From: Meghimatium bilineatum
Taxonomy: Eukaryota; Mollusca; Gastropoda; Stylommatophora; Philomycidae
Direction of reading: 5' to 3'
NCBI GenBank assembly: GCA_034231615.1
Contig: CM067317.1
Coordinates: 47,311,376-47,375,375 of the forward strand
DNA length: 64,000 nt
The notes beneath the pieces were generated by a model. That model saw only the letters and a program-made list of their open reading frames with translations, was not told where the DNA came from and made no database searches. Below, piece after piece: positions 1 to 64,000 of this stretch. Position 1 is the stretch's first letter; each line of letters opens with the position of its first letter. The position numbers and the translations under genes are program-made.

Positions 1-559
1 TAATCGTATAGAGTATAGGCCTACTATATATATTAATTACAAATAAACAATAACAAACGACTTGAACTTGCCAGCCCATGTGTATTTACCACATCTGTTA
101 CACTTCACTCTGCTACACATTGTGAACTATTAGTTCTTCTGTTGCTAACAGAACATACTAAGCTCCTTTTCGTATCTTTCGCAAGCTTTTGGCAGACACT
201 AGAACATACAACGGATGCCAATTGCCAATGAGAACGACTATTTGAAACTTACATCCGTTTTAGTTTCACTGTGTATTCTATTGTGCATGCGTAGTACGCG
301 TTTCTATGGCAATACATCAAATTCCGCACATCATATCATCACAACCGCCACGCTTACACCTTCAAGGTCGTAGGATTAATTATCAAGCCCATAGACCACA
401 TGCACTTATAGCATATATAGAAATTCACCAGTTATTTGCAAAACCACAGTCTCTATTCTTTTATGGTAAAAAAATATGTGACGTAACAAAATTTGGTGTT
501 CGTCCATCACAAGTGATGATAACCATTTGCTGCGGCCTTTATCACTTCTCTCTCTCTCT
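1..559. other. Unassigned AT-rich sequence
   Basis: No recognisable exon, transposon terminus or tandem repeat was seen here. Short open frames exist but none resembles a known family. A pyrimidine run (CTCTCTCTCT) at about 546-560 marks the approach to the LINE fragment that follows. Confidence 0.4.
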
Positions 560-766
560 TTTCTCTACGTGAAGTGTCCTTTGCAGAACGTTGTCCTCAT
601 TGCCATTCTGTAAGCCTCACGGTTTTGTGCCCAGCATCTTCTCAGAAGGTCTTCGATGTAATGTGTCCATCATAGTCTTGGTCTGCCTCTTGTTCTCTCA
701 CTCTCTGAACTTTCCTTCCATGATTGATCTTTCCAAACCATTGTGTCTTCTTATTTGTCCGAAATA
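560..766 (-). mobile_element. LINE (type D) C-terminal fragment, downstream half
   Basis: Read on the minus strand this encodes a typical LINE reverse-transcriptase C-terminus (YFGQIRRHNGLERSIMEGK-like), with stops and frameshifts further on. It is the 3' half of a LINE whose upstream half lies at 7549-8240. The break falls at the sequence CCGAAATA (plus strand), which is repeated at the other side of the intervening block. Dead copy. Confidence 0.75.
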
Positions 767-942
767 CAGTGGGGTAGCGAGGCGTGGGCGGAGGTGCGGA
801 CCGCCCCGGGCGGCATCATCGGGAGGGCGGCAAATTTATTTTCGTCCAGTCTTTCACAATTACTGACATATTTTTTTTCATGTCACAAGGGCGGAAAATT
901 ATGATTCTGTCCCGGGCCCCATTGACCCACGCTACGCTACTG
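767..942 (+). mobile_element. hAT-type MITE, left copy
   Basis: About 176 bp with ends CAGTGGGGTAGCG and an inverted CAGTAGCGTAGCG. The interior contains the GC-rich stretch GACCGCCCCGGGCGGCATCA, shared with the copy at 7374-7548. It has no coding capacity. The left flank CCGAAATA is not repeated at its own right end (TGTACAAG) but is repeated at the right end of the other copy. Confidence 0.75.
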
Positions 943-1156
943 TGTACAAGTCTATGCATTTCTGCGAACCAGTCGATTTTAGTTCTTGATTCTTGATTAG
1001 AAATTGGCTTCACAGCATGCGGAACATTCCCATAAGTGATCCGCCCTGCTCCAGCAGACATCCCAGTGTATGTAGACTCAGAGTCCCGGTCAGATGTTGA
1101 TTGTGTGATCTTCGTTACTTTCCAAAAAATTTACTTTTCCTTCCCTCACCTCTGGG
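943..1156 (-). mobile_element. LINE type B 3' end fragment
   Basis: From about 978 onward it matches the 3' part of the RNase H LINE at 19177-20090, including the CTTGATTCTTGATTAGAAA end (a TCAAGAA-type tail on the minus strand) and the frame leading to a histidine/cysteine-bearing tail. It is interrupted at 1157 by the hAT terminus. The first 30 bp (943-977) are not assigned. Confidence 0.6.
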
Positions 1157-2485
1157 CAGCGGCGTGCAAAGGGTTATTGCAGCCTGGTGCGATGAATATT
1201 TTGACCCCCCACCCCCACCTGCCTGAAATTGATTTTAATAATTCCGAGTAAAATTTTACAAGTTTATTATTATTATCGATTTTATCCACATTTAACAAAG
1301 ATAAAAATAAATGTTAAAATGTAAATTTAAAATTACAAATTCACTTTACGAGCTTTTTGACTAGCGAAGTTATTAATGACTGTGTCGAAGCTCACATCAT
1401 TGACCAGTTGTTCGATTGACATAATTGCGAGGCTGTTTAATCTCAAGTTGCTCATAGTTGACCTGCGATAGTTTTTGATTAATTTGAGTTTGGAGAAACT
1501 TCTTTCACGTGCAGCTATACTAACTCCTAAAGTTAGGAACATACACAGTAAGATGACAATGTTGGGTACTGAATGGGAAAGCTGATGTTTCTGAATGAAG
1601 ACAAGTAATTCCATAGGTCCTTGGTCCTTTAAGTTCGAGACCAAAGATGCTGCGACAAAATTCATTAGTCACTTTCTCTCGAGTAAAAATTCATCCTTAT
1701 CGATGTCATCATAAAGGAGCGTTGTGAAGATCAATGTCGACTCGATCGTCTAACAGTTGCTTTGGAGAAAGAAAGCCAAAATTGTCAGCAACTTCATGCA
1801 TATGTGCAATTCTTGTTGAACTCTCCGGATTCACGCTGCCAATGGAAACGCATATTTCCAACCAAAGTTCATTTCTGTAGTTAACCCGGCATCGGCGGCT
1901 TCTTCTCCAGGCATCTTCTTTTTACGACGTTTTCGCAGCTGTGGCTCCGTAGGGATTCCAAGTTCAGAACACACCGACTGCGCATAGCTCAAACTCGTAT
2001 CGGTTACTCTTTCCCTCGAAGTTTTGAGAAATTCATTCAAAGCTTTCATTTTTGCTGCACAATCCTGAACGCTCAAGCTCTTCTTCTGCATATATACCTG
2101 CGTGTCATTTATTTCCATTAAAACTGGAGCCAAGAACAGAAACCTAGATACGTCAAGAACGTGAATGACTGCATCGCCACCAGCAAGCTGTCAGCCGCGG
2201 ATCTCGTTTCCGAATTTCGGTTCTCTCAGTTAAAATTTCAAGTGTTTCCAGAATCTTCAGAAAGTGGCTTTTAACCATTTTGACCACTTCGCTTCTCCCT
2301 TCCAGCGTATTTCGAGTAATCGTTTGAGACTCATTCCAGTAGTTTTCATCAGCACTTCACAACGGTGAGTGGAATTGGAGCAGAAGCGTGCCTAAGAAGG
2401 TCACATAGTTTATTTCTTCTCGTGCCGCATGGATTCTAGCTAGGTTTAAACTATGGTTAGAACTGGGCTTTTGGATTTATATCGC
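1157..2485 (-). pseudogene. hAT transposase remnant (ZMYM1-like group)
   Basis: Two minus-strand stretches belong to a hAT transposase. At 1333-1665 is the C-terminal dimerisation domain, with the family signature around VPNIVILLCMFLTLGVSIAA, RSFSKLKLIKNYRRSTMS and a final ARKVNL. At 1831-2133 is an upstream piece (VLMEINDTQVYMQKKSLSVQ, then a basic KRRKKK run). Degraded coding continues to about 2400, including TTGMSLKRLLEIRWKG. The element's 3' terminus is probably CAGCGGCGTGCAAAGGG at 1157. Stops and frameshifts separate the pieces, and the N-terminal zinc finger and catalytic core are missing or unrecognisable. Such proteins cut and paste hAT elements, but this copy cannot do so. Its end resembles the CAGTGGCG ends of the MITEs that bound the larger block. 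Confidence 0.75.
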
Positions 2486-2489
2486 AAAT

Positions 2490-3490
2490 CCGTTTCTAAA
2501 CTCCCGAATGTTCCCCTTTCATCACAACAGTGCTATCGAACCCTTGATTGTTAAGCTGTACAGGTTGTGTGCGCAGTCGGAAGATGATACTCTGGTCTTT
2601 TCTTCCCAGGAGGTTGATGTTATCTTTAGGATTTGGGCTGGTCATATATTTATAGATTTCCCTCCCAGTGTTTCCCATAGCCCATCTGTTCATCCAATTT
2701 TCTTTATTCACAGATTTCAGCATCATTTTAACTGTGTGCATGGTTGTTTATGTATATGGCTGTTCTTGTTGAGCTCCCATCTTTGCTAGTCTGTCTGCCT
2801 TGTCATTGCCATGTGTATTTGAGTGGCCAGATATCCACTGCTTAACAATGTAAGTAGCTGGTTGGCAAGGTGATATATTTCCACCAGCTCAGGCTTAGAA
2901 TGTCCATCACATTCTAGTGCTTGAAGAGCGAACATAGAATCTGTGGAAATAACAATGTTTTGAACTTTTGATGGAAAGGCATCAAATATGGTCTTCAGGT
3001 GGTACAATGCAACTTCTAGTGCTGTTATTTCGGCTTCATAGTTAGAACATATCTCCCCACATGCATCAAACAGCTCATCAGATGTTTTGTCTGGATATTC
3101 TATATAGACACCATAACCTGCTTTGATGGTGGCTTTGAAAACAGACCCATCAGTATAGACATGAATCCATTGTTCTGGGTAGGTGTTTATTGTTTTCTGT
3201 GTTGCTTTCATAAGACTTACTGGGTCAGAACTTTTCGGTTCATTATTTCTTAATTGTGTCTTGATTTTCGGCAATTTAAAACCTGCATGTGGTGATAAAC
3301 ATTTTTCTACTCTTTGCAGTTCTTGTCTCTTGTCTGGGAGGTGATAGCTGCCTTTTATTTCATCGACATGGCTCAGGACTGACTATTGTTTTATTCTGTG
3401 TTTTTGTTGCCAGTTTTCTACAAGTTGTTTCTACAAATGTAGAACCCCTTGAGATGTGGAGAGATATGGCTTCAATGGAGGCTTATGAAA
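2490..3490 (-). mobile_element. LINE type C fragment with RNase H domain
   Basis: Minus-strand coding contains an RNase H domain: VYTDGSV (first Asp), an EAEITALEVAL segment (Glu), ISTDSMFALQ (second Asp). Upstream (to about 3490) is the linker from reverse transcriptase; downstream (2496-2741) is the tail with IIFRLRTQPVQLN. Frameshifts and a stop near 2786 break it. 5' truncated. Confidence 0.8.
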
Positions 3491-3679
3491 AGCAAAAAAA
3501 TTAACAAAGATCATCCAAATAAACAAGCTAGTTTTATTAAGATGCTGCATTATCCATTTTTACTTGGGGGCTTTGAATGATAGTTTAAACAAGAAAATAT
3601 GATCAGCCTTTTGATATAAATGTTGAAAATGTTTTGTGTATTGTAATTTGTAGGTTTTCTTGTTTACACATCATAACAC

Positions 3680-3765
3680 CCTAGTTTTAGTGATAGTTCG
3701 TCTTGTCTAAGTGGACCATTCTAAAAACATGTGTTTTACGTAAGTACATTTTTTAGATAAATTTA
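3680..3765 (+). repeat. Copy of a 77-bp mini-element
   Basis: About 75 bp (CCTAGTTTTAGTGATAGT ... GTGTTTTACGTAAGTACA) matching the small insertion at 26390-26466, which there has a clean 14-bp target duplication. Here the flanks are not obviously duplicated. No coding potential. Confidence 0.6.
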
Positions 3766-3837
3766 AACAAGATTATATGTGAAAGTAGATATGCTTTCAA
3801 AATAGGCAAAAAATTGTCAAATATTTCGTTTTTTACA

Positions 3838-3962
3838 TTCGTTCTCGAAATCTATTGGTAGAATATAGTCTAGAGAACGGAATGCATGTGTCATGGTCTA
3901 GAGCCTTGTTGAGATATCTGCACCATTCGGCATGTCATATTCACCTTAATCATGAGCCAGAT
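3838..3962 (-). repeat. SINE-like repeat fragment (GAAGAAG-tail family)
   Basis: The stretch containing AGAGAACGGAATGCATG, ATATCTGCACCATTCGGC and ATGTCATATTCACC is a diverged partial copy of the repeat seen in full at 11143-11420. Only the 3' half is present before the satellite begins. Confidence 0.5.
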
Positions 3963-3966
3963 GTTT

Positions 3967-4484
3967 AACATGGCATCCCTGTGAAAGAGATAGAAACCCT
4001 GTGTAAGAGATGGCAACCCTATGAAAGAGATGACAACCATGTGAAAGAGATGGCAGCCGTGTGAAATAGATAGAAACCCTGTGAAAGAGATAGAAACCCC
4101 GTGAAAGAGATGGCAACCCTGTGAAAGAGATAGAAATCCTGTGAAAGAGATAGAAACCCTGTGAAAGATATGGCAACCTTATGAAAGAGATAGAAACCCC
4201 GTGAAGGAGATGGCAACCCTGTGAAAGAGATAGAAACCCTGTGAAAGAGATAGAAACCCCGTGAAAGAGATGATAACCCTGTGAAAGAGATTGCAACAAT
4301 CTGAAAGAGATGGCAACAATCTGAAAGAGATGGCAGTCATGTGAAAGAGATGGCAACCTTATGAAAGAGATAGAAACCCCGTGAAAGAGATGGAAACCCT
4401 GTGAAAGAGATAGAAACCTCGTGAAAGATATAGAAACCCCGTGAAAGAGATAGAAACCCTGTGGAAGAGATAGAAACCTCGTAA
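3967..4484. repeat. 20-bp satellite array
   Basis: About 26 tandem units of GTGAAAGAGATAGAAACCCT, with two main variants (TAGAAACC and TGGCAACC). The period is 20 bp, three units per 60 bases. The open minus-strand frames across it are by-products of the repeat. It abuts the 3' side of a LINE coding region at 4485, and two units of the same repeat lie at 5667-5704. Confidence 0.9.
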
Positions 4485-5810
4485 AGATGATATTAGTTTT
4501 GGGCACTGCAGTAGTAGGTGTTCGACAGTCTCTTCTTGTGCGTTGCAGTGTCTGCAATTTGATTCGTGTAATGGATTTATTCTACTCAGGTGTTTATTAA
4601 CGGAGGCGTGGCCTGTTCTTAGTTGGAATGCGAGACTCTGGTTTGCACGCTCGAGTTGTTTCAGATGATCCATTGGGTCGGGTTTCTGTTGGTGTTCATA
4701 TAGTGAGCGTCCAGTCTTTGAGCTGGACCACTGTTGTAACAATTCTTGTCTGTAGTTGTTTTTTAGGATTTGTTTGCATATTTGTAGGGAGATTTTTGGG
4801 GAAAACTGGGGGGCGGCAGAACCTCTCTTAGCTAATTTATCAGCCATTTCGTTTCCAAGGACTCCGGTATGACCAGGTATCCATTCGAGGGTGACTTCTG
4901 CACCATATGATGTGGACAGCTGGTCAATTTGTCTGTTGATATTGCAACCAGGGGGTGTTTTTTTGGTCTCCAAGGCTTGGAGTGCTGATTTTGAGTCAGA
5001 GAAGATGACTATGTCTTCAGGTGGAATAGTTCCATTCTCAAAGTCCACAACAATTCGATTCAGAGCTTTCTCAATTGCTATTATCTCTGCTGTGTAGTTA
5101 GAGCAGATATCTCCGCATGGGCCAAACAATCTTGGGTAGTCTTCTGGGTCTGTGTTCGGGTATTTTATCACAGCCCCATATCCAGCATTTTTGGTAGCAT
5201 TTTATGCAGATCCATCTGTGTATACGTGGATTATTTCTGGTGGGTATGTATGGATTGTTTCTAGGGCAATAGTTTTCAGGAATGGAGTTACAGTGTTCTT
5301 ATCTGCCGAGGGGTCAGAGAGTTCAGTCCTTATGGTATGGGTTACTGCTTGCCTTCAGGGTAGCTCAATGTCTATCAATTCCTTTTGCTCTCTATTTGTT
5401 GGCAGATGGTGTTTTATGCTTGCTTGTCTTGCGCTATTGAGGAACGATGTTTTGAGTATTCTGTGTTTGTCCGGCCACTTTTCTATCATTTTTCTATTTT
5501 CTACTGTGATGTCCATTCTCATGTATCTTTCAAAGGTCTCTACTACCACTCGTTCTCTTCTTAAGTGCAATGGTTCTGTGTCTGTGTTGATCTCACATGC
5601 AGCAGTTGGGTGATTTTCATGGCACCGCATATAAATCGCAGTGCGTTATTTTGGACATTGTCCAAAACCTCGTGAAAGAGATAGAAACGTCGTGAACGAG
5701 ATAGAAGATGAAGATCCGTTGCGGTCAACGCTTGAAAATTAGACTTGAAATAGCCTAGGCTGCAATGCCAGATTAAATACCATATGGGAGAGCAGAATAA
5801 GTACATCAGT
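4485..5810 (-). mobile_element. LINE type C fragment (RT C-terminus and RNase H) invaded by satellite units
   Basis: Minus-strand coding runs from about 5810 (SPIWYLIWHCS, then LDNVQNNALRFICGA) through an RNase H domain: CSNYTAEIIAIEKAL (Glu), IFSDSKSALQAL (Asp), EWIPGHTGVLGNEMADKLAK (His/Asp). It continues to a Cys-rich tail, CRHCNAQEETVEHLLLQCPKL, which ends in the satellite. The first Asp region is broken by a stop near 5205. Two satellite units interrupt it at 5667-5704 with LINE coding on both sides. Confidence 0.8.
5667..5704. repeat. Two units of the 20-bp satellite inside a LINE
   Basis: CCTCGTGAAAGAGATAGAAA and CGTCGTGAACGAGATAGAAG are two units of the array at 3967-4484, in the same orientation, separated from it by about 1.2 kb of LINE coding sequence. 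Confidence 0.8.
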
Positions 5811-5849
5811 GAAGATACACCTGGATGCCATGTGTACCATTATATGTCA

Positions 5850-6330
5850 TGTCGTGGTGTGAGACTCGGAATTGGGCCACTCGCCCAATCGGTGAACGAC
5901 ACCTCGGCTAAGAAGACGAAAGATCCATGGTCCAACTCTTCTCGCGGATGAGAAAAGGTTCAGCATCCGATGGGCATAGGCACAGAACGTTGAATTACTC
6001 GAGGCAGGTTCACAGACGGCGGAACACCTCGCGCGAGATAGACGTGAACGACAATCGTCCTTTCGAAGAGTCACTACGCACCCACGTGACTGTCGACAGA
6101 TAGGCAGGCTGTCACGGGCTAGGGTAGCCAACTACCCGAATTAAAGGCATGACAAAAACGGATGTGTTGGGCCTCGGATGTCTAGACCACAAAGTGAGCC
6201 AATCGAGGTACAAATAACACAGTTCAACTGTGGAACTTGTGGCTCAACGTACTTCGCTCTCGCCGGCGGAAATCTCACGAGATATGTGTTGTGGTTATAA
6301 GAGAATGAACGCAGAAGAAGAAGAATAGGC
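5850..6330 (+). repeat. Dispersed repeat R2 with GAAGAAGAA tail
   Basis: About 480 bp matching the repeat at 12850-13505 (shared GATGAGAAAAGGTTCAG, GACAGATAGG.AGG.TGTCAC, CCGAATTAAAGGCAT and the CCGGYGGAWATCWCAMGA block). It ends GAATGAACGCAGAAGAAGAA, the same tail as the SINE-like family. It is GC-richer than its surroundings and may be the 3' end of a longer LINE. Confidence 0.6.
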
Positions 6331-6489
6331 CATGCATACCATATGTACCATTATAGAACTATAAATCTAAAAAGAAATACATTTTCTATTTGTATGGGTA
6401 CACAGATTTCTAGTTAAGATGTTGAGAAGAATATACTATGTAATATGTCACTGTCATTAGAAGCGCTGAAGAGAGTTTCATGGCTAGGC

Positions 6490-6850
6490 CTATATTAATC
6501 AATCAATAAACCGTAACCCTTCACGGTTGTAGGGGTGCCACATTGGTTGCTTCATCACACAGAGTCCTCCAGCGAAGTATATCCTTAGCGATGCGGATGA
6601 GTGTGAAAATATATTGTCCTGTCCATTCCTTGATGTTGTCTGTCCATGCCTTTATTTTTCCTTCTCTGTTTCTTCCCCCTTCGACAGTTCCCTGTAGTTT
6701 TGTTTTTGACAAGAAATCATGTCTGCATACATGTCCGAACCATGCTAGTTTTCGTCGTTTCACTATGGAAAGCAATGGTTCCCGAACTCCTGCACACATC
6801 TCTACTTTATTTCTTACGTACACATTGGTCTTATGTTCCCTATAGGAAAT
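6490..6850 (-). mobile_element. LINE type D C-terminal fragment
   Basis: Minus-strand coding has the typical end of this LINE group: RKLAWFGHVCRHD, then LQGTVEGGRNREGKIKAWTD and WRTLCDEATNVAPLQP just before the stop. The 3' end carries ATTGATTGATT at about 6496-6506. The same 3' sequence recurs at 26830-27010. Confidence 0.75.
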
Positions 6851-7373
6851 TCGCAGAATTCGTCTGTAGCATTTGTACTAGAAAGCCTGTAATCTTCTGT
6901 ATAGGGACCTACCACTGACTCTAAAATATTTGTGCTTAGTATGGCAATAAATAAACAGGATAGTGGAAAAATTAGAGGCAACAGTGATGTGGTTATATAG
7001 AGGAAAGTGTTGACAAGACATAGAGGATTTATTTAATTGTAGTTGGATTATCCCATATGTATTCCATCCTTCTCAACAAAGCGATACGCGCCAGCCGAGA
7101 GTATCATTCATAGCACGTAATTATGCAGCTCTTTTGGAGAGGCGTGCCTCTATCAACCAGCGGACAAAGTCCAATTAGGCTATATCAGGACACAAGCTAT
7201 AATTCATTGGGATTTCCGCAATCTTTGTTAGCAAATTCTTCCCCGTGTCATTGAGTGATGGGAGTGCCGAGGGGGTTGCGGTCGCACCGGGCATCAAAAT
7301 GCCCATCAAAATAATGAAAACATTGAAATAGGATTTAAGTGCCTTTGCCGTGCCAAAGTTGATGCCCCGCAAC
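6851..7373. other. Unassigned stretch inside the composite block
   Basis: It contains a short type E LINE-like scrap (GGCAACAGTGATGTGGTTATATAGA, about 6978-7003). Otherwise no family was recognised. The 8 bp before the right MITE (CCCGCAAC) do not match the flank after it. Confidence 0.4.
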
Positions 7374-7548
7374 CAGTGGCGTAGCGAGAGAGGGGCGGAA
7401 GTGCGGACCGCCCCGGGCGGCATCATCGGGAGGATGGCAAATTTATTTTCGTCCAGGCTTTCACAATTACTGCCATATTTTTTTAATGTCACAAGGGTGG
7501 AAAATTATTATTCCGCCCCGGTCGCCATTGTCCCACACTGCGCCACTG
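7374..7548 (+). mobile_element. hAT-type MITE, right copy
   Basis: About 175 bp, same orientation as the copy at 767-942, with ends CAGTGGCGTAGCG and an inverted CAGTGGCGCAGTG. It shares the GACCGCCCCGGGCGGCATCA core and the AAATTTATTTTCGTCCAG segment. Its right flank CCGAAATA equals the left flank of the other copy. Confidence 0.8.
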
Positions 7549-8240
7549 CCGAAATATGTAGCCTACAGTTTGCTTTTTTGACAGTTTTGAGGAGCTATTC
7601 TTCTGCTATTTTCTGATATTTGTCCACATCTGCGATAGTTTTTATTTTCTGTACGTGATATTCTTGGGACCTTTCTATAGCATTTCAATTCAAATGCCGA
7701 TAATTTCTTTTCATTGTCGATGTCATTGCCCACGTCTCACAACCGTATATTGCCACTGGAAAGATATAGCTTCTTAGTAGTTGTAACTTTGTATTACTGT
7801 TTGCTCCTTGCCATAGATTTTTCATCTGTCATATTTTTTGTAGTGTCGTTGCTAATCTATTTATCTCTGCCGGACAATCTCCTGTGGTGTTGATGGTTGA
7901 TTCTAGATATTTAAAGTTGTTTACATTTTCTAGTTTCTCTTTGTCAATGACTATTTTAGGTGAAATTTCATCTCTGCTTACATGCATTCTTTTGTCCTTT
8001 TTGCATTGAGGAAAAGTTTTTGTATCTTGCTATGATGTTTAACTGACATAATCATTTGTTCTAAGCCTGTGGTGCTCCTTGAAATTATTGTGGTACCATT
8101 TGCATATCTAATTTATGGGATTTCGTGTCCTACGTTATTAAGGGATTGAAACTGTTTATAACGTTGGTGTTCTCGTGCATTTCTCATGATGTTTTCTGCA
8201 TAAATATTGCATAAAATGCCTTTATCACAGTTACAAAATC
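7549..8240 (-). mobile_element. LINE (type D) reverse-transcriptase fragment, upstream half
   Basis: The minus strand encodes degraded RT C-terminal sequence: a YLxSTINTTGDCP-like segment near 7890, YGCETWAM near 7735, KCYRK and finally LLKTVKK and TYFG at the break. This half continues into 560-766. Multiple stops and frameshifts. Confidence 0.7.
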
Positions 8241-8249
8241 CCTCATTGC

Positions 8250-8960
8250 AAACAGTAACGGAAAACATGCAGAATTTGACAGTTTGACTTAATGAAAATG
8301 ATCAACTACTGAAACAAGTGCAGAAATTTAAATATCTAGGGATCATTTTTACAGCCATTGGAAAAACGAACAGATAATTTTAATGGACAGATAATGGACA
8401 AATAATGGACAGATAGCCCGGGATAAGAATTCAAAAAGTCAACTACGTAAATTATGAACTTACACAAATGTTGAAACACAAATCTATCCCGATGGAAACA
8501 AAAAGGCAAATCATAAATTCAATATTCATCCCAACATTCTGTTTTCAATGTCAGACATGGACACTAACTAAAGAACAAGAGAGAAAGCTTACTTCGTGTG
8601 AAATGAAATGTCTAAGAAAAGCAGCAAACAGAACAAGACGAGACCATGTGAGAAATGAGGAGATTACAAGAACTGTTGAAACAACATCAGTGGTCAAATA
8701 TATTGAAAAACAGAATTGAAATGGTTCGGCCATCTAATGAGAATGAACCCTTCTTGGCCACCTGCAAGAGCATAGGCGTGCACCATGAAAATGGAAACAG
8801 TAAGATACAGAGGAAGACAACGAGGAAAGTGAATTGAAGGATTTACCAACATTCTGACACGGCACAATATTACTGCATATCAAGCGACCAGACGTACAAT
8901 AGCACGAAAACCAATCATCATTCAATCCTGCGACGCCTCACGCCATAAGCAGAGAAAAGA
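8250..8960 (+). mobile_element. LINE RT C-terminal fragment, plus strand
   Basis: Coding at 8468-8719 reads PMETKRQIINSIFIPTFCFQ, QTWTLTKEQERKLTSCEMKC and VRNEEITRTVETTSVVKYIE. The stretch before it (AAATATCTAGGGATC, about 8329) is the YLG segment of the RT. Related copies are at 22745-23220 and 42080-42270. Frameshift near 8700. Confidence 0.75.
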
Positions 8961-8964
8961 CAGA

Positions 8965-9015
8965 CATGAGATAGATAGAGAGATAGATAGACAGAGATAG
9001 AAAGATAGAGACTTT
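8965..9015. repeat. GATA microsatellite
   Basis: An imperfect (GATA)n run directly after the LINE fragment, perhaps grown from its 3' tail; the related LINE at 22745-23220 also ends in AATAGATAGATG. Confidence 0.8.
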
Positions 9016-9141
9016 ATTAAATTGAGTTAGTGTTATGTCCTTGATTACGAGTACGTACCTTACCATAAGAGTTATGCATCCTTTTTATTATTGTTTTTTA
9101 ATAGTGTATATATAATGTAGGATCTCATTTCGCCGAGGACA

Positions 9142-9351
9142 TTAGGGCGTTACTTTCAGCACTAAAATCATGACCAAGTAAGGGTAAAACACTCCCGCCC
9201 AGTGGTTTAATAAAATATGAGCAGGTAGGGGTCCAGCCAACAAAAGTAGAGCCATTACCTTATTTCGTTGTGCCAAGCGTCTTCTTTGTTGAGGTTTCCT
9301 TTGTTTAGTTGCCGTGTCTGGGTAGAACTGGGAGTCATGAGAAGGATTCAA
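9142..9351 (-). mobile_element. Possible LINE 5'-end scrap with half of a 2A-like peptide
   Basis: A minus-strand frame reads RKPQQRRRLAQRNKVMALLL followed by LAG. Some non-LTR elements start with a basic region and a 2A-like LLLLAGD..NPGP peptide. Here the NPGP half is absent, so the match is only suggestive. Confidence 0.25.
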
Positions 9352-9369
9352 AGATATTTTTAAAAAAAA

Positions 9370-9670
9370 TGAAAAGGTTCTTCTTGATTAGAAACTGGCT
9401 TCACAGCACGCGGGACATTCCCATAAGTGCTACGCCCTCCGCTCCAGCAGCCATCCCAGTGCATGTAGACACAGAATTCCGGTCAGAATTCCAAAAATTT
9501 ACTTTTCCTTCCCTGACCTCTAGATACTCCCATTTCTAACATTCTCTGTATGTGTACGTTCTCAAACTTATTGACACCATCTTAATCTTGAAATGAATGT
9601 ATTACTGCCTTCATTAAGTCTGCTTCTTCTCTTCTCACCATGTGCCGTCTATCGCAGTTACTCTGATGCG
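9370..9670 (-). mobile_element. LINE type B 3' end fragment
   Basis: It starts with the TTCTTCTTGATTAGAAACTGG end shared with 943-1156, 19177-20090, 31263-31560 and 44090-44580. The minus strand encodes the YGNVPRAVKPVSNQE-type 3' end and [17 protein letters not shown]. Frameshifted. Confidence 0.65.
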
Positions 9671-10139
9671 CTTGTGATTTCGTTTTTTCCTGAGGATCCC
9701 GTAGTCGTAACTTTCGATAACATTTACCATGTTGTTCCGACAGGCCGACGTTGTGCTTGAACTAAAGAGTTTAATGAGGAAGGCGATTATCGACAAACGC
9801 AAGACGAAATTTGTCAACAATACAACTGTGACGTTTGTATGCAGTAAAAATGGCGGATCGCAAGCTCATGCTGTCAACAATACTCTGAATATACCCATTG
9901 CCGGGGAGCGGTATGCTATATGGATAGAGATTGCGGTTGTCTTGTGCAGTTTTTTTCTTTGACAGGAAAGGCGAAAATTATGTGTGCAAAAGCCCATCTG
10001 TTTCAGCAGCATTAGACTCTGAATACCATCAGGTCAGAAAACATGGTCGCCACGGTGTGAATAACAGAGGGAGGAAATAAAAAGGTTGTTAGGTATTTAA
10101 AAAAAAGACTGCCAGCTGAAAAAAAGACAGAAACATACC

Positions 10140-10500
10140 AAAGATAACAGCTTGTGAACTGCTTCTTTCCTTCCTCTATTATCCATTACGGGTGTCGAGG
10201 GAGATACAATGTTCTTGCTTTTCTGGCAGCTTCAGATAATGTTATTTGGTGTTCGTGTAATGTCTCTTTGATGTTGTCGATCCAGCGTACTCTAGGTCTA
10301 CCCTTGGCTCTTCTTTCTGCTTCTCCTCTCTTCATATATGCTTTATAAACTAATGAATCACACGGCATTCTTTCATGATGACCAAACCATTGTATCTATT
10401 GGTTTTGTATGTATTGTAGAATCGATATAACACCCACTCTTTCTCTTATGACATCGTTTCTAATTCTGTGTCTTCTGGACACTCCTGTGACTTTTCTCAG
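10140..10500 (-). mobile_element. LINE C-terminal fragment
   Basis: The minus strand encodes MKRGEAERRAKGRPRVRWID, then IKETLHEHQITLSEAARKAR, a characteristic LINE RT C-terminus. A similar piece on the plus strand is at 40290-40640. The 5' part is degraded. Confidence 0.7.
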
Positions 10501-10739
10501 ACATCTCATCTCTGTTGTAATGCGTGTAAACGTGACTAAGAAAGTAGTTTTCTTTGAGCATCTTTATCAAAGGCTTCCATTGTATGAGAACAGCAATATG
10601 TTTTTGTTCGTCGGTCGTAATCGACTAATTAGCTCAACTGGGGGGATGATGGTGTATGCGATATGCACAGCTGTGACTAGTGTTCTATGCGTGCTTACAA
10701 TTTTCTACCTTAGCCTGAGCATGTGTAGGAGGAGTATGT

Positions 10740-11125
10740 GAGACCTTGAGCAGCTCTTGCCATTCTTTTGGCGCGTTTTTGTTGCGCAGCATAATATCTA
10801 GGGTTCTCTGCAGCCGCTGCAACACTTTTGATTCCGCGATGCCAGTCGGATCGTTCTAATGCAACAATCTCTCAGAAATGTGTGTCTATGATGTTAAAGT
10901 CAGTCATCATTGATGTCTTAAGAGTGTTTTAAAAATGTCTCTTCGGTTTCTCAAGCTTGAGAGGGTGTCTGAAGATCCCGGAATAACAAGCTTTTTGGTA
11001 GATGCAGATCTTTCATGAAGACCATGTGTCCTGCCCAGCGTGTATGTACCTTTATCAATACTGTGTGTATGTTTGCATAAATAGATTTCATGAGTACTTC
11101 TTTGTTTGGTATTTTATTTCCACCA
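10740..11125 (-). mobile_element. LINE C-terminal fragment (RWAGHMVFM type)
   Basis: The minus strand reads IPNKEVLMKS, VHTRWAGHMVFMKDLHLPKS, then DTHF..IVALERSDWHRGIK and a basic NPRYYAAQQKRAKRMARA end. This is a widely known LINE 3' coding pattern. One stop interrupts it. Confidence 0.75.
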
Positions 11126-11142
11126 ATGGATGTTAACTTCTT

Positions 11143-11420
11143 CTTCTTCTGCGTTCGTTCTCAAACTCCTGCAGATTAGCAGGATGTAGTCCGGAGAACG
11201 GAATGCGCTGTCATATTTACAGCATCGATGCGATATCTACACCTTTCGGCCTGACACATCCGACTTCAGCATGGCTTTGAGTCACTGACCCTATATGGGA
11301 TAGCCAACTCCATCCCATAACCTCCTTAGTTGCCTTTTACAACATGCGTGGAAGGTAAACAGTGTTGCTATTCTTTGCTCCCCTTTCGGGCTCCGGCAAC
11401 ACACGGGCGTAGGATGTTAA
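11143..11420 (-). repeat. SINE-like repeat, full copy
   Basis: About 278 bp. On the minus strand it ends with CTGCAGGAGTTTGAGAACGA followed by ACGCAGAAGAAGAAG, and begins near the GGAGCAAAGAATAGCAACAC block. Conserved internal blocks are GGGATGGAGTTGGCTATCCC and GACCCAAAGCCATGCTGAAG in related copies. Other copies are at 15484-15845, 36892-37165, 49956-50220 and 56808-57095. No tRNA-like promoter boxes are obvious. Confidence 0.75.
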
Positions 11421-11479
11421 CTATCTTACGAAGGCAGTTTAAGATCTTAAACTTAATTTAAGAATCTTCTAGAGCCTCT

Positions 11480-11830
11480 AAATAAAACATTGTCCAAAAT
11501 AATAGCATCATTTGAAATAAAATGCTACAGAAGAGCTATGACAATATCATGGACAGAACAAACAAACCAGGTGGCGCTAAGCACAGTCAGCGTCCAAGAA
11601 GGCTAGGTTTTTTCGGTCACGTTAAGAGACATGACGGGGGGTATGGAGAGAGTGATATTGGAGGGGGTTATAGAAGGTAACAGATGAAAAGGCCCACCAA
11701 GACGCGGGTGGACAGCAGACGTATAGGAATTCCTGTACTCTCTGAAAGAGATGGGACAACTTGCTCAAGACCGAGGGGAATTCAATAGATTCATAAGGAA
11801 GACTACGTTCTGGAAAGAATATGTCACCTG
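11480..11830 (+). mobile_element. LINE type D fragment
   Basis: The plus strand encodes a degraded KCYRRAMTISWTEQTNQVAL segment, then FIRKTTFWKEYVT at the end. It is the same 3' coding pattern as at 34930-35150, 38740-39150 and 61150-61490. Confidence 0.7.
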
Positions 11831-11849
11831 ATTATGATTCTAGAGTATA

Positions 11850-12700
11850 CTGTCCATGTTTCACAGGCATAAAGAAGTGATGATATTACTGTTGTCAGGT
11901 AAACTATGAGTTTGGTGGTGGTCGCTGTCTTCCAAATGTGGAACTACTTTTCACTGTTATTTTTTTTTATCCCAGTGTGGATGTTTACAGCTTGTGGGTG
12001 AATGCTGATCTAGTAAAACTATTGACTTTGAAGTTCTTGTAATTTTATCTTCATTTCTTCTCGCTTTATACCCCTATATGCATTTCAGCGTCAGGAGAAG
12101 AGCTCATTGGAGAAGGAATTTTTGCGTACTTCATATACGTTAATTTTCGAGAATTCTTGTTTCTCTAATCCATCTTTTGCATGGACTCCCCCCTGATTTG
12201 TGTACATCTTGGCTGAGAACTGAAATTTGTTGAAACATTACTTGTTTTCTTTGTGTTGATGGTGAAGCCAAAGTTGTCACAGGTTTCAGTAAATTGGTTT
12301 AGGGTGTCCTGCATACTGTCTGCAGAATCAGCATACAGCACGCAGTTATCTGCAAAGAGGAGTTACCAAAGTTTACCATCTGTTCTACATTGTATTTTAA
12401 TGCCTGTTACATCACTTTATCTAGATGCATTTGGCAGCAAACATCCGGCTGAACAGCGTTAGAGCAAAAACGCATCTTTGTTTAACCCCATCTGTGACCA
12501 GAAAGGCTAGTGATGACACTCCATCAATGAAAGCACCAGCCATCATAATATTGTCGCATGATATTGATACATTTTGGTAGGCATCTAAATTTGGCGAGCA
12601 CTTTCCACAATTTTTCTCTGTATTTGTTAGATGTTTGTTAGGCCTTTGTTAGATCTAAAAATGTGAAATGTTCCAATTTGTATCCTTGGATTTTTTTTGG
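11850..12700 (-). mobile_element. LINE reverse-transcriptase fragment
   Basis: The minus strand includes a degraded catalytic region: LQITACCMLILQTVCRTP, which in the neighbouring frame is a LYADSADSMQDTLNQF-like stretch corresponding to the YADD loop of LINE RT, followed by CDNFGFTIN. Many stops. Confidence 0.6.
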
Positions 12701-12849
12701 AAGTTGACAGACAGCAGTAATCAGGCCCATTGTACCGCTACCTGCAACAAAATCTTCACAGACTTTCAGGCAGATGATCGTGTCTGTGTTAGTCATTTTA
12801 GCATTACATGTGCTAATATTTTATCAGCTGTGGATAGCAAAGATATCCC

Positions 12850-13505
12850 TTGGTGGTTGTCACAGTGCCAACATATGCAGCAGCGCTGTTGACATAGTGA
12901 CACAAAGCATTCTGGCTCGGTTGGCAGAATGCAGACCTGGCTGCAAGGAAAGAACCCCTGGGACTCCTAAATATGTGATAGACAAGGGGTTCACAATGTC
13001 GATGAATGACACCTTGGATAATAGGAACCAGTGACATGTTGAGTTTTTCATATATCGGAATCATTATCACAGAAGAGAAAAGGTTCAGTACCCAATGGCC
13101 ACAGGGACAACACATCCAATTACGCGAGACAAGTTCACGGGCAGGAGAACATCTCATGCAAGATAGATGTAGTCAACCCAAGCCTAAATCTCTCATTACC
13201 GCCTCCTTGGAGAATGCTACCAAGGGACATTTTTTGGCATGTAAAGTTCAAGGACAAAGTGGGTGGGTGATAAACCATCACGGCGCAGGGTCGATACACA
13301 TCCGTTGGCTAGTGACAGATAGGAAGGTTGTCACAGGCTAGGAAAGCTTACCCAAATTAAAGGCATATTGAAATCGAATGTGGTGGGCCAAAAGTTGCAA
13401 AATAACGCAGCTCTGTTGTAAATGTACTTTACACTCACCGGTGGATATCACAAGAACATTTCATGTTGGTTATCAGATAGCAAATGTAGAAGAAGATTTA
13501 AAAAA
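12850..13505 (+). repeat. Dispersed repeat R2, longer copy
   Basis: Homologous over its 3' two thirds to 5850-6330 and at its 5' end (CACAAAGCATTCTGGCTCGG region) to the right edge of the window (63800-63870). It ends in AATGTAGAAGAAGATTT, a decayed GAAGAAG tail. Confidence 0.55.
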
Positions 13506-13729
13506 AAAAAGAGTAAACAATGATCCATAACTAACATCTTTAATACATGCTTTACACAATATATGCTTCCTCAACAACTTCTACTGTTATTAATACAGTG
13601 AAATTAGAACAAGAAACTTATTCAAATAACAACACATAAAAAATGGCAACAACTGTGATAGTGAATTATTTATACTTGAACTTATTTTCACATTGTTAAT
13701 ACTCACCTTCATTTTTAAGATCTATCTTC
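13506..13729. other. Unassigned AT-rich stretch
   Basis: A-rich run followed by AT-rich sequence; no coding or repeat structure recognised. Confidence 0.4.
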
Positions 13730-13995
13730 TTTCGCTTGCTTAAAATATATCTATCTGTAAATTTGTCTCTTCAATAAACTTCAGTTTTTTGTATTTCATA
13801 CAGGGATCCATGTAGCTTTGATACCAATGTTGTTTCTATGAGCCAGTGTGTTTTTCTCATCATCTCATACTCAGATAATATCTTGAAGATAGCAATCTTG
13901 AAGTATATATTTCTGCAGTCTGTGGTGAATCTACACATGGCTGCATTGCCAATCCTACATTTTGTGATAAACTCTATCTACTGATAAATCTATAT
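13730..13995 (-). mobile_element. LINE type C 3' coding fragment
   Basis: The minus strand (RIGNAAMCRF, KILSEYEMMRKTHWLIETTL, KLHGSLYEIQKTE) aligns with the 3' end of the LINE at 45606-47080 ([38 protein letters not shown]). Stops interrupt it. Confidence 0.7.
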
Positions 13996-14753
13996 ACTTT
14001 TTAGTTCCCTATGAAGCAGAAGTCTTCAACAAACGTCCTCCATCTTGTCCTATCTTTAGCTATTGCTTTCAGCTTTTTCCATGTTCAACCAAATCTTTGT
14101 TGTTCTGCATCTAATTCTTTTCTCCAGGTATTTCTAAGTTTCTCTCTTTTCCATCTTTCTCTGTAGGTTCCAGAACAATATCCATCTTACAGAGTTTACT
14201 GTTTGCCTTCTTAATGTATATCCTATAAATCTGCTTCCTTAGTTCTTCCTCCACTGGAGTTTGTTTAGTTCTTTGCATCAGTTCTTCATTGGTGGATTGT
14301 GAGTTATAAGTGCAGCAGGTTATTATTAGTGCACACCGGACACTTTCTAATTAACACAGGATACTATATGTGACATTGGTGGATTGTTGTAAGATATTGC
14401 AACAACATAATTTACCAAGACAGTTCCATTCATTTATAATCAACTAAAACAACACTTTGTATCTGTGTTGTATGCCCTTAGAACTATATGCCTTTAGAAC
14501 TACCTAATGATTTCTACTCTCCTGATTGTTACATGTTACTCTCAATCTACTCTTCACTAGTACAGCAGTGTGAACCACAGTAATGTAGCGGATAAGTCAC
14601 TTTCCTGCACATGTCCTATCACTCAACTACTCACAAAATAAACATGCACATTAGACTATCAGATGTACAAAATTAAAACAAATTTCCTCCAAAAACTCCG
14701 AAGAAATTTTTTTGTTTCCAAACTGATAACATAAGTATGATTGAGTCCACAAT
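13996..14753. other. Region downstream of NDUFA5; weak LINE remnant at 14020-14300
   Basis: 14020-14300 on the minus strand looks like degraded LINE coding. The rest shows no recognisable feature. NDUFA5 3' UTR sequence probably extends into this region, but its end cannot be fixed. Confidence 0.35.
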
Positions 14754-14759
14754 TTTAAT
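14754..14759 (-). terminator. Candidate poly(A) signal of NDUFA5 (ATTAAA)
   Basis: ATTAAA on the minus strand, 42 nt past the NDUFA5 stop codon. It is the common variant hexamer, but the spacing is short and the region is AT-rich, so chance is likely. Confidence 0.25.
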
Positions 14760-14800
14760 ATGTTCTGACACACATCACAGCTTCTCTAAGAGAATCTTCT

Positions 14801-14905
14801 TCACACAAGTGGCCACTTCCATTGATTTGATGGCGGTTGTTCAACTAATGGCTCCCAAGGCTTCCATTCTACCATCTTGCGAGCCAAATACAACTCTCTC
14901 TCTGC
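14801..14905 (-). CDS. NDUFA5: NDUFA5 exon 5 (last coding exon)
   Basis: 34 codons plus TGA, preceded by the acceptor CTATTTTCAG. Encodes [20 protein letters not shown] and the conserved tryptophan-rich end WKWPLV. The WKPWEPL and WKWP motifs are diagnostic of the family. Confidence 0.95.
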
Positions 14906-17900
14906 CTGAAAATAGAATGTTGAAATACAGATATACAATTTGTATATTACTTATGATATAATAATATTAATAATTCCATATTATATTAGTTTGGATATGA
15001 AACAATATATATACACAACAAGTACAGGAATTTAGGATGATTCTATCAATGTTGTCACACATTGCTCAAGTATTAGGGTCATCCAGAAATTATATTTGAG
15101 ATTTTTAAAATGGCGGTTTGAGACCCCCTCCCCCCAATTTTCAACTTCACAGCTGTCATATCACACATACAACAACAAAACACAATTATATTCACTATTC
15201 ACTCCTTTATTTACATGTGGAAAATATATTTTGGTATCTTTTAAAACAAAAAAGTTACTGCGTTTTCAAAACACCCACCATAAATAATGCAAATTTTCCA
15301 TAAAGAATTTAGGTACCAAGGGGATATTGCAAAATTTTAATTCAGAGTCCTAAAGGATAATAATAATAATTGAAACATATCCTGTCTAGGTTATTGCTGT
15401 TCATCTATTATTGAAGGCACCACTAATATATCCAACTGCATCATCAGTACAATTTCTGAACAATGAATAGTGTGTACCTTGGGCCTCAAAGGGTAGCAAA
15501 GAATAGCGACACCATTATAGAGCAGCATCACAAGAATTACACACAGTAGCATCACATCGCTCAAAATGGAGAGATCTGGCTTCTGTCATATATACCATAT
15601 TCGGCACTGAAGGAACAGATAGATAGATACCTGACATGAATGTTATAAGAGGCAACTAATGAGGTTTTGGGGGTGGATTTGGCTATCCCATCCTATAGAG
15701 TGTCTGACCCAGAAGTCATGCTGAAGTCAGATGTGTCAAACTGAAAGGCACAGATATTGTAGCCAAGCTGTAAACAGTGACACATTGCATTCTGTTCCCT
15801 GGACTACATCCCGCTAATCTGCAGTAATAAATTTGAAAACAAAGAAGAAATTACAACAAGAGACAAAATCTCACCTGTTTAATGACTTCTTCCAACTGAC
15901 CACTGTTTAATTTCTGCTCAAGTTTGACATGATCTGCCTCCTGCAGGACAAAGAACATCACAAAATTCATCATGTATATAATACTGCTTATAAGACACAT
16001 CACACATCATTTGTTTGATTTTATGTTTTTGATTTCATAGTATATTTTCATAGAAGCAACAGAGATGTGGTTCTATAGAAGAATGCTGAGAATACCATGG
16101 ACTGCCAGAAAAACTAATGTGGAGGTGTTGAAAGAATCAAGTGCGAAATGGACCGTAATCAATCATCATCATCATCAGGTGCCATGCCGGCTGGCATAGA
16201 CGGTCATGGCTCTCCACAGCTCTCTGTCCACAGTATTATGTATCAAAGTCGTTGTTGTTTCCTTGCCGTGCCAGGTTGTCAAACTGTCAAATATTTTCTC
16301 ACGTTGTCACCCTCTGTTGCCTCCAATTTTGCCTGTTGTGATTATGTTCTCTAAACCTGCCTGTCTCATGAAGTGGCGAAAAAAAGAAGATTGCCCTTTT
16401 CTTATATTGTTGATGAGACAGGCAGGTTTAGAGAACATAGTCACAACAGGCAAGATTGAAGGCAACAGAGACAGAGGGCGACAACGTGGAGAAAATATTA
16501 GATATTTTGACAACCTGGCATGACAGAGAAACAACAATGATCTGGATACATAACACTGTGGACAGAGAGCTGTGGAGAGGCATGATCACCTACGCAAGCC
16601 GGCATGGCACCTGATGATGAGTATATTCTCTTATCTTTATAATTTATGCATGTATCAGAAAATTTATATATGTGTAGTTTATATATAAACACATGAAGGT
16701 AGATATGAAACAGAAGTTAAAAGGAGAATAGAAATGACTAAAAGTACTTTAAATGACATGAGGAAAATATTGACATCTAAGCAAATTACAAGCTAAAAAA
16801 AGAGAATTATAAAATGCTGCACCCATTCTATATTGATGTATGGATCAGAAACACGAGCACTGAACAAACAACTAGAAGGCAGAATTGATGCCTATGAGAT
16901 GTGGATACATAGAAGAATATGTAGAACTTCATGGAAAGAGAAGAAGAACAAACAGGTTCTAACATCACTTCTACGAAGAAAGAACTATTGACGGGAAATA
17001 AAGATCTAAAAAAGTAAAGTATTTTGGACATATTAAAAGATAATGAAGTAGAATAGGGTCTTGTTGAATAGCTTACTTGAGGGTAGAGTCAAAGGGAAGT
17101 GAGCAAGAGTTAGGCAGAGATACAAGTGGGAAAGAAATATCATGAGATGGAAGGTTAGTCTAGCAGAGTGCACCATCAAAGCAAGAGAAGGGATGTTGGA
17201 TGTCTGTTGCAGTCAACCTTCGTTGTGGATACAGCACTTGATGGTGAAACACATGACATACCGCTGTTACTAAACTCAGTCGCTCATTGACAATCCGTTC
17301 TGTATGTTTACGATAAGCAGCCTCTGCTGGCATCTTTTTTAGCTCTGCCATAATTCTGTGATACAAAACTGTCAGTGTCTGATAAAAAAAAGAAAGAAAA
17401 TGAGTCACTTTCTATATTAACTCAAGAAATAAAATGAAGTTAAAAATTAACATGTTATTTACATCTTTATTATGATTTTATGTTAATTTGATACAGTGGG
17501 TAATGTACAACACATGTGCCACTTAAAAACACTTACAAAGAATTATGACAGACCATACACAATACTGCAACAGAGAAAGAAACCGTAAAGCACCACTGAA
17601 TTGAATGCCCTGCACTACAAGATATGCATAAACAACTATTATCACCAAACTCATCCATCAGTAACATTTTTTATAAAGACACAACACAGCTGAAGACTTG
17701 GACATGCCACCACTTGGCATAAGGAAGAAAGAGTGAAAGCTTGCATCTCCGAGGATAAGGCCAATGGGAATTGAACCAATTCTCAAACTGGTTCAATTCC
17801 CATTGGTCTCAAGAATGTTTAATTTATCCTCGTTTCCTACATGAATTTACGAGGATCAGACATGCAGGTAAGTGACATTACACCCTACAGACAAATTTAG

Positions 17901-20900
17901 TAAAAGTTATCTGGGACTTGAAAAAGCTCCAACATAACACTTGGGCTAGAGAAATATCAATCTGAAGCTAAAAGTAAAACTTTACCATTTGGAATAGGGA
18001 ATAAGAGCAAAGAGGAGAGCAGAACCCATACCTCCAAGGGATTATATCAGTACCTGGTACTATTATTGTTAGGGACTTACTAAACAAAGTAGACATTTAG
18101 ACACATACCATAGGAGATTAGAGTTATTTCAAGCACTAAGATAGCTAAATTGTGTGTTCACTGTGATCTTGAACTGGTAGCTGAAAGTCACAGTGCCTTA
18201 ATGGGTCAACTAGCCCCTACAGAAACATGCCATCCCTGCAGTCTAATGGGGTAGCATGAGAGCGCCTTAGAATAAGGAGTGAATCCCTATAGAAAATCCT
18301 CTGTGTAGCAGGTTAGCCTCGACTAAGAGAGCAAATCTTTACAGAAAATCTGGAGGGAGAGACCCTAAGGCAGTCTATAGTGTGACTTAAACCATTGTCT
18401 GACATTCCCTGCAGTTCTCAATTCTGGGCATATTGATGTTGCCTTGAAATGAAGATTTTATGAGCGCCTGCAGGATGGGGCATGGCAAATGATAATACAT
18501 CGAGACTGAGATTTGGGAAATTTGATATTAAATATGAAACTAGTAAAACTGAATGCTTGAAGAGCAGAATCAGGAATAATTCAATTAGCAAGTCACAGGA
18601 ACCATTATAATGAATACTCCTCTACATTTGCTGGGAGAGACTGAGCACGCAAAAAATAAACAGAAACTAATTCTTATCAAGTCCGCTCATGGGCACTAAC
18701 TAAATTATCTCTCACGGCTAAAAGAAAGGCAATGATAGTTAGTTGTCAGATCATTATCACTGCAAACTGGGCACATCCACAGTTGATCTGATCTCTCCCT
18801 GAATGTATCCGCCATTACACTTCTGGTGACAGTACCGGTCCTCTGCTGATTGACCATCATTCGTCTGTACTCTCCAAAATGTTCACTTTTAGAAACACCG
18901 CATATCAAACCCTGATCTTCAATTCTTGCTATTGAAAAGAAATCATCATCCACACTAGTCTCACTCTCACGTACTATATTTCTTAAGAAGTTCAAAACAT
19001 CAGCTCGATCCATTGCCCTGTGCCACAATTGTACAGGACGACAGTTGATCTTCTCTTTCATTGCCTTGAACACCCACATGTCTCGGCATGAAAATAAATG
19101 TAGCTACTGTCAAACTCGCCTTTCTCAAGGCCTCAATCCATTTTCATGAACTAGACCCGCTTGTACCTTTCTAATCTTGATTCTTCTTGATTAGAAACTG
19201 ACTTCACGGCATGCGGGGCATTCCCATAGGTGCTCCGCCCTCCGTTCCAGCAGCCATACCAGTGTATGTAGACTCAGAGTCCTGGTCAGATGTTGATTGT
19301 GTGATCTTTGGGACCTTCCAAAAAATGTACTTTTTCTTCCCTCACCTCTAGATACTCCCATTTCTAACATTCTCTGTATGTATATGTTCTCAGTCTCATT
19401 GACATCATCATCTTGAAATAAATGTATTACTGCCATCATTAAGTCTGTTTTATCTCTTCTCAGCAATCTGCCGTCTATCGCCTCATTGCTGGCCAATAAG
19501 TCTGCTATTTCGTTTCCTCTGACCCCAGCATGACCAGGGCAGTACATCCATGTAATGCTCTGAACAATTGAATTGTTCAATAAATCCCACCATTCTTTTC
19601 TCAACATGAACTTTTCTATCTTGCGCAGCATGCTTTGAGAGTCTGTATTACAGAGTGTGTTGATGTATGAGTTATCAACCAATCAAGTGCTGCTGTAACT
19701 CCCTCCATCTCCATCATCATGCTTGATGTGACAGTGTAATATGCTGAAGATTTCTCAACCAACTTCACGCTGTTTCTGTAGGCAACAAAACTCCAACCGC
19801 TTTTTTGTGTGTTTCTGTTGACGGAGCCATCTGTGTATATAATTATGTCTTGTGGTTTCGAGTGTAGCTGGGTGAGTTCAAGCACTGTAACCTGAGCCCT
19901 GACACCCGTCCATTTTCGACATGCTTTATCTAGTTGTATTATTACTTTAGTCAGTGATTTCTTCTCAGTGTCTACCTCCACCCATTCACTGCCATTTCCT
20001 ATTTCTTCAAATTCATGTACTCATCATAGTGTGTCTTCAGCCTCTGCCATTCATGATCTGCCATGCTTGATTCGTTTTCTCTTTGATTCAACCTTCCTAA
20101 TCACTCATAGAGTCGCTCAAGATGCAAACCTGTGTTACCTTCTATGTGCCTACCCACTCAAATGCCCTGGCCACTGCCATAATCTCCATGGCATGCTACT
20201 TGTAGTCACAGCAAAGGCCCCACACTCCTCCCTGATAATTTTACCTGTGCACTGAGCTGTGAAGGCCCAAGCACTGTGATCATGTCTTATCACAGATCTA
20301 TCAGTGTATATAATTGCATTCCCCTCTTTGGTATTCTCACTGGCCAAAGCCTTCACCTCTTGCTCCACAGCCGTGGGATACCATTCTCTGTTAAGTGTTA
20401 TTACTACTCTCAAACAAGTTTTGAAATCTGTGGGTAGACCTATCTATTCTGCACATGTTGCCACATCTTGCAATCTGCACAAACTTTAAGTGAGCAATGA
20501 AAGTTCAACAGTTGATAAACACACTTTAGGTGAGCAACGAAAGTTCAACCGTTGATAAACACACTTTAGGTGAGCAATGAAAGTTCAACTGTTGATAAAC
20601 ACACTTTAAGTGAGCAATGAAAGTTCAACAGCTGATAAGACACTTTAGGTGTGCAATGAAAATTCAACAGTTGATAAACACACTTTAGGTGAGCAATGAA
20701 AGTTAAACAGTTGATAAACACACTTTAGATGAGCAATGAAAGTTCAACAGTTGATAAACACACTTTAGGTTAGCAATGAAAGTTCAACAGTTGATAAACA
20801 CACTTTAGGTTAGCAATGAAAGTTCAGCAGCTGATAAGACACTTTAGGTGAACAATGAAAGTTCAGCAGCTGATAAGACACTTTAGGTGAGCAATGAAAG

Positions 20901-23900
20901 TTCAACAGTTGATAAAGATTTATGGAACACTCAACTATTCAAGGGAAAAAAACAAATTTATGCTACTTGTTATGTTCTCCATGGAATAGTAATTAAGTCA
21001 CCTGCTGTGGACTTTTGTAAAGCCACATACCATCATCCAGCTCACGATTACAAACTAAATTTTTTCGGAGATTCCTAGGGAATAGATCGCATGAATCTGC
21101 AGAGTTACGAGCTTTGAGTTATACTCTCGGAAAGTGGCATACAACTTTGTTGAGAGGAATGGGGTAAATATGGGGGAAACCGAGCATAACTAAGTAAATT
21201 CCCTGCATCTGTTTTAAGCACAGGAAGAAGAATAAATCCTAAGTTCTATTTATAGAAATTAAATTATATCTGAAGCTGGATCCTGCTTATTTTAAGCACA
21301 GACAAACTAGGAATATAAAGCCATTTAAACGCTTTGCAACAGAAAAATAGTCTGACTATTATGCAGGACTTACGGTTGCACCAAGATAGTGACGCAGTCA
21401 AAAAATGTTTATTGTTGCAATATTTCCTTCAAATTTAATTTATTAAAGTGTATCCACAGAAAATCAGCTTTCGGGTATTTGTAAGATAAGATACTTCCCA
21501 TTGTTGAAGTTGAAAAAAAAGCCAGCCTTTGAGGCATGGAACTTGAAAGAGACCATTTATGCCACACGATTGAATTCATGAACTATATGAAAAGCTGTCA
21601 AAATGTCGTTCATGACCAATTCAGTCATGGGTACCCTACGAGAAGATGAAGTCGAACGTGACAATGTACATATTCAGAGAATGGTAGAAATGAGAGTGAC
21701 TAGAGGTGATGGGATAAAGTGCTCTCTCTCCAGAAAGATCAGAAGAAAGTGTAATCAGCAAATGACCTGGACGCTGAGCTTATACACTTTTAGATGGCTG
21801 ACGGAACGGCAAGCAGAGCATATATGGGAATGGCCCACTGCTGTGACGCTTGCTCCTAATCAAGAATCATGGATACAGTTAAACAATGGTCCTTCCCCCC
21901 ACCCCAAGACAGAATTGTTCCATTTCGCTGTTCACAGAAAAGCAATCTGGACTACAGGAGCTTCTCTACAAAACAAGTTGGGAACCCAAAATGACCTAAA
22001 ACAAATTGCTCTATATATGATCAATATTGGAATGGATGTTTAACAATTGATCAAGGAAGAAGAACTATTTTGCAATTAAATATTACTTAAACTATGTCTT
22101 CACTTTGATATTGATTATAGATTATACTCTGTGTGTATTAATAGGAAAGAAATACCTGCAGATGGTGGACACTATTTATGAAATTGACATGAAAGACGAT
22201 TGTGGCACCAACAATTTTGTGAAACACTTTTATGTGATTAATTTATAGTATTTAGTTGTATTTATAGTATTATGTGATATATATATAGTATTATTACATG
22301 TTAACATATCAAAATTAGTGTCAAAGATAGTGTCACTAAATAACCAACTGGTTACAGACAGATGCCAACAAACCTTATGTGGATGTTTAGCCACAGATAG
22401 TCCAGTCAAACCGGTTGACTGTAAATAAAATTAAACATCATGACAGTTAAAACATCTGTGATAGGGAATACTGCAGTATATAAAGTCAAACATCATGATA
22501 GTTAAAACATCTGTGATGGTCAATACTGTAGTAAGAAAATCAAACATTATGTCTGTAAAACATCTGTGATAGTGAATATTGTGGTAAATAAAGTCAAACA
22601 TTATGTCTATCGAAACATCTGTGATGGTCAATACTGTGGTAAGAAAAGTCAAACATCATGACAGTTAAAACATTTGTGATAGTTGGTTGCTGATCCAGCA
22701 TTCCATGTACTGATGCCCTTTGTTAATTATTTGGGGAATTTGTCTTGTGGTCTAAGACACGCCCCTTTCAACGTTGGATGTTACTCCTATTGGTTATTAG
22801 TATCCAATGCCAAACACGGACGACGACAGCACAAGACAAACATAAACTTGTGACAGCTGAAATGGCATGCTTATGCAGAATCCTAGGGATATCGCTAAGA
22901 GACAGAGTGAGGAATGAGGACATTAGACAAAGAACTGACACCTCCTCAATCTTGGAATATATTAAGAGACAACACATAAAATGGTTTGCACACATCAGCA
23001 GACTACCATCAGACAGAATACCACAGCAAGCTATGCTACACAGATACAGTGAAGGCAGACCTAGAGGCTGACCATGACAATGATGGACGACTAAAATAAA
23101 GAGGCGACAAATTCCACAATATACTCAGCACACACGAGGGTCAAATCCAGAATATCTCTTCTACCCTGATGCTGAAAGGCAACAAAGGGTTTATCAAATA
23201 GATAGATGTCCTATTTAGGACGTAGCCATCAACCTAGAATTTTTTTGGCGGTAGTAATTTTCTAGGCAATATAAATAGATTTAGTAGTCTGTCATTGCAT
23301 TATGAAGGGCCCAGATGCAGAATAGACTGTGGCGGGATTTGAACCCAGTACCCCGGCCGTCACATAATTCACATATGCACTCTGTACTATGGCGCAGGAA
23401 GCCTTTGGGGTAATGTTAGTCTCTGGAGCAATGTTGTTTATCAGACAGCAATTAAAATATGAGGAAAAGGCCTATGCCTAATTTGCTTAGAGTGTTGTGT
23501 AGTCAGTGACAATAAAGTCAACATTATTGTACGCGTGAAATGTTGTGGGATCTCCAAAAGATGAAACAGGAAAACATCATGATTGATAGCTAAAATATCT
23601 GTGATGGGGAATAAGGTGGAAAAAAGTTTGACACAAAGTTAGACAAAAATTATAAGCGATAAATAACACCTGTGATAAAGTTTATCACAGGTGTTATTTA
23701 TCACTTATAATTTTTGTTACTACCGCACTCTCCACCTTGTCCGATGATGGATATTTTATATGTTTTCTGTTTCATGTAATTATCTTTTCCTGAAATTTCG
23801 ACACAAAAAAATTCATAACTTTTCACAGAATCGACCTACAGACTTGGTTGAGGTATCGTTAAATTGCAAATTTCAAGGGCTATCTAACTGTGGTGTTTAT

Positions 23901-24158
23901 AATGTTATAAACCCAATTTGAAAATTTTTTGCTAATGCCTAATTTATCTGACAGTTTTTTTGACATTTGCCATAGTTTGAGTTGGCTGGTTATTATTCAA
24001 TTTATTGGCCAATAACTTTTCTACCTAGGTACTGACAGACAGGCAGACAATTCAGTCTTACATTTCATTGTTAACAAAACGCAATATTAACAAAATCATT
24101 GTTCAAATAAACTATTTAGGATCCTATGACTTACAACTTTGTTGTAAACACCGGCCAT
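14801..24158 (-). CDS. NDUFA5: NDUFA5, complex I B13 accessory subunit; five exons
   Basis: The exons on the minus strand are 24158-24135, 22418-22374, 17378-17262, 15940-15875 and 14905-14801. They total 357 nt and give 118 aa plus TGA; human NDUFA5 has 116 aa. Every intron is phase 0 with GT/AG ends. Family signatures: MAGVYNKV start, [53 protein letters not shown], and the C-terminal [20 protein letters not shown] and WKWPL. The protein is a small accessory subunit on the peripheral (matrix) arm of mitochondrial NADH:ubiquinone oxidoreductase, with no catalytic residues. The gene spans 9.4 kb because its introns are packed with transposons. It is divergently arranged with SLC2A13. No disruption was seen, so it is probably functional. 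Confidence 0.93.
15484..15845 (+). repeat. SINE-like repeat copy with internal insertion
   Basis: Matches the family at 11143-11420 but is split: about 118 bp (15511-15628, ending in a short GATA run) separates the 5' block (GGTAGCAAAGAATAGCGACA) from the rest. Ends in GAAAACAAAGAAGAAAT. Lies in NDUFA5 intron 4. Confidence 0.65.
15875..15940 (-). CDS. NDUFA5: NDUFA5 exon 4
   Basis: 22 codons, phase 0 on both sides, flanked by TCCTGCAG and GTGAGATTTT. Encodes [20 protein letters not shown] plus KQ, aligned with [20 protein letters not shown] of the human protein. Confidence 0.93.
16050..16150 (+). mobile_element. LINE type E coding scrap
   Basis: The plus strand reads [24 protein letters not shown], matching the intact version at 58520-58600. 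It directly precedes the inverted LINE pair. Confidence 0.6.
16170..16620. repeat. Inverted pair of LINE type E 3' ends
   Basis: The left arm (16170-16369) and right arm (16413-16620) are reverse complements over about 200 bp with modest divergence, separated by 43 bp. Each arm is the LINE 3' coding end ([13 protein letters not shown]) with its CATCATCATCA-type terminus pointing outwards. The pair lies in NDUFA5 intron 3 and could fold into a long hairpin in the transcript. Confidence 0.8.
16760..17060 (+). mobile_element. LINE type D fragment
   Basis: The plus strand encodes [40 protein letters not shown] and a degraded WTY/FGHIKR end. It is homologous to the duplicated minus-strand copies at 59752-60485. 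Confidence 0.7.
17262..17378 (-). CDS. NDUFA5: NDUFA5 exon 3
   Basis: 39 codons, phase 0, between the acceptor TTTTTTATCAG and the donor GTATGTCATG. Encodes [20 protein letters not shown] and [19 protein letters not shown], the best-conserved helical core of the subunit. Confidence 0.95.
17379..18699. other. NDUFA5 intron 2, part without recognised elements
   Basis: It contains the hairpin at 17761-17806 and, at about 17895-18010, a stretch resembling 28545-28660 (shared ATCTGGGACTTG and AAAGTAAAA blocks). 18170-18480 is a moderately GC-rich stretch of unknown origin. No exon was recognised. Confidence 0.4.
17761..17806. repeat. Perfect 18-bp inverted repeat, 10-nt loop
   Basis: CCAATGGGAATTGAACCA at 17761-17778 is exactly reverse-complemented at 17789-17806. 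Outer GAGGATAA/TTATCCTC blocks extend the symmetry imperfectly. Probably the core of a decayed foldback element in NDUFA5 intron 2. Confidence 0.8.
18700..19176 (-). mobile_element. LINE type A, 3' part (interrupted copy)
   Basis: The minus strand encodes [20 protein letters not shown] and the Cys-rich end [15 protein letters not shown], followed by an ACTAACTATC tail. It is continuous with 20091-20480 once the type B insertion is removed. Confidence 0.8.
19177..20090 (-). mobile_element. LINE type B, 5'-truncated, inserted into LINE type A
   Basis: About 914 bp, flanked by ACCTTTCTAATC (19165-19176) and ACCTTCCTAATC (20091-20102), a 12-bp target duplication with one mismatch. Minus-strand coding has an RNase H domain: IIYTDGSVN (Asp), [12 protein letters not shown] (Glu), [10 protein letters not shown] (Asp), [17 protein letters not shown] (His/Asp). 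It ends in a Cys-rich tail ([19 protein letters not shown]) and a TCAAGAAGAATCAA 3' terminus. One frameshift near 19650. Confidence 0.85.
20091..20480 (-). mobile_element. LINE type A, RNase H part (interrupted copy)
   Basis: The minus strand reads [20 protein letters not shown] and [16 protein letters not shown], homologous to the plus-strand copy at 42490-43690. The catalytic GS after TD is altered (TDRS). Truncated at 20481 by the satellite. Confidence 0.8.
20481..20918. repeat. 40-bp satellite array
   Basis: About 11 tandem copies of ACACTTTAGGTGAGCAATGA + AAGTTCAACAGTTGATAAAC, with small deletions in some units. It starts abruptly at a truncated LINE and lies in NDUFA5 intron 2. Confidence 0.9.
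20919..21602. other. Unassigned intron sequence
   Basis: No exon, repeat or transposon recognised between the satellite and the LINE fragment at 21603. Confidence 0.4.
21603..21870 (+). mobile_element. LINE type B 3' coding fragment, plus strand
   Basis: Reads [40 protein letters not shown] and IWEWPTA, then CCTAATCAAGAATCATGG, which matches the type B tail. Confidence 0.75.
21871..22373. other. Unassigned intron sequence
   Basis: AT-rich; includes short ATATAT runs near 22280. No feature recognised. Confidence 0.4.
22374..22418 (-). CDS. NDUFA5: NDUFA5 exon 2
   Basis: A 45-nt exon, phase 0, between the acceptor TTTTATTTACAG and the donor GTTTGTTGG. Encodes [15 protein letters not shown], matching the TTGLVGLAVxxxPHE segment of the family. 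Too short to be found by open-frame length; the match and splice sites identify it. Confidence 0.9.
22431..22680. repeat. 54-bp tandem repeat with alternating subunits
   Basis: About 4.6 copies of a unit of about 54 bp (CATCATGACAGTTAAAACAT, CTGTGATAGKGAATACTG, ...AAAGTCAAA). Units 1 and 3 carry GATAGGGAATAC-type and units 2 and 4 GATGGTCAATAC-type centres, suggesting a 108-bp dimer period. It begins 13 bp from NDUFA5 exon 2. A stray copy lies at 23570-23640. Confidence 0.8.
22682..22740 (-). repeat. 3' end of a repeat with (AACC)n tail
   Basis: GTTGGTTGCTGATCCAGC and the CATG...ATGCCCTTTG block match copies at 44990-45430 and 60326-60395. On the minus strand all three end in AACCAACC. Confidence 0.6.
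22745..23220 (+). mobile_element. LINE RT C-terminal fragment
   Basis: Reads [56 protein letters not shown] and then a degraded basic tail, ending in AATAGATAGATG. Related to 8250-8960. Confidence 0.8.
23290..23405 (-). repeat. tRNA-derived SINE-like fragment
   Basis: On the minus strand a GGGTTCAAATCCCGCC block (a good B-box) follows TAGTACAGAGTGC (A-box-like) by about 45 bp, then CTGGGCCCTTCATAATGC. This fits the head and start of the body of a tRNA-derived SINE. It lacks a full cloverleaf, so it is not called a tRNA gene. Confidence 0.5.
23411..23480 (+). pseudogene. Fragment resembling SLC2A13 exon 1
   Basis: 23417-23443 is nearly identical to 25230-25256 of SLC2A13 exon 1 (two differences in about 27 nt). 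It reads [16 protein letters not shown] in the same frame before a TAA. The true exon reads [14 protein letters not shown]. The extra residues still look like the transporter family (R/K-QQL), so this may be a relic of a duplicated exon rather than chance. It sits in NDUFA5 intron 1. Confidence 0.45.
23644..23716. repeat. Near-perfect 36-bp palindrome with 1-nt centre
   Basis: Arms 23644-23679 and 23681-23716 are reverse complements with one mismatch (GCGAT versus GTGAT). It directly follows a stray copy of the 54-bp repeat (23570-23640), and its core AACACCTGTGATAAA shares CTGTGAT with that repeat. Confidence 0.9.
23717..24134. other. NDUFA5 intron 1, no element recognised
   Basis: AT-rich sequence leading to the exon 1 donor site; nothing identified. 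Confidence 0.4.
24135..24158 (-). CDS. NDUFA5: NDUFA5 exon 1 (start codon)
   Basis: Eight codons, ATGGCC... encoding MAGVYNKV, with an AAA-ATG-G start context and the strong donor GTAAGTCATAG. MAGV is the common start of this protein in animals. The short exon is supported by phase and position rather than length. Confidence 0.8.
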
Positions 24159-24970
24159 TTTTTACTGTGAAGGTCGTAACCAAAAACTAGACAACGCAAA
24201 GTATTTAAAACTATTATTATAAATAAAGTTTTACAGTAACACAATTATTGTAAAACAGTTTTTCATATTCTTTGTGCGAAAAAAATATACACAAAATATT
24301 TTAAAATTTATGTTTGTCAAACACTATTTTATATCTTAACCACCATTTTATGAAATCAATGCATCATGCAGTAGTATCATTGTTAGAACAACTGTTGCGT
24401 TAAATTACAATGAAGCTGCTGGCACATTGATTTTGCGTTCAAGTGATTGTAAATATTGACTTTAATAACCAAACCCTCTCGGCATAATTAAAAGATAATG
24501 CGTCTCTTTTATAAGACCGAGAGAGACATATCATACCACTTAAGCCTTCGTCTTGGCATCAGTCATTCACTAAATAACAGTTGGTTAGCAGAATTGGTCA
24601 TCTGCTAACAACAAAGTAGAAGTGATTGTGAATAATCAATAATACTGAATTTGTTTGTAATGTAACGCAGTAGGCCTACTCACTACTGTGTCCAGGCCTA
24701 TCATTTAAATCACAGTAAACGAACGGATTTTCGAATGGAATCTAGATAACAGATAATAATATAAATATGCGTTATTGAATAACGCGCATAACAAGATCAT
24801 TCGCAATAGCCTAATTCCTAATTGCAAAGAGTGTCACTTCAAAAGTTTCATAATTTAGGCTACACAGCCTAAATTCTTAGTAAGACGTCATTAATTTTGG
24901 AGAAAAAAATATTTAATTTTGATGAATTTCATACTTAATTCAAGATATTAATATTATAGTAGAGATAATA
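24159..24970. promoter_or_regulatory. Intergenic region between divergent NDUFA5 and SLC2A13
   Basis: 812 bp separates the two start codons. It includes both 5' UTRs and presumably both promoters. It is AT-rich with no CpG cluster and contains no recognised transposon, unlike almost every other stretch of similar length here. A TATAAAT at 24760-24766 and an adjacent palindrome are candidate elements for SLC2A13. Transcription starts cannot be located from sequence. Confidence 0.5.
24769..24785. promoter_or_regulatory. Palindrome GCGTTAT-TGA-ATAACGC
   Basis: A perfect 7-bp inverted repeat with a 3-nt centre, flanked by TAT/ATA symmetry. It lies 186 bp upstream of the SLC2A13 ATG, just after a TATAAAT. 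It could bind a dimeric factor; no factor is assigned. Confidence 0.3.
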
Positions 24971-25481
24971 ATGGCGGACTTAACAGAGGATGCAAAACTT
25001 ATTGGATCACCTACAATCGGGATGACTTTTCAAACCGTTAATAGGGCATCACAAACAAAAGCATCTTTTCATACTGATTCTGGTGAGAGTGTGACGACAG
25101 TCTACAGTGGTTCAAAAAAATCAGTTACAAAACAAGACCGGCATACTTCAAATAAATCATACCATCTTTGGCTTCTAACATCTTTTGCTGCAATTGGAGG
25201 CTTTTTATTCGGATATGACACTGGTGTAGTCTCTGGGGCAATGTTGTTTATTAAGGATGAGTTCTTATTGTCATCAGTGTGGCAGGAAATAATAATTAGT
25301 GTTACTATTGGAACTGCTTTCTTATCTGCATTGTTAGGAGGAGTTCTCAATGATATATTTGGGCGGAAGGCTGTTACAATTGTTTCAAGTTTCATGTTTA
25401 CTTTAGGTGCAGTGATACTTGGTAGTGCTCAGAATGTGGCAATGTTGGTTAGCGGCCGCTTGATTATTGGCATAGGAATAG
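24971..25481 (+). CDS. SLC2A13: SLC2A13 exon 1
   Basis: Encodes residues 1-170 and the first base of Gly171; donor GTGTGTATG. The start ATAATGGCG has a G at +4 and is preceded by AT-rich leader sequence. The hydrophilic N-terminus (1-62) is followed by helix 1 (about 65-85) and helices 2-4. The open frame runs past the donor, but that extension (ending YKHLEVG) has no family match. Confidence 0.95.
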
Positions 25482-28400
25482 GTGTGTATGTCATTTGTGT
25501 GTCTGTTATTATTTGTGTAGGCCTATTGCTTGAATTTGACATATTTTATTGCTATAAACATTTAGAAGTAGGATAGACATAAGTGCTGTCCTTAAGATGC
25601 GTCAACAGTTATTGTGGAGGGCTTGCAAGGGGGGAGGGAAGTGGTAAAAAATTGTTGATGTAATTTACGGATAGCCCCTTAGGGGAACATGTCTGTACTC
25701 TGAAATATGGTTTCTTACTGCAGACCTTCAAAATAGAAATAATGTTTTAGTTGTAGGCACTATATTATTGCAGAATTGTATGTGTTTCATACACATATCT
25801 TATCATCATAACTAAATCTGTTCAATAAAAGCTAGAAAATCTGGCTATTTTTACAGGATAATAACTTTTCAAAGCCTTTTTTCTTTGAAGATCATTATAT
25901 TTCCAGTAATTTTATCATGTTTTTGAGAGGCATCGTCATCAAGTGTCATGTCTGCAACAGAGGTTGACTGTAACAGACTCCCAATATCCTGTGTCTCTTG
26001 CCCTGGTGGTGCAAACTGACTATCATGTGTCTATCCATGTTGTATTGTTTTCCTCCCACTTGTACTCTGTCTACCTCTTGATCATCTCCCTTCAACTCAA
26101 CCTCAATTCTAATTGGGGGTGGGGAGAGGTAGAGTTAGAGAAATTTACCATTTAAAAATTGATTTCTAATGCTAAATATCATGTTTAATTTTCCTAAGGG
26201 AGTATTTGAACCCCTCAAATACACACACACACACACCCCCCCCCCCCCCACCCACTAACCTTATCTACAGGTTTATATCGCCAACAAAGAAACCTGCACT
26301 GCCAAAGACGGGTGCATTGGACATTGATGCAAATAAAATGGTGACGCAAGACATTTCTATTCTCTAACTACATCCTGCTGGAAATCTAGATACCCCTAAT
26401 TTTAATTATAGTCCATCATGTCTAAGTGGAACATTTAAAAAAACCTGTGTTTTACGTAAGTACAATTGCTGGAAATCTAGTGAGACCATTGTCTTGCTAC
26501 CAGAGAGAACCAGCGGAAGTTTGAAAATGAATGCCGAAGAAGAAGATGAAATTTTCAAAATAATAAAGAAGAAAGCACAGACCTTCTAATAAACCTGTCA
26601 ACAATCAAAGAATGTACTGTACCAAGTAGTTATGATAATAATGAAACTCATAAATAGCCAAATTTTTTATCTCACGTGTTCATATTGAGGGGCAAAGAAA
26701 AAATTAACCAAAAAAACTTTATTGGGGTTTTTTCCTGTGTGTGTGTGCTAAATGCAGATGTTTTTATTGATTGCGGAAATAAATTGTTAAAAATACAAAT
26801 TTGTGAAAAAATAAGTTGACAGTAGTGCATAACCCGTCAGGGTCGTAGGGGTGTCACATTGGGACATTTGTTGCAGAAACATCTCCACACATCTCTATCC
26901 TCTACCATACTGATGAGTTTAAAAGCTTCACACTCTGTCCAGTCCTTGATATTATCCATCCATGTCTTCTTCTGACCACATTGTCTTCTTCCATCCTCCA
27001 CAGTGCCTTGAAAAACATCTTTTTACCAGTAAGTCAAATTGGTATGAACATATAAATCAGTAATAGGTTACAAAAGGCCTTTATCAAGAATACAACTTGA
27101 CACATGATGTGTAAGAAACGGCACTATCCATATTCACATAGTAATTGCTAGATTGGAGGGAAATTTTGTGTTACTTAGATCTTCTCTATGATGGGCTAGC
27201 AACATCATGCACAGCTGCAGCAAAATATGTTTGATCCATGCAAAAATATAGCCATGAGTTGTTTGATCCATACGGACATATAGCCATGAGTACATGCCTT
27301 GCAAAAACTATTATTCATGGCACAGCGATAGGTAGGCTACAAGAAAAGTGGGCAAACAGAAGAGGAGGTTGAAGATGACAAATGAATTGACAGAATGTTC
27401 TTTTACCACCTCCAAGAGGTTGGCTCTTAATTATGAAGGTTGGAAAGGGATTGCAAAAACTATGTCAAGATTTACCAAACAACTACCAAGGTTTCATATC
27501 TGAAGAGAATAAATGTTAGTAACACTAGCACCTGCCATGCGCTGCATAAGAGATGACTAAGGATGCTCATTTCAGGGTTGGCAATACATGACCTCTAGGG
27601 TTACACATGACCTCTGCTATAATGAAGTCTGGACTGTTGACAGGAAATCAAATTTTTTATCTAGTGAATTCCTTGTCTTAGCAAGAGTCATTACAAAGTC
27701 CTCTCCTACAATAAGTGAGACGGCTGTAAAACTGTATAACAATAGTACTTATGTAGAACACAAGTAAATAGTACATTTAAGAAACAAAATACATGAAGAA
27801 TATGTTTCAAACATCATTAAAAAACGTAGATGGAAATACCTGGATCACATTTTCAGACTAGATGAAAACATAATAAATCAACAAGCTCTTAATGTGGATA
27901 CATGAGGGTAAAAGAAAATGAGGAAGGCTTAAAGCATCCATAAAAAAACAGCATACTTAAAGATGGGGAAATAATAGGCTGCAAGACCATATAAGAACTA
28001 AAACTGCAGAAACCGGACTGCAACACATGGAGAATAAAAACCTCTACCCTATGCCACCTGTGGCACGAAAGGAACAAACTAACTAAGAACATACATTTGA
28101 TAAGCTTTACAATCAACACACAAACTATATGGTATTGGTATGAAAAAATAAAGTAACAGTATACAAGATATTTTCAACGTTTCCACCTTAAGGTCTTTTT
28201 CAAGAAAGAACAAGACAAAATGTGAACAAACAGTAAAGACAGTAAATATAATGGCACTATCACAAAAGTATTAGGCAACAGACATTGACTAGCAGAGATG
28301 TCCAAGGTAACAATAACGCATGTATACACAAATATTGTCATATGAACACATATAAAAAAAATATAACTGGAATGAGAACAGAATAAAATAGTGACACCTG

Positions 28401-31400
28401 AAAACAACATGAACTACAATACAACAAAGGTCTCGCCCGCTGAAATATAAATAAATGAGTGATCAGAATTAAGACCAAATGGCTTAAGTGTACCATTTAA
28501 GCTTCCTCTAGGATTTTGAAGGTTTCCTTTCTCTTACAAGCACATTAGATACAACTGTCATCTGGGACTTGCATAAGTTATGGAACATTTCCCCATCAAG
28601 AAAAGAATGCCAGAGACAAACAATCTGGAGTTGAAAGTAAAAGTTCACCTCAAGACATAAGTAATAAGTGACTCCTTCAGGACCCTATCATATTCATCAA
28701 GCACAAAATTCTGTGTACTGTTGTGCATTATCTGTTTCTCTTCGATTTCAGGATTGGCTTCAATGACGGTACCTGTGTACATTGCAGAGAGTGCCCCTGC
28801 TAATATGCGTGGTCGTTTAGTTACCATAAATAATTTGTTCATCACTGGAGGTCAGTTTGCAGCCAGCTTAATAGATGGAGGCTTCAGCTATGTTAAACCT
28901 GGTGGATGGAGGTAGGATGGTTATTAATGATGCCATGGCTTGTTGTTTTGTTTATTTCAATCCCAAGGAATTACAAACAATGAAGCTCTTGTTTCCAATA
29001 TGCAATTGGGGGGATTTATCCAGAACTTTCTTCCATACTCATAAGACTCCCAACTTTCAGCAGTATGCAAAGCTTTGAAAAGAAGCTCTTACCCAGAACA
29101 GTTCTATGTGTGTATCATCAAATCCATAATCCATCTTGAGGGCTTGAGTTGGGCACCCTCAAGCCTTTTGGACTCAATTCCGACCACTCTTTTGCTTAGT
29201 TCTTGGTCGGATTGGTCTTTGTCTTTATTCTATTTGTGCCATCATTTACGTCATCTTTTTGTTCTACTGGTTCCACCTATATTATCGTCTTTGTGTACTT
29301 CCTGTCCATATCCTTCTGGTATATCACAACCGTATTTCACTCGAACACGCTTGTTGTGGTGTAGTCATTTCTACTCGTCGTATTTTTATGTTATGTGCGT
29401 ATCTTGACAAAGGCCTTTTTGGTTTGAAACATTTTTTATGTCCTGTGTATTGTCATTTGTATGATTATATTCTGTGTTTTGTTGTATATATTAATTCACA
29501 TAGGCATCTGACAGTGATAGTGTGTCAGTCGTTATCCAGTAGAACGTCATTACCTGTCTTCCACGTGGGGTTTTCACGGGAGGAAAATCTCATTACCAGG
29601 TATATTCGCATGTTATCTACTGATAGTTTACTATTGCATAATGGTTGGACTGATAGATCAACAGTGAGACCTACAGACCTTCAACATGCTGTGAGGGTCT
29701 GAAATGGAAACAAAGAATAAAAGCAATATGGCTTTGTTATGCATGTTGTACAGGCTGTAAAGTCTTCCTACACTTTGTAAGTAGAACAAATTTGAAAAAC
29801 AATATTACATGAAAAAAAAAGTCATTAATATAGTTACAATAGTTATTGCTATGGTCCAGCGCTGTTCTGTGAAAGCTGGAAAGTACCAATGGAATTGTCA
29901 TTATAACAGGTTCAAAGAAATGACTGCACATCTCTTCATATTGTCAAATACCTTCTGCAACATGTCTGTTGTTATTTCTTGAATACTAATTCTTTCTTCT
30001 GTTGATAACAACAGGATCTGTGTTATCAACCTGTGAGTTCTGTAACTCTTGTGGTGAAAGTTGCTAAAATTATGAAGAAGAGGCTGAGATCATCAAGACA
30101 GACATTGAGTTAATACACCCACCAACAGTTTTATCATATGGAACAAAATCCATCAGATATGTCATTTTTACAGACTCTAAGTCAGTTTTGGAAGAACTTA
30201 AACATACCCCATATCTTCTTCTTCTGCGATCAGTTTCCTATGCTCATAAGTCTATACAGGAAGGTGGGCCGCCTCCATGAATTCAGTCGTCAGCAGGAGG
30301 TCCTCACGGTTGCCCCACAGCTTCACCTTCAGATCTGTCTCTTGAGGCCATATTTTGGTTCTCACGTCATCAAAGAGTGGGCATGTCTGCAGAATATGTT
30401 CTGGAGTCTGGGGACCCTTTTGACATATACCCCATATGAAAATCAAGATATTCTCCACATAGCAAGAACAGTGCACAGTCTTATCTCTGCATATCCAGCC
30501 AATGTGACAGTGCAATGGATACATGGAAATGAAGTAGCAGACAGACTTGCAAAAAAGAGGTGTTTCAAAACAACAAAAGCAAAGACCTTGTAGTATGGGA
30601 ACAATCAAACAGATTCTCAGAAACAACACCAAGGAAATCTGACTGAACAGATGAGCATATGGGCTGACCGGTCAACATTTATTTAGTGAAATGATACGGC
30701 CAAAGAGCAATGAGACAACATAAATAAACTCTGCAAGAGAAACCAATCCCTTTTCTTTCAGTTTTGAACAGGACATGCAAGGATCAATCGCCATTTAAAC
30801 TGTATCAAACCCCAGCAACTACCCACTTGTAGGCACTGCTCTCATCCCAATGATACAGTGAAACGCCTCCTTATTGAATGCCCTTACCTTTCAACTGCCT
30901 GAAAAAAACTTCCACAGACACACTTAACAGTCACTAACTTACTGTATGGATCACTAAGTCAACTTCAGAAGACCTGCACTTTTTAGGAATGATATTGTGC
31001 TGACAAGAGTAGCATTACTCATCAGCATTTGGATATTGACAATGACAACAACCTGCTGCTGGTGGAGAACAGAAGCCTTCAACGCCCTGCTGAGGGTAAT
31101 ATAGAGCCTTGGTCTACCATATACTCCGATTGCTGACGAGGTTACCAAATGTCAGAGATTGATAGAGCCTGCTTTGCGCACCTGATGGTGAACCAAACTC
31201 TAACCCTATCCCTAGTGCTAACCAATACAACCCTCCTAAATAAATATCTCCCTTTCCCAGTCTTCTTCTTGATTAGGAACTGACTTCACAGCATGCGGGG
31301 CATTCCTATAAGTGCTCCGTCCTCTGTTCCAGCAGCCATCCTAGTGTATGTAGACTCAGAGTCCCGGTCAGGTGTTGATTGTGTGATTTTTGGAACTTTG

Positions 31401-34400
31401 CAAAAAATTTACTTTTCCTTCCCTCACTTCTAGATACTCCCATTTCTGACTTTCTCTGTATGTGAACATTCCCAGTCTTTTCCCACCCATACAACCTTCC
31501 TAAATAAATATCTCCACTTCCACCCACTGATGGATAATTATAGCTAAGTGAAATAATCACTGGAAAAAAAAAGAAGAACAAAGATTTGCCTATGCCGTGT
31601 CATTTATTTTGTTTCACTTTCAGCAAAAGATGTCTTCCTGTCTGCTAGTATTGAACAAATGTTACACATGCATCATATATATTGTAGGAATAAGAATTTC
31701 TGTTACTAGTTGAAACTCTAAAGTTATAAAATATACATCTCACTCAGTCAGTCAGTTCCTCTTTTGCCAAGTTTGGCACATAGGACGGATGTCATAGTTC
31801 TCCATGCCTGTCGGTCAGTTTCTAGGGATTGCAGGTCTTGTGCATTTATGCCTGTTGATTTTAATTCATTCATAAATGTTTTTCTGAGAGTTGTTTTTGG
31901 TCTTCCCTGTTTTATTTTTCCGTCTGGTGTCCACATTAAGACTTGTCGTGGAATTCTGTCTTCATTCATTCTAAATATGTGGCCGATGTATGTCCAGCAG
32001 CGTTTTCTGATGATGTTCATCACATATTCTTGTTTTGTCTCCTCTCTTAGTATGTCATTTGATTTGAAGTCTTTCCAATTAGTATTTGTGATTTTTCTGA
32101 GGCATCTATTCTCGAAGGCAACTAATTTCTTATCCATTATTGTGGTAGATTTCCAACTTTCACATCCGTATGTCAATGATGGAATCACACTTGCATTGAA
32201 TAGAAAATATACATCTGGTCGTATTGAAACATGAAGTCATGAACTTTGTGGGTAAAAAAACATGGTTGCATGTTTTCATATGATACCTGTATATAATGAT
32301 TTCATCTGTATAATGTATAAAAATGGTGGAACATGTCTCCTGAATATACATATAAACCACATCTGAGTGGAAGGCTTCTTGTCAAAGCATTGCAGACCAA
32401 TGAGAGTTGAAGTTTTCTGGCTGTGGAAAAATGCTCTAGGGAAACACACATACCCCTCTCTCCCCCCCCCCCCCCACATTGAACATATGGTTAATATATA
32501 TCTATTGTCTTTTCTCTACTTTTGATGTGAGGCCTCACAGGATTGAATGACTATAGATTTTCGGGCTATGGCATGATTGGTCTCTTGTTGTGCAGTAATA
32601 CTGTGCCGTGTCAGAATGTTGGTAAACTTCCTTCAATCCACTTTCTTCTTAGTCTTCTTCTGTATATTGCTTTTTCCATTTTCTTGTTATATACTCTTGC
32701 TGCTGGTTAATAAGGGTTCATTCTACTTAGGTAGCCAAACTATGCCAGTCTCTGTTTTTCAATATGTTTGATATACATAATTAAAAATATAAATTAGGAT
32801 ACATAACAGTTTTGCAAGTAGCAAAAAACGAATGTACATTTTTACCAAAAACTCCTTATCAAGATAGAGACACAAGATTTTATTCCATTGGGTCTGTGTA
32901 TGTGTTCGTGTCGCTATCTTTATAATAACTGTCGCTACCTAGATAATTACATTTTGGTTGAAATGTTGATTCGTTCCATTGTGTTTTTTTGCTGCTTGTA
33001 AAACTTGTTATTTAACATGTTTTATGGTGTTTATTATATATGTTTATCATATGGTAGGCACTTTTACTCTAGTCCCGCATCATTGAATATGAGAAACAAG
33101 AGTTTCATAGCTCGTAAATGCTAGGGATCTACGTAGATAAATACATTAAATGCACATTTTTGCCAATGTTTTGTTGGGATTCAAGAGGGAGCAAAGAATA
33201 GTAACACTGTGACCAGCCATGAATGTTGTAAGAAACAACTAAGAAGATCTGTGCATGAAGTTGTTAGCCTATCCTAGAGAAGATCTAAATAACCCAAAAT
33301 TTTCCTCTATCTAGCGATTATTATGTGAATGGGGATAATGCCATTTCTCACTTGTCATGTGTTGTCTTGATAAAGACCTTTTGGTGAAAACATCGATTTT
33401 TATGTGTTATTATGTGTATTACCAGAGATTATTAACTACATTCTATTAATTGGCAGAAGTTTGAAAGAAAATAGACAAAGAAATGTGTATTTTTAGAATG
33501 TATCTAATGTATGTAAACATTTTTCCTCATAGATACATGCTGGGACTTGCTGGTATACCAGCCATGGTTCAGTTTTGTGGGTTTTTCTTCTTACCCGAGA
33601 GTCCCCGTTGGCTGATGAAGAAAGGCAGAGAAACAGATGCTAAAAATGTTTTGATCAACTTAAGAGGCATTCATTCAGTAGATACTGAAATGAAAGAAAT
33701 ACAGGATGCTATTAATGCAGATCTTGTAAACAATGGTAAATATTGTTGCTGGCTTAGCAATAAAATGCTGCAATTTCATGCCAAAATATGCAAAAATATT
33801 GCTTTCCTGTCATTCTAGGAGGTACAGTCATTGCTAATAAATGTGGAATGTATAGTACAACAACTTTCAGTATGAGAATGAAAATGTAGGAAGTTACGGA
33901 GGCCTTAAAATGGGTCTCGGAAACAATGACAGTTAGTGTTGTTATTGTGTCAGACTCTCAATCCATGATCCACAATATTCAGAATGGATGGCTACATCAT
34001 GAATTGATGGATTACATTGGAGTTTCACACTTGAAGAGATTTGAAAGGAGTTTAAAATGCGAAGATATTAGAGAGGGATATTGATGGATAGGACTAGGGA
34101 AATATACAGCGAACTTGCCATGTGAACTGTCAGCATGCATACACTTCACCATCTGTTGAAAAATACAGAGCTCTTATGGGTGTGCCAAGAAAAGACCAGT
34201 CTTTTCAGATAATCACTAATGCTAGTAAAAATGGCATAATGAAACATAGACAACAAATTCACATTGTTTGGCTCAAATCACATGAGAAATCATTGGTTCA
34301 TGATCATCATCTGTTATCAGTTCTTTATTAGAGAATCTTAATCCTGTCAAGTCTTTATCCTTTAGCGTGCTAAAGTCTAAAACATTTCCAAGCAATGCCC

Positions 34401-37400
34401 ACAGCTGTTGTCAAAAGTTTGCGACCATTTCTATGAATATATTTGGCTATGTGGGAATCGCATGTCTGTTTTCAAATCAGATATAAAAATCAAATCAGAT
34501 ATAGTAGCACGTTAGGTTTCGTTATGAAATGACATGATGGAACAGGTATCGTAATGTATTTACAGGATCGCAGACAACACTAGGTCTAACTTTAAAGCTC
34601 AAGTTTTTCGGTAAGGTAAGTTACTTTTACATGTTTTTATGTATTTCCCCAGCGATATTTTGTTAGTTTGGTTATGAAACAAACATATTTACAATAGACT
34701 TAGTTGTCAAATAAAGACAAGTAATTTTTTAATATTTATTTACTGATTTAAATTCTTTTTACCCCATTTCTCATCTTTACAACCTTTTCACATTTCTTGT
34801 ATCACACATGCACAAGAAAAACTTACACCCATATTTGCAGTATGTAATTCTTTATTTAAATGAAAAAATTATTTTAAAATCTCTATAAGCAAAAAAGTTA
34901 TTGTTTTTTCCAAACATCCACCCAAAAATACACCTAAAAAATGTCACAGTATTAGAGATGCGATGGCATAGAAAGAGTGATGTTTGAGGAGGTGATAGAA
35001 AGCAGTAGAGGCAAATGTTGACCAAGATCTCGCTGGACAAGAGATATCCAGGAATGCATGCAAAATGCAGGGCAATTTGCCAGAGACCGTAGAGATTTCA
35101 TGAGATCTATTAGGAAGACCATGTTCTGGAAAGAATACATCACATAAGAGAGAGAGAGAGAGGAAGAGAGAGAGACCCACACGCATGAACGCATGCACAC
35201 ACACACACACAAATAATATATATATATATATACATATTTATATATTGGAAGGAAAGTATATTTTCAAAAAAGTAAAAAAAAACTGCCAGAAAAATATAAA
35301 AATGGCAAAACTAAATTTTATGGCACATAGCCTTTAAAAATGGCAAAATGTTTGATATTTGGTCATAAAATGGCCAATATGGCAATCACCAATTGATGCT
35401 TTACATTTGCCTTATCTTCTTCCTCCAACCACAACTGTTCCCTTAGATAGTTTTGGAAAGGAAATCATGCATCAACACATTGCCAAATCACAAAAATGTA
35501 CAATGTTTCACAACTGCCAAGGGATGTTCCGGTTAACCTTCAAAAGCATTTATTTTGTTTCTCACATATAGATTGGATTTATGTTCAGTATAATTATAAA
35601 TATGACAAAAACTCTGACCGATGTACAAGTTACAAAGCACAGTCAAGTTTATGCAAGAGATAAACTTCAGATATAGACATATTCCAAGTGAAGAAAAGAA
35701 AGAGGAAATAAATATTGTCATACTAGAGTGAAAACAAACAAACAAACATGTACCCATATATCAGTGTCATTTGTTTGTTTATATTGCTTATTGTGTTTAT
35801 ATTGCTTATTGTGTTTATATTGCTTATTGTGTTTATATGTTTATATTGCTTATTGTGTTTATATGTTTATATTGCTTATTGTGTTTATAAGTTTATATTG
35901 CTTATTGTGTTTATATGTTTATATTGCTTATTGTGCTTATATGTTTATATTGCTTATTGTGTTTATGTTTATATTGCTTATTGTGTTTATATGTTTATAT
36001 TGCTTATTGTGTTTATATGTTTATATTGCTTATTGTGTTTAAATTGCTTATTGTGCTTATATGTTTATATTGCTTATTGTGCTTATATGTTTATATTGCT
36101 TATTGTGTTTATATGTTTATATTGCTTATTGTGTTTATATGTTTATATTGCTTATTGTGTTTATATGTTTATATTGCTTATTGTGTTTATATTGAATCAA
36201 TCAATCAATCAAGTGCCATGCTGAATGGCGTAGGCGATAATGTTTCTCCACGACTCTCTATCTCTTGTGTTGTCAATAATCTCCGTTGGTGAGCTTCTAC
36301 CGTGCCACAATACTAGTCCATCTAGTAACTTTTCTCTTTGTCATCCCCTATCTCTTCTCCTCTTGATATATATTGACCATTAAAAAAAGCAGTAGTCATA
36401 CAGGTTTGAGCTCTCAAAAAGGAGTTGAAAAAACTTACTGGTGGTCATGATAACTGCAATGTCTTTGGATCATGCAGCCCATAGAAGCTGCTGAGGCCAT
36501 AAAGTGAAACAGAAAATAATAATACTGATCTGTCTTGCATGTTATAAGAATTGACACCAGGAAGATCCCCACCACAGAGGATGGAAGTTTGGTTTGGTAA
36601 TATTAAAGATTGGACATCATTAAGAGTCTTCACAAGTGAACAACTAACTGAGAATATAGAGGCATGACAGAAATTTGATGTTGTTGTTTCTAAAGTAGCA
36701 CTACTGTAACCTTGATGGGTTATGAGTTTAATGAAATGAAAATAATGTAAAAAACAGAGTTAAACTGTCATATATCAGTTCTAGTTGAAGCATAATGCAT
36801 TTTTTTTTCAACTTGAACTGATATATGGCAATTGAACTCTTGTTGTTTTACATTATTTTCATTTCATTAAACTTTTTTCATCAGTACTTTTTCTTCTGCA
36901 CTTTTTGTCAGAGTCCTGCAGATTAGCAGGATGTGGTCTGAAGAATGGAATGCATGGTGTCACAGTTTACAACTTTGCTGCAATATCTACACTATTTGGC
37001 CTGACACATCCAAGTTCAGCATGGCTTCCTTGTCACTTTGCCCTTATGTGGAATTAGACAGGCAACTCCCCCTAAATAACCTCCTTTCCTCCCTTATGAC
37101 ATGCATGGAAGGTAAACAGTATTGTTATTACTTGCTCCCCTTTCAGGTCGTGAAAACACAGGTGGCCATCGATATGAAGTGCTGTATTCAACGTTTATCA
37201 GGCTGTTTTTGATCAACCACTGACTAAGTGCTGTATTCAACACTTATAAGGCTGTTTCTGGTCAACCGCTGATTAAGTGTTGTATTCAACACTTATCAGG
37301 CTGTTTCTGGTCAACTGCTGATTAAGTGCTGTATTCAACACTTATCAGGCTGTTTCTGGTCAACCACTGATTAAGTGCTGTATTCAACACTTATCAGGCT

Positions 37401-40400
37401 GTTTCAGGTCAACCACTGATTAAGTGCTGTATTCAACACTTATCAGGCTGTTTCTGGTCAACCACTGATTAAGTGCTGTATTCAACACTTATCAGGCTGT
37501 TTCTGGTCAACCACTGATTAAGTGCTGTATTCAACACTTATCAGGCTGTTTCTGGTCAACTGCTGATTAAGTGCTGTATTCAACACTTATCAGGCTGTTT
37601 CAGGTCAACCACTGATTAAGTGCTGTATTCAACACTTATCAGGCTGTTTCTGGTCAACCACTGATTAAGTGCTGTATTCAACACTTATCAGGCTGTTTCT
37701 GGTCAACCACTGATTAAGTGCTGTATTCAACACTTATCTGGCTGTTTCTGGTCAACCACTGATTAAGTGCTGTATTCAACACTTATCAGGCTGTTTCAGG
37801 TCAACCACTGATTAAGCAGCTGAGCATTTATGGGAAACCCTATTGCTATATTGCTAATTCATAACTCATGCTACCTTTACCTTATATCTGTACTTTTATA
37901 TGTTTCCTACCAGGTGACAGTAATTTTATTCGGATCCTTCAGACGCCATCTGTAAGGCGAGCAGTTGTTATTGGTTGTGGTCTTCAGTTGTTTCAGCAGA
38001 TTAGTGGAATAAACACAGTCATGTAAGATAACTCTGTAGCAACTCTATTATTATATAATATCTTCACTGATTTTTAACTGTATAGTACACGAGGTGTATT
38101 TTCAACATCAGTTGAATTAAGAGTAAAGAAAAACATAAACATGGGACAGCATTTCAACATCAGTTGAATTAAGAGTAAAGAAAAACATAAACATGGGACA
38201 GCATTGTATAGGAATAATTGGAGAGGAGATGATTACCTCCAATTAAACCATTTGCCACTAAAATACAGCAATGGAGAATTAACTACAGAAAAATGTTTTT
38301 AAAATACAGCAATGGAGAATTAACTACAGAAAAATGTTTTTAAAATACAGCAATGGAGAATTAACTACAGAAAAATGTTTTTAATGTGTACGTAAACAAA
38401 TCAAATTGAGATACATACAAGTCCACAAGATTCACTGCTGTATATTTCCAAATATAAGCAGATAATTTTTTTCTTTCTGATATTGATGTAGGATTTCGAC
38501 ATTTATATGCGAACAATAAAATTAAAATAAAATTTGAGGTAGACACACAAAAACTATAACAGAATACCACCAAATACCAGTAACAAGATTCAATTCAAAT
38601 ACTTAAGAGCAAACATCAACTGTGTAGGAGACTGCATGAAAGAGATAAGAAAGAGATTGGTAATGGCATATTGTAAAATATGTTTAAAATCATATGGAAA
38701 AACAACAAAATAGAAATGAAACTGCTAGTGCAAAGAACTTTTATTTTTCAGGTTGCAACATACGGCTATGAAACATGAACTCTAAGTAAAACTGAAGCCA
38801 AGAAGATCAACACCTTTGAGATGAAATGCTACAGAAAGATACTTAGAATATCATGGAAGGAAAAAATAAGAAACTCAGATATTATAAACACATTGAAGAT
38901 GTCAGAGTGTTGGTTACTAAAAACAATAGCAAAAAGAAAACTACACCTGTTTGGTCATATAAAGAGACACAGCTGTTTAGAAAAAGAAATAATGAAGGCA
39001 GAGCACCTGGGAGGAGGAGAAAGGGCAGACCAAGAAGACGATAGTGAATGCGTTTTTTGGAAAATGCAAGCCGTATGGCCCAAGATAGAGAAGAGTTCAG
39101 GAAGTTAATTGGGAAGACAACATTTTGGAGAGATTATGTCACATAACACTCTGGTAACATGAAAAACTTAGCAGTGCGAAAAGTCATTCAAATACTTAAG
39201 AATAGCAATCATTGTCTGAATTCTGAAACAGTTTGCGAATTACTTCCTCATTCATGGAAAAATCACTGTGGATATTATCAGTCTCTCTCACTGTCTATAT
39301 GTACCTTTGTTGTTGCCTGCATCATCCTCAAGACTGAGAGTGTCATCCTCACTTCCATCCATTGCATTATTGATGGAGCACTTTTTGAAAGATTGGACTC
39401 TCATTCTGGACCATGATTCTTTGACACTCTTAGTGATTGAGATAATATCAACTTTTTTGACATTGCCACTCTTCATCACAGCTAAATTGGATAGCAGTAT
39501 TAATTCCATTTTGCTTGAAGTCTGTCCTTAAATAGTTTGTTTAAGGTAGACATCTAGTGGCTGTAGGTTGGAGGCAAAGTCCACAGACAGTCACATCTCA
39601 CTGTATCGTTTTTCCACTTTCTCAGTGAGATTTTCTGAAATGAGTTCCATGGATGGTCTTTTTTTATGGTGGCCCCCTTCCTCTGCCCTCCCTCCTATTT
39701 TATCCAGCCACTGCAGAGTGCCACTTTCATCCATTCAATTTTCTTGTGGGCAAGCAAAACTTGCCACTTGGGAATTTCGCTGTCTTGGACAGTCTTGTGT
39801 TTAAAAAAAAAATAATCATAGGGTGGGGGAACTGTCGGTGTGCTGGACCAGTTACAATGTTGTTTCTAAATCTCTATATACTAGGGGTGGCGGGAACATG
39901 CCCAATCTACTATGCAACCTAAAACAACAATGAAATGCATCTTCTCATGTCATTTAAAAAAAAAAAAGGTCTAATCATCTTTTCTTTACACTCTACTTTT
40001 TGAATACAAATCAAAGCAGACATGGGTTTTGTCCACATTTGCCCTTTACACCGAGATGCTATTTTTTGTCTCACCTTACCAGATCCACTTATAACTAGAA
40101 CTGGTAAGACTATAAATCCATTATAATGGTTCTTCACTGGTCAGTTTGTACAGAATAACAGCCGTAAAAAATAGGTTTGCGGTGGTGTTAAATTATTAAA
40201 GGTGTAAATAAATTGATTTTCACTACTTATTCTGCTTTTAGATTTTATTTTGCAATTATAGATTGCGAAATGAATATATCAGGGAAAGAAAAGGTATAAT
40301 ATCTTGTAAAGATTACATAGAATGAGAACAGATCAAGTGGTTTGGCCACATTATGAGAATGAATCACGAAAAGTTGCCTGTACAAGCATATAACCAAATG

Positions 40401-43400
40401 AGATCAGGGTACAAAGCCAGAGGAAGACTATGGAAAAGATGGATAGATAACGTCAGGGACATCCAGTACAGACACGGTCATAGCACAGCAGAGGCCACAC
40501 ATCTGGCTTTAGAACGCAAGCTCGAGCTCCAATCACCCATACGCTTAACGGCAAGAGTGGATCACAAACCACCTGGGGATAGACAATTCTGCTTTTGCAT
40601 ATGGCATTAAATCTGGACATTGCAGTCAAGGCAGTCTCAAGTCTAGTCATGATTTCTTTATTAGTGCTTCCATCTCATCCTATGGAAGTATCATGACTGA
40701 TAGATAATAGAAAATTGATCAATTTAATCAGGTTCGCCAAATGTTAAAACTGACATTTTCCCTGATATTTTTTCTAACAGGTATTACAGTGCCACAATAA
40801 TAAACATGTCTGGTGTAGGAAACAAGAATATTGTTGTCTGGTTGGCTGCGCTAACAGCCGGAGTTAATTTTCTTTTTACTATAGTAGGTGTATTTTTGGT
40901 GGAAAGGATTGGTCGGAAGAAACTCATTATGGGAAGTTTAATAGGTATGTTCTCTATTTTCCTAGTTTGGACATGTAACAAAACACTATTCACTTTCAAA
41001 GATTATCCAGAATTTAACAGTTGAGGGTGAAAGATGATAGTTATTAGTTATGGACTGACATAGCTACACTCCAGGAAGATCCATTGGTGCTCAGTCTCTC
41101 TCAACAGATGATGAATGGGATTCCTACAGATGGTTTCTGTAGCTTGCTAGTTGTCCACACTTCTCAATCTGCCACCCAGGCATCCAGTTTTACAAGTTTC
41201 ACATTCAATATAGAATCCCTGAAATCTCAGCTTGGTTGTTTCATCAATCTTACCTCAATATTTAATCCAGCAGACACTCATAAAATAGTTTCATCAGATC
41301 TCCCTTATCCATTGTAACTCCCCATCTATTGGTGCATTTGATCCAAGCGTATCTGCTCTCACATTACCATGAACACCGGCATGTCCTAGGCAGTAGATCC
41401 ATATAATCGGATATAGTTATAGATGCCATCCATTCATTTCAAAACAGGCAATTTTGAATCTTTCACAGCATGGTCTGGGAGTCTCACTTTTCATTCACTA
41501 ACTGCTTTAGCAGCCGTAACTTCAATCCTCATACTGGATGTAGTTGTTTCGTATCATTCACTATTCTCAGCAACAACTCTACCACGAGATGTAAAACCAC
41601 CAGTAAGACTTGATCCATCATTGAACACATTGATATCATCATCTCCAGAGTTATCAACAACCAGCTGATCGATTTTCAGGTTGTGTTTACCATTGCCTCA
41701 ATTTCCTTCTAAAACTATTAAATTGTGGAAAGATGTCATGTTCATGGCAGATGAAAAGGTGGACAAAAAACTATTGTGGCTTGATAATGTCATGGAACGT
41801 GCAGGACATCATCTGTATAGCTTATAATAGGTATGTTTGGAGGGCTTTTTGTGCTTCAGGCATCAATTTGGCCCCCTTATGACACCAAGGGGTTATTTGT
41901 TTTATCACCACCACACCACATTTTATAGGCAATAGTTACTCTGTCAATTGCAATTCAGCATAGCTATTGTTTATAGTTTAGATGTAATTTCTTATGCTTT
42001 CTAAATGGAATATGTGATTTATTTTCTGAATGTAAAAGAGTAGAACTGGATTTAATAATTTAGAGATTCAGAAATAACATTGTTACTGGTTCAGCAAACC
42101 GACAGTGAGTGTAGAACTAAAATGCTCATAGGAAACATGAAGAGTTATCAGAAGATGACAATCTCAAAACATATACGAAGCACACAAAAAGGCAGTCTCC
42201 AGAGAACTCTTCTATCCCTAATGCTGCAAAGCATACAGGGCTATAAAGCAAAAAGAAATAAGTTAAAGCATTGAAGAAGTTATAGCAAAATAAAATGTAT
42301 TGAAAATAGATTGGTATCATGGCAGAGGTTACAGTTGAAGAACTTGCCCAGCTACACTCGAAACCACAAAACATAATTATACAACAGAAATACAAGTAAA
42401 TGCTGACCACAAATAAAAACAAATAATGTTGACCACTTTATCATAAGGACAGGCAAAGGTTTAACAGCAATAAAGGTTGTGGCTGCTGCGCAGTGTGAGC
42501 AGAGGTTATTTCTTTTGTACCAGGATTTGGTGGTGGCTGTGGTGGAATATGCTTGGAAATTCTTACTCTTAGCCAAACTCAGATCGAAAGACTGGATAGA
42601 GTCCAGAATGCAGCAATGCGTGTCATTCTTGGGTGCACAAGAGACACATTGACAAGAGCTATGTGGTCCCTTCTTGACTGTCTAACAGCAGAGTACAGAT
42701 TACAGTATTGCAGTGCACTGGCATACCTTCAGATACATGCAGATAAGGAACACTCGCTGTATTCCGAAATACAGAAAGTTAAAGGTAGCAGACGTAAGAG
42801 AGGGAAATTGTGTATGGGACATGCTGAGGATGTCATACAAAGTGTGTGCAGATTGCAACATGTGGCAGCATGTGCAGAATGGATAGGTCTACCCACAGAT
42901 TTTGAAACTTGTTTGAGAGTAGTAATATCACTTAGCAGGGAATGCAGAGAATGGTATCTCACAGCTGTGGAGAAAGAAGTGCAGGCTTTGGTCAGTGAGA
43001 ATGCCAAAGAGGGGGATATGATTATATACACTGATGGATCTGTGATTAGACATGTTCGCAGTGCTTGGGCCTTCACATTTCAGTGCGAAGGTAAAACGAT
43101 CAGGGAGGAGAGTGGGGCATTTACTATTACTACGAGTAGCATGACCATGGAGATTATGGCGGTGACCAGGGCATTTGAGTAGATAAGCACACAGAAGGTA
43201 ATGCAGGTCTGCATCTTGAGTGACTCTATGAGTATGATTAGGAAGGTACAAGTGTGTCTTGTTTGTGAACAGTGGATTGAGGCCTTGAGAAAGGTGAGGT
43301 TGAAAGTGGTTACATTAATTTTCATGCTGGGACATGTGGGTATTCGAGGCAATGAAAGAGCAGATCAACTGGCATCATGCATGATTGTGGCACATGGCGA

Positions 43401-46400
43401 TGGGGCAATGGATCGAGCTGACATTTTGAACTTCATAACAGCACACGTGAGTGAGACTAGTGTGGATGAATGATGATTCCTTTTCAATGGCCAGGATTAA
43501 AGATCAGAGTTTGAAATGTGGTGTTGCTAAAAGTAAACATTTTTGAGGGCACAGAAGAATGATGGTCAACCAGCAGAGGATCGGTACTGTCAGCAGAAGT
43601 GAAATGGCGGATACACTCAGGGAGAGATCGGAGCAACTATGGACGTGTCCAGTTTGCAGTGATGATGATCCGACGACTACCTAAGTATCACATTTTACCA
43701 GAGTACTTTGTGAGTTGACATTGTCTGCTCTAGTATTTATTTCATAACCAGAATTATTCAACCTTCAGCAGTATGCAATGCCTTAATTTTTTTTTAAAAC
43801 AACTTAAGGCAGTTTATGTAGTGTGATGAATTTGGTAGAGTCAGCCATGTGTCAAGACGGTGATGACCCATTATGCTCTTGAAATAGTTTTTCTGTATTG
43901 CCGTGTTGGGTAATGGTTGTGGCTGACTACATCTGCTTTGGAGGAGAATCAATGCTAGGTCTTCCAACACAACAAAAAGCACAGTCTGTGATTTAACTCT
44001 CTGCCATGACAGTTCATCCTATTGTGCCCTTGGGATACTGAACCCAAATTCCTCTGTAAGGCTATATTGAGCAACAGTTGTCAGTTGAGTTGTTCTTGTT
44101 TCTTGATTAGGAACAAGCATCACATCAATGGGGGACATTCCCATATATGCTCTGTTTGCCATTCCGTCAGTCATCTAAAAGTGTATCAGCTCAGTTTCTC
44201 AGTCAGTTGCTGATTACGTGTTCTTCTGATCTTTCCGGAGAGGGAACACTTTCTCCCATTACCTTTAATCACTCCATTTCTACAATTCTCTGAATATGTA
44301 CATTGTCTCATTTGACTTTCTTCTCGTCTTCTCATAGGGTATCCATGACTGTTCTAATCAATTCAATCCGATCTCTTCTTATCTCGGTGCCGTTCACCAA
44401 GGCTTTATCAGCCAACACATTGGCTCTTTCGTTTCCCCTGACCCCAGCATGACCTGGAAAGTAGATCCATGTAATGCTTTGTGCTTTGTTGAAAAGAATG
44501 ACCCATTCAGTTCTGATCATACACTTTTCCATCTTGCGCAGCATACTTTGAGAGTCCGATAGAATCACTGAGTCTGTTGGTGGTTGAGTTGTACCTAGGT
44601 ACTATTAATACTATTCTGATAACATTCACACTATTTTGATACAGACACAAATTAGTTTGGCAAGTCTTCTGGTACAAATGCCAGATCACTGCCTGCCAAA
44701 GATACTTCTCTATGGTGAGCTGCAGAAGGACATATGATCTGAAGGTGGTGAATAGAAGTGATACAAGAATCCCTTGAATCTTTTGAAATAGATCAAGATA
44801 CATGCGAAGAACTTGCACATAGTAGATCTACATTTTGCTCTACAGTCAAAAAAGGCAAGGCATCTTGTTAAAAGAAGAAAAATGCAGAAGCTCAACAGTG
44901 GAGAGTAGCTAGAAAGTCACAGGTACATGCCCAAACTGTACAAGGACAGTTGTGGCCAGAATAGGGCCCATTAGCTATCTATGAACTTTTGGTTGGTTGG
45001 TTGCTGATCCAGCGGTCCATGGGCTCATGCCCTTTGACCTAATGCTATGAAATGGCATTATATTGCTGGGAAGTCTGTGGATTTTCGGCCCACCGCGGGA
45101 CAGAGCCAGATAATAACTATCACACCTCAAGGAAGGTAGGTTTCAACCTATGCACTGCTCCCAGCCACTGTAGCCAAGATAGGGTTCACTGTACTCATTC
45201 CCCACCACAAATGGACTGCTGGTTATGCCGAAATTCTCTATTACTCCAGGCATGCAACCAAATGTTCTAGTCAAAAGGATTGTCATGTCCTGAGTCACTG
45301 TGCCTCTATGATGGGCCTCAGCCATAGGAAAAACAGTGATGTCAGTTTTCTCCCCCCCCCCCAATGCTGCACAGTACATCTCTGACTCCCTCCCAACCAC
45401 AGAAGGTGCATACATATATATTCAGGTAAACATGAAACACATTTCAACAACAAAATAAAAGCATAATTGTATAGATGACATGCCATGAAGCTTCTATAAG
45501 AAGATAACCCCAATATAACTGCATGCCATCCACTAAGGTTTTCTGTTGCATGGGTGGTTTGTCTAGTGTGCCATTGGTGAGACCCACAGATGCAACCACA
45601 TGCATACTATTCTTCTTTTGTTCACTTGAAACATGTCTATATCTTTAATTCTGTCTCCTTAATAAAACTCACTGTCTTTTGTAGTTCATACAGTGTCCCA
45701 TAGAGCTTTGATTCCAGTGTTGTTTCTTCTGGCCAATATGTCTGCCTCAGCATTTCATGCTCAGAACACTCTTGAAGTATATGTTTGGCACTCTGTGCTG
45801 CCTGTCCACATGTACACATGGCTGTGTTGCCAATCTTGAACTTTGTATACATGTGACTGCGGAGTCGGTTGTGTCCTGTTCTGAGACGTAGAATTATAAC
45901 TTGTTCTGATCTGTTCATAATGTGATAGTCATCTTGTGTTGTTGTTTGAGGCTTTCTTATTGACTTGATTATCTTTTTTTTCTGATGGTAGGTGATTGGT
46001 ATATCTGGTTGGTCTTCAGCAGCACCTTTCTTAGCCAGTTGGTCTGCTTTTTCATTTCCTGGTATTCCACAGTTAGAGGGTATCCACTGCATGGTTACCC
46101 TATACTGGTAAGACAATTCGCCAAGTAGTTTTTTCAAGTCTGTTAGTTTTCCAGACTGGAGAGCTTGAAGCACTGACCTTGCATCTGTCAGGAATACCAC
46201 GGGCTATAGGCCAGAGTTGGAGTTCAGCAGTTTTTTAGCTGCCACACTAATTGTCTGGATTTCTGCATCATAATTATTGCAGAATTTTCCTGTCGGTGTT
46301 CTGATTGTATCTCTAGGTTTGTGTGGATATTCTATATATACACCTGCATCTCCATTCCTCATTGCATTCTGTGCTGACCCACCTGTGTATACTCTGACCC

Positions 46401-49400
46401 ATATATCTTGTGGATATTCCTCATCCAGGAAACTGAGGGGGACTGTCCTTCGCTGCACACTGTTCTGTTCGTCCTCGCTTAGTATTCCTTTCACATGGGT
46501 CTGAATGTATATTGACATTCCATGCCTTTCATACCACGGGGTTTGTTCTGGTACAGACCTTAAGGGGCTGTCAACTTCAGGTAGGTCTATAAGTTGTCTA
46601 CAGAGTCGTTTAGCTTGATGGATAAAGCTGCTTCTTTTCAGTCGCCCCATTGCTAGATTGTGGAATCTTTCCTTCATTGGATGACTTGGCATACACTGAA
46701 ACTTTTCTGCTTGAATTAGTACATTTGTGTCTCTGCGTTCACCAAGTGTTTGCGTTCTTCCCATTTTCTGCATCTCTGCTATGGGTGTTGATTTCATTGC
46801 TCCCAATATTATTCTAAGTGCCTGGTTTTACACTTTATCTAGATCTTATAATGTGGTGTTTGATGCAGGACACCACGCAGCTGAACCATATTCCAGGTGT
46901 GGTCTTATGCCTTGCTGGTAAACTTTACTGAGTATATTTCCACTGGCTCCCCATGTGGTTCCACTTAGTTTTCTCAGGATAGCTAACTTCCTTCTGTCCT
47001 TTTGTTGTTGCTTTGTTTATGTGCTGCTTCCATGTCAGCCTATCATCAAAAGTAACTCCGAGGTATGTGGGTTGTTTGTCTTATGCATATTATGAACTCA
47101 TAATCAAGGGCATAACTCTAAATTAATTTCAAAAGTTGATGTAACTAATGGTGATCATCAGTTGTGATGGGTGAACACCAAACAACAACAAAAAACTTTA
47201 GGTAGACTACATCTGTCTCGGAAGATGTGTTTAGACTATGTATGGATTGTACGTTTCAGGTGTTCAAGTTTGTTGAGGAAAATATTTATATTGTGTTTGC
47301 TTAATGTTTTATAGCATTTTTGTTTGTTTCAGGTGTCATTGCAAGTCTGTTTGTCCTAGCTATAGCATTCCAGTTGATTGCTTACAATTCTCCAGCTGTC
47401 ACTGAATATGATCCGGACTATGCAGATGATAGCTGCTCATTATATAGGTCAGAAAATGTAATTAAAATAACTTTAAAAAAAAGTAAGCAAGATAGAAAAA
47501 CTGTCTACCACATGGTAAATTAACATTTTTAAAATAACAAAAAAAGTGGTTAAATATCAGTTTTACAAATATGATGAATACACAGATTCAACATTTCAAC
47601 CACCAGGTCTTTGTCAAGATAAAGACAAACACAGAGATTGTAATTTTTATCTATGTGTCACAGAAACTGTATGAAATCATGTGTAATATTAAAAAGTAGA
47701 AGTGTGTGGGACATGTCTCCCTGTAATGAACAGGCAGGGTGCAAGAAGGTCATCATTGCACAAAAGTGCCGAACATTTTTTAACAGAGGCTTGAATACAA
47801 ATAGCACACATGCAAAACAAAATTCATTCTACAACGATCTCTACCCAAATGCAAACCTACTAAATGACTATCTAAGGATATATATATATATATATATATA
47901 TATTTAAGTACAATGTCCATAGACGGGCCTACTTTTTTTGTAGTTGGCAAAATTAAGTAAGTGATAAGAGATAGGCAAATTTTTCTTCATTTTTTTAGCA
48001 TTTATTAATTTTGCCTATAATTACCCTATCAGTGGGTGAAAGTGGAGCTAATTATTTAGGAGAGTTGTATGGGGGAGGGGAGCTCTAAGTGGGTGGCGTA
48101 CACATTTTTGTATCCAACAGCAGTCTTCTTGACTGTGACAGGTGTAACACATGTTTATCTATTGCTGATAAGCTCAACAAACTTATAATTACGTTAACCG
48201 TTTTGTACCAACCGGCAGTCAGTGATGTCATAGAATTATACAAAATTTGTGATCAGCAGAGAATTTATAAGAAGTTAGAATGTTGGCCCATCTGCGGGGA
48301 TATATATATATTGAATCGCATCTATATGATACATTGGTCTGAACCAATTAAATATTTATGCAATAAACACAATTCGCTATGTACAATTATATACATTATT
48401 GAATAAAGTGATTGGGGATTTATTTTGAAAAATGTTAAATTAAATAATTTTGTTACACCCTTACATGCTATAGATGGGTTCCACTGTATATATAAATATG
48501 TAAGCTCTTTCTTCTTTTCTGTGTTGTCACATGGTCAATGTTGTCACATGGTCAATGTTGTCACATGGTCAATGTTGTCACATGGTCAATGTTGTCACAT
48601 AATCAGTATTGTCACATAGTCAGTGTTGTCACATAGTCAGTGTTGTCACATAGTCAGTGTTGTCACATAGTCAGTGTTGTCACATAGTCAGTGTTGTCAC
48701 ATAGTCAGTGTTGTCACATAGTCAGTGTTGTCACATAGTCAGTGTTGTCACATCATCAGTGTTGTCACATAGTCAGTGTTGTCACATAGTCAGTGTTGTC
48801 ACATAGTCTGAAAGGGTTACATAGGGCCTTTTTTTAATGTCTCACCATGTATTATCAGTTTGAAATAAGATTATTATCATTTGGTTTTGCAGAAACTGTG
48901 AATCGTGTATAGGAGATAAAAACTGTGGGTTCTGCTACTCAGGAAATATTGGCTCAATGAATGGATCCTGTTTAGCTACGTATTCATCAGAGGATAGACA
49001 TGCTATATACGGGGACTGTCAGAATGAGACTTTGTCCAAGGACGTGATGTGGACTTATGATTACTGTCCTACTTCATATTCTTGGTTGGCCATTTTAGGA
49101 CTGTTGATGTATTTGATGTGTTTTGCACCAGGTAAGTTGTAAAAATTTGTGTAAACATGAACAGATAAATGAAATAGAATGTAAACATTTTTCTGTTAGA
49201 CCCATGATTGGTTGTTAGTTATGATTTGACGTCATTAAACTCTGAGCGCACCAATAAGTAATTGATCTCTTCTAGCAGATATCACAGACTATATATCAGT
49301 AGAGGGCAACCTATTTTGTCTGGAGGGAGAGTTCTCTCCCAGTATATATCAGAGACTATATATATATATATATGAGTGGTGGGCAACATATTTTGTCTGA

Positions 49401-52400
49401 AGGGTGAGTGATCACTCTCTCAGCAGATATCACAGACTATATATCAGTAGAGGGCCGCCTATTTTTCTGGAGGGTGAGATTCAGGATAATTTGAATGTCA
49501 TAAGGCAGTGCCAGCCAGTTGGAGGGTGTGATAATATTCTTTTATTTCTTGTAATTTCAAAGTGATTTTGAAGCCTTTGACACTGTCTGCTAAAGAAATA
49601 TCTTTGAAAAAATGAATCAAAATATTTGGTCTGATCAAATTACAGCTTTTGTCACATCCAGTGTCTGGTGGTGTCATCAAAAGGTTGGTAACACTGTCTC
49701 TCCATGTCTCTCATCATTCTAAGAACATGTTCAATATCAAAGATTTGATATAATAATTTCCTCTTTATCACTATTTAGCATAGAGGTTTAAAACATTGCT
49801 AGAATATCTCATAAGTGTCAAGTAGTACAGATTTTTCATATTGATACAGATTTACAGCAACAATTTTAAACAAAAATTGTGTTTATTCTCTCATTATGAT
49901 GAAGTTGTTCTAATAGGTGCTTATTCTCTCACATCATCATTATGATCCGGCCATGTGTTGCCGGGGCTTAGAAGGGGAGCAAGGAATAGCAACGCTGTTT
50001 ACCTTCTATGCGTGTCGTAAGAGACTAAGGAGATCATGGGATGGAGTTGGCTGTCCCATCCCATATAGGGTCAGTGACCCAAAGCCATGCTGAAGTCGGA
50101 TGTGTCAGGCAGAAAGGCGCAGATATCGCAGCAGTGCAGTAAACCATGATGCAATGCATTCCATTCTCCGGACTACATCCTGCTAATCTGCAGGAGTATG
50201 AGAATGAATACAGAAGAAGATCATTATGATAAAGTTGTTCTATTAGGTGCTCATCCTCTCACATCATCATTATTTTTTTATTAGATGCTTATCCTCTGGA
50301 TCCGTTGAAAGAGTTAGTACTAGAGTATTTACATTATAATTTTTTAAACACAGAATATTGGTTGCCCATTTTCAGTTGTGGAGAGTGTTGAATAATCTAT
50401 ACTGGGATGTGAACATCTACAAATTTCATTATTTACTTCCGAACATGAAACTACTTTCATGCTATGAGTGGTACTTACAGCTAGTGGTTACTGCTTTGTT
50501 GAGAGGGATGAAGCACATGTGGGAAAACCCAAGTACAAGGAGATCAATCATAGATATCTAGATGCATGTAATAACGTGCATCACGGAGGAATTTTCTTGC
50601 GGTTCCTGGTGTCAACCTATTCTTACTAGTATAACTTGATAAACATAAAGGACAGGGAATTGTGGAGAAACATGATCGCTTATGCCATTTGGCATGGCAT
50701 TGAATTGATTGAAGAAATAAAATAACATTTCTTATGAAAATGGCATTCAACATTTTTTATTTTCTTTAATATTTATTATCAATTCTATTTCTGCACCTTT
50801 GAAGCAAATTACACAGTTATTCATCCAATCTTCTTATGAGAATGTACACTTATTGTTGTTGCTTGTTTTTTAAATTCAGGCATGGGACCTATGCCATGGA
50901 CAATAAACTCTGAGATATATCCACTTTGGGCAAGGTCAACTGGAAACTCTTTGTCTGCTGCGACTAACTGGATCTCCAACTTGATAGTGTCTATGACTTT
51001 CCTGACACTTACTGAGACTATAACAAAGTATGGTAAGCAGAATTGAGTAAATTTTATTTTTATGGAAGTTTGTAGAATTTCAGCAAAACTGTGATCCGAC
51101 AGGTGAAAATTGAAAACACAGTAATGATGTTTTGTGAATTGCTGAAAACATACAGGAAAATACACAGTAATGTTGTGTGAATCATTGCATGCAGGAAAAC
51201 GCACAGTAATGATGTTGTGTGAATTATTTGAAACACAGAAAAAACTAATAGGAAAAGAATAGGGACACTGTGACCTGTAATATATGTCATAAGAGTAAAC
51301 TAAGGAGGTTTTAGGGATGGGGTTGGCTGTCACATCCCATCTATTTTTTTGTTTCCCTCTGTTTTTGTTCTTGATAAAGACATTTTGGTCAAAACATCAG
51401 TTCTGTATTTGTTCATTATGAAACTGGGATGACAACACTATAAAAAGTAGTTTGAGCGGTTTATATTTGTGGAAACACATTGAAGACAACCATTAATTAC
51501 AGACGATCAAGCAACAAAACTGCAACAAGTTTTTGAAGACAGGTCCAGTATCGACACTGAACAATCTTGTAAGATCAGCTCAACCCTTCTCAATGCACAA
51601 TCATGTGAAATTTGCGGACGTATATTCATCAGTAGATGACACCAATTAATCTCTTGACCTCACACCCCATCAATCATCAGCAGGATGAGGGCACATCTCT
51701 CTTGACCTCACACCCCATCAATCATCAGCAGGATGAGGGCTCATCTCTCTTGACCTCACACCCCATCAATCATCAGCAGGATGAGGGCTCATCTCTCTTG
51801 ACCTCACACCCCATCAATCATCAGCAGGATGAGAGCTCATCTCTCTTGACCTCACACCCCATCAATCATCAGCAGGATGAGGGCACATCTCTCTTGACCT
51901 CACACCCCATCAATCATCAGCAGGATGAGAGCTCATCTCTAGTATAACAACATGCCATTTGAGGCCCCCACAGTGGTCCGTGCACAACTTATAGAATTTG
52001 GAACCTAATTAAAAATTTTGTTCCCATCTTCCGTACAGTTCAGGCCTTGCATCCTCATACTAACATTATTTCTGCTCAATGGCATACTTCCATAGTGACA
52101 AGAATCCAGCTCATTGAAAGAATTTGGCTTATTAGAAGAAGTTAAAACCAGCATGAGAGACTTCTTGTTTTATAGCTTCCTGAGTGGTACTACCAAGGAT
52201 TTATTGTGACTTTGGGTGATTAATTACACAAAACAATTGAAAAGTGGTAGAATTTATTTTACAAATTAAAGTGATGCTGTATGACTTTCATATATCACTA
52301 AATGTTTCACTGCAAAAATTGGAGAAACTTTGTAATCACAATAATACTATACATCAGTGTCTGATGTTTGTGTTTTGTTTTTGCAGGCACTTATTGGTTG

Positions 52401-52568
52401 TTTAGCGGAGTCTCTGTTGTTGGTTTGATTTTCATTGGATTCTGTCTCCCTGAAACTAAAGGTCGTAAACTGGAAGAGATGGAAGCCCTGTTTTCCCCAT
52501 CTGTGCACGGTAATGACTTATTGAAGCCATCGCACACCAAGTACACATCACTGAAATCTGAAAACTGA
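24971..52568 (+). CDS. SLC2A13: SLC2A13, proton/myo-inositol cotransporter (HMIT); nine exons
   Basis: The coding exons are 24971-25481, 28752-28911, 33533-33735, 37914-38022, 40781-40944, 47333-47447, 48893-49131, 50880-51032 and 52387-52568: 1836 nt, 611 aa plus TGA (human 648 aa). Intron phases are 1,2,1,2,1,2,1,1, all GT/AG. This is a 12-helix sugar-porter MFS protein. Signatures: [11 protein letters not shown] (81-91, helix 1), GRK (131-133), [11 protein letters not shown] (161-171), PESPRWL (245-251), FQQISGIN (318-325), ERIGRKK (loop 8-9) and [12 protein letters not shown] (573-584). A large Cys-rich extracellular loop between helices 9 and 10 (about 400-480) separates HMIT from glucose carriers. 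The family imports myo-inositol with H+. No stop or frameshift was seen. Confidence 0.95.
25482..26300. other. SLC2A13 intron 1, 5' part
   Basis: Mostly unassigned. A CA run followed by a C run lies at about 26220-26250. Confidence 0.4.
26310..26545 (+). repeat. SINE-like 3' fragment interrupted by a 77-bp insert
   Basis: TGGTGACGCAAGACATT, CTACATCCTGCTGGAAATCTAG and the final ATGAATGCCGAAGAAGAAGA belong to the GAAGAAG-tail family (compare 58130-58185 and 58862-58920). The mini-element at 26390-26466 splits it. Confidence 0.6.
26390..26466 (+). mobile_element. 77-bp mini-element with 14-bp target duplication
   Basis: Flanked on both sides by TGCTGGAAATCTAG (26376-26389 and 26467-26480). The insert contains CATGTCTAAGTGGAACATT and TGTGTTTTACGTAAGTACA and matches 3680-3765. 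It has no inverted termini and no coding capacity. The length of the duplication suits target-primed retrotransposition. Confidence 0.75.
26830..27010 (-). mobile_element. LINE type D 3' end
   Basis: AACCCGTCAGGGTCGTAGGG and the following CACATTGGGACATTTGTTGC match the 3' end at 6515-6560. Degraded coding on the minus strand. Confidence 0.65.
27290..27500 (+). mobile_element. LINE C-terminal scrap
   Basis: The plus strand reads [12 protein letters not shown], then a degraded tryptophan-bearing tail like other LINE RT C-termini. It ends near 27500, before a weak SINE-like stretch (27510-27640, TGTTAGTAACACTAGCACC). Confidence 0.45.
27650..28160 (+). mobile_element. LINE C-terminal fragment, plus strand
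   Basis: The plus strand encodes a degraded [20 protein letters not shown], then QQALNVDT and [11 protein letters not shown], homologous to the minus-strand copy at 31740-32210 ([18 protein letters not shown]). Several stops. Confidence 0.65.
28168..28215 (-). repeat. GACC-hairpin/GAAAC motif repeat
   Basis: On the minus strand: TCTTGAAAAAGACCTTAAGG then TGGAAACGTTGA. It belongs to a dispersed family with a short stem (GACC...GGTN) followed by GAAAC. Others are at 29402-29440, 33362-33410, 47590-47650 and 51364-51415. Confidence 0.45.
28216..28751. other. SLC2A13 intron 1, 3' part
   Basis: 28545-28660 resembles 17895-18010 (dispersed repeat of unknown type). Otherwise unassigned. Confidence 0.4.
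28752..28911 (+). CDS. SLC2A13: SLC2A13 exon 2
   Basis: 160 nt, acceptor CGATTTCAG, donor GTAGGATGG. Encodes [36 protein letters not shown] and GGW (residues 171-224). The PVYIAE..P...RG motif is that of helix 4/5 in sugar porters. Confidence 0.95.
28912..30039. other. SLC2A13 intron 2, 5' part
   Basis: 29130-29460 contains a GGCTTGAG...CTCAAGCC short hairpin and then, at 29402-29440, the CTTGACAAAGGCCTTTTTGG motif followed by TTTGAAAC. This may be the end region of a Penelope-like or similar element, but no coding was found. The rest is unassigned. Confidence 0.35.
30040..31000 (+). mobile_element. LINE type C fragment, plus strand, with nested insertion
   Basis: The plus strand reads [11 protein letters not shown] up to 30203, resumes after the insert with [31 protein letters not shown] (RNase H His/Asp), then [17 protein letters not shown] and [20 protein letters not shown], and a [13 protein letters not shown] end. 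Frameshifted. Confidence 0.75.
30215..30426 (-). mobile_element. LINE type C 3' end inserted with 11-bp target duplication
   Basis: Flanked by ATACCCCATAT at 30204-30214 and 30427-30437. The minus strand encodes [40 protein letters not shown] and [10 protein letters not shown] before a stop, then ends CTGATCGCAGAAGAAGAAG at the left junction. A 5'-truncated, comparatively fresh copy. Confidence 0.9.
31263..31560 (-). mobile_element. LINE type B 3' end fragment
   Basis: Begins TCTTCTTCTTGATTAGGAAC. The minus strand encodes [40 protein letters not shown]. Confidence 0.75.
31740..32210 (-). mobile_element. LINE RT C-terminal fragment with (CTGA)n tail
   Basis: A 146-codon open minus-strand stretch: [69 protein letters not shown] and an AWRTM end. 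The 3' tail on the minus strand is CTGACTGACTGA. One of the less decayed fragments here. Confidence 0.85.
32211..33532. other. SLC2A13 intron 2, 3' part
   Basis: C-run at 32463-32476. 32838-33000 holds diverged copies of the hairpin/GAAA motif on the minus strand and part of one on the plus strand. 33178-33290 is a SINE-like fragment (GGGAGCAAAGAATAGTAACA). 33362-33410 is another copy of the motif. The remainder is unassigned. Confidence 0.4.
33533..33735 (+). CDS. SLC2A13: SLC2A13 exon 3
   Basis: 203 nt, acceptor TTCCTCATAG, donor GTAAATATTG. Encodes residues 224-292 including [14 protein letters not shown], the PESPRWL signature and the start of the central cytoplasmic loop. Confidence 0.95.
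33850..34110 (+). mobile_element. LINE RNase H fragment
   Basis: Plus strand: [11 protein letters not shown], then [20 protein letters not shown] and a degraded continuation, corresponding to the Glu and second Asp region of type A/B RNase H. Confidence 0.6.
34111..34929. other. SLC2A13 intron 3, unassigned part
   Basis: No exon or repeat recognised; AT-rich. Confidence 0.35.
34930..35150 (+). mobile_element. LINE type D 3' fragment
   Basis: Degraded coding ends in a [15 protein letters not shown] block (TTCTGGAAAGAATACATCACA, about 35124-35145), as in 11480-11830 and 61150-61490. Confidence 0.6.
35151..35235. repeat. Compound GA/CA/TA microsatellite
   Basis: (GA)n at 35150-35175, (CA)n at 35195-35210 and (TA)n at 35217-35231, immediately following the LINE 3' end. 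Confidence 0.85.
35400..35590 (-). mobile_element. LINE fragment (KCCKLEWF type)
   Basis: Shares blocks with 52740-53250 and 62330-62410 (TTTGGAAAGGAAATCATGC, CATTTATTTTGTTTCTCACA, GGTTTTATGTTCTGTATAAT-like). The minus strand of the best copy reads KCCKLEWFDNVKKA. Degraded. Confidence 0.55.
35775..36192. repeat. 26/18-bp minisatellite
   Basis: About 17 units of TGCTTATTGTGTTTATAT, most extended by an 8-bp GTTTATAT insertion to 26 bp. Three frames stay open because of base composition; no protein is inferred. It runs directly into the (ATTGAATCAATCAATCAATC) 3' tail of a type E LINE. Confidence 0.9.
36185..36380 (-). mobile_element. LINE type E 3' end
   Basis: Starts with ATCAATCAATCAAGTGCCAT; the minus strand encodes the degraded RGKLL.GL ... 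RHGT end. The tail (TTGA)n marks the 3' terminus. Confidence 0.7.
36725..36873. repeat. Foldback element, about 65-bp arms
   Basis: AGTTTAATGAAATGAAAATA at 36725 is mirrored by the end at 36873; arms 36725-36789 and 36807-36873 match with a few mismatches around a 17-nt centre. No coding. MITE-like; no target duplication was recognised. Confidence 0.8.
36892..37165 (-). repeat. SINE-like repeat copy
   Basis: Same family as 11143-11420 (CCTGCAGATTAGCAGGATGT, CACACATCC-type block, GGTAAACAGTATTG). Lies in SLC2A13 intron 3. Confidence 0.75.
37174..37817. repeat. 49-bp minisatellite before exon 4
   Basis: About 13 copies of ATTAAGTGCTGTATTCAACA + CTTATCAGGCTGTTTCTGGT + CAACCACTG. Units are over 90% alike. 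It starts at the end of a SINE-like copy and stops 96 bp before the exon 4 acceptor. Confidence 0.95.
37914..38022 (+). CDS. SLC2A13: SLC2A13 exon 4
   Basis: 109 nt, acceptor TTTCCTACCAG, donor GTAAGATAAC. Encodes residues 292-328: [20 protein letters not shown] and [17 protein letters not shown] is the helix 7 substrate-path motif. Confidence 0.95.
38101..38204. repeat. Two 52-bp tandem copies
   Basis: TTCAACATCAGTTGAATTAA-containing unit repeated at 38101 and 38153 with almost no difference, so recent. Confidence 0.9.
38262..38385. repeat. Three 41-bp tandem copies
   Basis: AATACAGCAATGGAGAATTA + ACTACAGAAAAATGTTTTTAA unit at period 41 bp. Lies in intron 4 shortly after exon 4. Confidence 0.9.
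38590..39150 (+). mobile_element. LINE type D C-terminal fragment
   Basis: Plus strand: [66 protein letters not shown]. One stop after YGYET. Confidence 0.8.
39240..39640 (-). pseudogene. pogo/Tigger-like transposase C-terminal remnant
   Basis: Minus strand: [16 protein letters not shown] (like the PPNxTxxxQPLD motif near the third catalytic Asp), then [20 protein letters not shown] and an FKKC segment like the W..V....I.NCF.KAGF end of Tigger proteins, then acidic DGSEDD. A stop follows QTI. Assignment rests on these short motifs. Confidence 0.5.
39641..40289. other. SLC2A13 intron 4, unassigned part
   Basis: Poly-A run at 39955-39968; otherwise no recognised element. Confidence 0.4.
40290..40640 (+). 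mobile_element. LINE C-terminal fragment
   Basis: [24 protein letters not shown] sequence at 40335-40395, then [32 protein letters not shown]. Homologous to 10140-10500. It ends with a GACATTGCAGTCAAGGCAGT block. Confidence 0.75.
40781..40944 (+). CDS. SLC2A13: SLC2A13 exon 5
   Basis: 164 nt, acceptor TTTTCTAACAG, donor GTATGTTCTC. Encodes residues 328-383: [53 protein letters not shown] (helices 7-9 and the loop 8-9 GRKK). Confidence 0.95.
41040..41700 (-). mobile_element. Degraded LINE RNase H fragment
   Basis: Minus strand: [37 protein letters not shown] near 41500-41690, then remnants of the downstream RNase H. Many stops. Confidence 0.6.
42080..42270 (+). mobile_element. LINE 3' scrap
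   Basis: A 64-codon frame whose end ([17 protein letters not shown]) corresponds to the degraded 3' end after 23100 in the LINE at 22745-23220. Weak. Confidence 0.4.
42490..43690 (+). mobile_element. LINE type A, longest RNase H copy
   Basis: Plus-strand coding with one TAG at 43180-43182: [19 protein letters not shown] (RT thumb region), then RNase H with IIYTDGSVI (Asp), [12 protein letters not shown] (Glu), [12 protein letters not shown] (Asp), and [16 protein letters not shown] (His/Asp). Then MDRADILNF and, after a frameshift, [20 protein letters not shown]. All four RNase H catalytic positions are intact. 5' truncated; lies in SLC2A13 intron 5. Confidence 0.9.
43790..43990 (-). other. 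Unassigned repeat-like stretch
   Basis: The minus strand has AGATGTAGTCAGCCACAACC, reminiscent of GATGTAGTCAACCCAAGCC in R2 at 13168. Relationship uncertain. Confidence 0.3.
44090..44580 (-). mobile_element. LINE type B RNase H and 3' fragment
   Basis: Minus strand: [40 protein letters not shown], then a degraded tail and the TTCTTGATTAGGAAC end at 44100. Confidence 0.8.
44990..45430 (-). repeat. Dispersed repeat with (AACC)n tail
   Basis: The left end GGTTGGTTGGTTGCTGATCC plus AGCGGTCCATGGGCTCATGC matches 22682-22740 and 60326-60395. The rest (to about 45430, including a C-run at 45350) is unmatched in the window, so the right boundary is uncertain. Confidence 0.5.
45606..47080 (-). mobile_element. 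LINE type C, longest copy (RT end and RNase H)
   Basis: The minus strand covers the RT C-terminus (46560-47080), RNase H and the 3' end. RNase [10 protein letters not shown], in which the first catalytic Asp is Gly; [14 protein letters not shown] (Glu); [12 protein letters not shown] (Asp); [20 protein letters not shown] (the usual GH replaced by NC; Asp kept). The tail has [20 protein letters not shown] and [17 protein letters not shown], then AACAAAAGAAGAAT. A stop/frameshift near 46200. Confidence 0.85.
47333..47447 (+). CDS. SLC2A13: SLC2A13 exon 6
   Basis: 115 nt, acceptor TTTGTTTCAG, donor GTCAGAAAAT. Encodes residues 383-421: [20 protein letters not shown] (helix 9) and the start of the large extracellular loop with DDSC. 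Confidence 0.92.
47448..48520. other. SLC2A13 intron 6
   Basis: 47590-47650 carries the hairpin/GAAA motif on the minus strand (CTTGACAAAGACCTGGTGGT then TGAAATGTTGA). A (TA)n run lies at 47878-47905. The rest is unassigned. Confidence 0.4.
48521..48812. repeat. 17-bp minisatellite before exon 7
   Basis: About 17 copies of TTGTCACATAGTCAGTG. The first four or five use the GGTCAA variant and the rest AGTCAG, showing block-wise homogenisation. It stops 80 bp before the exon 7 acceptor. Confidence 0.95.
48893..49131 (+). CDS. SLC2A13: SLC2A13 exon 7
   Basis: 239 nt, acceptor GGTTTTGCAG, donor GTAAGTTGTA. Encodes residues 421-501: the Cys-rich loop (C..C......[16 protein letters not shown]; further Cys in SCLATY, DCQN, YDYCP), two N-glycosylation sequons (NGS, NET) and helix 10. 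This loop is the HMIT hallmark. Confidence 0.95.
49262..49480. repeat. Irregular tandem repeat, about 80 bp period
   Basis: Three diverged copies of a unit with GATATCACAGACTATATATC, AGTAGAGGGC and CTATTTTGTCTGGAGGG. The middle copy has a (TA)n expansion. Lies in intron 7. Confidence 0.8.
49956..50220 (+). repeat. SINE-like repeat, well-preserved copy
   Basis: Runs from CGGGGCTTAGAAGGGGAGCA to CAGGAGTATGAGAATGAATA + CAGAAGAAGA. Includes GGGATGGAGTTGGCTGTCCC, CAAAGCCATGCTGAAGTCGG and ATTCTCCGGACTACATCC. Best reference copy of the family. Lies in intron 7. Confidence 0.8.
50550..50720 (+). mobile_element. LINE type E 3' end
   Basis: Plus strand: a degraded [24 protein letters not shown] end (TGTGGAGAAACATGATCGC at 50661) followed by TTGAATTGATTGAAG. 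Confidence 0.65.
50880..51032 (+). CDS. SLC2A13: SLC2A13 exon 8
   Basis: 153 nt, acceptor TTTAAATTCAG, donor GTAAGCAGAA. Encodes residues 501-552: [20 protein letters not shown], the conserved helix 10/11 region (GPMPW, EIYP), then helix 11. Confidence 0.95.
51259..51445 (+). repeat. SINE-like fragment followed by hairpin/GAAA motif
   Basis: 51259-51345 (AGAATAGGGACACTGTGACC, GGGATGGGGTTGGCTGTCAC) is a partial SINE-like copy. 51364-51415 has CTTGATAAAGACATTTTGGT followed by CAAAACATCAG, a copy of the motif family. Confidence 0.5.
51645..51947. repeat. 45-bp minisatellite, open in one frame
   Basis: Six to seven copies of TCTCTTGACCTCACACCCCA + TCAATCATCAGCAGGATGAG + GGCTC. The 45-bp period keeps a 15-residue frame ([15 protein letters not shown]) open through all copies, but it lies inside intron 8 with no splice link, so it is annotated as a repeat. 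Confidence 0.9.
52387..52568 (+). CDS. SLC2A13: SLC2A13 exon 9 (last coding exon)
   Basis: 182 nt, acceptor TTTTTGCAG, stop TGA at 52566. Encodes residues 552-611: [20 protein letters not shown] (helix 12), [15 protein letters not shown] and a short hydrophilic tail with no obvious motif. Confidence 0.95.
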
Positions 52569-52709
52569 GAACGGAAAGATAATATTTGTCCTGAGTTTGT
52601 GATGTTTTAAATACGAATGTTAACACTACAAACTTTGCAGATTTCAATAACATTACTGTTTTATTATTAGTGCACATCCATTATACAGAACATAAAATCA
52701 AGGTTTTAC

Positions 52710-52715
52710 ATTAAA
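52710..52715 (+). terminator. Candidate poly(A) signal of SLC2A13 (ATTAAA)
   Basis: ATTAAA 142 nt after the stop. No AATAAA occurs between the stop and this point. Plausible, not proven. Confidence 0.3.
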
Positions 52716-52739
52716 TCGATGATCCTTCATAGTCATTAG

Positions 52740-53250
52740 GGTGCCACTCTGGAAACATCAACACAGAAATCCAGCCATGCCTATTTGTTCTCAGTTCCTT
52801 GTTTAAGTGTGGAGAATCTTAATCCTGTCCAGTATTTAATATTATCCATCTTTACTTTTGTTTCCCACCTCTTCTTTAGCCCTCATCTGTCATCCTCTGC
52901 TGAATAATTTTAGAAAGGCAATCATGCCTTTTTCACATTGTCAAACCACTCAAGTTTGCAACATTTCACCACTGCCATGAGATGTTTCTGCTGACCTGCA
53001 AGAGTATTTATTATGTTTCCCATGTATTTGTTGGTTTTATGTTCTGTATAATGGATGTACAATATTTGTCTGTAACATTTATCTTTACAAGCTTATATTT
53101 TTCTCTTCATTTCCAAAGTAATTGTTTAACTCTCACATTCATGCCAAAAAATATGTATTATTAGAGATTTACAAAGTTTTTTTCTTCGCTGCTGTACTTA
53201 TTCTGCTCTTCCATATGGTATTCAATCTGGACATTGCAGCAGAGACTATT
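52740..53250 (-). mobile_element. LINE fragment (KCCKLEWF type), longest copy
   Basis: Minus-strand degraded coding: TKVKMDNIKYWTGLRFSTLK, KCCKLEWFDNVKKA, CYRQILYIHYTEHKTNKYMG, and an upstream YGIQSGHCSRDY block. Shorter copies are at 35400-35590 and 62330-62410. Confidence 0.65.
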
Positions 53251-53333
53251 TTATGTCTAATCTTTATTTGAACTAAAATATTTTATCACATGAACTTCAT
53301 GTTATTAAATAGAATCACTGTTTTTTTTAGATG

Positions 53334-53440
53334 TTATATTTATTTTCGTGCCCGGACATGTGGGCGTTCGAGGCAATGAAAGAGCGGATCAACTGGCATT
53401 TTGCGGTGATGATGATCTGATGACTAACTAACTAACTAAC
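53334..53440 (+). mobile_element. Internally deleted LINE type A remnant with (ACTA)n tail
   Basis: Reads [20 protein letters not shown] + LAF, then jumps directly to CGDDDLMTN, the extreme 3' end of type A, followed by ACTAACTAACTAACTAACT. About 300 bp between the RNase H motif and the 3' end are missing. Confidence 0.75.
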
Positions 53441-54137
53441 TCTTTTATAATAGAAAAATACAATCAATTGACATCTTCATCTTATCTGCTCTTGTGTAAC
53501 AGCTTTGATAAGAACCAAAGAATTGACAAACACAATCACAAAAACTATCACTATTACAACAATAGACAACATATCACAAGACAACAAAATTTCACAATGA
53601 CCTCCTGTACTTAGCTATTTTTATTTGTAACTCTTTGATTTTAAGGCTGTGATTATGCTGGTTATAACATTTATAGAGTGCATTCATATACATTGCATTT
53701 GGTCTTGTTATTTTGTTTCTCTTTTCTTCTGTGCTGGCAAAATTATTTTTTTTTCTAACCGTTTTATTTTAACTCTTAACAGTACATGGCCATGAGCATT
53801 ATACACAGGTTTGGAAGCATAGTCTCAACATTGTTGTTGTTAACATCTGTATTGTTGTTGTTAGCATCTGTATTGTTGTTGTTAGCATCTGAATGTACAA
53901 AATCATCTGTACATGTTATATATCATTTTAATCTGCAGATTTTGGGCTTTCATTCCATGTTATTTGAAGTCATATAGTTGAATTAATTATTATAGGTTAA
54001 AAATGTAATCCCGTAAACTTTCACATTAAGTACATAAGGTGGAAATTCTCAAACACAAAGAAGAAAAAATGACAATATTTCAGTTACCCTCAAACAAGTT
54101 TTGTTCATCAAAAGTTATACCATCTGTGTATAGCATA
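53441..54137. other. Unassigned; short 21-bp repeat at 53826-53890
   Basis: Three copies of TTGTTGTTGTTAGCATCTGTA lie at 53826-53890. Otherwise nothing recognised. Confidence 0.5.
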
Positions 54138-55506
54138 CAAGGGATGGTTGAAAAGATTTTCACTTTACTAAGAAATTGTAAAAACAGGCAGGTTGCTGTG
54201 TGTCATTTTAAAGATGCACTATTAGTTGATATTTCCTGCGCTTTCATGGCTCGTGTGGTGCGACGCATGAAAGATTTATTTGCAGGAAACTATTTAAGTT
54301 ATGTATGAAGCAGTGTCATGAATAAACGGAGGTTCATAGTGCAATAAAATTCCTGCACTAGCAGGGTAAATCTGCAAAACAAATTCATGATGAGATGTTG
54401 GCTGTTTATAAGGATGTCTGGATGGAAAAATCACTTTAACATGGGACATGCCAATGTTCAAGATGAGCCAAGGAGCAGCAGGCCATACATTGCAGATGAT
54501 GCAAGCAACATTGCAATAGTGGAGGCCCTAGTCCTCTCAGAGAGGCGCATTATTGTCAATGAAATCATGACTGAGTTTGGACTAAGTCATGGGACTACAT
54601 TGAAGATTTTGCATGAGCAGCTTCACATATCAAAGGTGTCTGCCAGGTGGATTTACGGCCTTCTCAAGCCATTCAAAAACGAGTGTCGAGCTGAAGCATC
54701 CACAAAGATGTTGGAAATTTTCAATGCTGATGAATATGATTTTTTTTGTAGATTAGTTACTGTAGACGAATGTTGGGTGCATCCCTATGACCCCGAAACA
54801 AAAAAAACAGAGCAAACAATGTAAGCATTCCTGTTCGCTACCACCAAAGAAAGCAAAGACACAAAGTCGTGCCCACTGCCTTTTGGGACTTATTTGGTGT
54901 AATACTCAATTACCTTCCTCATGACCATACTATTAACTCAACATATTACCAAAGCCTTCTCAAGAAATTATGAGAAGACATTAAGTGCGAAAGACGAGGG
55001 ATGCTGTCCAGAGGCGTTCGTCTGCTTCAGGATAATGTGCTGGCTCATGATTCCATTTAATGAAGATCTAAAGCAAATTACAATGAAATGAGAGACATGG
55101 AAATCTATTATATCTGCCCTATGTGCCATCATTGGTCCTAGAGGTATAACTAACTAATTAACATGACTCCATTGTCTTTGCCCAGCAGTGCGGGAATGAA
55201 ATCAAGCCACATCCACCTTACTCACCTGACTTAGCACAGAGTGACTTCTTCCTGTTTCCAAACATGAAGAATCCGCTATGTGGGCATAATTTTTCTGACT
55301 TCCAGGACTTGATTACTGAAGTGGAGATGTGGTTTCATGCCCAGAAGGAGGTGTTCTACAATCAAGGCATTAGGAAGGTGTAGAAGAGATTGGAGAAGTG
55401 CATCGCCTTGAGGGGTGAATACATGGAGAAGGACTAAAGTTCACACAAATTTTCAGGTGTCTTGATTCCTTCACACTAAAGTGCGAAACATTTTGACCAC
55501 CACTTG
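54138..55506 (+). mobile_element. Full-length mariner-type element, dead
   Basis: 1369 bp, flanked by TA on both sides (54136-54137, 55507-55508). Ends: CAAGGGATGGTTGAAAAGAT at the left and, inverted, CAAGTGGTGGTCAAAATGTT at the right. The transposase is readable in pieces: a paired-type HTH region (LSERRIIVNEIMTEFGLSHG), the first catalytic block VTVDECWVHPYDPETKK at about 54757-54807, and later scraps resembling the DNA-strand and second Asp regions (LAQSDFFLFP-like at 55230). Several frameshifts and stops mean it cannot be active. Confidence 0.88.
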
Positions 55507-56579
55507 TATCAAAACATTATCAGGACTGACCTGATGTTTGCAGAATTATGGATCATTTCCATAAATGATGTAATCCTTATTTATGCTATTTTTAACAGTA
55601 AAAAAACACTGACTATAGAAACTGGTGTTTTTCATTCCCGTCTTCTGCCATCAAGTATTCCCTTTTATTGATTTATTATCTGATTTCTTATTATCTTTCA
55701 TGTTCTGTAAAAATTCACTTCAATTACAATTTTTTTCCCCACCGGACTAGTTCCGCATGCAACTCTTGCTCAGTAGTGATAGCACCATTCCTCGATCTTC
55801 CCAGAGCATGAAATTTGGTACACAACTTTCTGGTGGCTTGGTGAACCTTGGGAGTAATTTTTATTTTAAAGTACAATTAATGAGAGGATTTTAAATCCAG
55901 TTTGCTGATCAGCGGACGAATGACTTAAAATTACATTACCAGACTCCCTTTTTAAATCTAGGTATCCCGCCAAAGAATGCTGAAGAAGAAGAAATCTAGG
56001 TGTAGATTGTAATTAGATAATTATATACTTTTTTTCTGGTCTAGTTTCAGTTACAAAATGTAATTGTTTCTTTGCATGCATGGGGATTCATTTTTCATTG
56101 GTTGTATTTCATATTTTTGTATAACTTATACATGTTAATTTCAGTATTTATAAATATCAAAATATTGAGCTTGTTGTCTGCTTGTGTGCTGCTGAAGCCT
56201 AAAAAATAGAAACACTGTAAATAGGCATGCCTGTCGTAAGCAGCAACTAAAAAGGTTTGCAGTATAGTTGACCATCTCATTCCATATGAACTGAAAGTGA
56301 CTCAAAAGTTGTGATAAAGTTAGATGTTTCAAACCAAAATAGATCTATTTTCTATTGTCTGTCCCTAGGTGAATGATGGTTGATCTTGTTCACACTTGCC
56401 ATTAAGCATAGGGGTGGGAGCTTAAGCTGTTGTTCTAAGGCCAGATGTGTCACCATTTTTGTATTTAGTCCATGTTTGTAAAAAAGCTATCTTGATGTTT
56501 TCTATCCACCTTTTTGTTGTTGTAGACATAGATTATTGCAACAAGGTTGTAGACCACATCACAACACAATTTTCCAGGG
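55507..56579. other. Region with repeat fragments
   Basis: A stretch ending CCGCCAAAGAATGCTGAAGA + AGAAGAAATC at 55965-55995 carries the GAAGAAG tail on the plus strand. 56195-56345 is a diverged SINE-like fragment (CATGCCTGTCGTAAGCAGCA). The remainder is unassigned. Confidence 0.45.
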
Positions 56580-56762
56580 CTGAATTCAGCTAAGCAGGAA
56601 TTTGAGTTCAGCTAAGCAGGAATTTGAGTTCAGCTAAGCAGGAATTTGAGTTCAGCTAAGCAGGAATTTGAGTTCAGCTAAGCAGGAATTTGAGTTCAGC
56701 TAAGCAGGAATTTGAGTTCAGCTAAGCAGGAATTAGAGTTCAGCTAAGCAGGAATTTGAGAA
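56580..56762. repeat. 22-bp minisatellite
   Basis: About 8 copies of TTCAGCTAAGCAGGAATTTGAG with almost no variation (one TTAG variant). Confidence 0.95.
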
Positions 56763-56807
56763 CAACCAATGAGGAATCACCTTATCAGTACTTAGTACGG
56801 ATGTTTC

Positions 56808-57095
56808 ATCTTCTTCTGCTGTGTTCATTCTCAAACTCCTGCAAATTAGCAGGATGTAGACCTGAGAATAGATTGCATTGTGTCATGGTTTACAGCATTG
56901 CTGCAATATATGTGCCTTTTGGCCTGACACATCTGACTTCAGCATACCTTTGGGTCATTGACCCTATATAGGATGGGACAGCCAACTCCATTCCATAACC
57001 TTCTTAGTCACCTCTTATGACATGCTTGGGAGGTAAACAGTGTTGCTATTCTTTGCTCCCCTCTCGGGCCCTGGAAACATGCGTGAGGGTAAGGA
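56808..57095 (-). repeat. SINE-like repeat copy
   Basis: Begins TTCTTCTGCTGTGTTCATTC (the tail side) and runs to the GGGCCCTGGAAACATGCG block. Full-length copy of the family at 11143-11420. Confidence 0.78.
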
Positions 57096-57538
57096 TGTTT
57101 ATGAACATACATGATAACTTTTCATTGGTATGATATGTTGATATATTGCTTTATCATATCACTGAAACTGTAGAGAACTAGTTTCTGCCTACGCTTGTGT
57201 TCAGTTCTGAAAGAACACTTAGATACAAGGAGTGGAGTGGGGGGGGTCCTTTTATCCTCTGATTTATTAGTTTCTTGGTAGTACATATGATGTTCTGTTG
57301 TTCTAAGGAGAGAGGGCTTGAATCCCTCAAACTCATCTTGTATATAAATATTTACATAGATAGATGGAAATCTGGATATCATTGAAAATAAAATCTATAT
57401 TGCATGCCGCAAAAAAGTAGAGGTATTTCAGCAAGAATGCAATCAAATATAAAGGGATAATTGTTCTTGGAACCTTACAGTACTGGGACTTATAATTCAG
57501 ATGTAGGTTTCCAGATCAAACTTAGACTAGGCATAGTA

Positions 57539-57711
57539 CAGAGAAATTCCACTATAGCATATCCTTTTATAACAAATTTCCCTATTTACCAACACTTTTC
57601 AAAATCCCCATTTATAGTTATTCTTCATTGTTTATGCTGTATATGATGAATTTCTGTTATTGGAAACATTTTTTGTTGGTCTGGATGAAGTTTTCATACT
57701 GGGATTGACTG
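57539..57711. mobile_element. pogo/Tigger-like MITE copy 1
   Basis: 173 bp between TA dinucleotides. Ends: CAGAGAAATTCCACTATAGC at the left, inverted CAGTCAATCCCAGTATGAAA at the right. Internal TTTTATAACAAATTTCCCTA and GAATTTCTGTTATT are shared with 60735-60914. CAGTGRAAYCCCTMTATRRC-type ends are typical of pogo-like elements. Confidence 0.7.
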
Positions 57712-58115
57712 TATCAATCTGTACTTATACAGAGAGAAAGGTGGAAATCAACCAAAGCTATATAGAATAAAATAGATGCATTCCAAACAAAAGATTTTCT
57801 TTTTAAGAAAGATGTTCTGTATAAAATGGAATGAATACAAGATAATATAGATATACAAGAAATCTGTGTGTAGTTAGTAATTTCATTAGCATTAAGAAAT
57901 TGAAGATGGGAATATAAAGACCTCAAGTGGTCAGCTGTGGCTAAGTAGATAGTGATACCAGGAGCTGTGAAAAGGTCAAGCATGGTTGACTGTCATTAGC
58001 GTTCATATTGGTTTTCAGTATGGGAATCAGTTATCTTGTATGACTATCCTACTAGCAATATGGCTACAGATATCTACTGTTCAAGTGGTAAAACACTGAA
58101 TATGTTAGTTATCAT
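57712..58115. other. Unassigned AT-rich stretch
   Basis: Nothing recognised. Confidence 0.4.
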
Positions 58116-58192
58116 AACAAAGTCAGATGTGTCGGGTCATTGGCGCAAAATAAAATGGTGACACAGCACATTTTAATTCTGTGGGCTGGAAA
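58116..58192 (+). repeat. SINE-like fragment split by a LINE
   Basis: AAGTCAGATGTGTCGGGTCA, AATGGTGACACAGCACATT and GGGCTGGAAA; the sequence GGGCTGGAAA recurs at 58863 after the LINE, where the SINE-like text continues (TCTAGTATGTCC...). The type E LINE at 58193-58862 therefore appears inserted in the SINE, with GGGCTGGAAA as its target duplication. Confidence 0.6.
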
Positions 58193-58862
58193 CTCAGTTT
58201 AAACAAGAAGAAAACAGAAATAATGGTTGTATCAAAGAGACATACAATACCAAGATGCAACATAATAATTAATGACACTAAATTAGCACAAGTTGAAAAA
58301 GTGAAATATCTTGGCACCCTGTTAACATCAGAAGGTAGATGCTCAAGTGAGATAAAGAGCCGAACAGCACAAGCCAAATCAGCATTCTAAAATATGAGAA
58401 CCATTTTGTGCAATGGAAGAATATCAATGCAGACCCGAATTCGAGTGCTGAGATGTCATATAGAACCAATTCTTTTTTATGGATGTGAAGCATGTACTGT
58501 AAGCAAGAAAATTCAAAGCGAATTAGAGGCTACAGAAATATGGTTTCTGAGAAGAATGATGAAAATACCATGGACAGCCAAGAAAACTAATGCAGAGGTT
58601 CTCATTGATGCTGGCGTAAAAAGATCAATCATATCAAACATTAGAGGCAGACAGTCACGGTTTCTAGGGCATGTGCTGAGAAGAACACAGCTTGAACACT
58701 TAATAACCACTCGAAAGATCAAAGGGAGAAGAGATAGGGGACGACAAAGAGAAAAGTTGCTAGATGGGCTTGTATCCGACCGAGTTTATTGACAACACAA
58801 GAGACAGAGAGTCGTGGAGAAACATGATCGTCTACACCAGTCGGCATGGCACTTGATTGATT
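58193..58862 (+). mobile_element. LINE type E, 5'-truncated, best copy
   Basis: Plus strand: LSLNKKKTEIMVVSKRHT, KVKYLGTLLTSEGRCSSEIK, then after one stop [76 protein letters not shown] and a final frameshifted RESWRNMIVYTSRHGT. Ends CATGGCACTTGATTGATT. Flanked by GGGCTGGAAA (58182-58191 and 58863-58872). Confidence 0.85.
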
Positions 58863-58925
58863 GGGCTGGAAATCTAGTATGTCCACTGACAAGAGAGATC
58901 CAGTGGGAGTTTTAAAATAAAAAAA
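58863..58925 (+). repeat. Continuation of the split SINE-like repeat
   Basis: GGGCTGGAAATCTAGTATGT then AGAGAGATCCAGTGGGAGTT; compare the CTGGAAATCTAGTGAGACC, AGAGAGAACCAGCGGAAGTT text at 26469-26525. It ends in an A-run. Confidence 0.6.
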
Positions 58926-59513
58926 AAAATAGACCACAAGATCAGAAGAAACAAAAGTCAGAAGGCAAAGTCTCAGGTGGAAAATATTGGTGACAAAAAA
59001 AGTAAGTTGACCAAAAAAAGACAAAAATAAAACCGAAAGTAGTAGCAAGAATGGATTTCTGTGCTGAGATTGAGAAACTTGCCCCAAACAAGAAAGTGTG
59101 CTGAAATAACACAGTGAGCTGAATGAAACATCTGATGGCACTGGAATAATGTAATGTAATTTGAGATGTAACTTATCCATGTTATAAGTAACTGAAGTAA
59201 TTACATCTTGCCAATACCACGTCCCATAGATTGAGGTTGACACTAGCCTTTCACTATGATATAAAAATGAATGAAATATAATTATATAAATATATTTCTT
59301 CAAATTAATTCTACTCTAAAATGTTTCAGTTCCCTATAAATCTTTTCATGAAACTATGTCTCTTATTGGACTTATATAGCATAGATGGATACCACGAAAT
59401 ATCTTCAAGATATTTATAGATTTTGTAAAATTTTAAAAGAAATTATTTAATCTCTCTAAGGGCCTTCTAAAAATCTCTCCACAGAATGTGTTTATGGACA
59501 GCTAGAAATTCCA
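58926..59513. other. Unassigned AT-rich stretch
   Basis: Nothing recognised on either strand. Confidence 0.4.
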
Positions 59514-60490
59514 TAAATGATATCTTCTTCTTCTTCTGCGATCAATTGTTAAGCATCCAGTCTAATATTGGTCATGTATAGAGCGGTATCATCATCGTTA
59601 AGTGGTCTTCCCCTGTCTCTTGCCTTAGTGATGTACTCTGTTATACTGTAATCTGTCCATCTCATGATATTTATTTTCTACTTCTATGTCTCCCTATCTC
59701 TTGCTCACCTCCTGTCGACTTTACTCTCAAGTAAGGTATTCAACAAGGTGTCATGTCTTTAATGTGTCCACAATGCTTTATTTGTTTGATCTTTATTTTC
59801 TTTAATCATTCTTACTTCATATTAAGTGTTGTTATAACCTCTTTGTTCATTTTCTTCTCTTTCCATGATGTTCTTCCTATTCATCTATATATCCACATTT
59901 CAAAGGCATCAATTCTGTCTTCTTGTTTGTTCATTGTCCATGTTTCTGAGCCATATATTAATATAGAATAGATATAGCATTTTATAATTCTCATTTTTAG
60001 CTTTTTTGTAATTTTTGTTTGTTTAGATGTCAATATTTTAGAGCGGTAGAAAATGATATAAATCTCCAGAAATGTCAGAAACTTCCAGAAATCTCACCAT
60101 TATATCTCATTATAAAATGTTTCCACAATACTTTATTTGTTTGATCTTTATTTCCTTTAATAACTCTTACTTCATATTAACTAATAGAAACTCTGTTCAT
60201 TTTTTTCTCTTTCCATGATGTTCTTCCTATTTTTCTATATATCCACATTTCAAAGGCATCAATTCTGTCTTATTGTTGTTTGTTCATTGTCCATGTTTCT
60301 GAGCTATATATTAATATAGGATGGTTGGTTGGTTGCTGATCCAGCGGTACATGGCATGGGCTCATGCCCTTTGACCCATTTAATTTAAGATAGACGTAGC
60401 ATTTTATAATTCTCATTTTTAGCTTTTTTGTAAATCTTTTTTAGAATGCCAATATTTTAGAGCGGTATAGAAAATGATATAAATCTCATG
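59514..60490 (-). mobile_element. LINE type D fragments, with a tandem duplication
   Basis: 59521-59750 starts with the CTTCTTCTTCTTCTGCGATC tail end of a LINE on the minus strand. 59752-60063 and 60112-60485 are two copies of one LINE segment whose minus strand encodes a YGSETWTMNKQEDRIDAFEM + WIY-like RT piece. Copy 2 has gained a small (AACC)n-tailed repeat. Confidence 0.7.
60326..60395 (-). repeat. (AACC)n-tailed repeat inside LINE copy 2
   Basis: GGTTGGTTGGTTGCTGATCC + AGCGGTACATGGCATGGGCT to about TTTAAGATAG. It is absent from copy 1 of the duplication, which shows the empty site (TATAGAATAGATATAGC). Confidence 0.7.
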
Positions 60491-60734
60491 GTGAACTTCC
60501 AGAAATCTCACCATTATATCTCATTATAAAATGTGTGTACCATTGTTCAAGATGAAGTTGAATTGTCTCACTACCAAAAAATAATTATTATTAATAAGAC
60601 ACCCTTATATAAGGTATTTTTTTCATGTACTTAAACATAAGCATTTCATAATACACTATCTAATTACTTAATTACTCTTTTTATGTTTTCAATTTCCCTA
60701 TTTAACTTTTGCATATGGCGATATACAATTTATA

Positions 60735-60914
60735 CAATGGAATCCCTCTATAGCGCATTCTTTTATAACAAATTTACCTATATAACAACACTTAACAAAA
60801 TCCCCTATTATGTTAATTGTATATTATGTGTACTTTATAGGCCTATAGTGAATTTCTGTTATTATATATATATTTTGTTGTTCTGGACCATGTTGTCATA
60901 ACAGGATTTCACTG
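60735..60914. mobile_element. pogo/Tigger-like MITE copy 2
   Basis: 180 bp between TA dinucleotides (60733-60734, 60915-60916). Ends: CAATGGAATCCCTCTATAGC at the left, inverted CAGTGAAATCCTGTTATGAC at the right. Same interior as 57539-57711. Confidence 0.75.
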
Positions 60915-61149
60915 TATTAATTATAATTAACCTTACAGGTCAGGTGATAATATTTATAAATTATAATAATTTGATACAGGAATGATAAAGCAATGATTAA
61001 AAATATGTGTTAAATTTTTCTATTTGATTATTTACATTTTTTTAATGATTATACTAAAACTATCTCTTTAATAAAAGACTTCCATTCCAAGATGGCGAAT
61101 GAGAATGTATGTGTTCTCAGTAGACCATAATTAATTGAATGTTCCTCCT

Positions 61150-61490
61150 GAAAGCAATGGCAAAATACAAAAGTTTTGTGCCAAGAATTTCCTTATGGAT
61201 GTAGGAAGTTAGGTTTTTTGGCCATGTAAAGAAACATAGTGGGTATGAGAAGAGTATTGCTGGAGGGAGAGATAGATGGAAGCAAATGTCACCCAAGACA
61301 GCATTGAACAAGAGATATAAAAGAATGCATGCATATGTTGTTGGAGGAGGCAGGACAGCGTTGAACAAGAGATATAAAAAATGCATGCATATGTTGTTGG
61401 AGGAGGCAGGACAGCTCGCCAAAAACTGAGGAGATTTCAAGAGATTCATAGGGAGACAACGTTCCTATAAAGAATATGTTACAAAACATC
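61150..61490 (+). mobile_element. LINE type D 3' fragment with 57-bp duplication
   Basis: GGTTTTTTGGCCATGTAAAG (FGHVKKHSG-like) at 61210, then two tandem copies (61304-61360 and 61361-61415) of a TTGAACAAGAGATATAAAAG unit, then the TTCATAGGGAGACAACGTTC end. Confidence 0.75.
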
Positions 61491-61504
61491 TTTTTACCCA
61501 TCTG

Positions 61505-61790
61505 TAATTTTGTGTGTCTTCTTCATTGATAATCTTCTTCTCATATCTTCTATTAAATCTGCTCAGCAATCTCCAGTGGTGTTAATGGTTGACCCAAGAT
61601 ATTCAAAGTTGTTGACATTGTCTAGGTGGTATTTTGTCACGGAAGATATTATGTATTTAAAAATATCTTTAAAAATGCATGTTTCTTTTGGTTTTTTTTT
61701 TTTAAAGGATGAATTTATATTTCTAGAAAAGGACAATATAAATTGATGGATTGGATTTTGCAGATCTGGTTCAAATCCTGTGCGTTGCAT
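61505..61790 (-). mobile_element. LINE RT fragment
   Basis: Minus strand: LDNVNNFEYLGSTINTTGDC, the Y-LG region of RT, homologous to 7870-7920. The upstream part is replaced by unrelated AT-rich sequence from about 61640. Confidence 0.6.
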
Positions 61791-62899
61791 TACGATTTTG
61801 AAAAATAATAAGTCCTTGATGCTTTTATATTATACTGTATTATTCATTTACTTATTTGTGAAATAATGTACATTTGTATGGTCTTTATTTGTTGTGATTC
61901 CTTGAGTGATGAAAGGTATTTTATTATTTGAATTTTAGGGGGTCTATGTGTGTATATAGAAGACATTCAATCTGTTCAGAGAGAGGGGTCTATGTGTGTA
62001 TATAGAAACAGTATCTGAAAGTCAATTTCTACTGCCTAAAATAGAGAACGCTGCAATTAATTTTTTTTTAATGCACCACAGTCTCCTATTTTATAGTAAC
62101 ATAATTTCATTGACGGCACCCCAATTGTCCCAGCACTATAGCAAACTTGGAATGACGTGTGCATAATATCTAACAAAATATGTGGTAGGCACCTGATCTA
62201 TGATTGGACCGTATTTTAAATAATGAATTTTGTTATAAGCATATTTGCTAAGACGTGTCTCCAATGTATTTAATATTATAAATTCATGCTTTTTGTATTT
62301 ACTTCTCTAGCTCTTATCTGATTTTTTTTCCAGAACATTTTTAGAAAGGGAATAATGTCCCACTATTTGCCCAAACCACACAAGTTTGCAACTTTTCACA
62401 AAAGACAAATGTGCAATGTGATAGGAGTAATAATTGAAAAAAAATAAAAATTGCAAACATTGTTTTATTGAAGCAAATGCATAAACTTAGATACACAAAC
62501 AAACGCATTCATTAAAACATTAATTAGAGGGTTAGCCACGTGCATCAACAATATTTTTTATAATTCGTCAATGCAAATATCCGAAATGTGGGGCCCTTTT
62601 CTTTTATCTATCGATAGAAATACGACCTACCAGCAGAATTAAAACAAGTCTTTTTACGTCATGTATTTGATTACCGTGTCTATGCTGGTCACTATGTATA
62701 TACTTTGAGTCAAATTCCGATGCCGACCAATAAAAAGACACGTTTATAATCGAAAACATGACTTAAGAAGACTTCTGGTTGATTCTGCAGGTAGAATGGT
62801 GACGATAAAAACTCGTTCGCATTACTTTACTCTCGTAGTGATCCACATTAAGATAGCTCAGTAGCGTATTGCTGTCTATAGGTAAAAAAAATAGGCCTC
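61791..62899. other. Mostly unassigned; LINE scrap at 62330-62410
   Basis: 61937-62000 has two copies of GGGTCTATGTGTGTATATAG. 62330-62410 is a short copy of the KCCKLEWF-type LINE. No exon recognised. Confidence 0.4.
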
Positions 62900-62986
62900 C
62901 GCAGAATGGATGTTTACAGCTACATATTAGAACTTATTTCGTATACAGGAGTGGTGAAACACACTGACATTTACATAATGAACAAT

Positions 62987-63085
62987 GGATGAAACTACTA
63001 CTTTAACGACCAAAGATCACAAGCAAATTAAAAGGCAAATAAACATGTTAGTTATATACAATAAAATAAAAAATATGAATTAATT
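62987..63085 (+). CDS. Possible first exon of an unknown gene
   Basis: ATGGATGAAACTACTACTTT opens a 32-codon frame (MDETTTLTTKDHKQIKRQIN, then LVIYNK...) that ends at a stop. A GTTAGT donor-like site follows QINM at 63047. The preceding 300 bp hold no recognised repeat. No family match; very tentative. Confidence 0.15.
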
Positions 63086-63475
63086 AGTTTTCGTACGATT
63101 TTTGATCCATATTTTATTTCGGAAAACCACCATCGAGGCCAGCATCTTGAAGTGGTGATAGGGCGTATTTCAGCCATCAGGGGCTGGAAGCTAAGACTGG
63201 TCGGGCAGCCGCACTCGAGTAGGCCCTTCCCAAGTAAGCAGGGTGCTGAAGATGGAGGCAACCAGCCAAAAGGCGAACAATTAATCAAGATGCCATGTAC
63301 AAAACACAATAGGAACACGAGAGGAAGAATTTCAGAAAACAGGTATAAGGGGGTTGTCCACTTCTTAACTTGTTTTTTGGTAACATTGCTAAATATTCCT
63401 AAAAGGGGGGGGGGGGAAGGAGTTAGAACCTGTAAACCTCTCCCACTTCATTGGACTTGTCCTAACTTACTGAAG

Positions 63476-63620
63476 ATGAAAAAAGGAGATGAAATGCATT
63501 ATAATTGTGGTATGAAGCCAATGCAATGTGGGATCAATAATCATGTTAAACATTTACAATTGTCAGATAAATTATTCCATATTAGGGGTGAAGTGTCCCG
63601 CCTATCTAGTGCAGCCCAAG
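63476..63620 (+). CDS. Possible internal exon of an unknown gene
   Basis: A frame with good coding character (KKGDEMHYNCGMKPMQCG, HVKHLQLSDKLFHIRGEVSR, LSSAAQ) lies between an AG at 63474-63475 and a GTTAGC at 63621. The acceptor has a fair CTAAC branch-like sequence but a poor pyrimidine tract. No family recognised; it could equally be a decayed LINE ORF, since 63152-63320 (KMPCTKHNRNTRGRISENR) looks repeat-like. Confidence 0.2.
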
Positions 63621-63699
63621 GTTAGCAGATAACCAAGATCCTAAAAGTACCTCCTTGTGTTGCAACATGGAAATGGAAATATAACGGCCCGTGCTGTGT

Positions 63700-64000
63700 T
63701 CCTGACCAACACGTGTGGGGATCGTGTCTATGAATGTGGAGGCCATAGATGGAATGAGAATTGACTGCAAAAAGACAAGCAATATCTCCGACGCCTCTGC
63801 GCCAACATATACAGTGGCACTGTCGACACACAGTGACGCAAGATATTCTGGCTCAAGCAGCAGAAAGGCAGATGTATTGGAGAGGCGATCAACGCAAGTG
63901 TCGCGATATGGCAGATGTCATCACCAATATAAAAAATCATGCGCTAGTCTTCGCAAGGATAACATATTGAGTACAATTGGAGGGCAGCACAGCGACAAAG
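63700..64000 (+). repeat. Dispersed repeat R2, 5' part, cut by the window edge
   Basis: CAGTGGCACTGTCGACACAC followed by GTGACGCAAGATATTCTGGC matches 12870-12925. It probably continues outside the window. Confidence 0.5.

What the first reader, a model, noticed from the sequence alone, without database searches (positions are those of the whole stretch)
759..7556. A 6.78-kb block bounded by two hAT MITEs and flanked by one 8-bp target duplication
Seen: CCGAAATA lies just outside the left end of MITE copy 1 (759-766) and just outside the right end of copy 2 (7549-7556). The inner flanks of the copies (TGTACAAG, CCCGCAAC) match nothing. Deleting 767-7556 joins two minus-strand LINE halves without a missing base: LLKTVKK...TYFG from 7549-8240 continues as QIRRHNGLERS in 560-766. 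Known: hAT elements make 8-bp duplications and have CAGTG-type ends. Inference: the whole block moved once using the outer ends (a macrotransposon), carrying LINE pieces, a satellite and hAT transposase debris. Alternatively, cargo with a second MITE recombined into one inserted MITE.
Basis: partly seen in the sequence, partly recalled or inferred. Interest (0 to 1): 0.82.

Follow-up and report, generated by a model that had tools for sequence, protein, structure and literature searches.

The report
Pair of small transposons carrying DNA
A 6.8-kb stretch of animal-like DNA sits inside an old retrotransposon and is bounded by two short look-alike transposons that share one target duplication, as if the pair once jumped together with everything between them, a behaviour known from maize.

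Summary
Two direct-orientation MITEs (767-942, 7374-7548; 87.5% identical; no third copy found in the window) bound 6.78 kb. CCGAAATA abuts both outer ends with exactly 8 matching bases; the other five flank pairings match at 2-3 of 8. Random 8-mer pairs from this window agree at 3.4e-5. The outer sequences look like two halves of one minus-strand LINE: tested separately, they align to adjacent parts of an in-window relative. Correction: no base is missing, but about 5 surplus bases lie beside the right duplication, shifting the frame.

Best explanation: hAT-type macrotransposition. Two independently inserted MITEs used their outer ends once, carrying LINE pieces, a hAT relic and a 20-bp satellite into the LINE. 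Neither MITE has its own duplication; copy 1's inner end reads CAGTA where the other three read CAGTG, which may have favoured the distant end (inference).

Not excluded: recombination or repair through an already inserted MITE, re-replication-type composite insertion, misassembly. The genome could not be searched, so empty site, donor and further copies are untested; transposition is inferred. New member of a known kind (maize Ac/Ds macrotransposons); moderate interest.

The parts
569..766 (-). Left half (C-terminal side) of the target LINE; starts YFGQIRRHNGLERS at the block edge
   Evidence: Translation of the flank; unbridged alignment to the relative at 38683 onward with two controls
759..766 (+). 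Target site duplication CCGAAATA, left copy
767..942 (+). MITE copy 1 (176 bp), ends CAGTGGGGTAGCG / CGCTACGCTACTG; its inner (right) end reads CAGTA on the opposite strand
943..7373 (.). Cargo, 6431 bp of mixed repeat fragments; its two end octamers TGTACAAG and CCCGCAAC match at 3 of 8
984..1153 (-). 3' piece of a LINE with close relatives at 9381, 19175 and 31266 (weaker ones at 44082 and 21869), cut off where the hAT relic begins
   Evidence: blastn, alignment of the three close relatives
1157..2190 (-). Relic of a hAT element: end CAGCGGCGTGCAAAG at 1157, broken minus-strand transposase reading frames, Dimer_Tnp_hAT match in ORF 1333-1668; right border unknown
   Evidence: Pfam PF05699 E 5.5e-11; end found; frames. 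ORF 1831-2190 has no Pfam match
2786..3382 (-). LINE fragment with RNase H
   Evidence: PF00075 E 5.2e-08
3977..4478 (+). Satellite array, 20-bp unit, about 25 copies
   Evidence: Tandem Repeats Finder
4484..5664 (-). LINE fragment with RNase H and a sub-threshold zf-RVT match, lying between the satellite array and two further satellite units (5665-5706); boundaries approximate
   Evidence: PF00075 E 4e-12 in ORF 4359-5201; satellite units on both sides
6521..6877 (-). LINE fragment related to the target LINE's C-terminal region
   Evidence: ORF, no Pfam match; tblastn relatives; aligns to the left half, 7 of 5000 shuffles as good
7275..7373 (.). Possible second degenerate MITE interrupted by copy 2 (inverted GTTGCG...GGGCATCAA)
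   Evidence: Weak: 3 of 2000 single-base shuffles but 74 of 2000 random window segments reach the score
7374..7548 (+). MITE copy 2 (175 bp), ends CAGTGGCGTAGCG / CACTGCGCCACTG
7549..7556 (+). Target site duplication CCGAAATA, right copy
7565..7993 (-). Right half of the target LINE, ending LLKTVKKANC near the block edge; about 5 surplus bases lie between it and the duplication

Best explanation
A hAT-type transposase, supplied in trans, paired the left end of MITE copy 1 with the right end of MITE copy 2, cut out the whole 6.78-kb segment and inserted it once into a LINE copy, duplicating the 8-bp target CCGAAATA (macrotransposition). The two MITEs had earlier inserted independently at the donor site, so the inner flanks are single remnants of two different older target duplications. 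Shown: the anatomy, the one shared 8-bp duplication, its absence at the inner ends, the end sequences. Supported: the LINE target. Inferred: the single-step move, the hAT transposase as agent, and that the changed fifth base of copy 1's inner end favoured use of the distant end.
For: Outer flanks match at exactly 8 of 8 with no extension, the other five pairings at 2-3 of 8; chance agreement of 8-mers 3.4e-5. The outer sequences align, separately, to adjacent parts of one in-window LINE relative. The two MITEs are the only copies found in the window and sit at the two borders in direct orientation. Inner flanks match each other at 3 of 8, as expected if two MITEs had separate histories and against a circle bearing one MITE with its own duplication. 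Outer ends keep CAGTG/CACTG; the inner end of copy 1 has CAGTA. A hAT relic with a similar end (CAGCGGCGT) lies in the cargo. Precedent: maize Ac macrotransposons and composite insertions with 8-bp duplications or footprints (passages of PMC9910405 and PMC4270019); a Ds/Ac macrotransposon moving as much as 100 kb (passage of PMC3260210).
Against: No empty site, donor site or second copy of the block was seen, since the genome was not searchable. No donor-type footprint (TGTACAAG next to CCCGCAAC) in the window. Single case. About 5 surplus bases lie beside the right duplication. The left LINE half is short: 37 of 5000 random window stretches match the relative as well, and it was not found (alone). 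The hAT assignment of the MITE is not tested against an autonomous relative; P elements also make 8-bp duplications (PMC1562414 passage), and CCGAAATA does not fit the Buster pattern nnnTAnnn (pattern).
Confidence: 0.66

Rival explanations
1. Stepwise: one MITE inserted into the LINE with CCGAAATA on both sides; later a break in it was repaired from, or it recombined with, a donor locus carrying MITE-cargo-MITE (ectopic conversion, gap repair or circle integration), adding the cargo and a second MITE.
For: Gives the same anatomy, outer duplication included. The copies share exact runs up to 33 bp in which strand exchange could occur.
Against: Needs a donor with two flanking MITEs as well as a single-MITE target. 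A circle with one MITE predicts matching inner flanks; they match 3 of 8. 176 bp at 87.5% identity is a poor substrate for homologous recombination (general knowledge).
Confidence: 0.16
2. Composite insertion from alternative transposition with re-replication: ends of two nearby elements were used in another geometry, replication ran past them, and the segments were fused inside the block, all flanked by one 8-bp duplication (as described in maize).
For: Composite insertions bordered by Ac and fAc termini with 8-bp duplications are reported (PMC4270019 passages); the cargo is a patchwork of unrelated repeats in which a fusion point could lie.
Against: The patchwork needs no special fusion point in a repeat-rich genome; comparing 1-9000 with the window showed only the satellite, the MITE pair and short or diverged dispersed repeats, no larger duplication.
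Confidence: 0.08
3. Assembly error: a LINE with one MITE was wrongly joined through the MITE to another locus lying between two MITEs.
For: MITEs are repeats and could tangle short-read graphs; no reads or second assembly could be examined.
Against: The two copies differ at 21 sites plus a gap and share at most 33 exact bases, so longer k-mers or long reads would be expected to keep them apart (inference).
Confidence: 0.08
4. Two unrelated MITE insertions with a chance match of outer flanks.
For: None beyond the possibility.
Against: Chance about 2e-4 for any of six pairings; each copy then lacks its own duplication; the LINE halves would be neighbours by luck.
Confidence: 0.01

Closest known systems
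Maize Ac/Ds macrotransposons (Huang and Dooner 2008: seen only as cited; passages of PMC9910405, PMC4270019 and PMC3260210 seen)
   Same: Two hAT elements close together, outer ends used together, unrelated DNA between them, 8-bp duplication at the outer ends
   Different: Here both ends are 175/176-bp MITEs in an animal-like genome and movement is inferred from a fossil, not observed
Anopheles P-MITE chimera AgaP2-P12MITE (PMC1562414, passages seen)
   Same: Proposed origin by en bloc movement of two nearby elements in an insect; 8-bp duplications
   Different: P superfamily; the proposed product is a short chimeric MITE, not a 6.8-kb block with two whole MITEs; offered there as a suggestion
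hAT MITE Mar of Drosophila (PMC3517528, passages seen)
   Same: hAT MITE with CAG-type ends (CAG(G/A)GGTAGGC) and 8-bp duplications
   Different: A 610-bp element; the passages seen describe no composite; its duplications follow nnnTAnnn, which CCGAAATA does not
Bacterial composite transposons (recalled, no call)
   Same: Two short elements mobilise the segment between them
   Different: Insertion sequences carry their own transposase; these MITEs are too short to

Membership tests
hAT macrotransposon | Two elements of one family with plausible ends outermost | tested here: met
   Direct copies at 767-942 and 7374-7548, outer ends CAGTG.../...CACTG
hAT macrotransposon | One 8-bp duplication at outer ends, none at either inner end | tested here: met
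   8 of 8 outer, 2-3 of 8 for the other five pairings
hAT macrotransposon | Target site restored by removing the block and one duplication | tested here: inconclusive
   The two LINE halves align to adjacent parts of a relative but about 5 surplus bases remain; no empty allele available
hAT macrotransposon | Donor site or a second copy of the block elsewhere | not tested
   The genome search unanswered nine times; not seen within the 64-kb window
hAT superfamily (for the MITE) | 8-bp target duplications | tested here: met
   One duplication, shared by the pair; P elements share this feature
hAT superfamily (for the MITE) | Terminal inverted repeats similar to those of an autonomous hAT element | tested here: inconclusive
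   CAGTGGCGTAGCG resembles the hAT relic end CAGCGGCGTGCAAAG: 8 of the first 9 bases agree, then the likeness fades
hAT superfamily (for the MITE) | Mobilised by a hAT transposase | not testable with these tools
   Needs an excision assay

The most novel reading that the evidence does not exclude
The block is one member of a mobile composite family: paired MITEs in this genome repeatedly carry kilobase cargo, including a satellite array, to new sites, making transposase-less 176-bp elements a route for satellite dispersal and segmental duplication in animals.
Probability: 0.1. Interest if true: 0.72.

Novelty: new member of a known kind. Interest (0 to 1): 0.42.

Why it matters
Macrotransposition is documented for Ac/Ds in maize. 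A fossil with MITEs at both ends in an animal-like genome would suggest that even very short hAT elements can move kilobases of unrelated DNA, here including a satellite array. Since the test is structural (one shared 8-bp duplication at the outer ends of two MITEs, none at the inner ends), it could be run across whole genomes to count such events.

Tried and rejected
Two independent MITE insertions: rejected, since neither copy has its own duplication. Tandem MITE dimer later opened by other insertions: rejected in its simple form, since no spacer or duplication remnant abuts either inner end. Excised-donor footprint (TGTACAAG near CCCGCAAC) in the window: the two tighter patterns had no hit; the loosest had two (12731, 40373) that are not convincing. 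Second terminal repeat of the hAT relic: the pattern search gave nothing within 2 mismatches; a local match of score 26 near 2511-2557 was found without a control and not pursued. Claim that copy 2 sits inside another degenerate MITE: kept only as weak (74 of 2000 random segments score as well). MITE core in public DNA: 0 matches in viral contigs and 0 in genome contigs; these are virus and prokaryote collections, so this says little. LINE protein in the large protein collection: 32 candidates, none with E <= 0.001. Rfam and tRNA scans of the window: 0 and 0. Phrase search for the conserved positions of hAT ends: the phrase was in none of the 10 papers listed of 607, so that point is recalled. 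Literature: nine paper searches. 'macrotranspos' with 'transposase' gave 9 papers, none on an animal hAT by title and start of abstract; three searches gave 0 papers; the 15 listed of 893 were unrelated. Passages seen: PMC1562414, PMC9910405, PMC3260210, PMC4270019, PMC3517528; in PMC10175614, PMC9319602 and PMC2775673 the term was only in reference lists. No paper was read whole. Only open-licence PMC papers are held, so absence there is weak.
Full report
What is there. Two copies of one 175/176-bp element lie at 767-942 and 7374-7548 in the same orientation. They differ by 11 transitions, 10 transversions and one gap. Their ends are CAGTGGCGTAGCG-like: the four ends have 1 mismatch (copy 1 left), 1 (copy 1 right), 0 (copy 2 left) and 2 (copy 2 right) against that sequence; the only other places within 3 mismatches of 13 are three plus-strand sites with 3 each. 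No third copy was found in the 64-kb window.

The duplication. CCGAAATA abuts copy 1 on its left and copy 2 on its right. The match is 8 of 8 and stops exactly there on both sides. The other five pairings of the four flanks match at 2-3 of 8. Two random 8-mers of this window agree at a rate of 3.4e-5 over 2,000,000 draws. The octamer occurs three times on the plus strand of the window, the two here and one at 42764; its reverse complement occurs at 3026 and 63115.

The target. On the minus strand, the right flank encodes a LINE segment that reads LLKTVKK near the block edge, and the left flank starts YFGQIRRHNGLERSIMEG; after the plain join they are in different frames. Two tests bear on whether they were one LINE. 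In the first, a protein of both halves that I had bridged by hand aligns over the join to a relative at 38683-39000 (31 of 106 identical, no gap; combined E 3e-12) and, more weakly, to relatives at 58223-58771 and 32203-31793; the lack of a gap there is partly built in by the bridge. In the second, the halves were aligned separately and unbridged: the right half aligns to the relative up to its residue 84 and the left half from about residue 89, that is, side by side with four residues between. For the left half, 1 of 5000 shuffles and 37 of 5000 random window stretches score as well; this window is rich in LINEs, so the second control is the stricter one. Results against: tblastn of the left half alone did not list this relative at E 0.01 and gave only a 28% match at 61214-61345, and a translated DNA comparison with the relative found matches in the right half only.

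The surplus. The relative has 12 bases between the residues aligned to KK of LLKTVKK and its xFG motif, and so has the cargo fragment at 6521-6877 by eye (LLSIVKRRKLAWFG); the joined site has 17. About five surplus bases therefore lie in the right flank beside the duplication, in the odd palindrome TGTAGCCTACA. They may be an ordinary small insertion or an older excision scar; I cannot tell.

The cargo. It is a patchwork: a LINE 3' piece (984-1153) with three close and two weaker relatives in the window; a hAT relic beginning CAGCGGCGTGCAAAG at 1157, with a Dimer_Tnp_hAT match (E 5.5e-11) in a minus-strand frame and broken frames upstream; two LINE fragments with RNase H; a 20-bp satellite of about 25 units with two more units on the far side of the second RNase H fragment; and a LINE C-terminal fragment. 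This looks like ordinary repeat-rich genomic DNA, as a transposed segment would carry, rather than an organised element.

Mechanism. If each MITE had inserted on its own at its present place, each should have its own duplication. Neither does. The anatomy says that the left end of copy 1 and the right end of copy 2 acted as the two ends of one insertion. Macrotransposition explains this in one step, and explains why the two inner flanks are unlike each other: each is half of an older, separate duplication left at the donor. Copy 1's inner end has CAGTA where the other three ends have CAGTG. From general knowledge of hAT ends (recalled; a phrase search did not find it) the fifth base is among the most conserved, so this end may have been weakened, favouring the distant end of copy 2; the change could also be later. 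The rival in which cargo entered an already inserted MITE by recombination or repair gives the same anatomy and is separable only with other copies or alleles.

What was not possible. The other DNA collections tried hold prokaryote and virus sequence and gave nothing. The organism was not identified; a sugar-transporter exon and the repeat types suggest an animal, perhaps an insect, which is my inference.

Comparison. Maize macrotransposons are the same kind of thing (passages in PMC9910405, PMC4270019, PMC3260210). In insects, en bloc movement of two nearby P copies was suggested for a chimeric MITE (PMC1562414 passage). The searches listed in Tried and rejected turned up no animal hAT macrotransposon, but the library is partial and the lists were seen as titles and abstract starts.

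Noticed in passing
3977-5706: A 20-bp satellite array is split by an RNase H LINE fragment; AAACCTCGT stands on both sides of the fragment, consistent with LINE insertion into the array, though the array itself repeats that motif.
   Followed up: partly
7557-7567: Perfect odd palindrome TGTAGCCTACA directly beside the right target duplication, where the LINE has about 5 surplus bases; possibly an old excision scar or a chance insertion.
   Followed up: partly
943-948 and 7557-7567: Copy 1's inner flank starts TGTACA and the LINE after the right duplication reads TGTA...CA; probably chance.
   Followed up: no
16, 6485, 24671, 25518, 60838: TAGGCCTA occurs 5 times in the window against 0.8 expected from base composition, but it is not among the 25 most over-represented 8-mers once shorter words are allowed for.
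   Followed up: partly
7275-7373: Possible second, degenerate MITE-like inverted repeat ending at copy 2; weak against random segments.
   Followed up: partly
24926-33818: Two reading frames, at 24926-25576 and 33465-33818, look like exons of a sugar transporter gene (Pfam Sugar_tr for the first; the second judged by eye).
   Followed up: no
35692-36292: Long repetitive open frames in overlapping ORFs ([15 protein letters not shown]...), probably a tandem repeat array.
   Followed up: no
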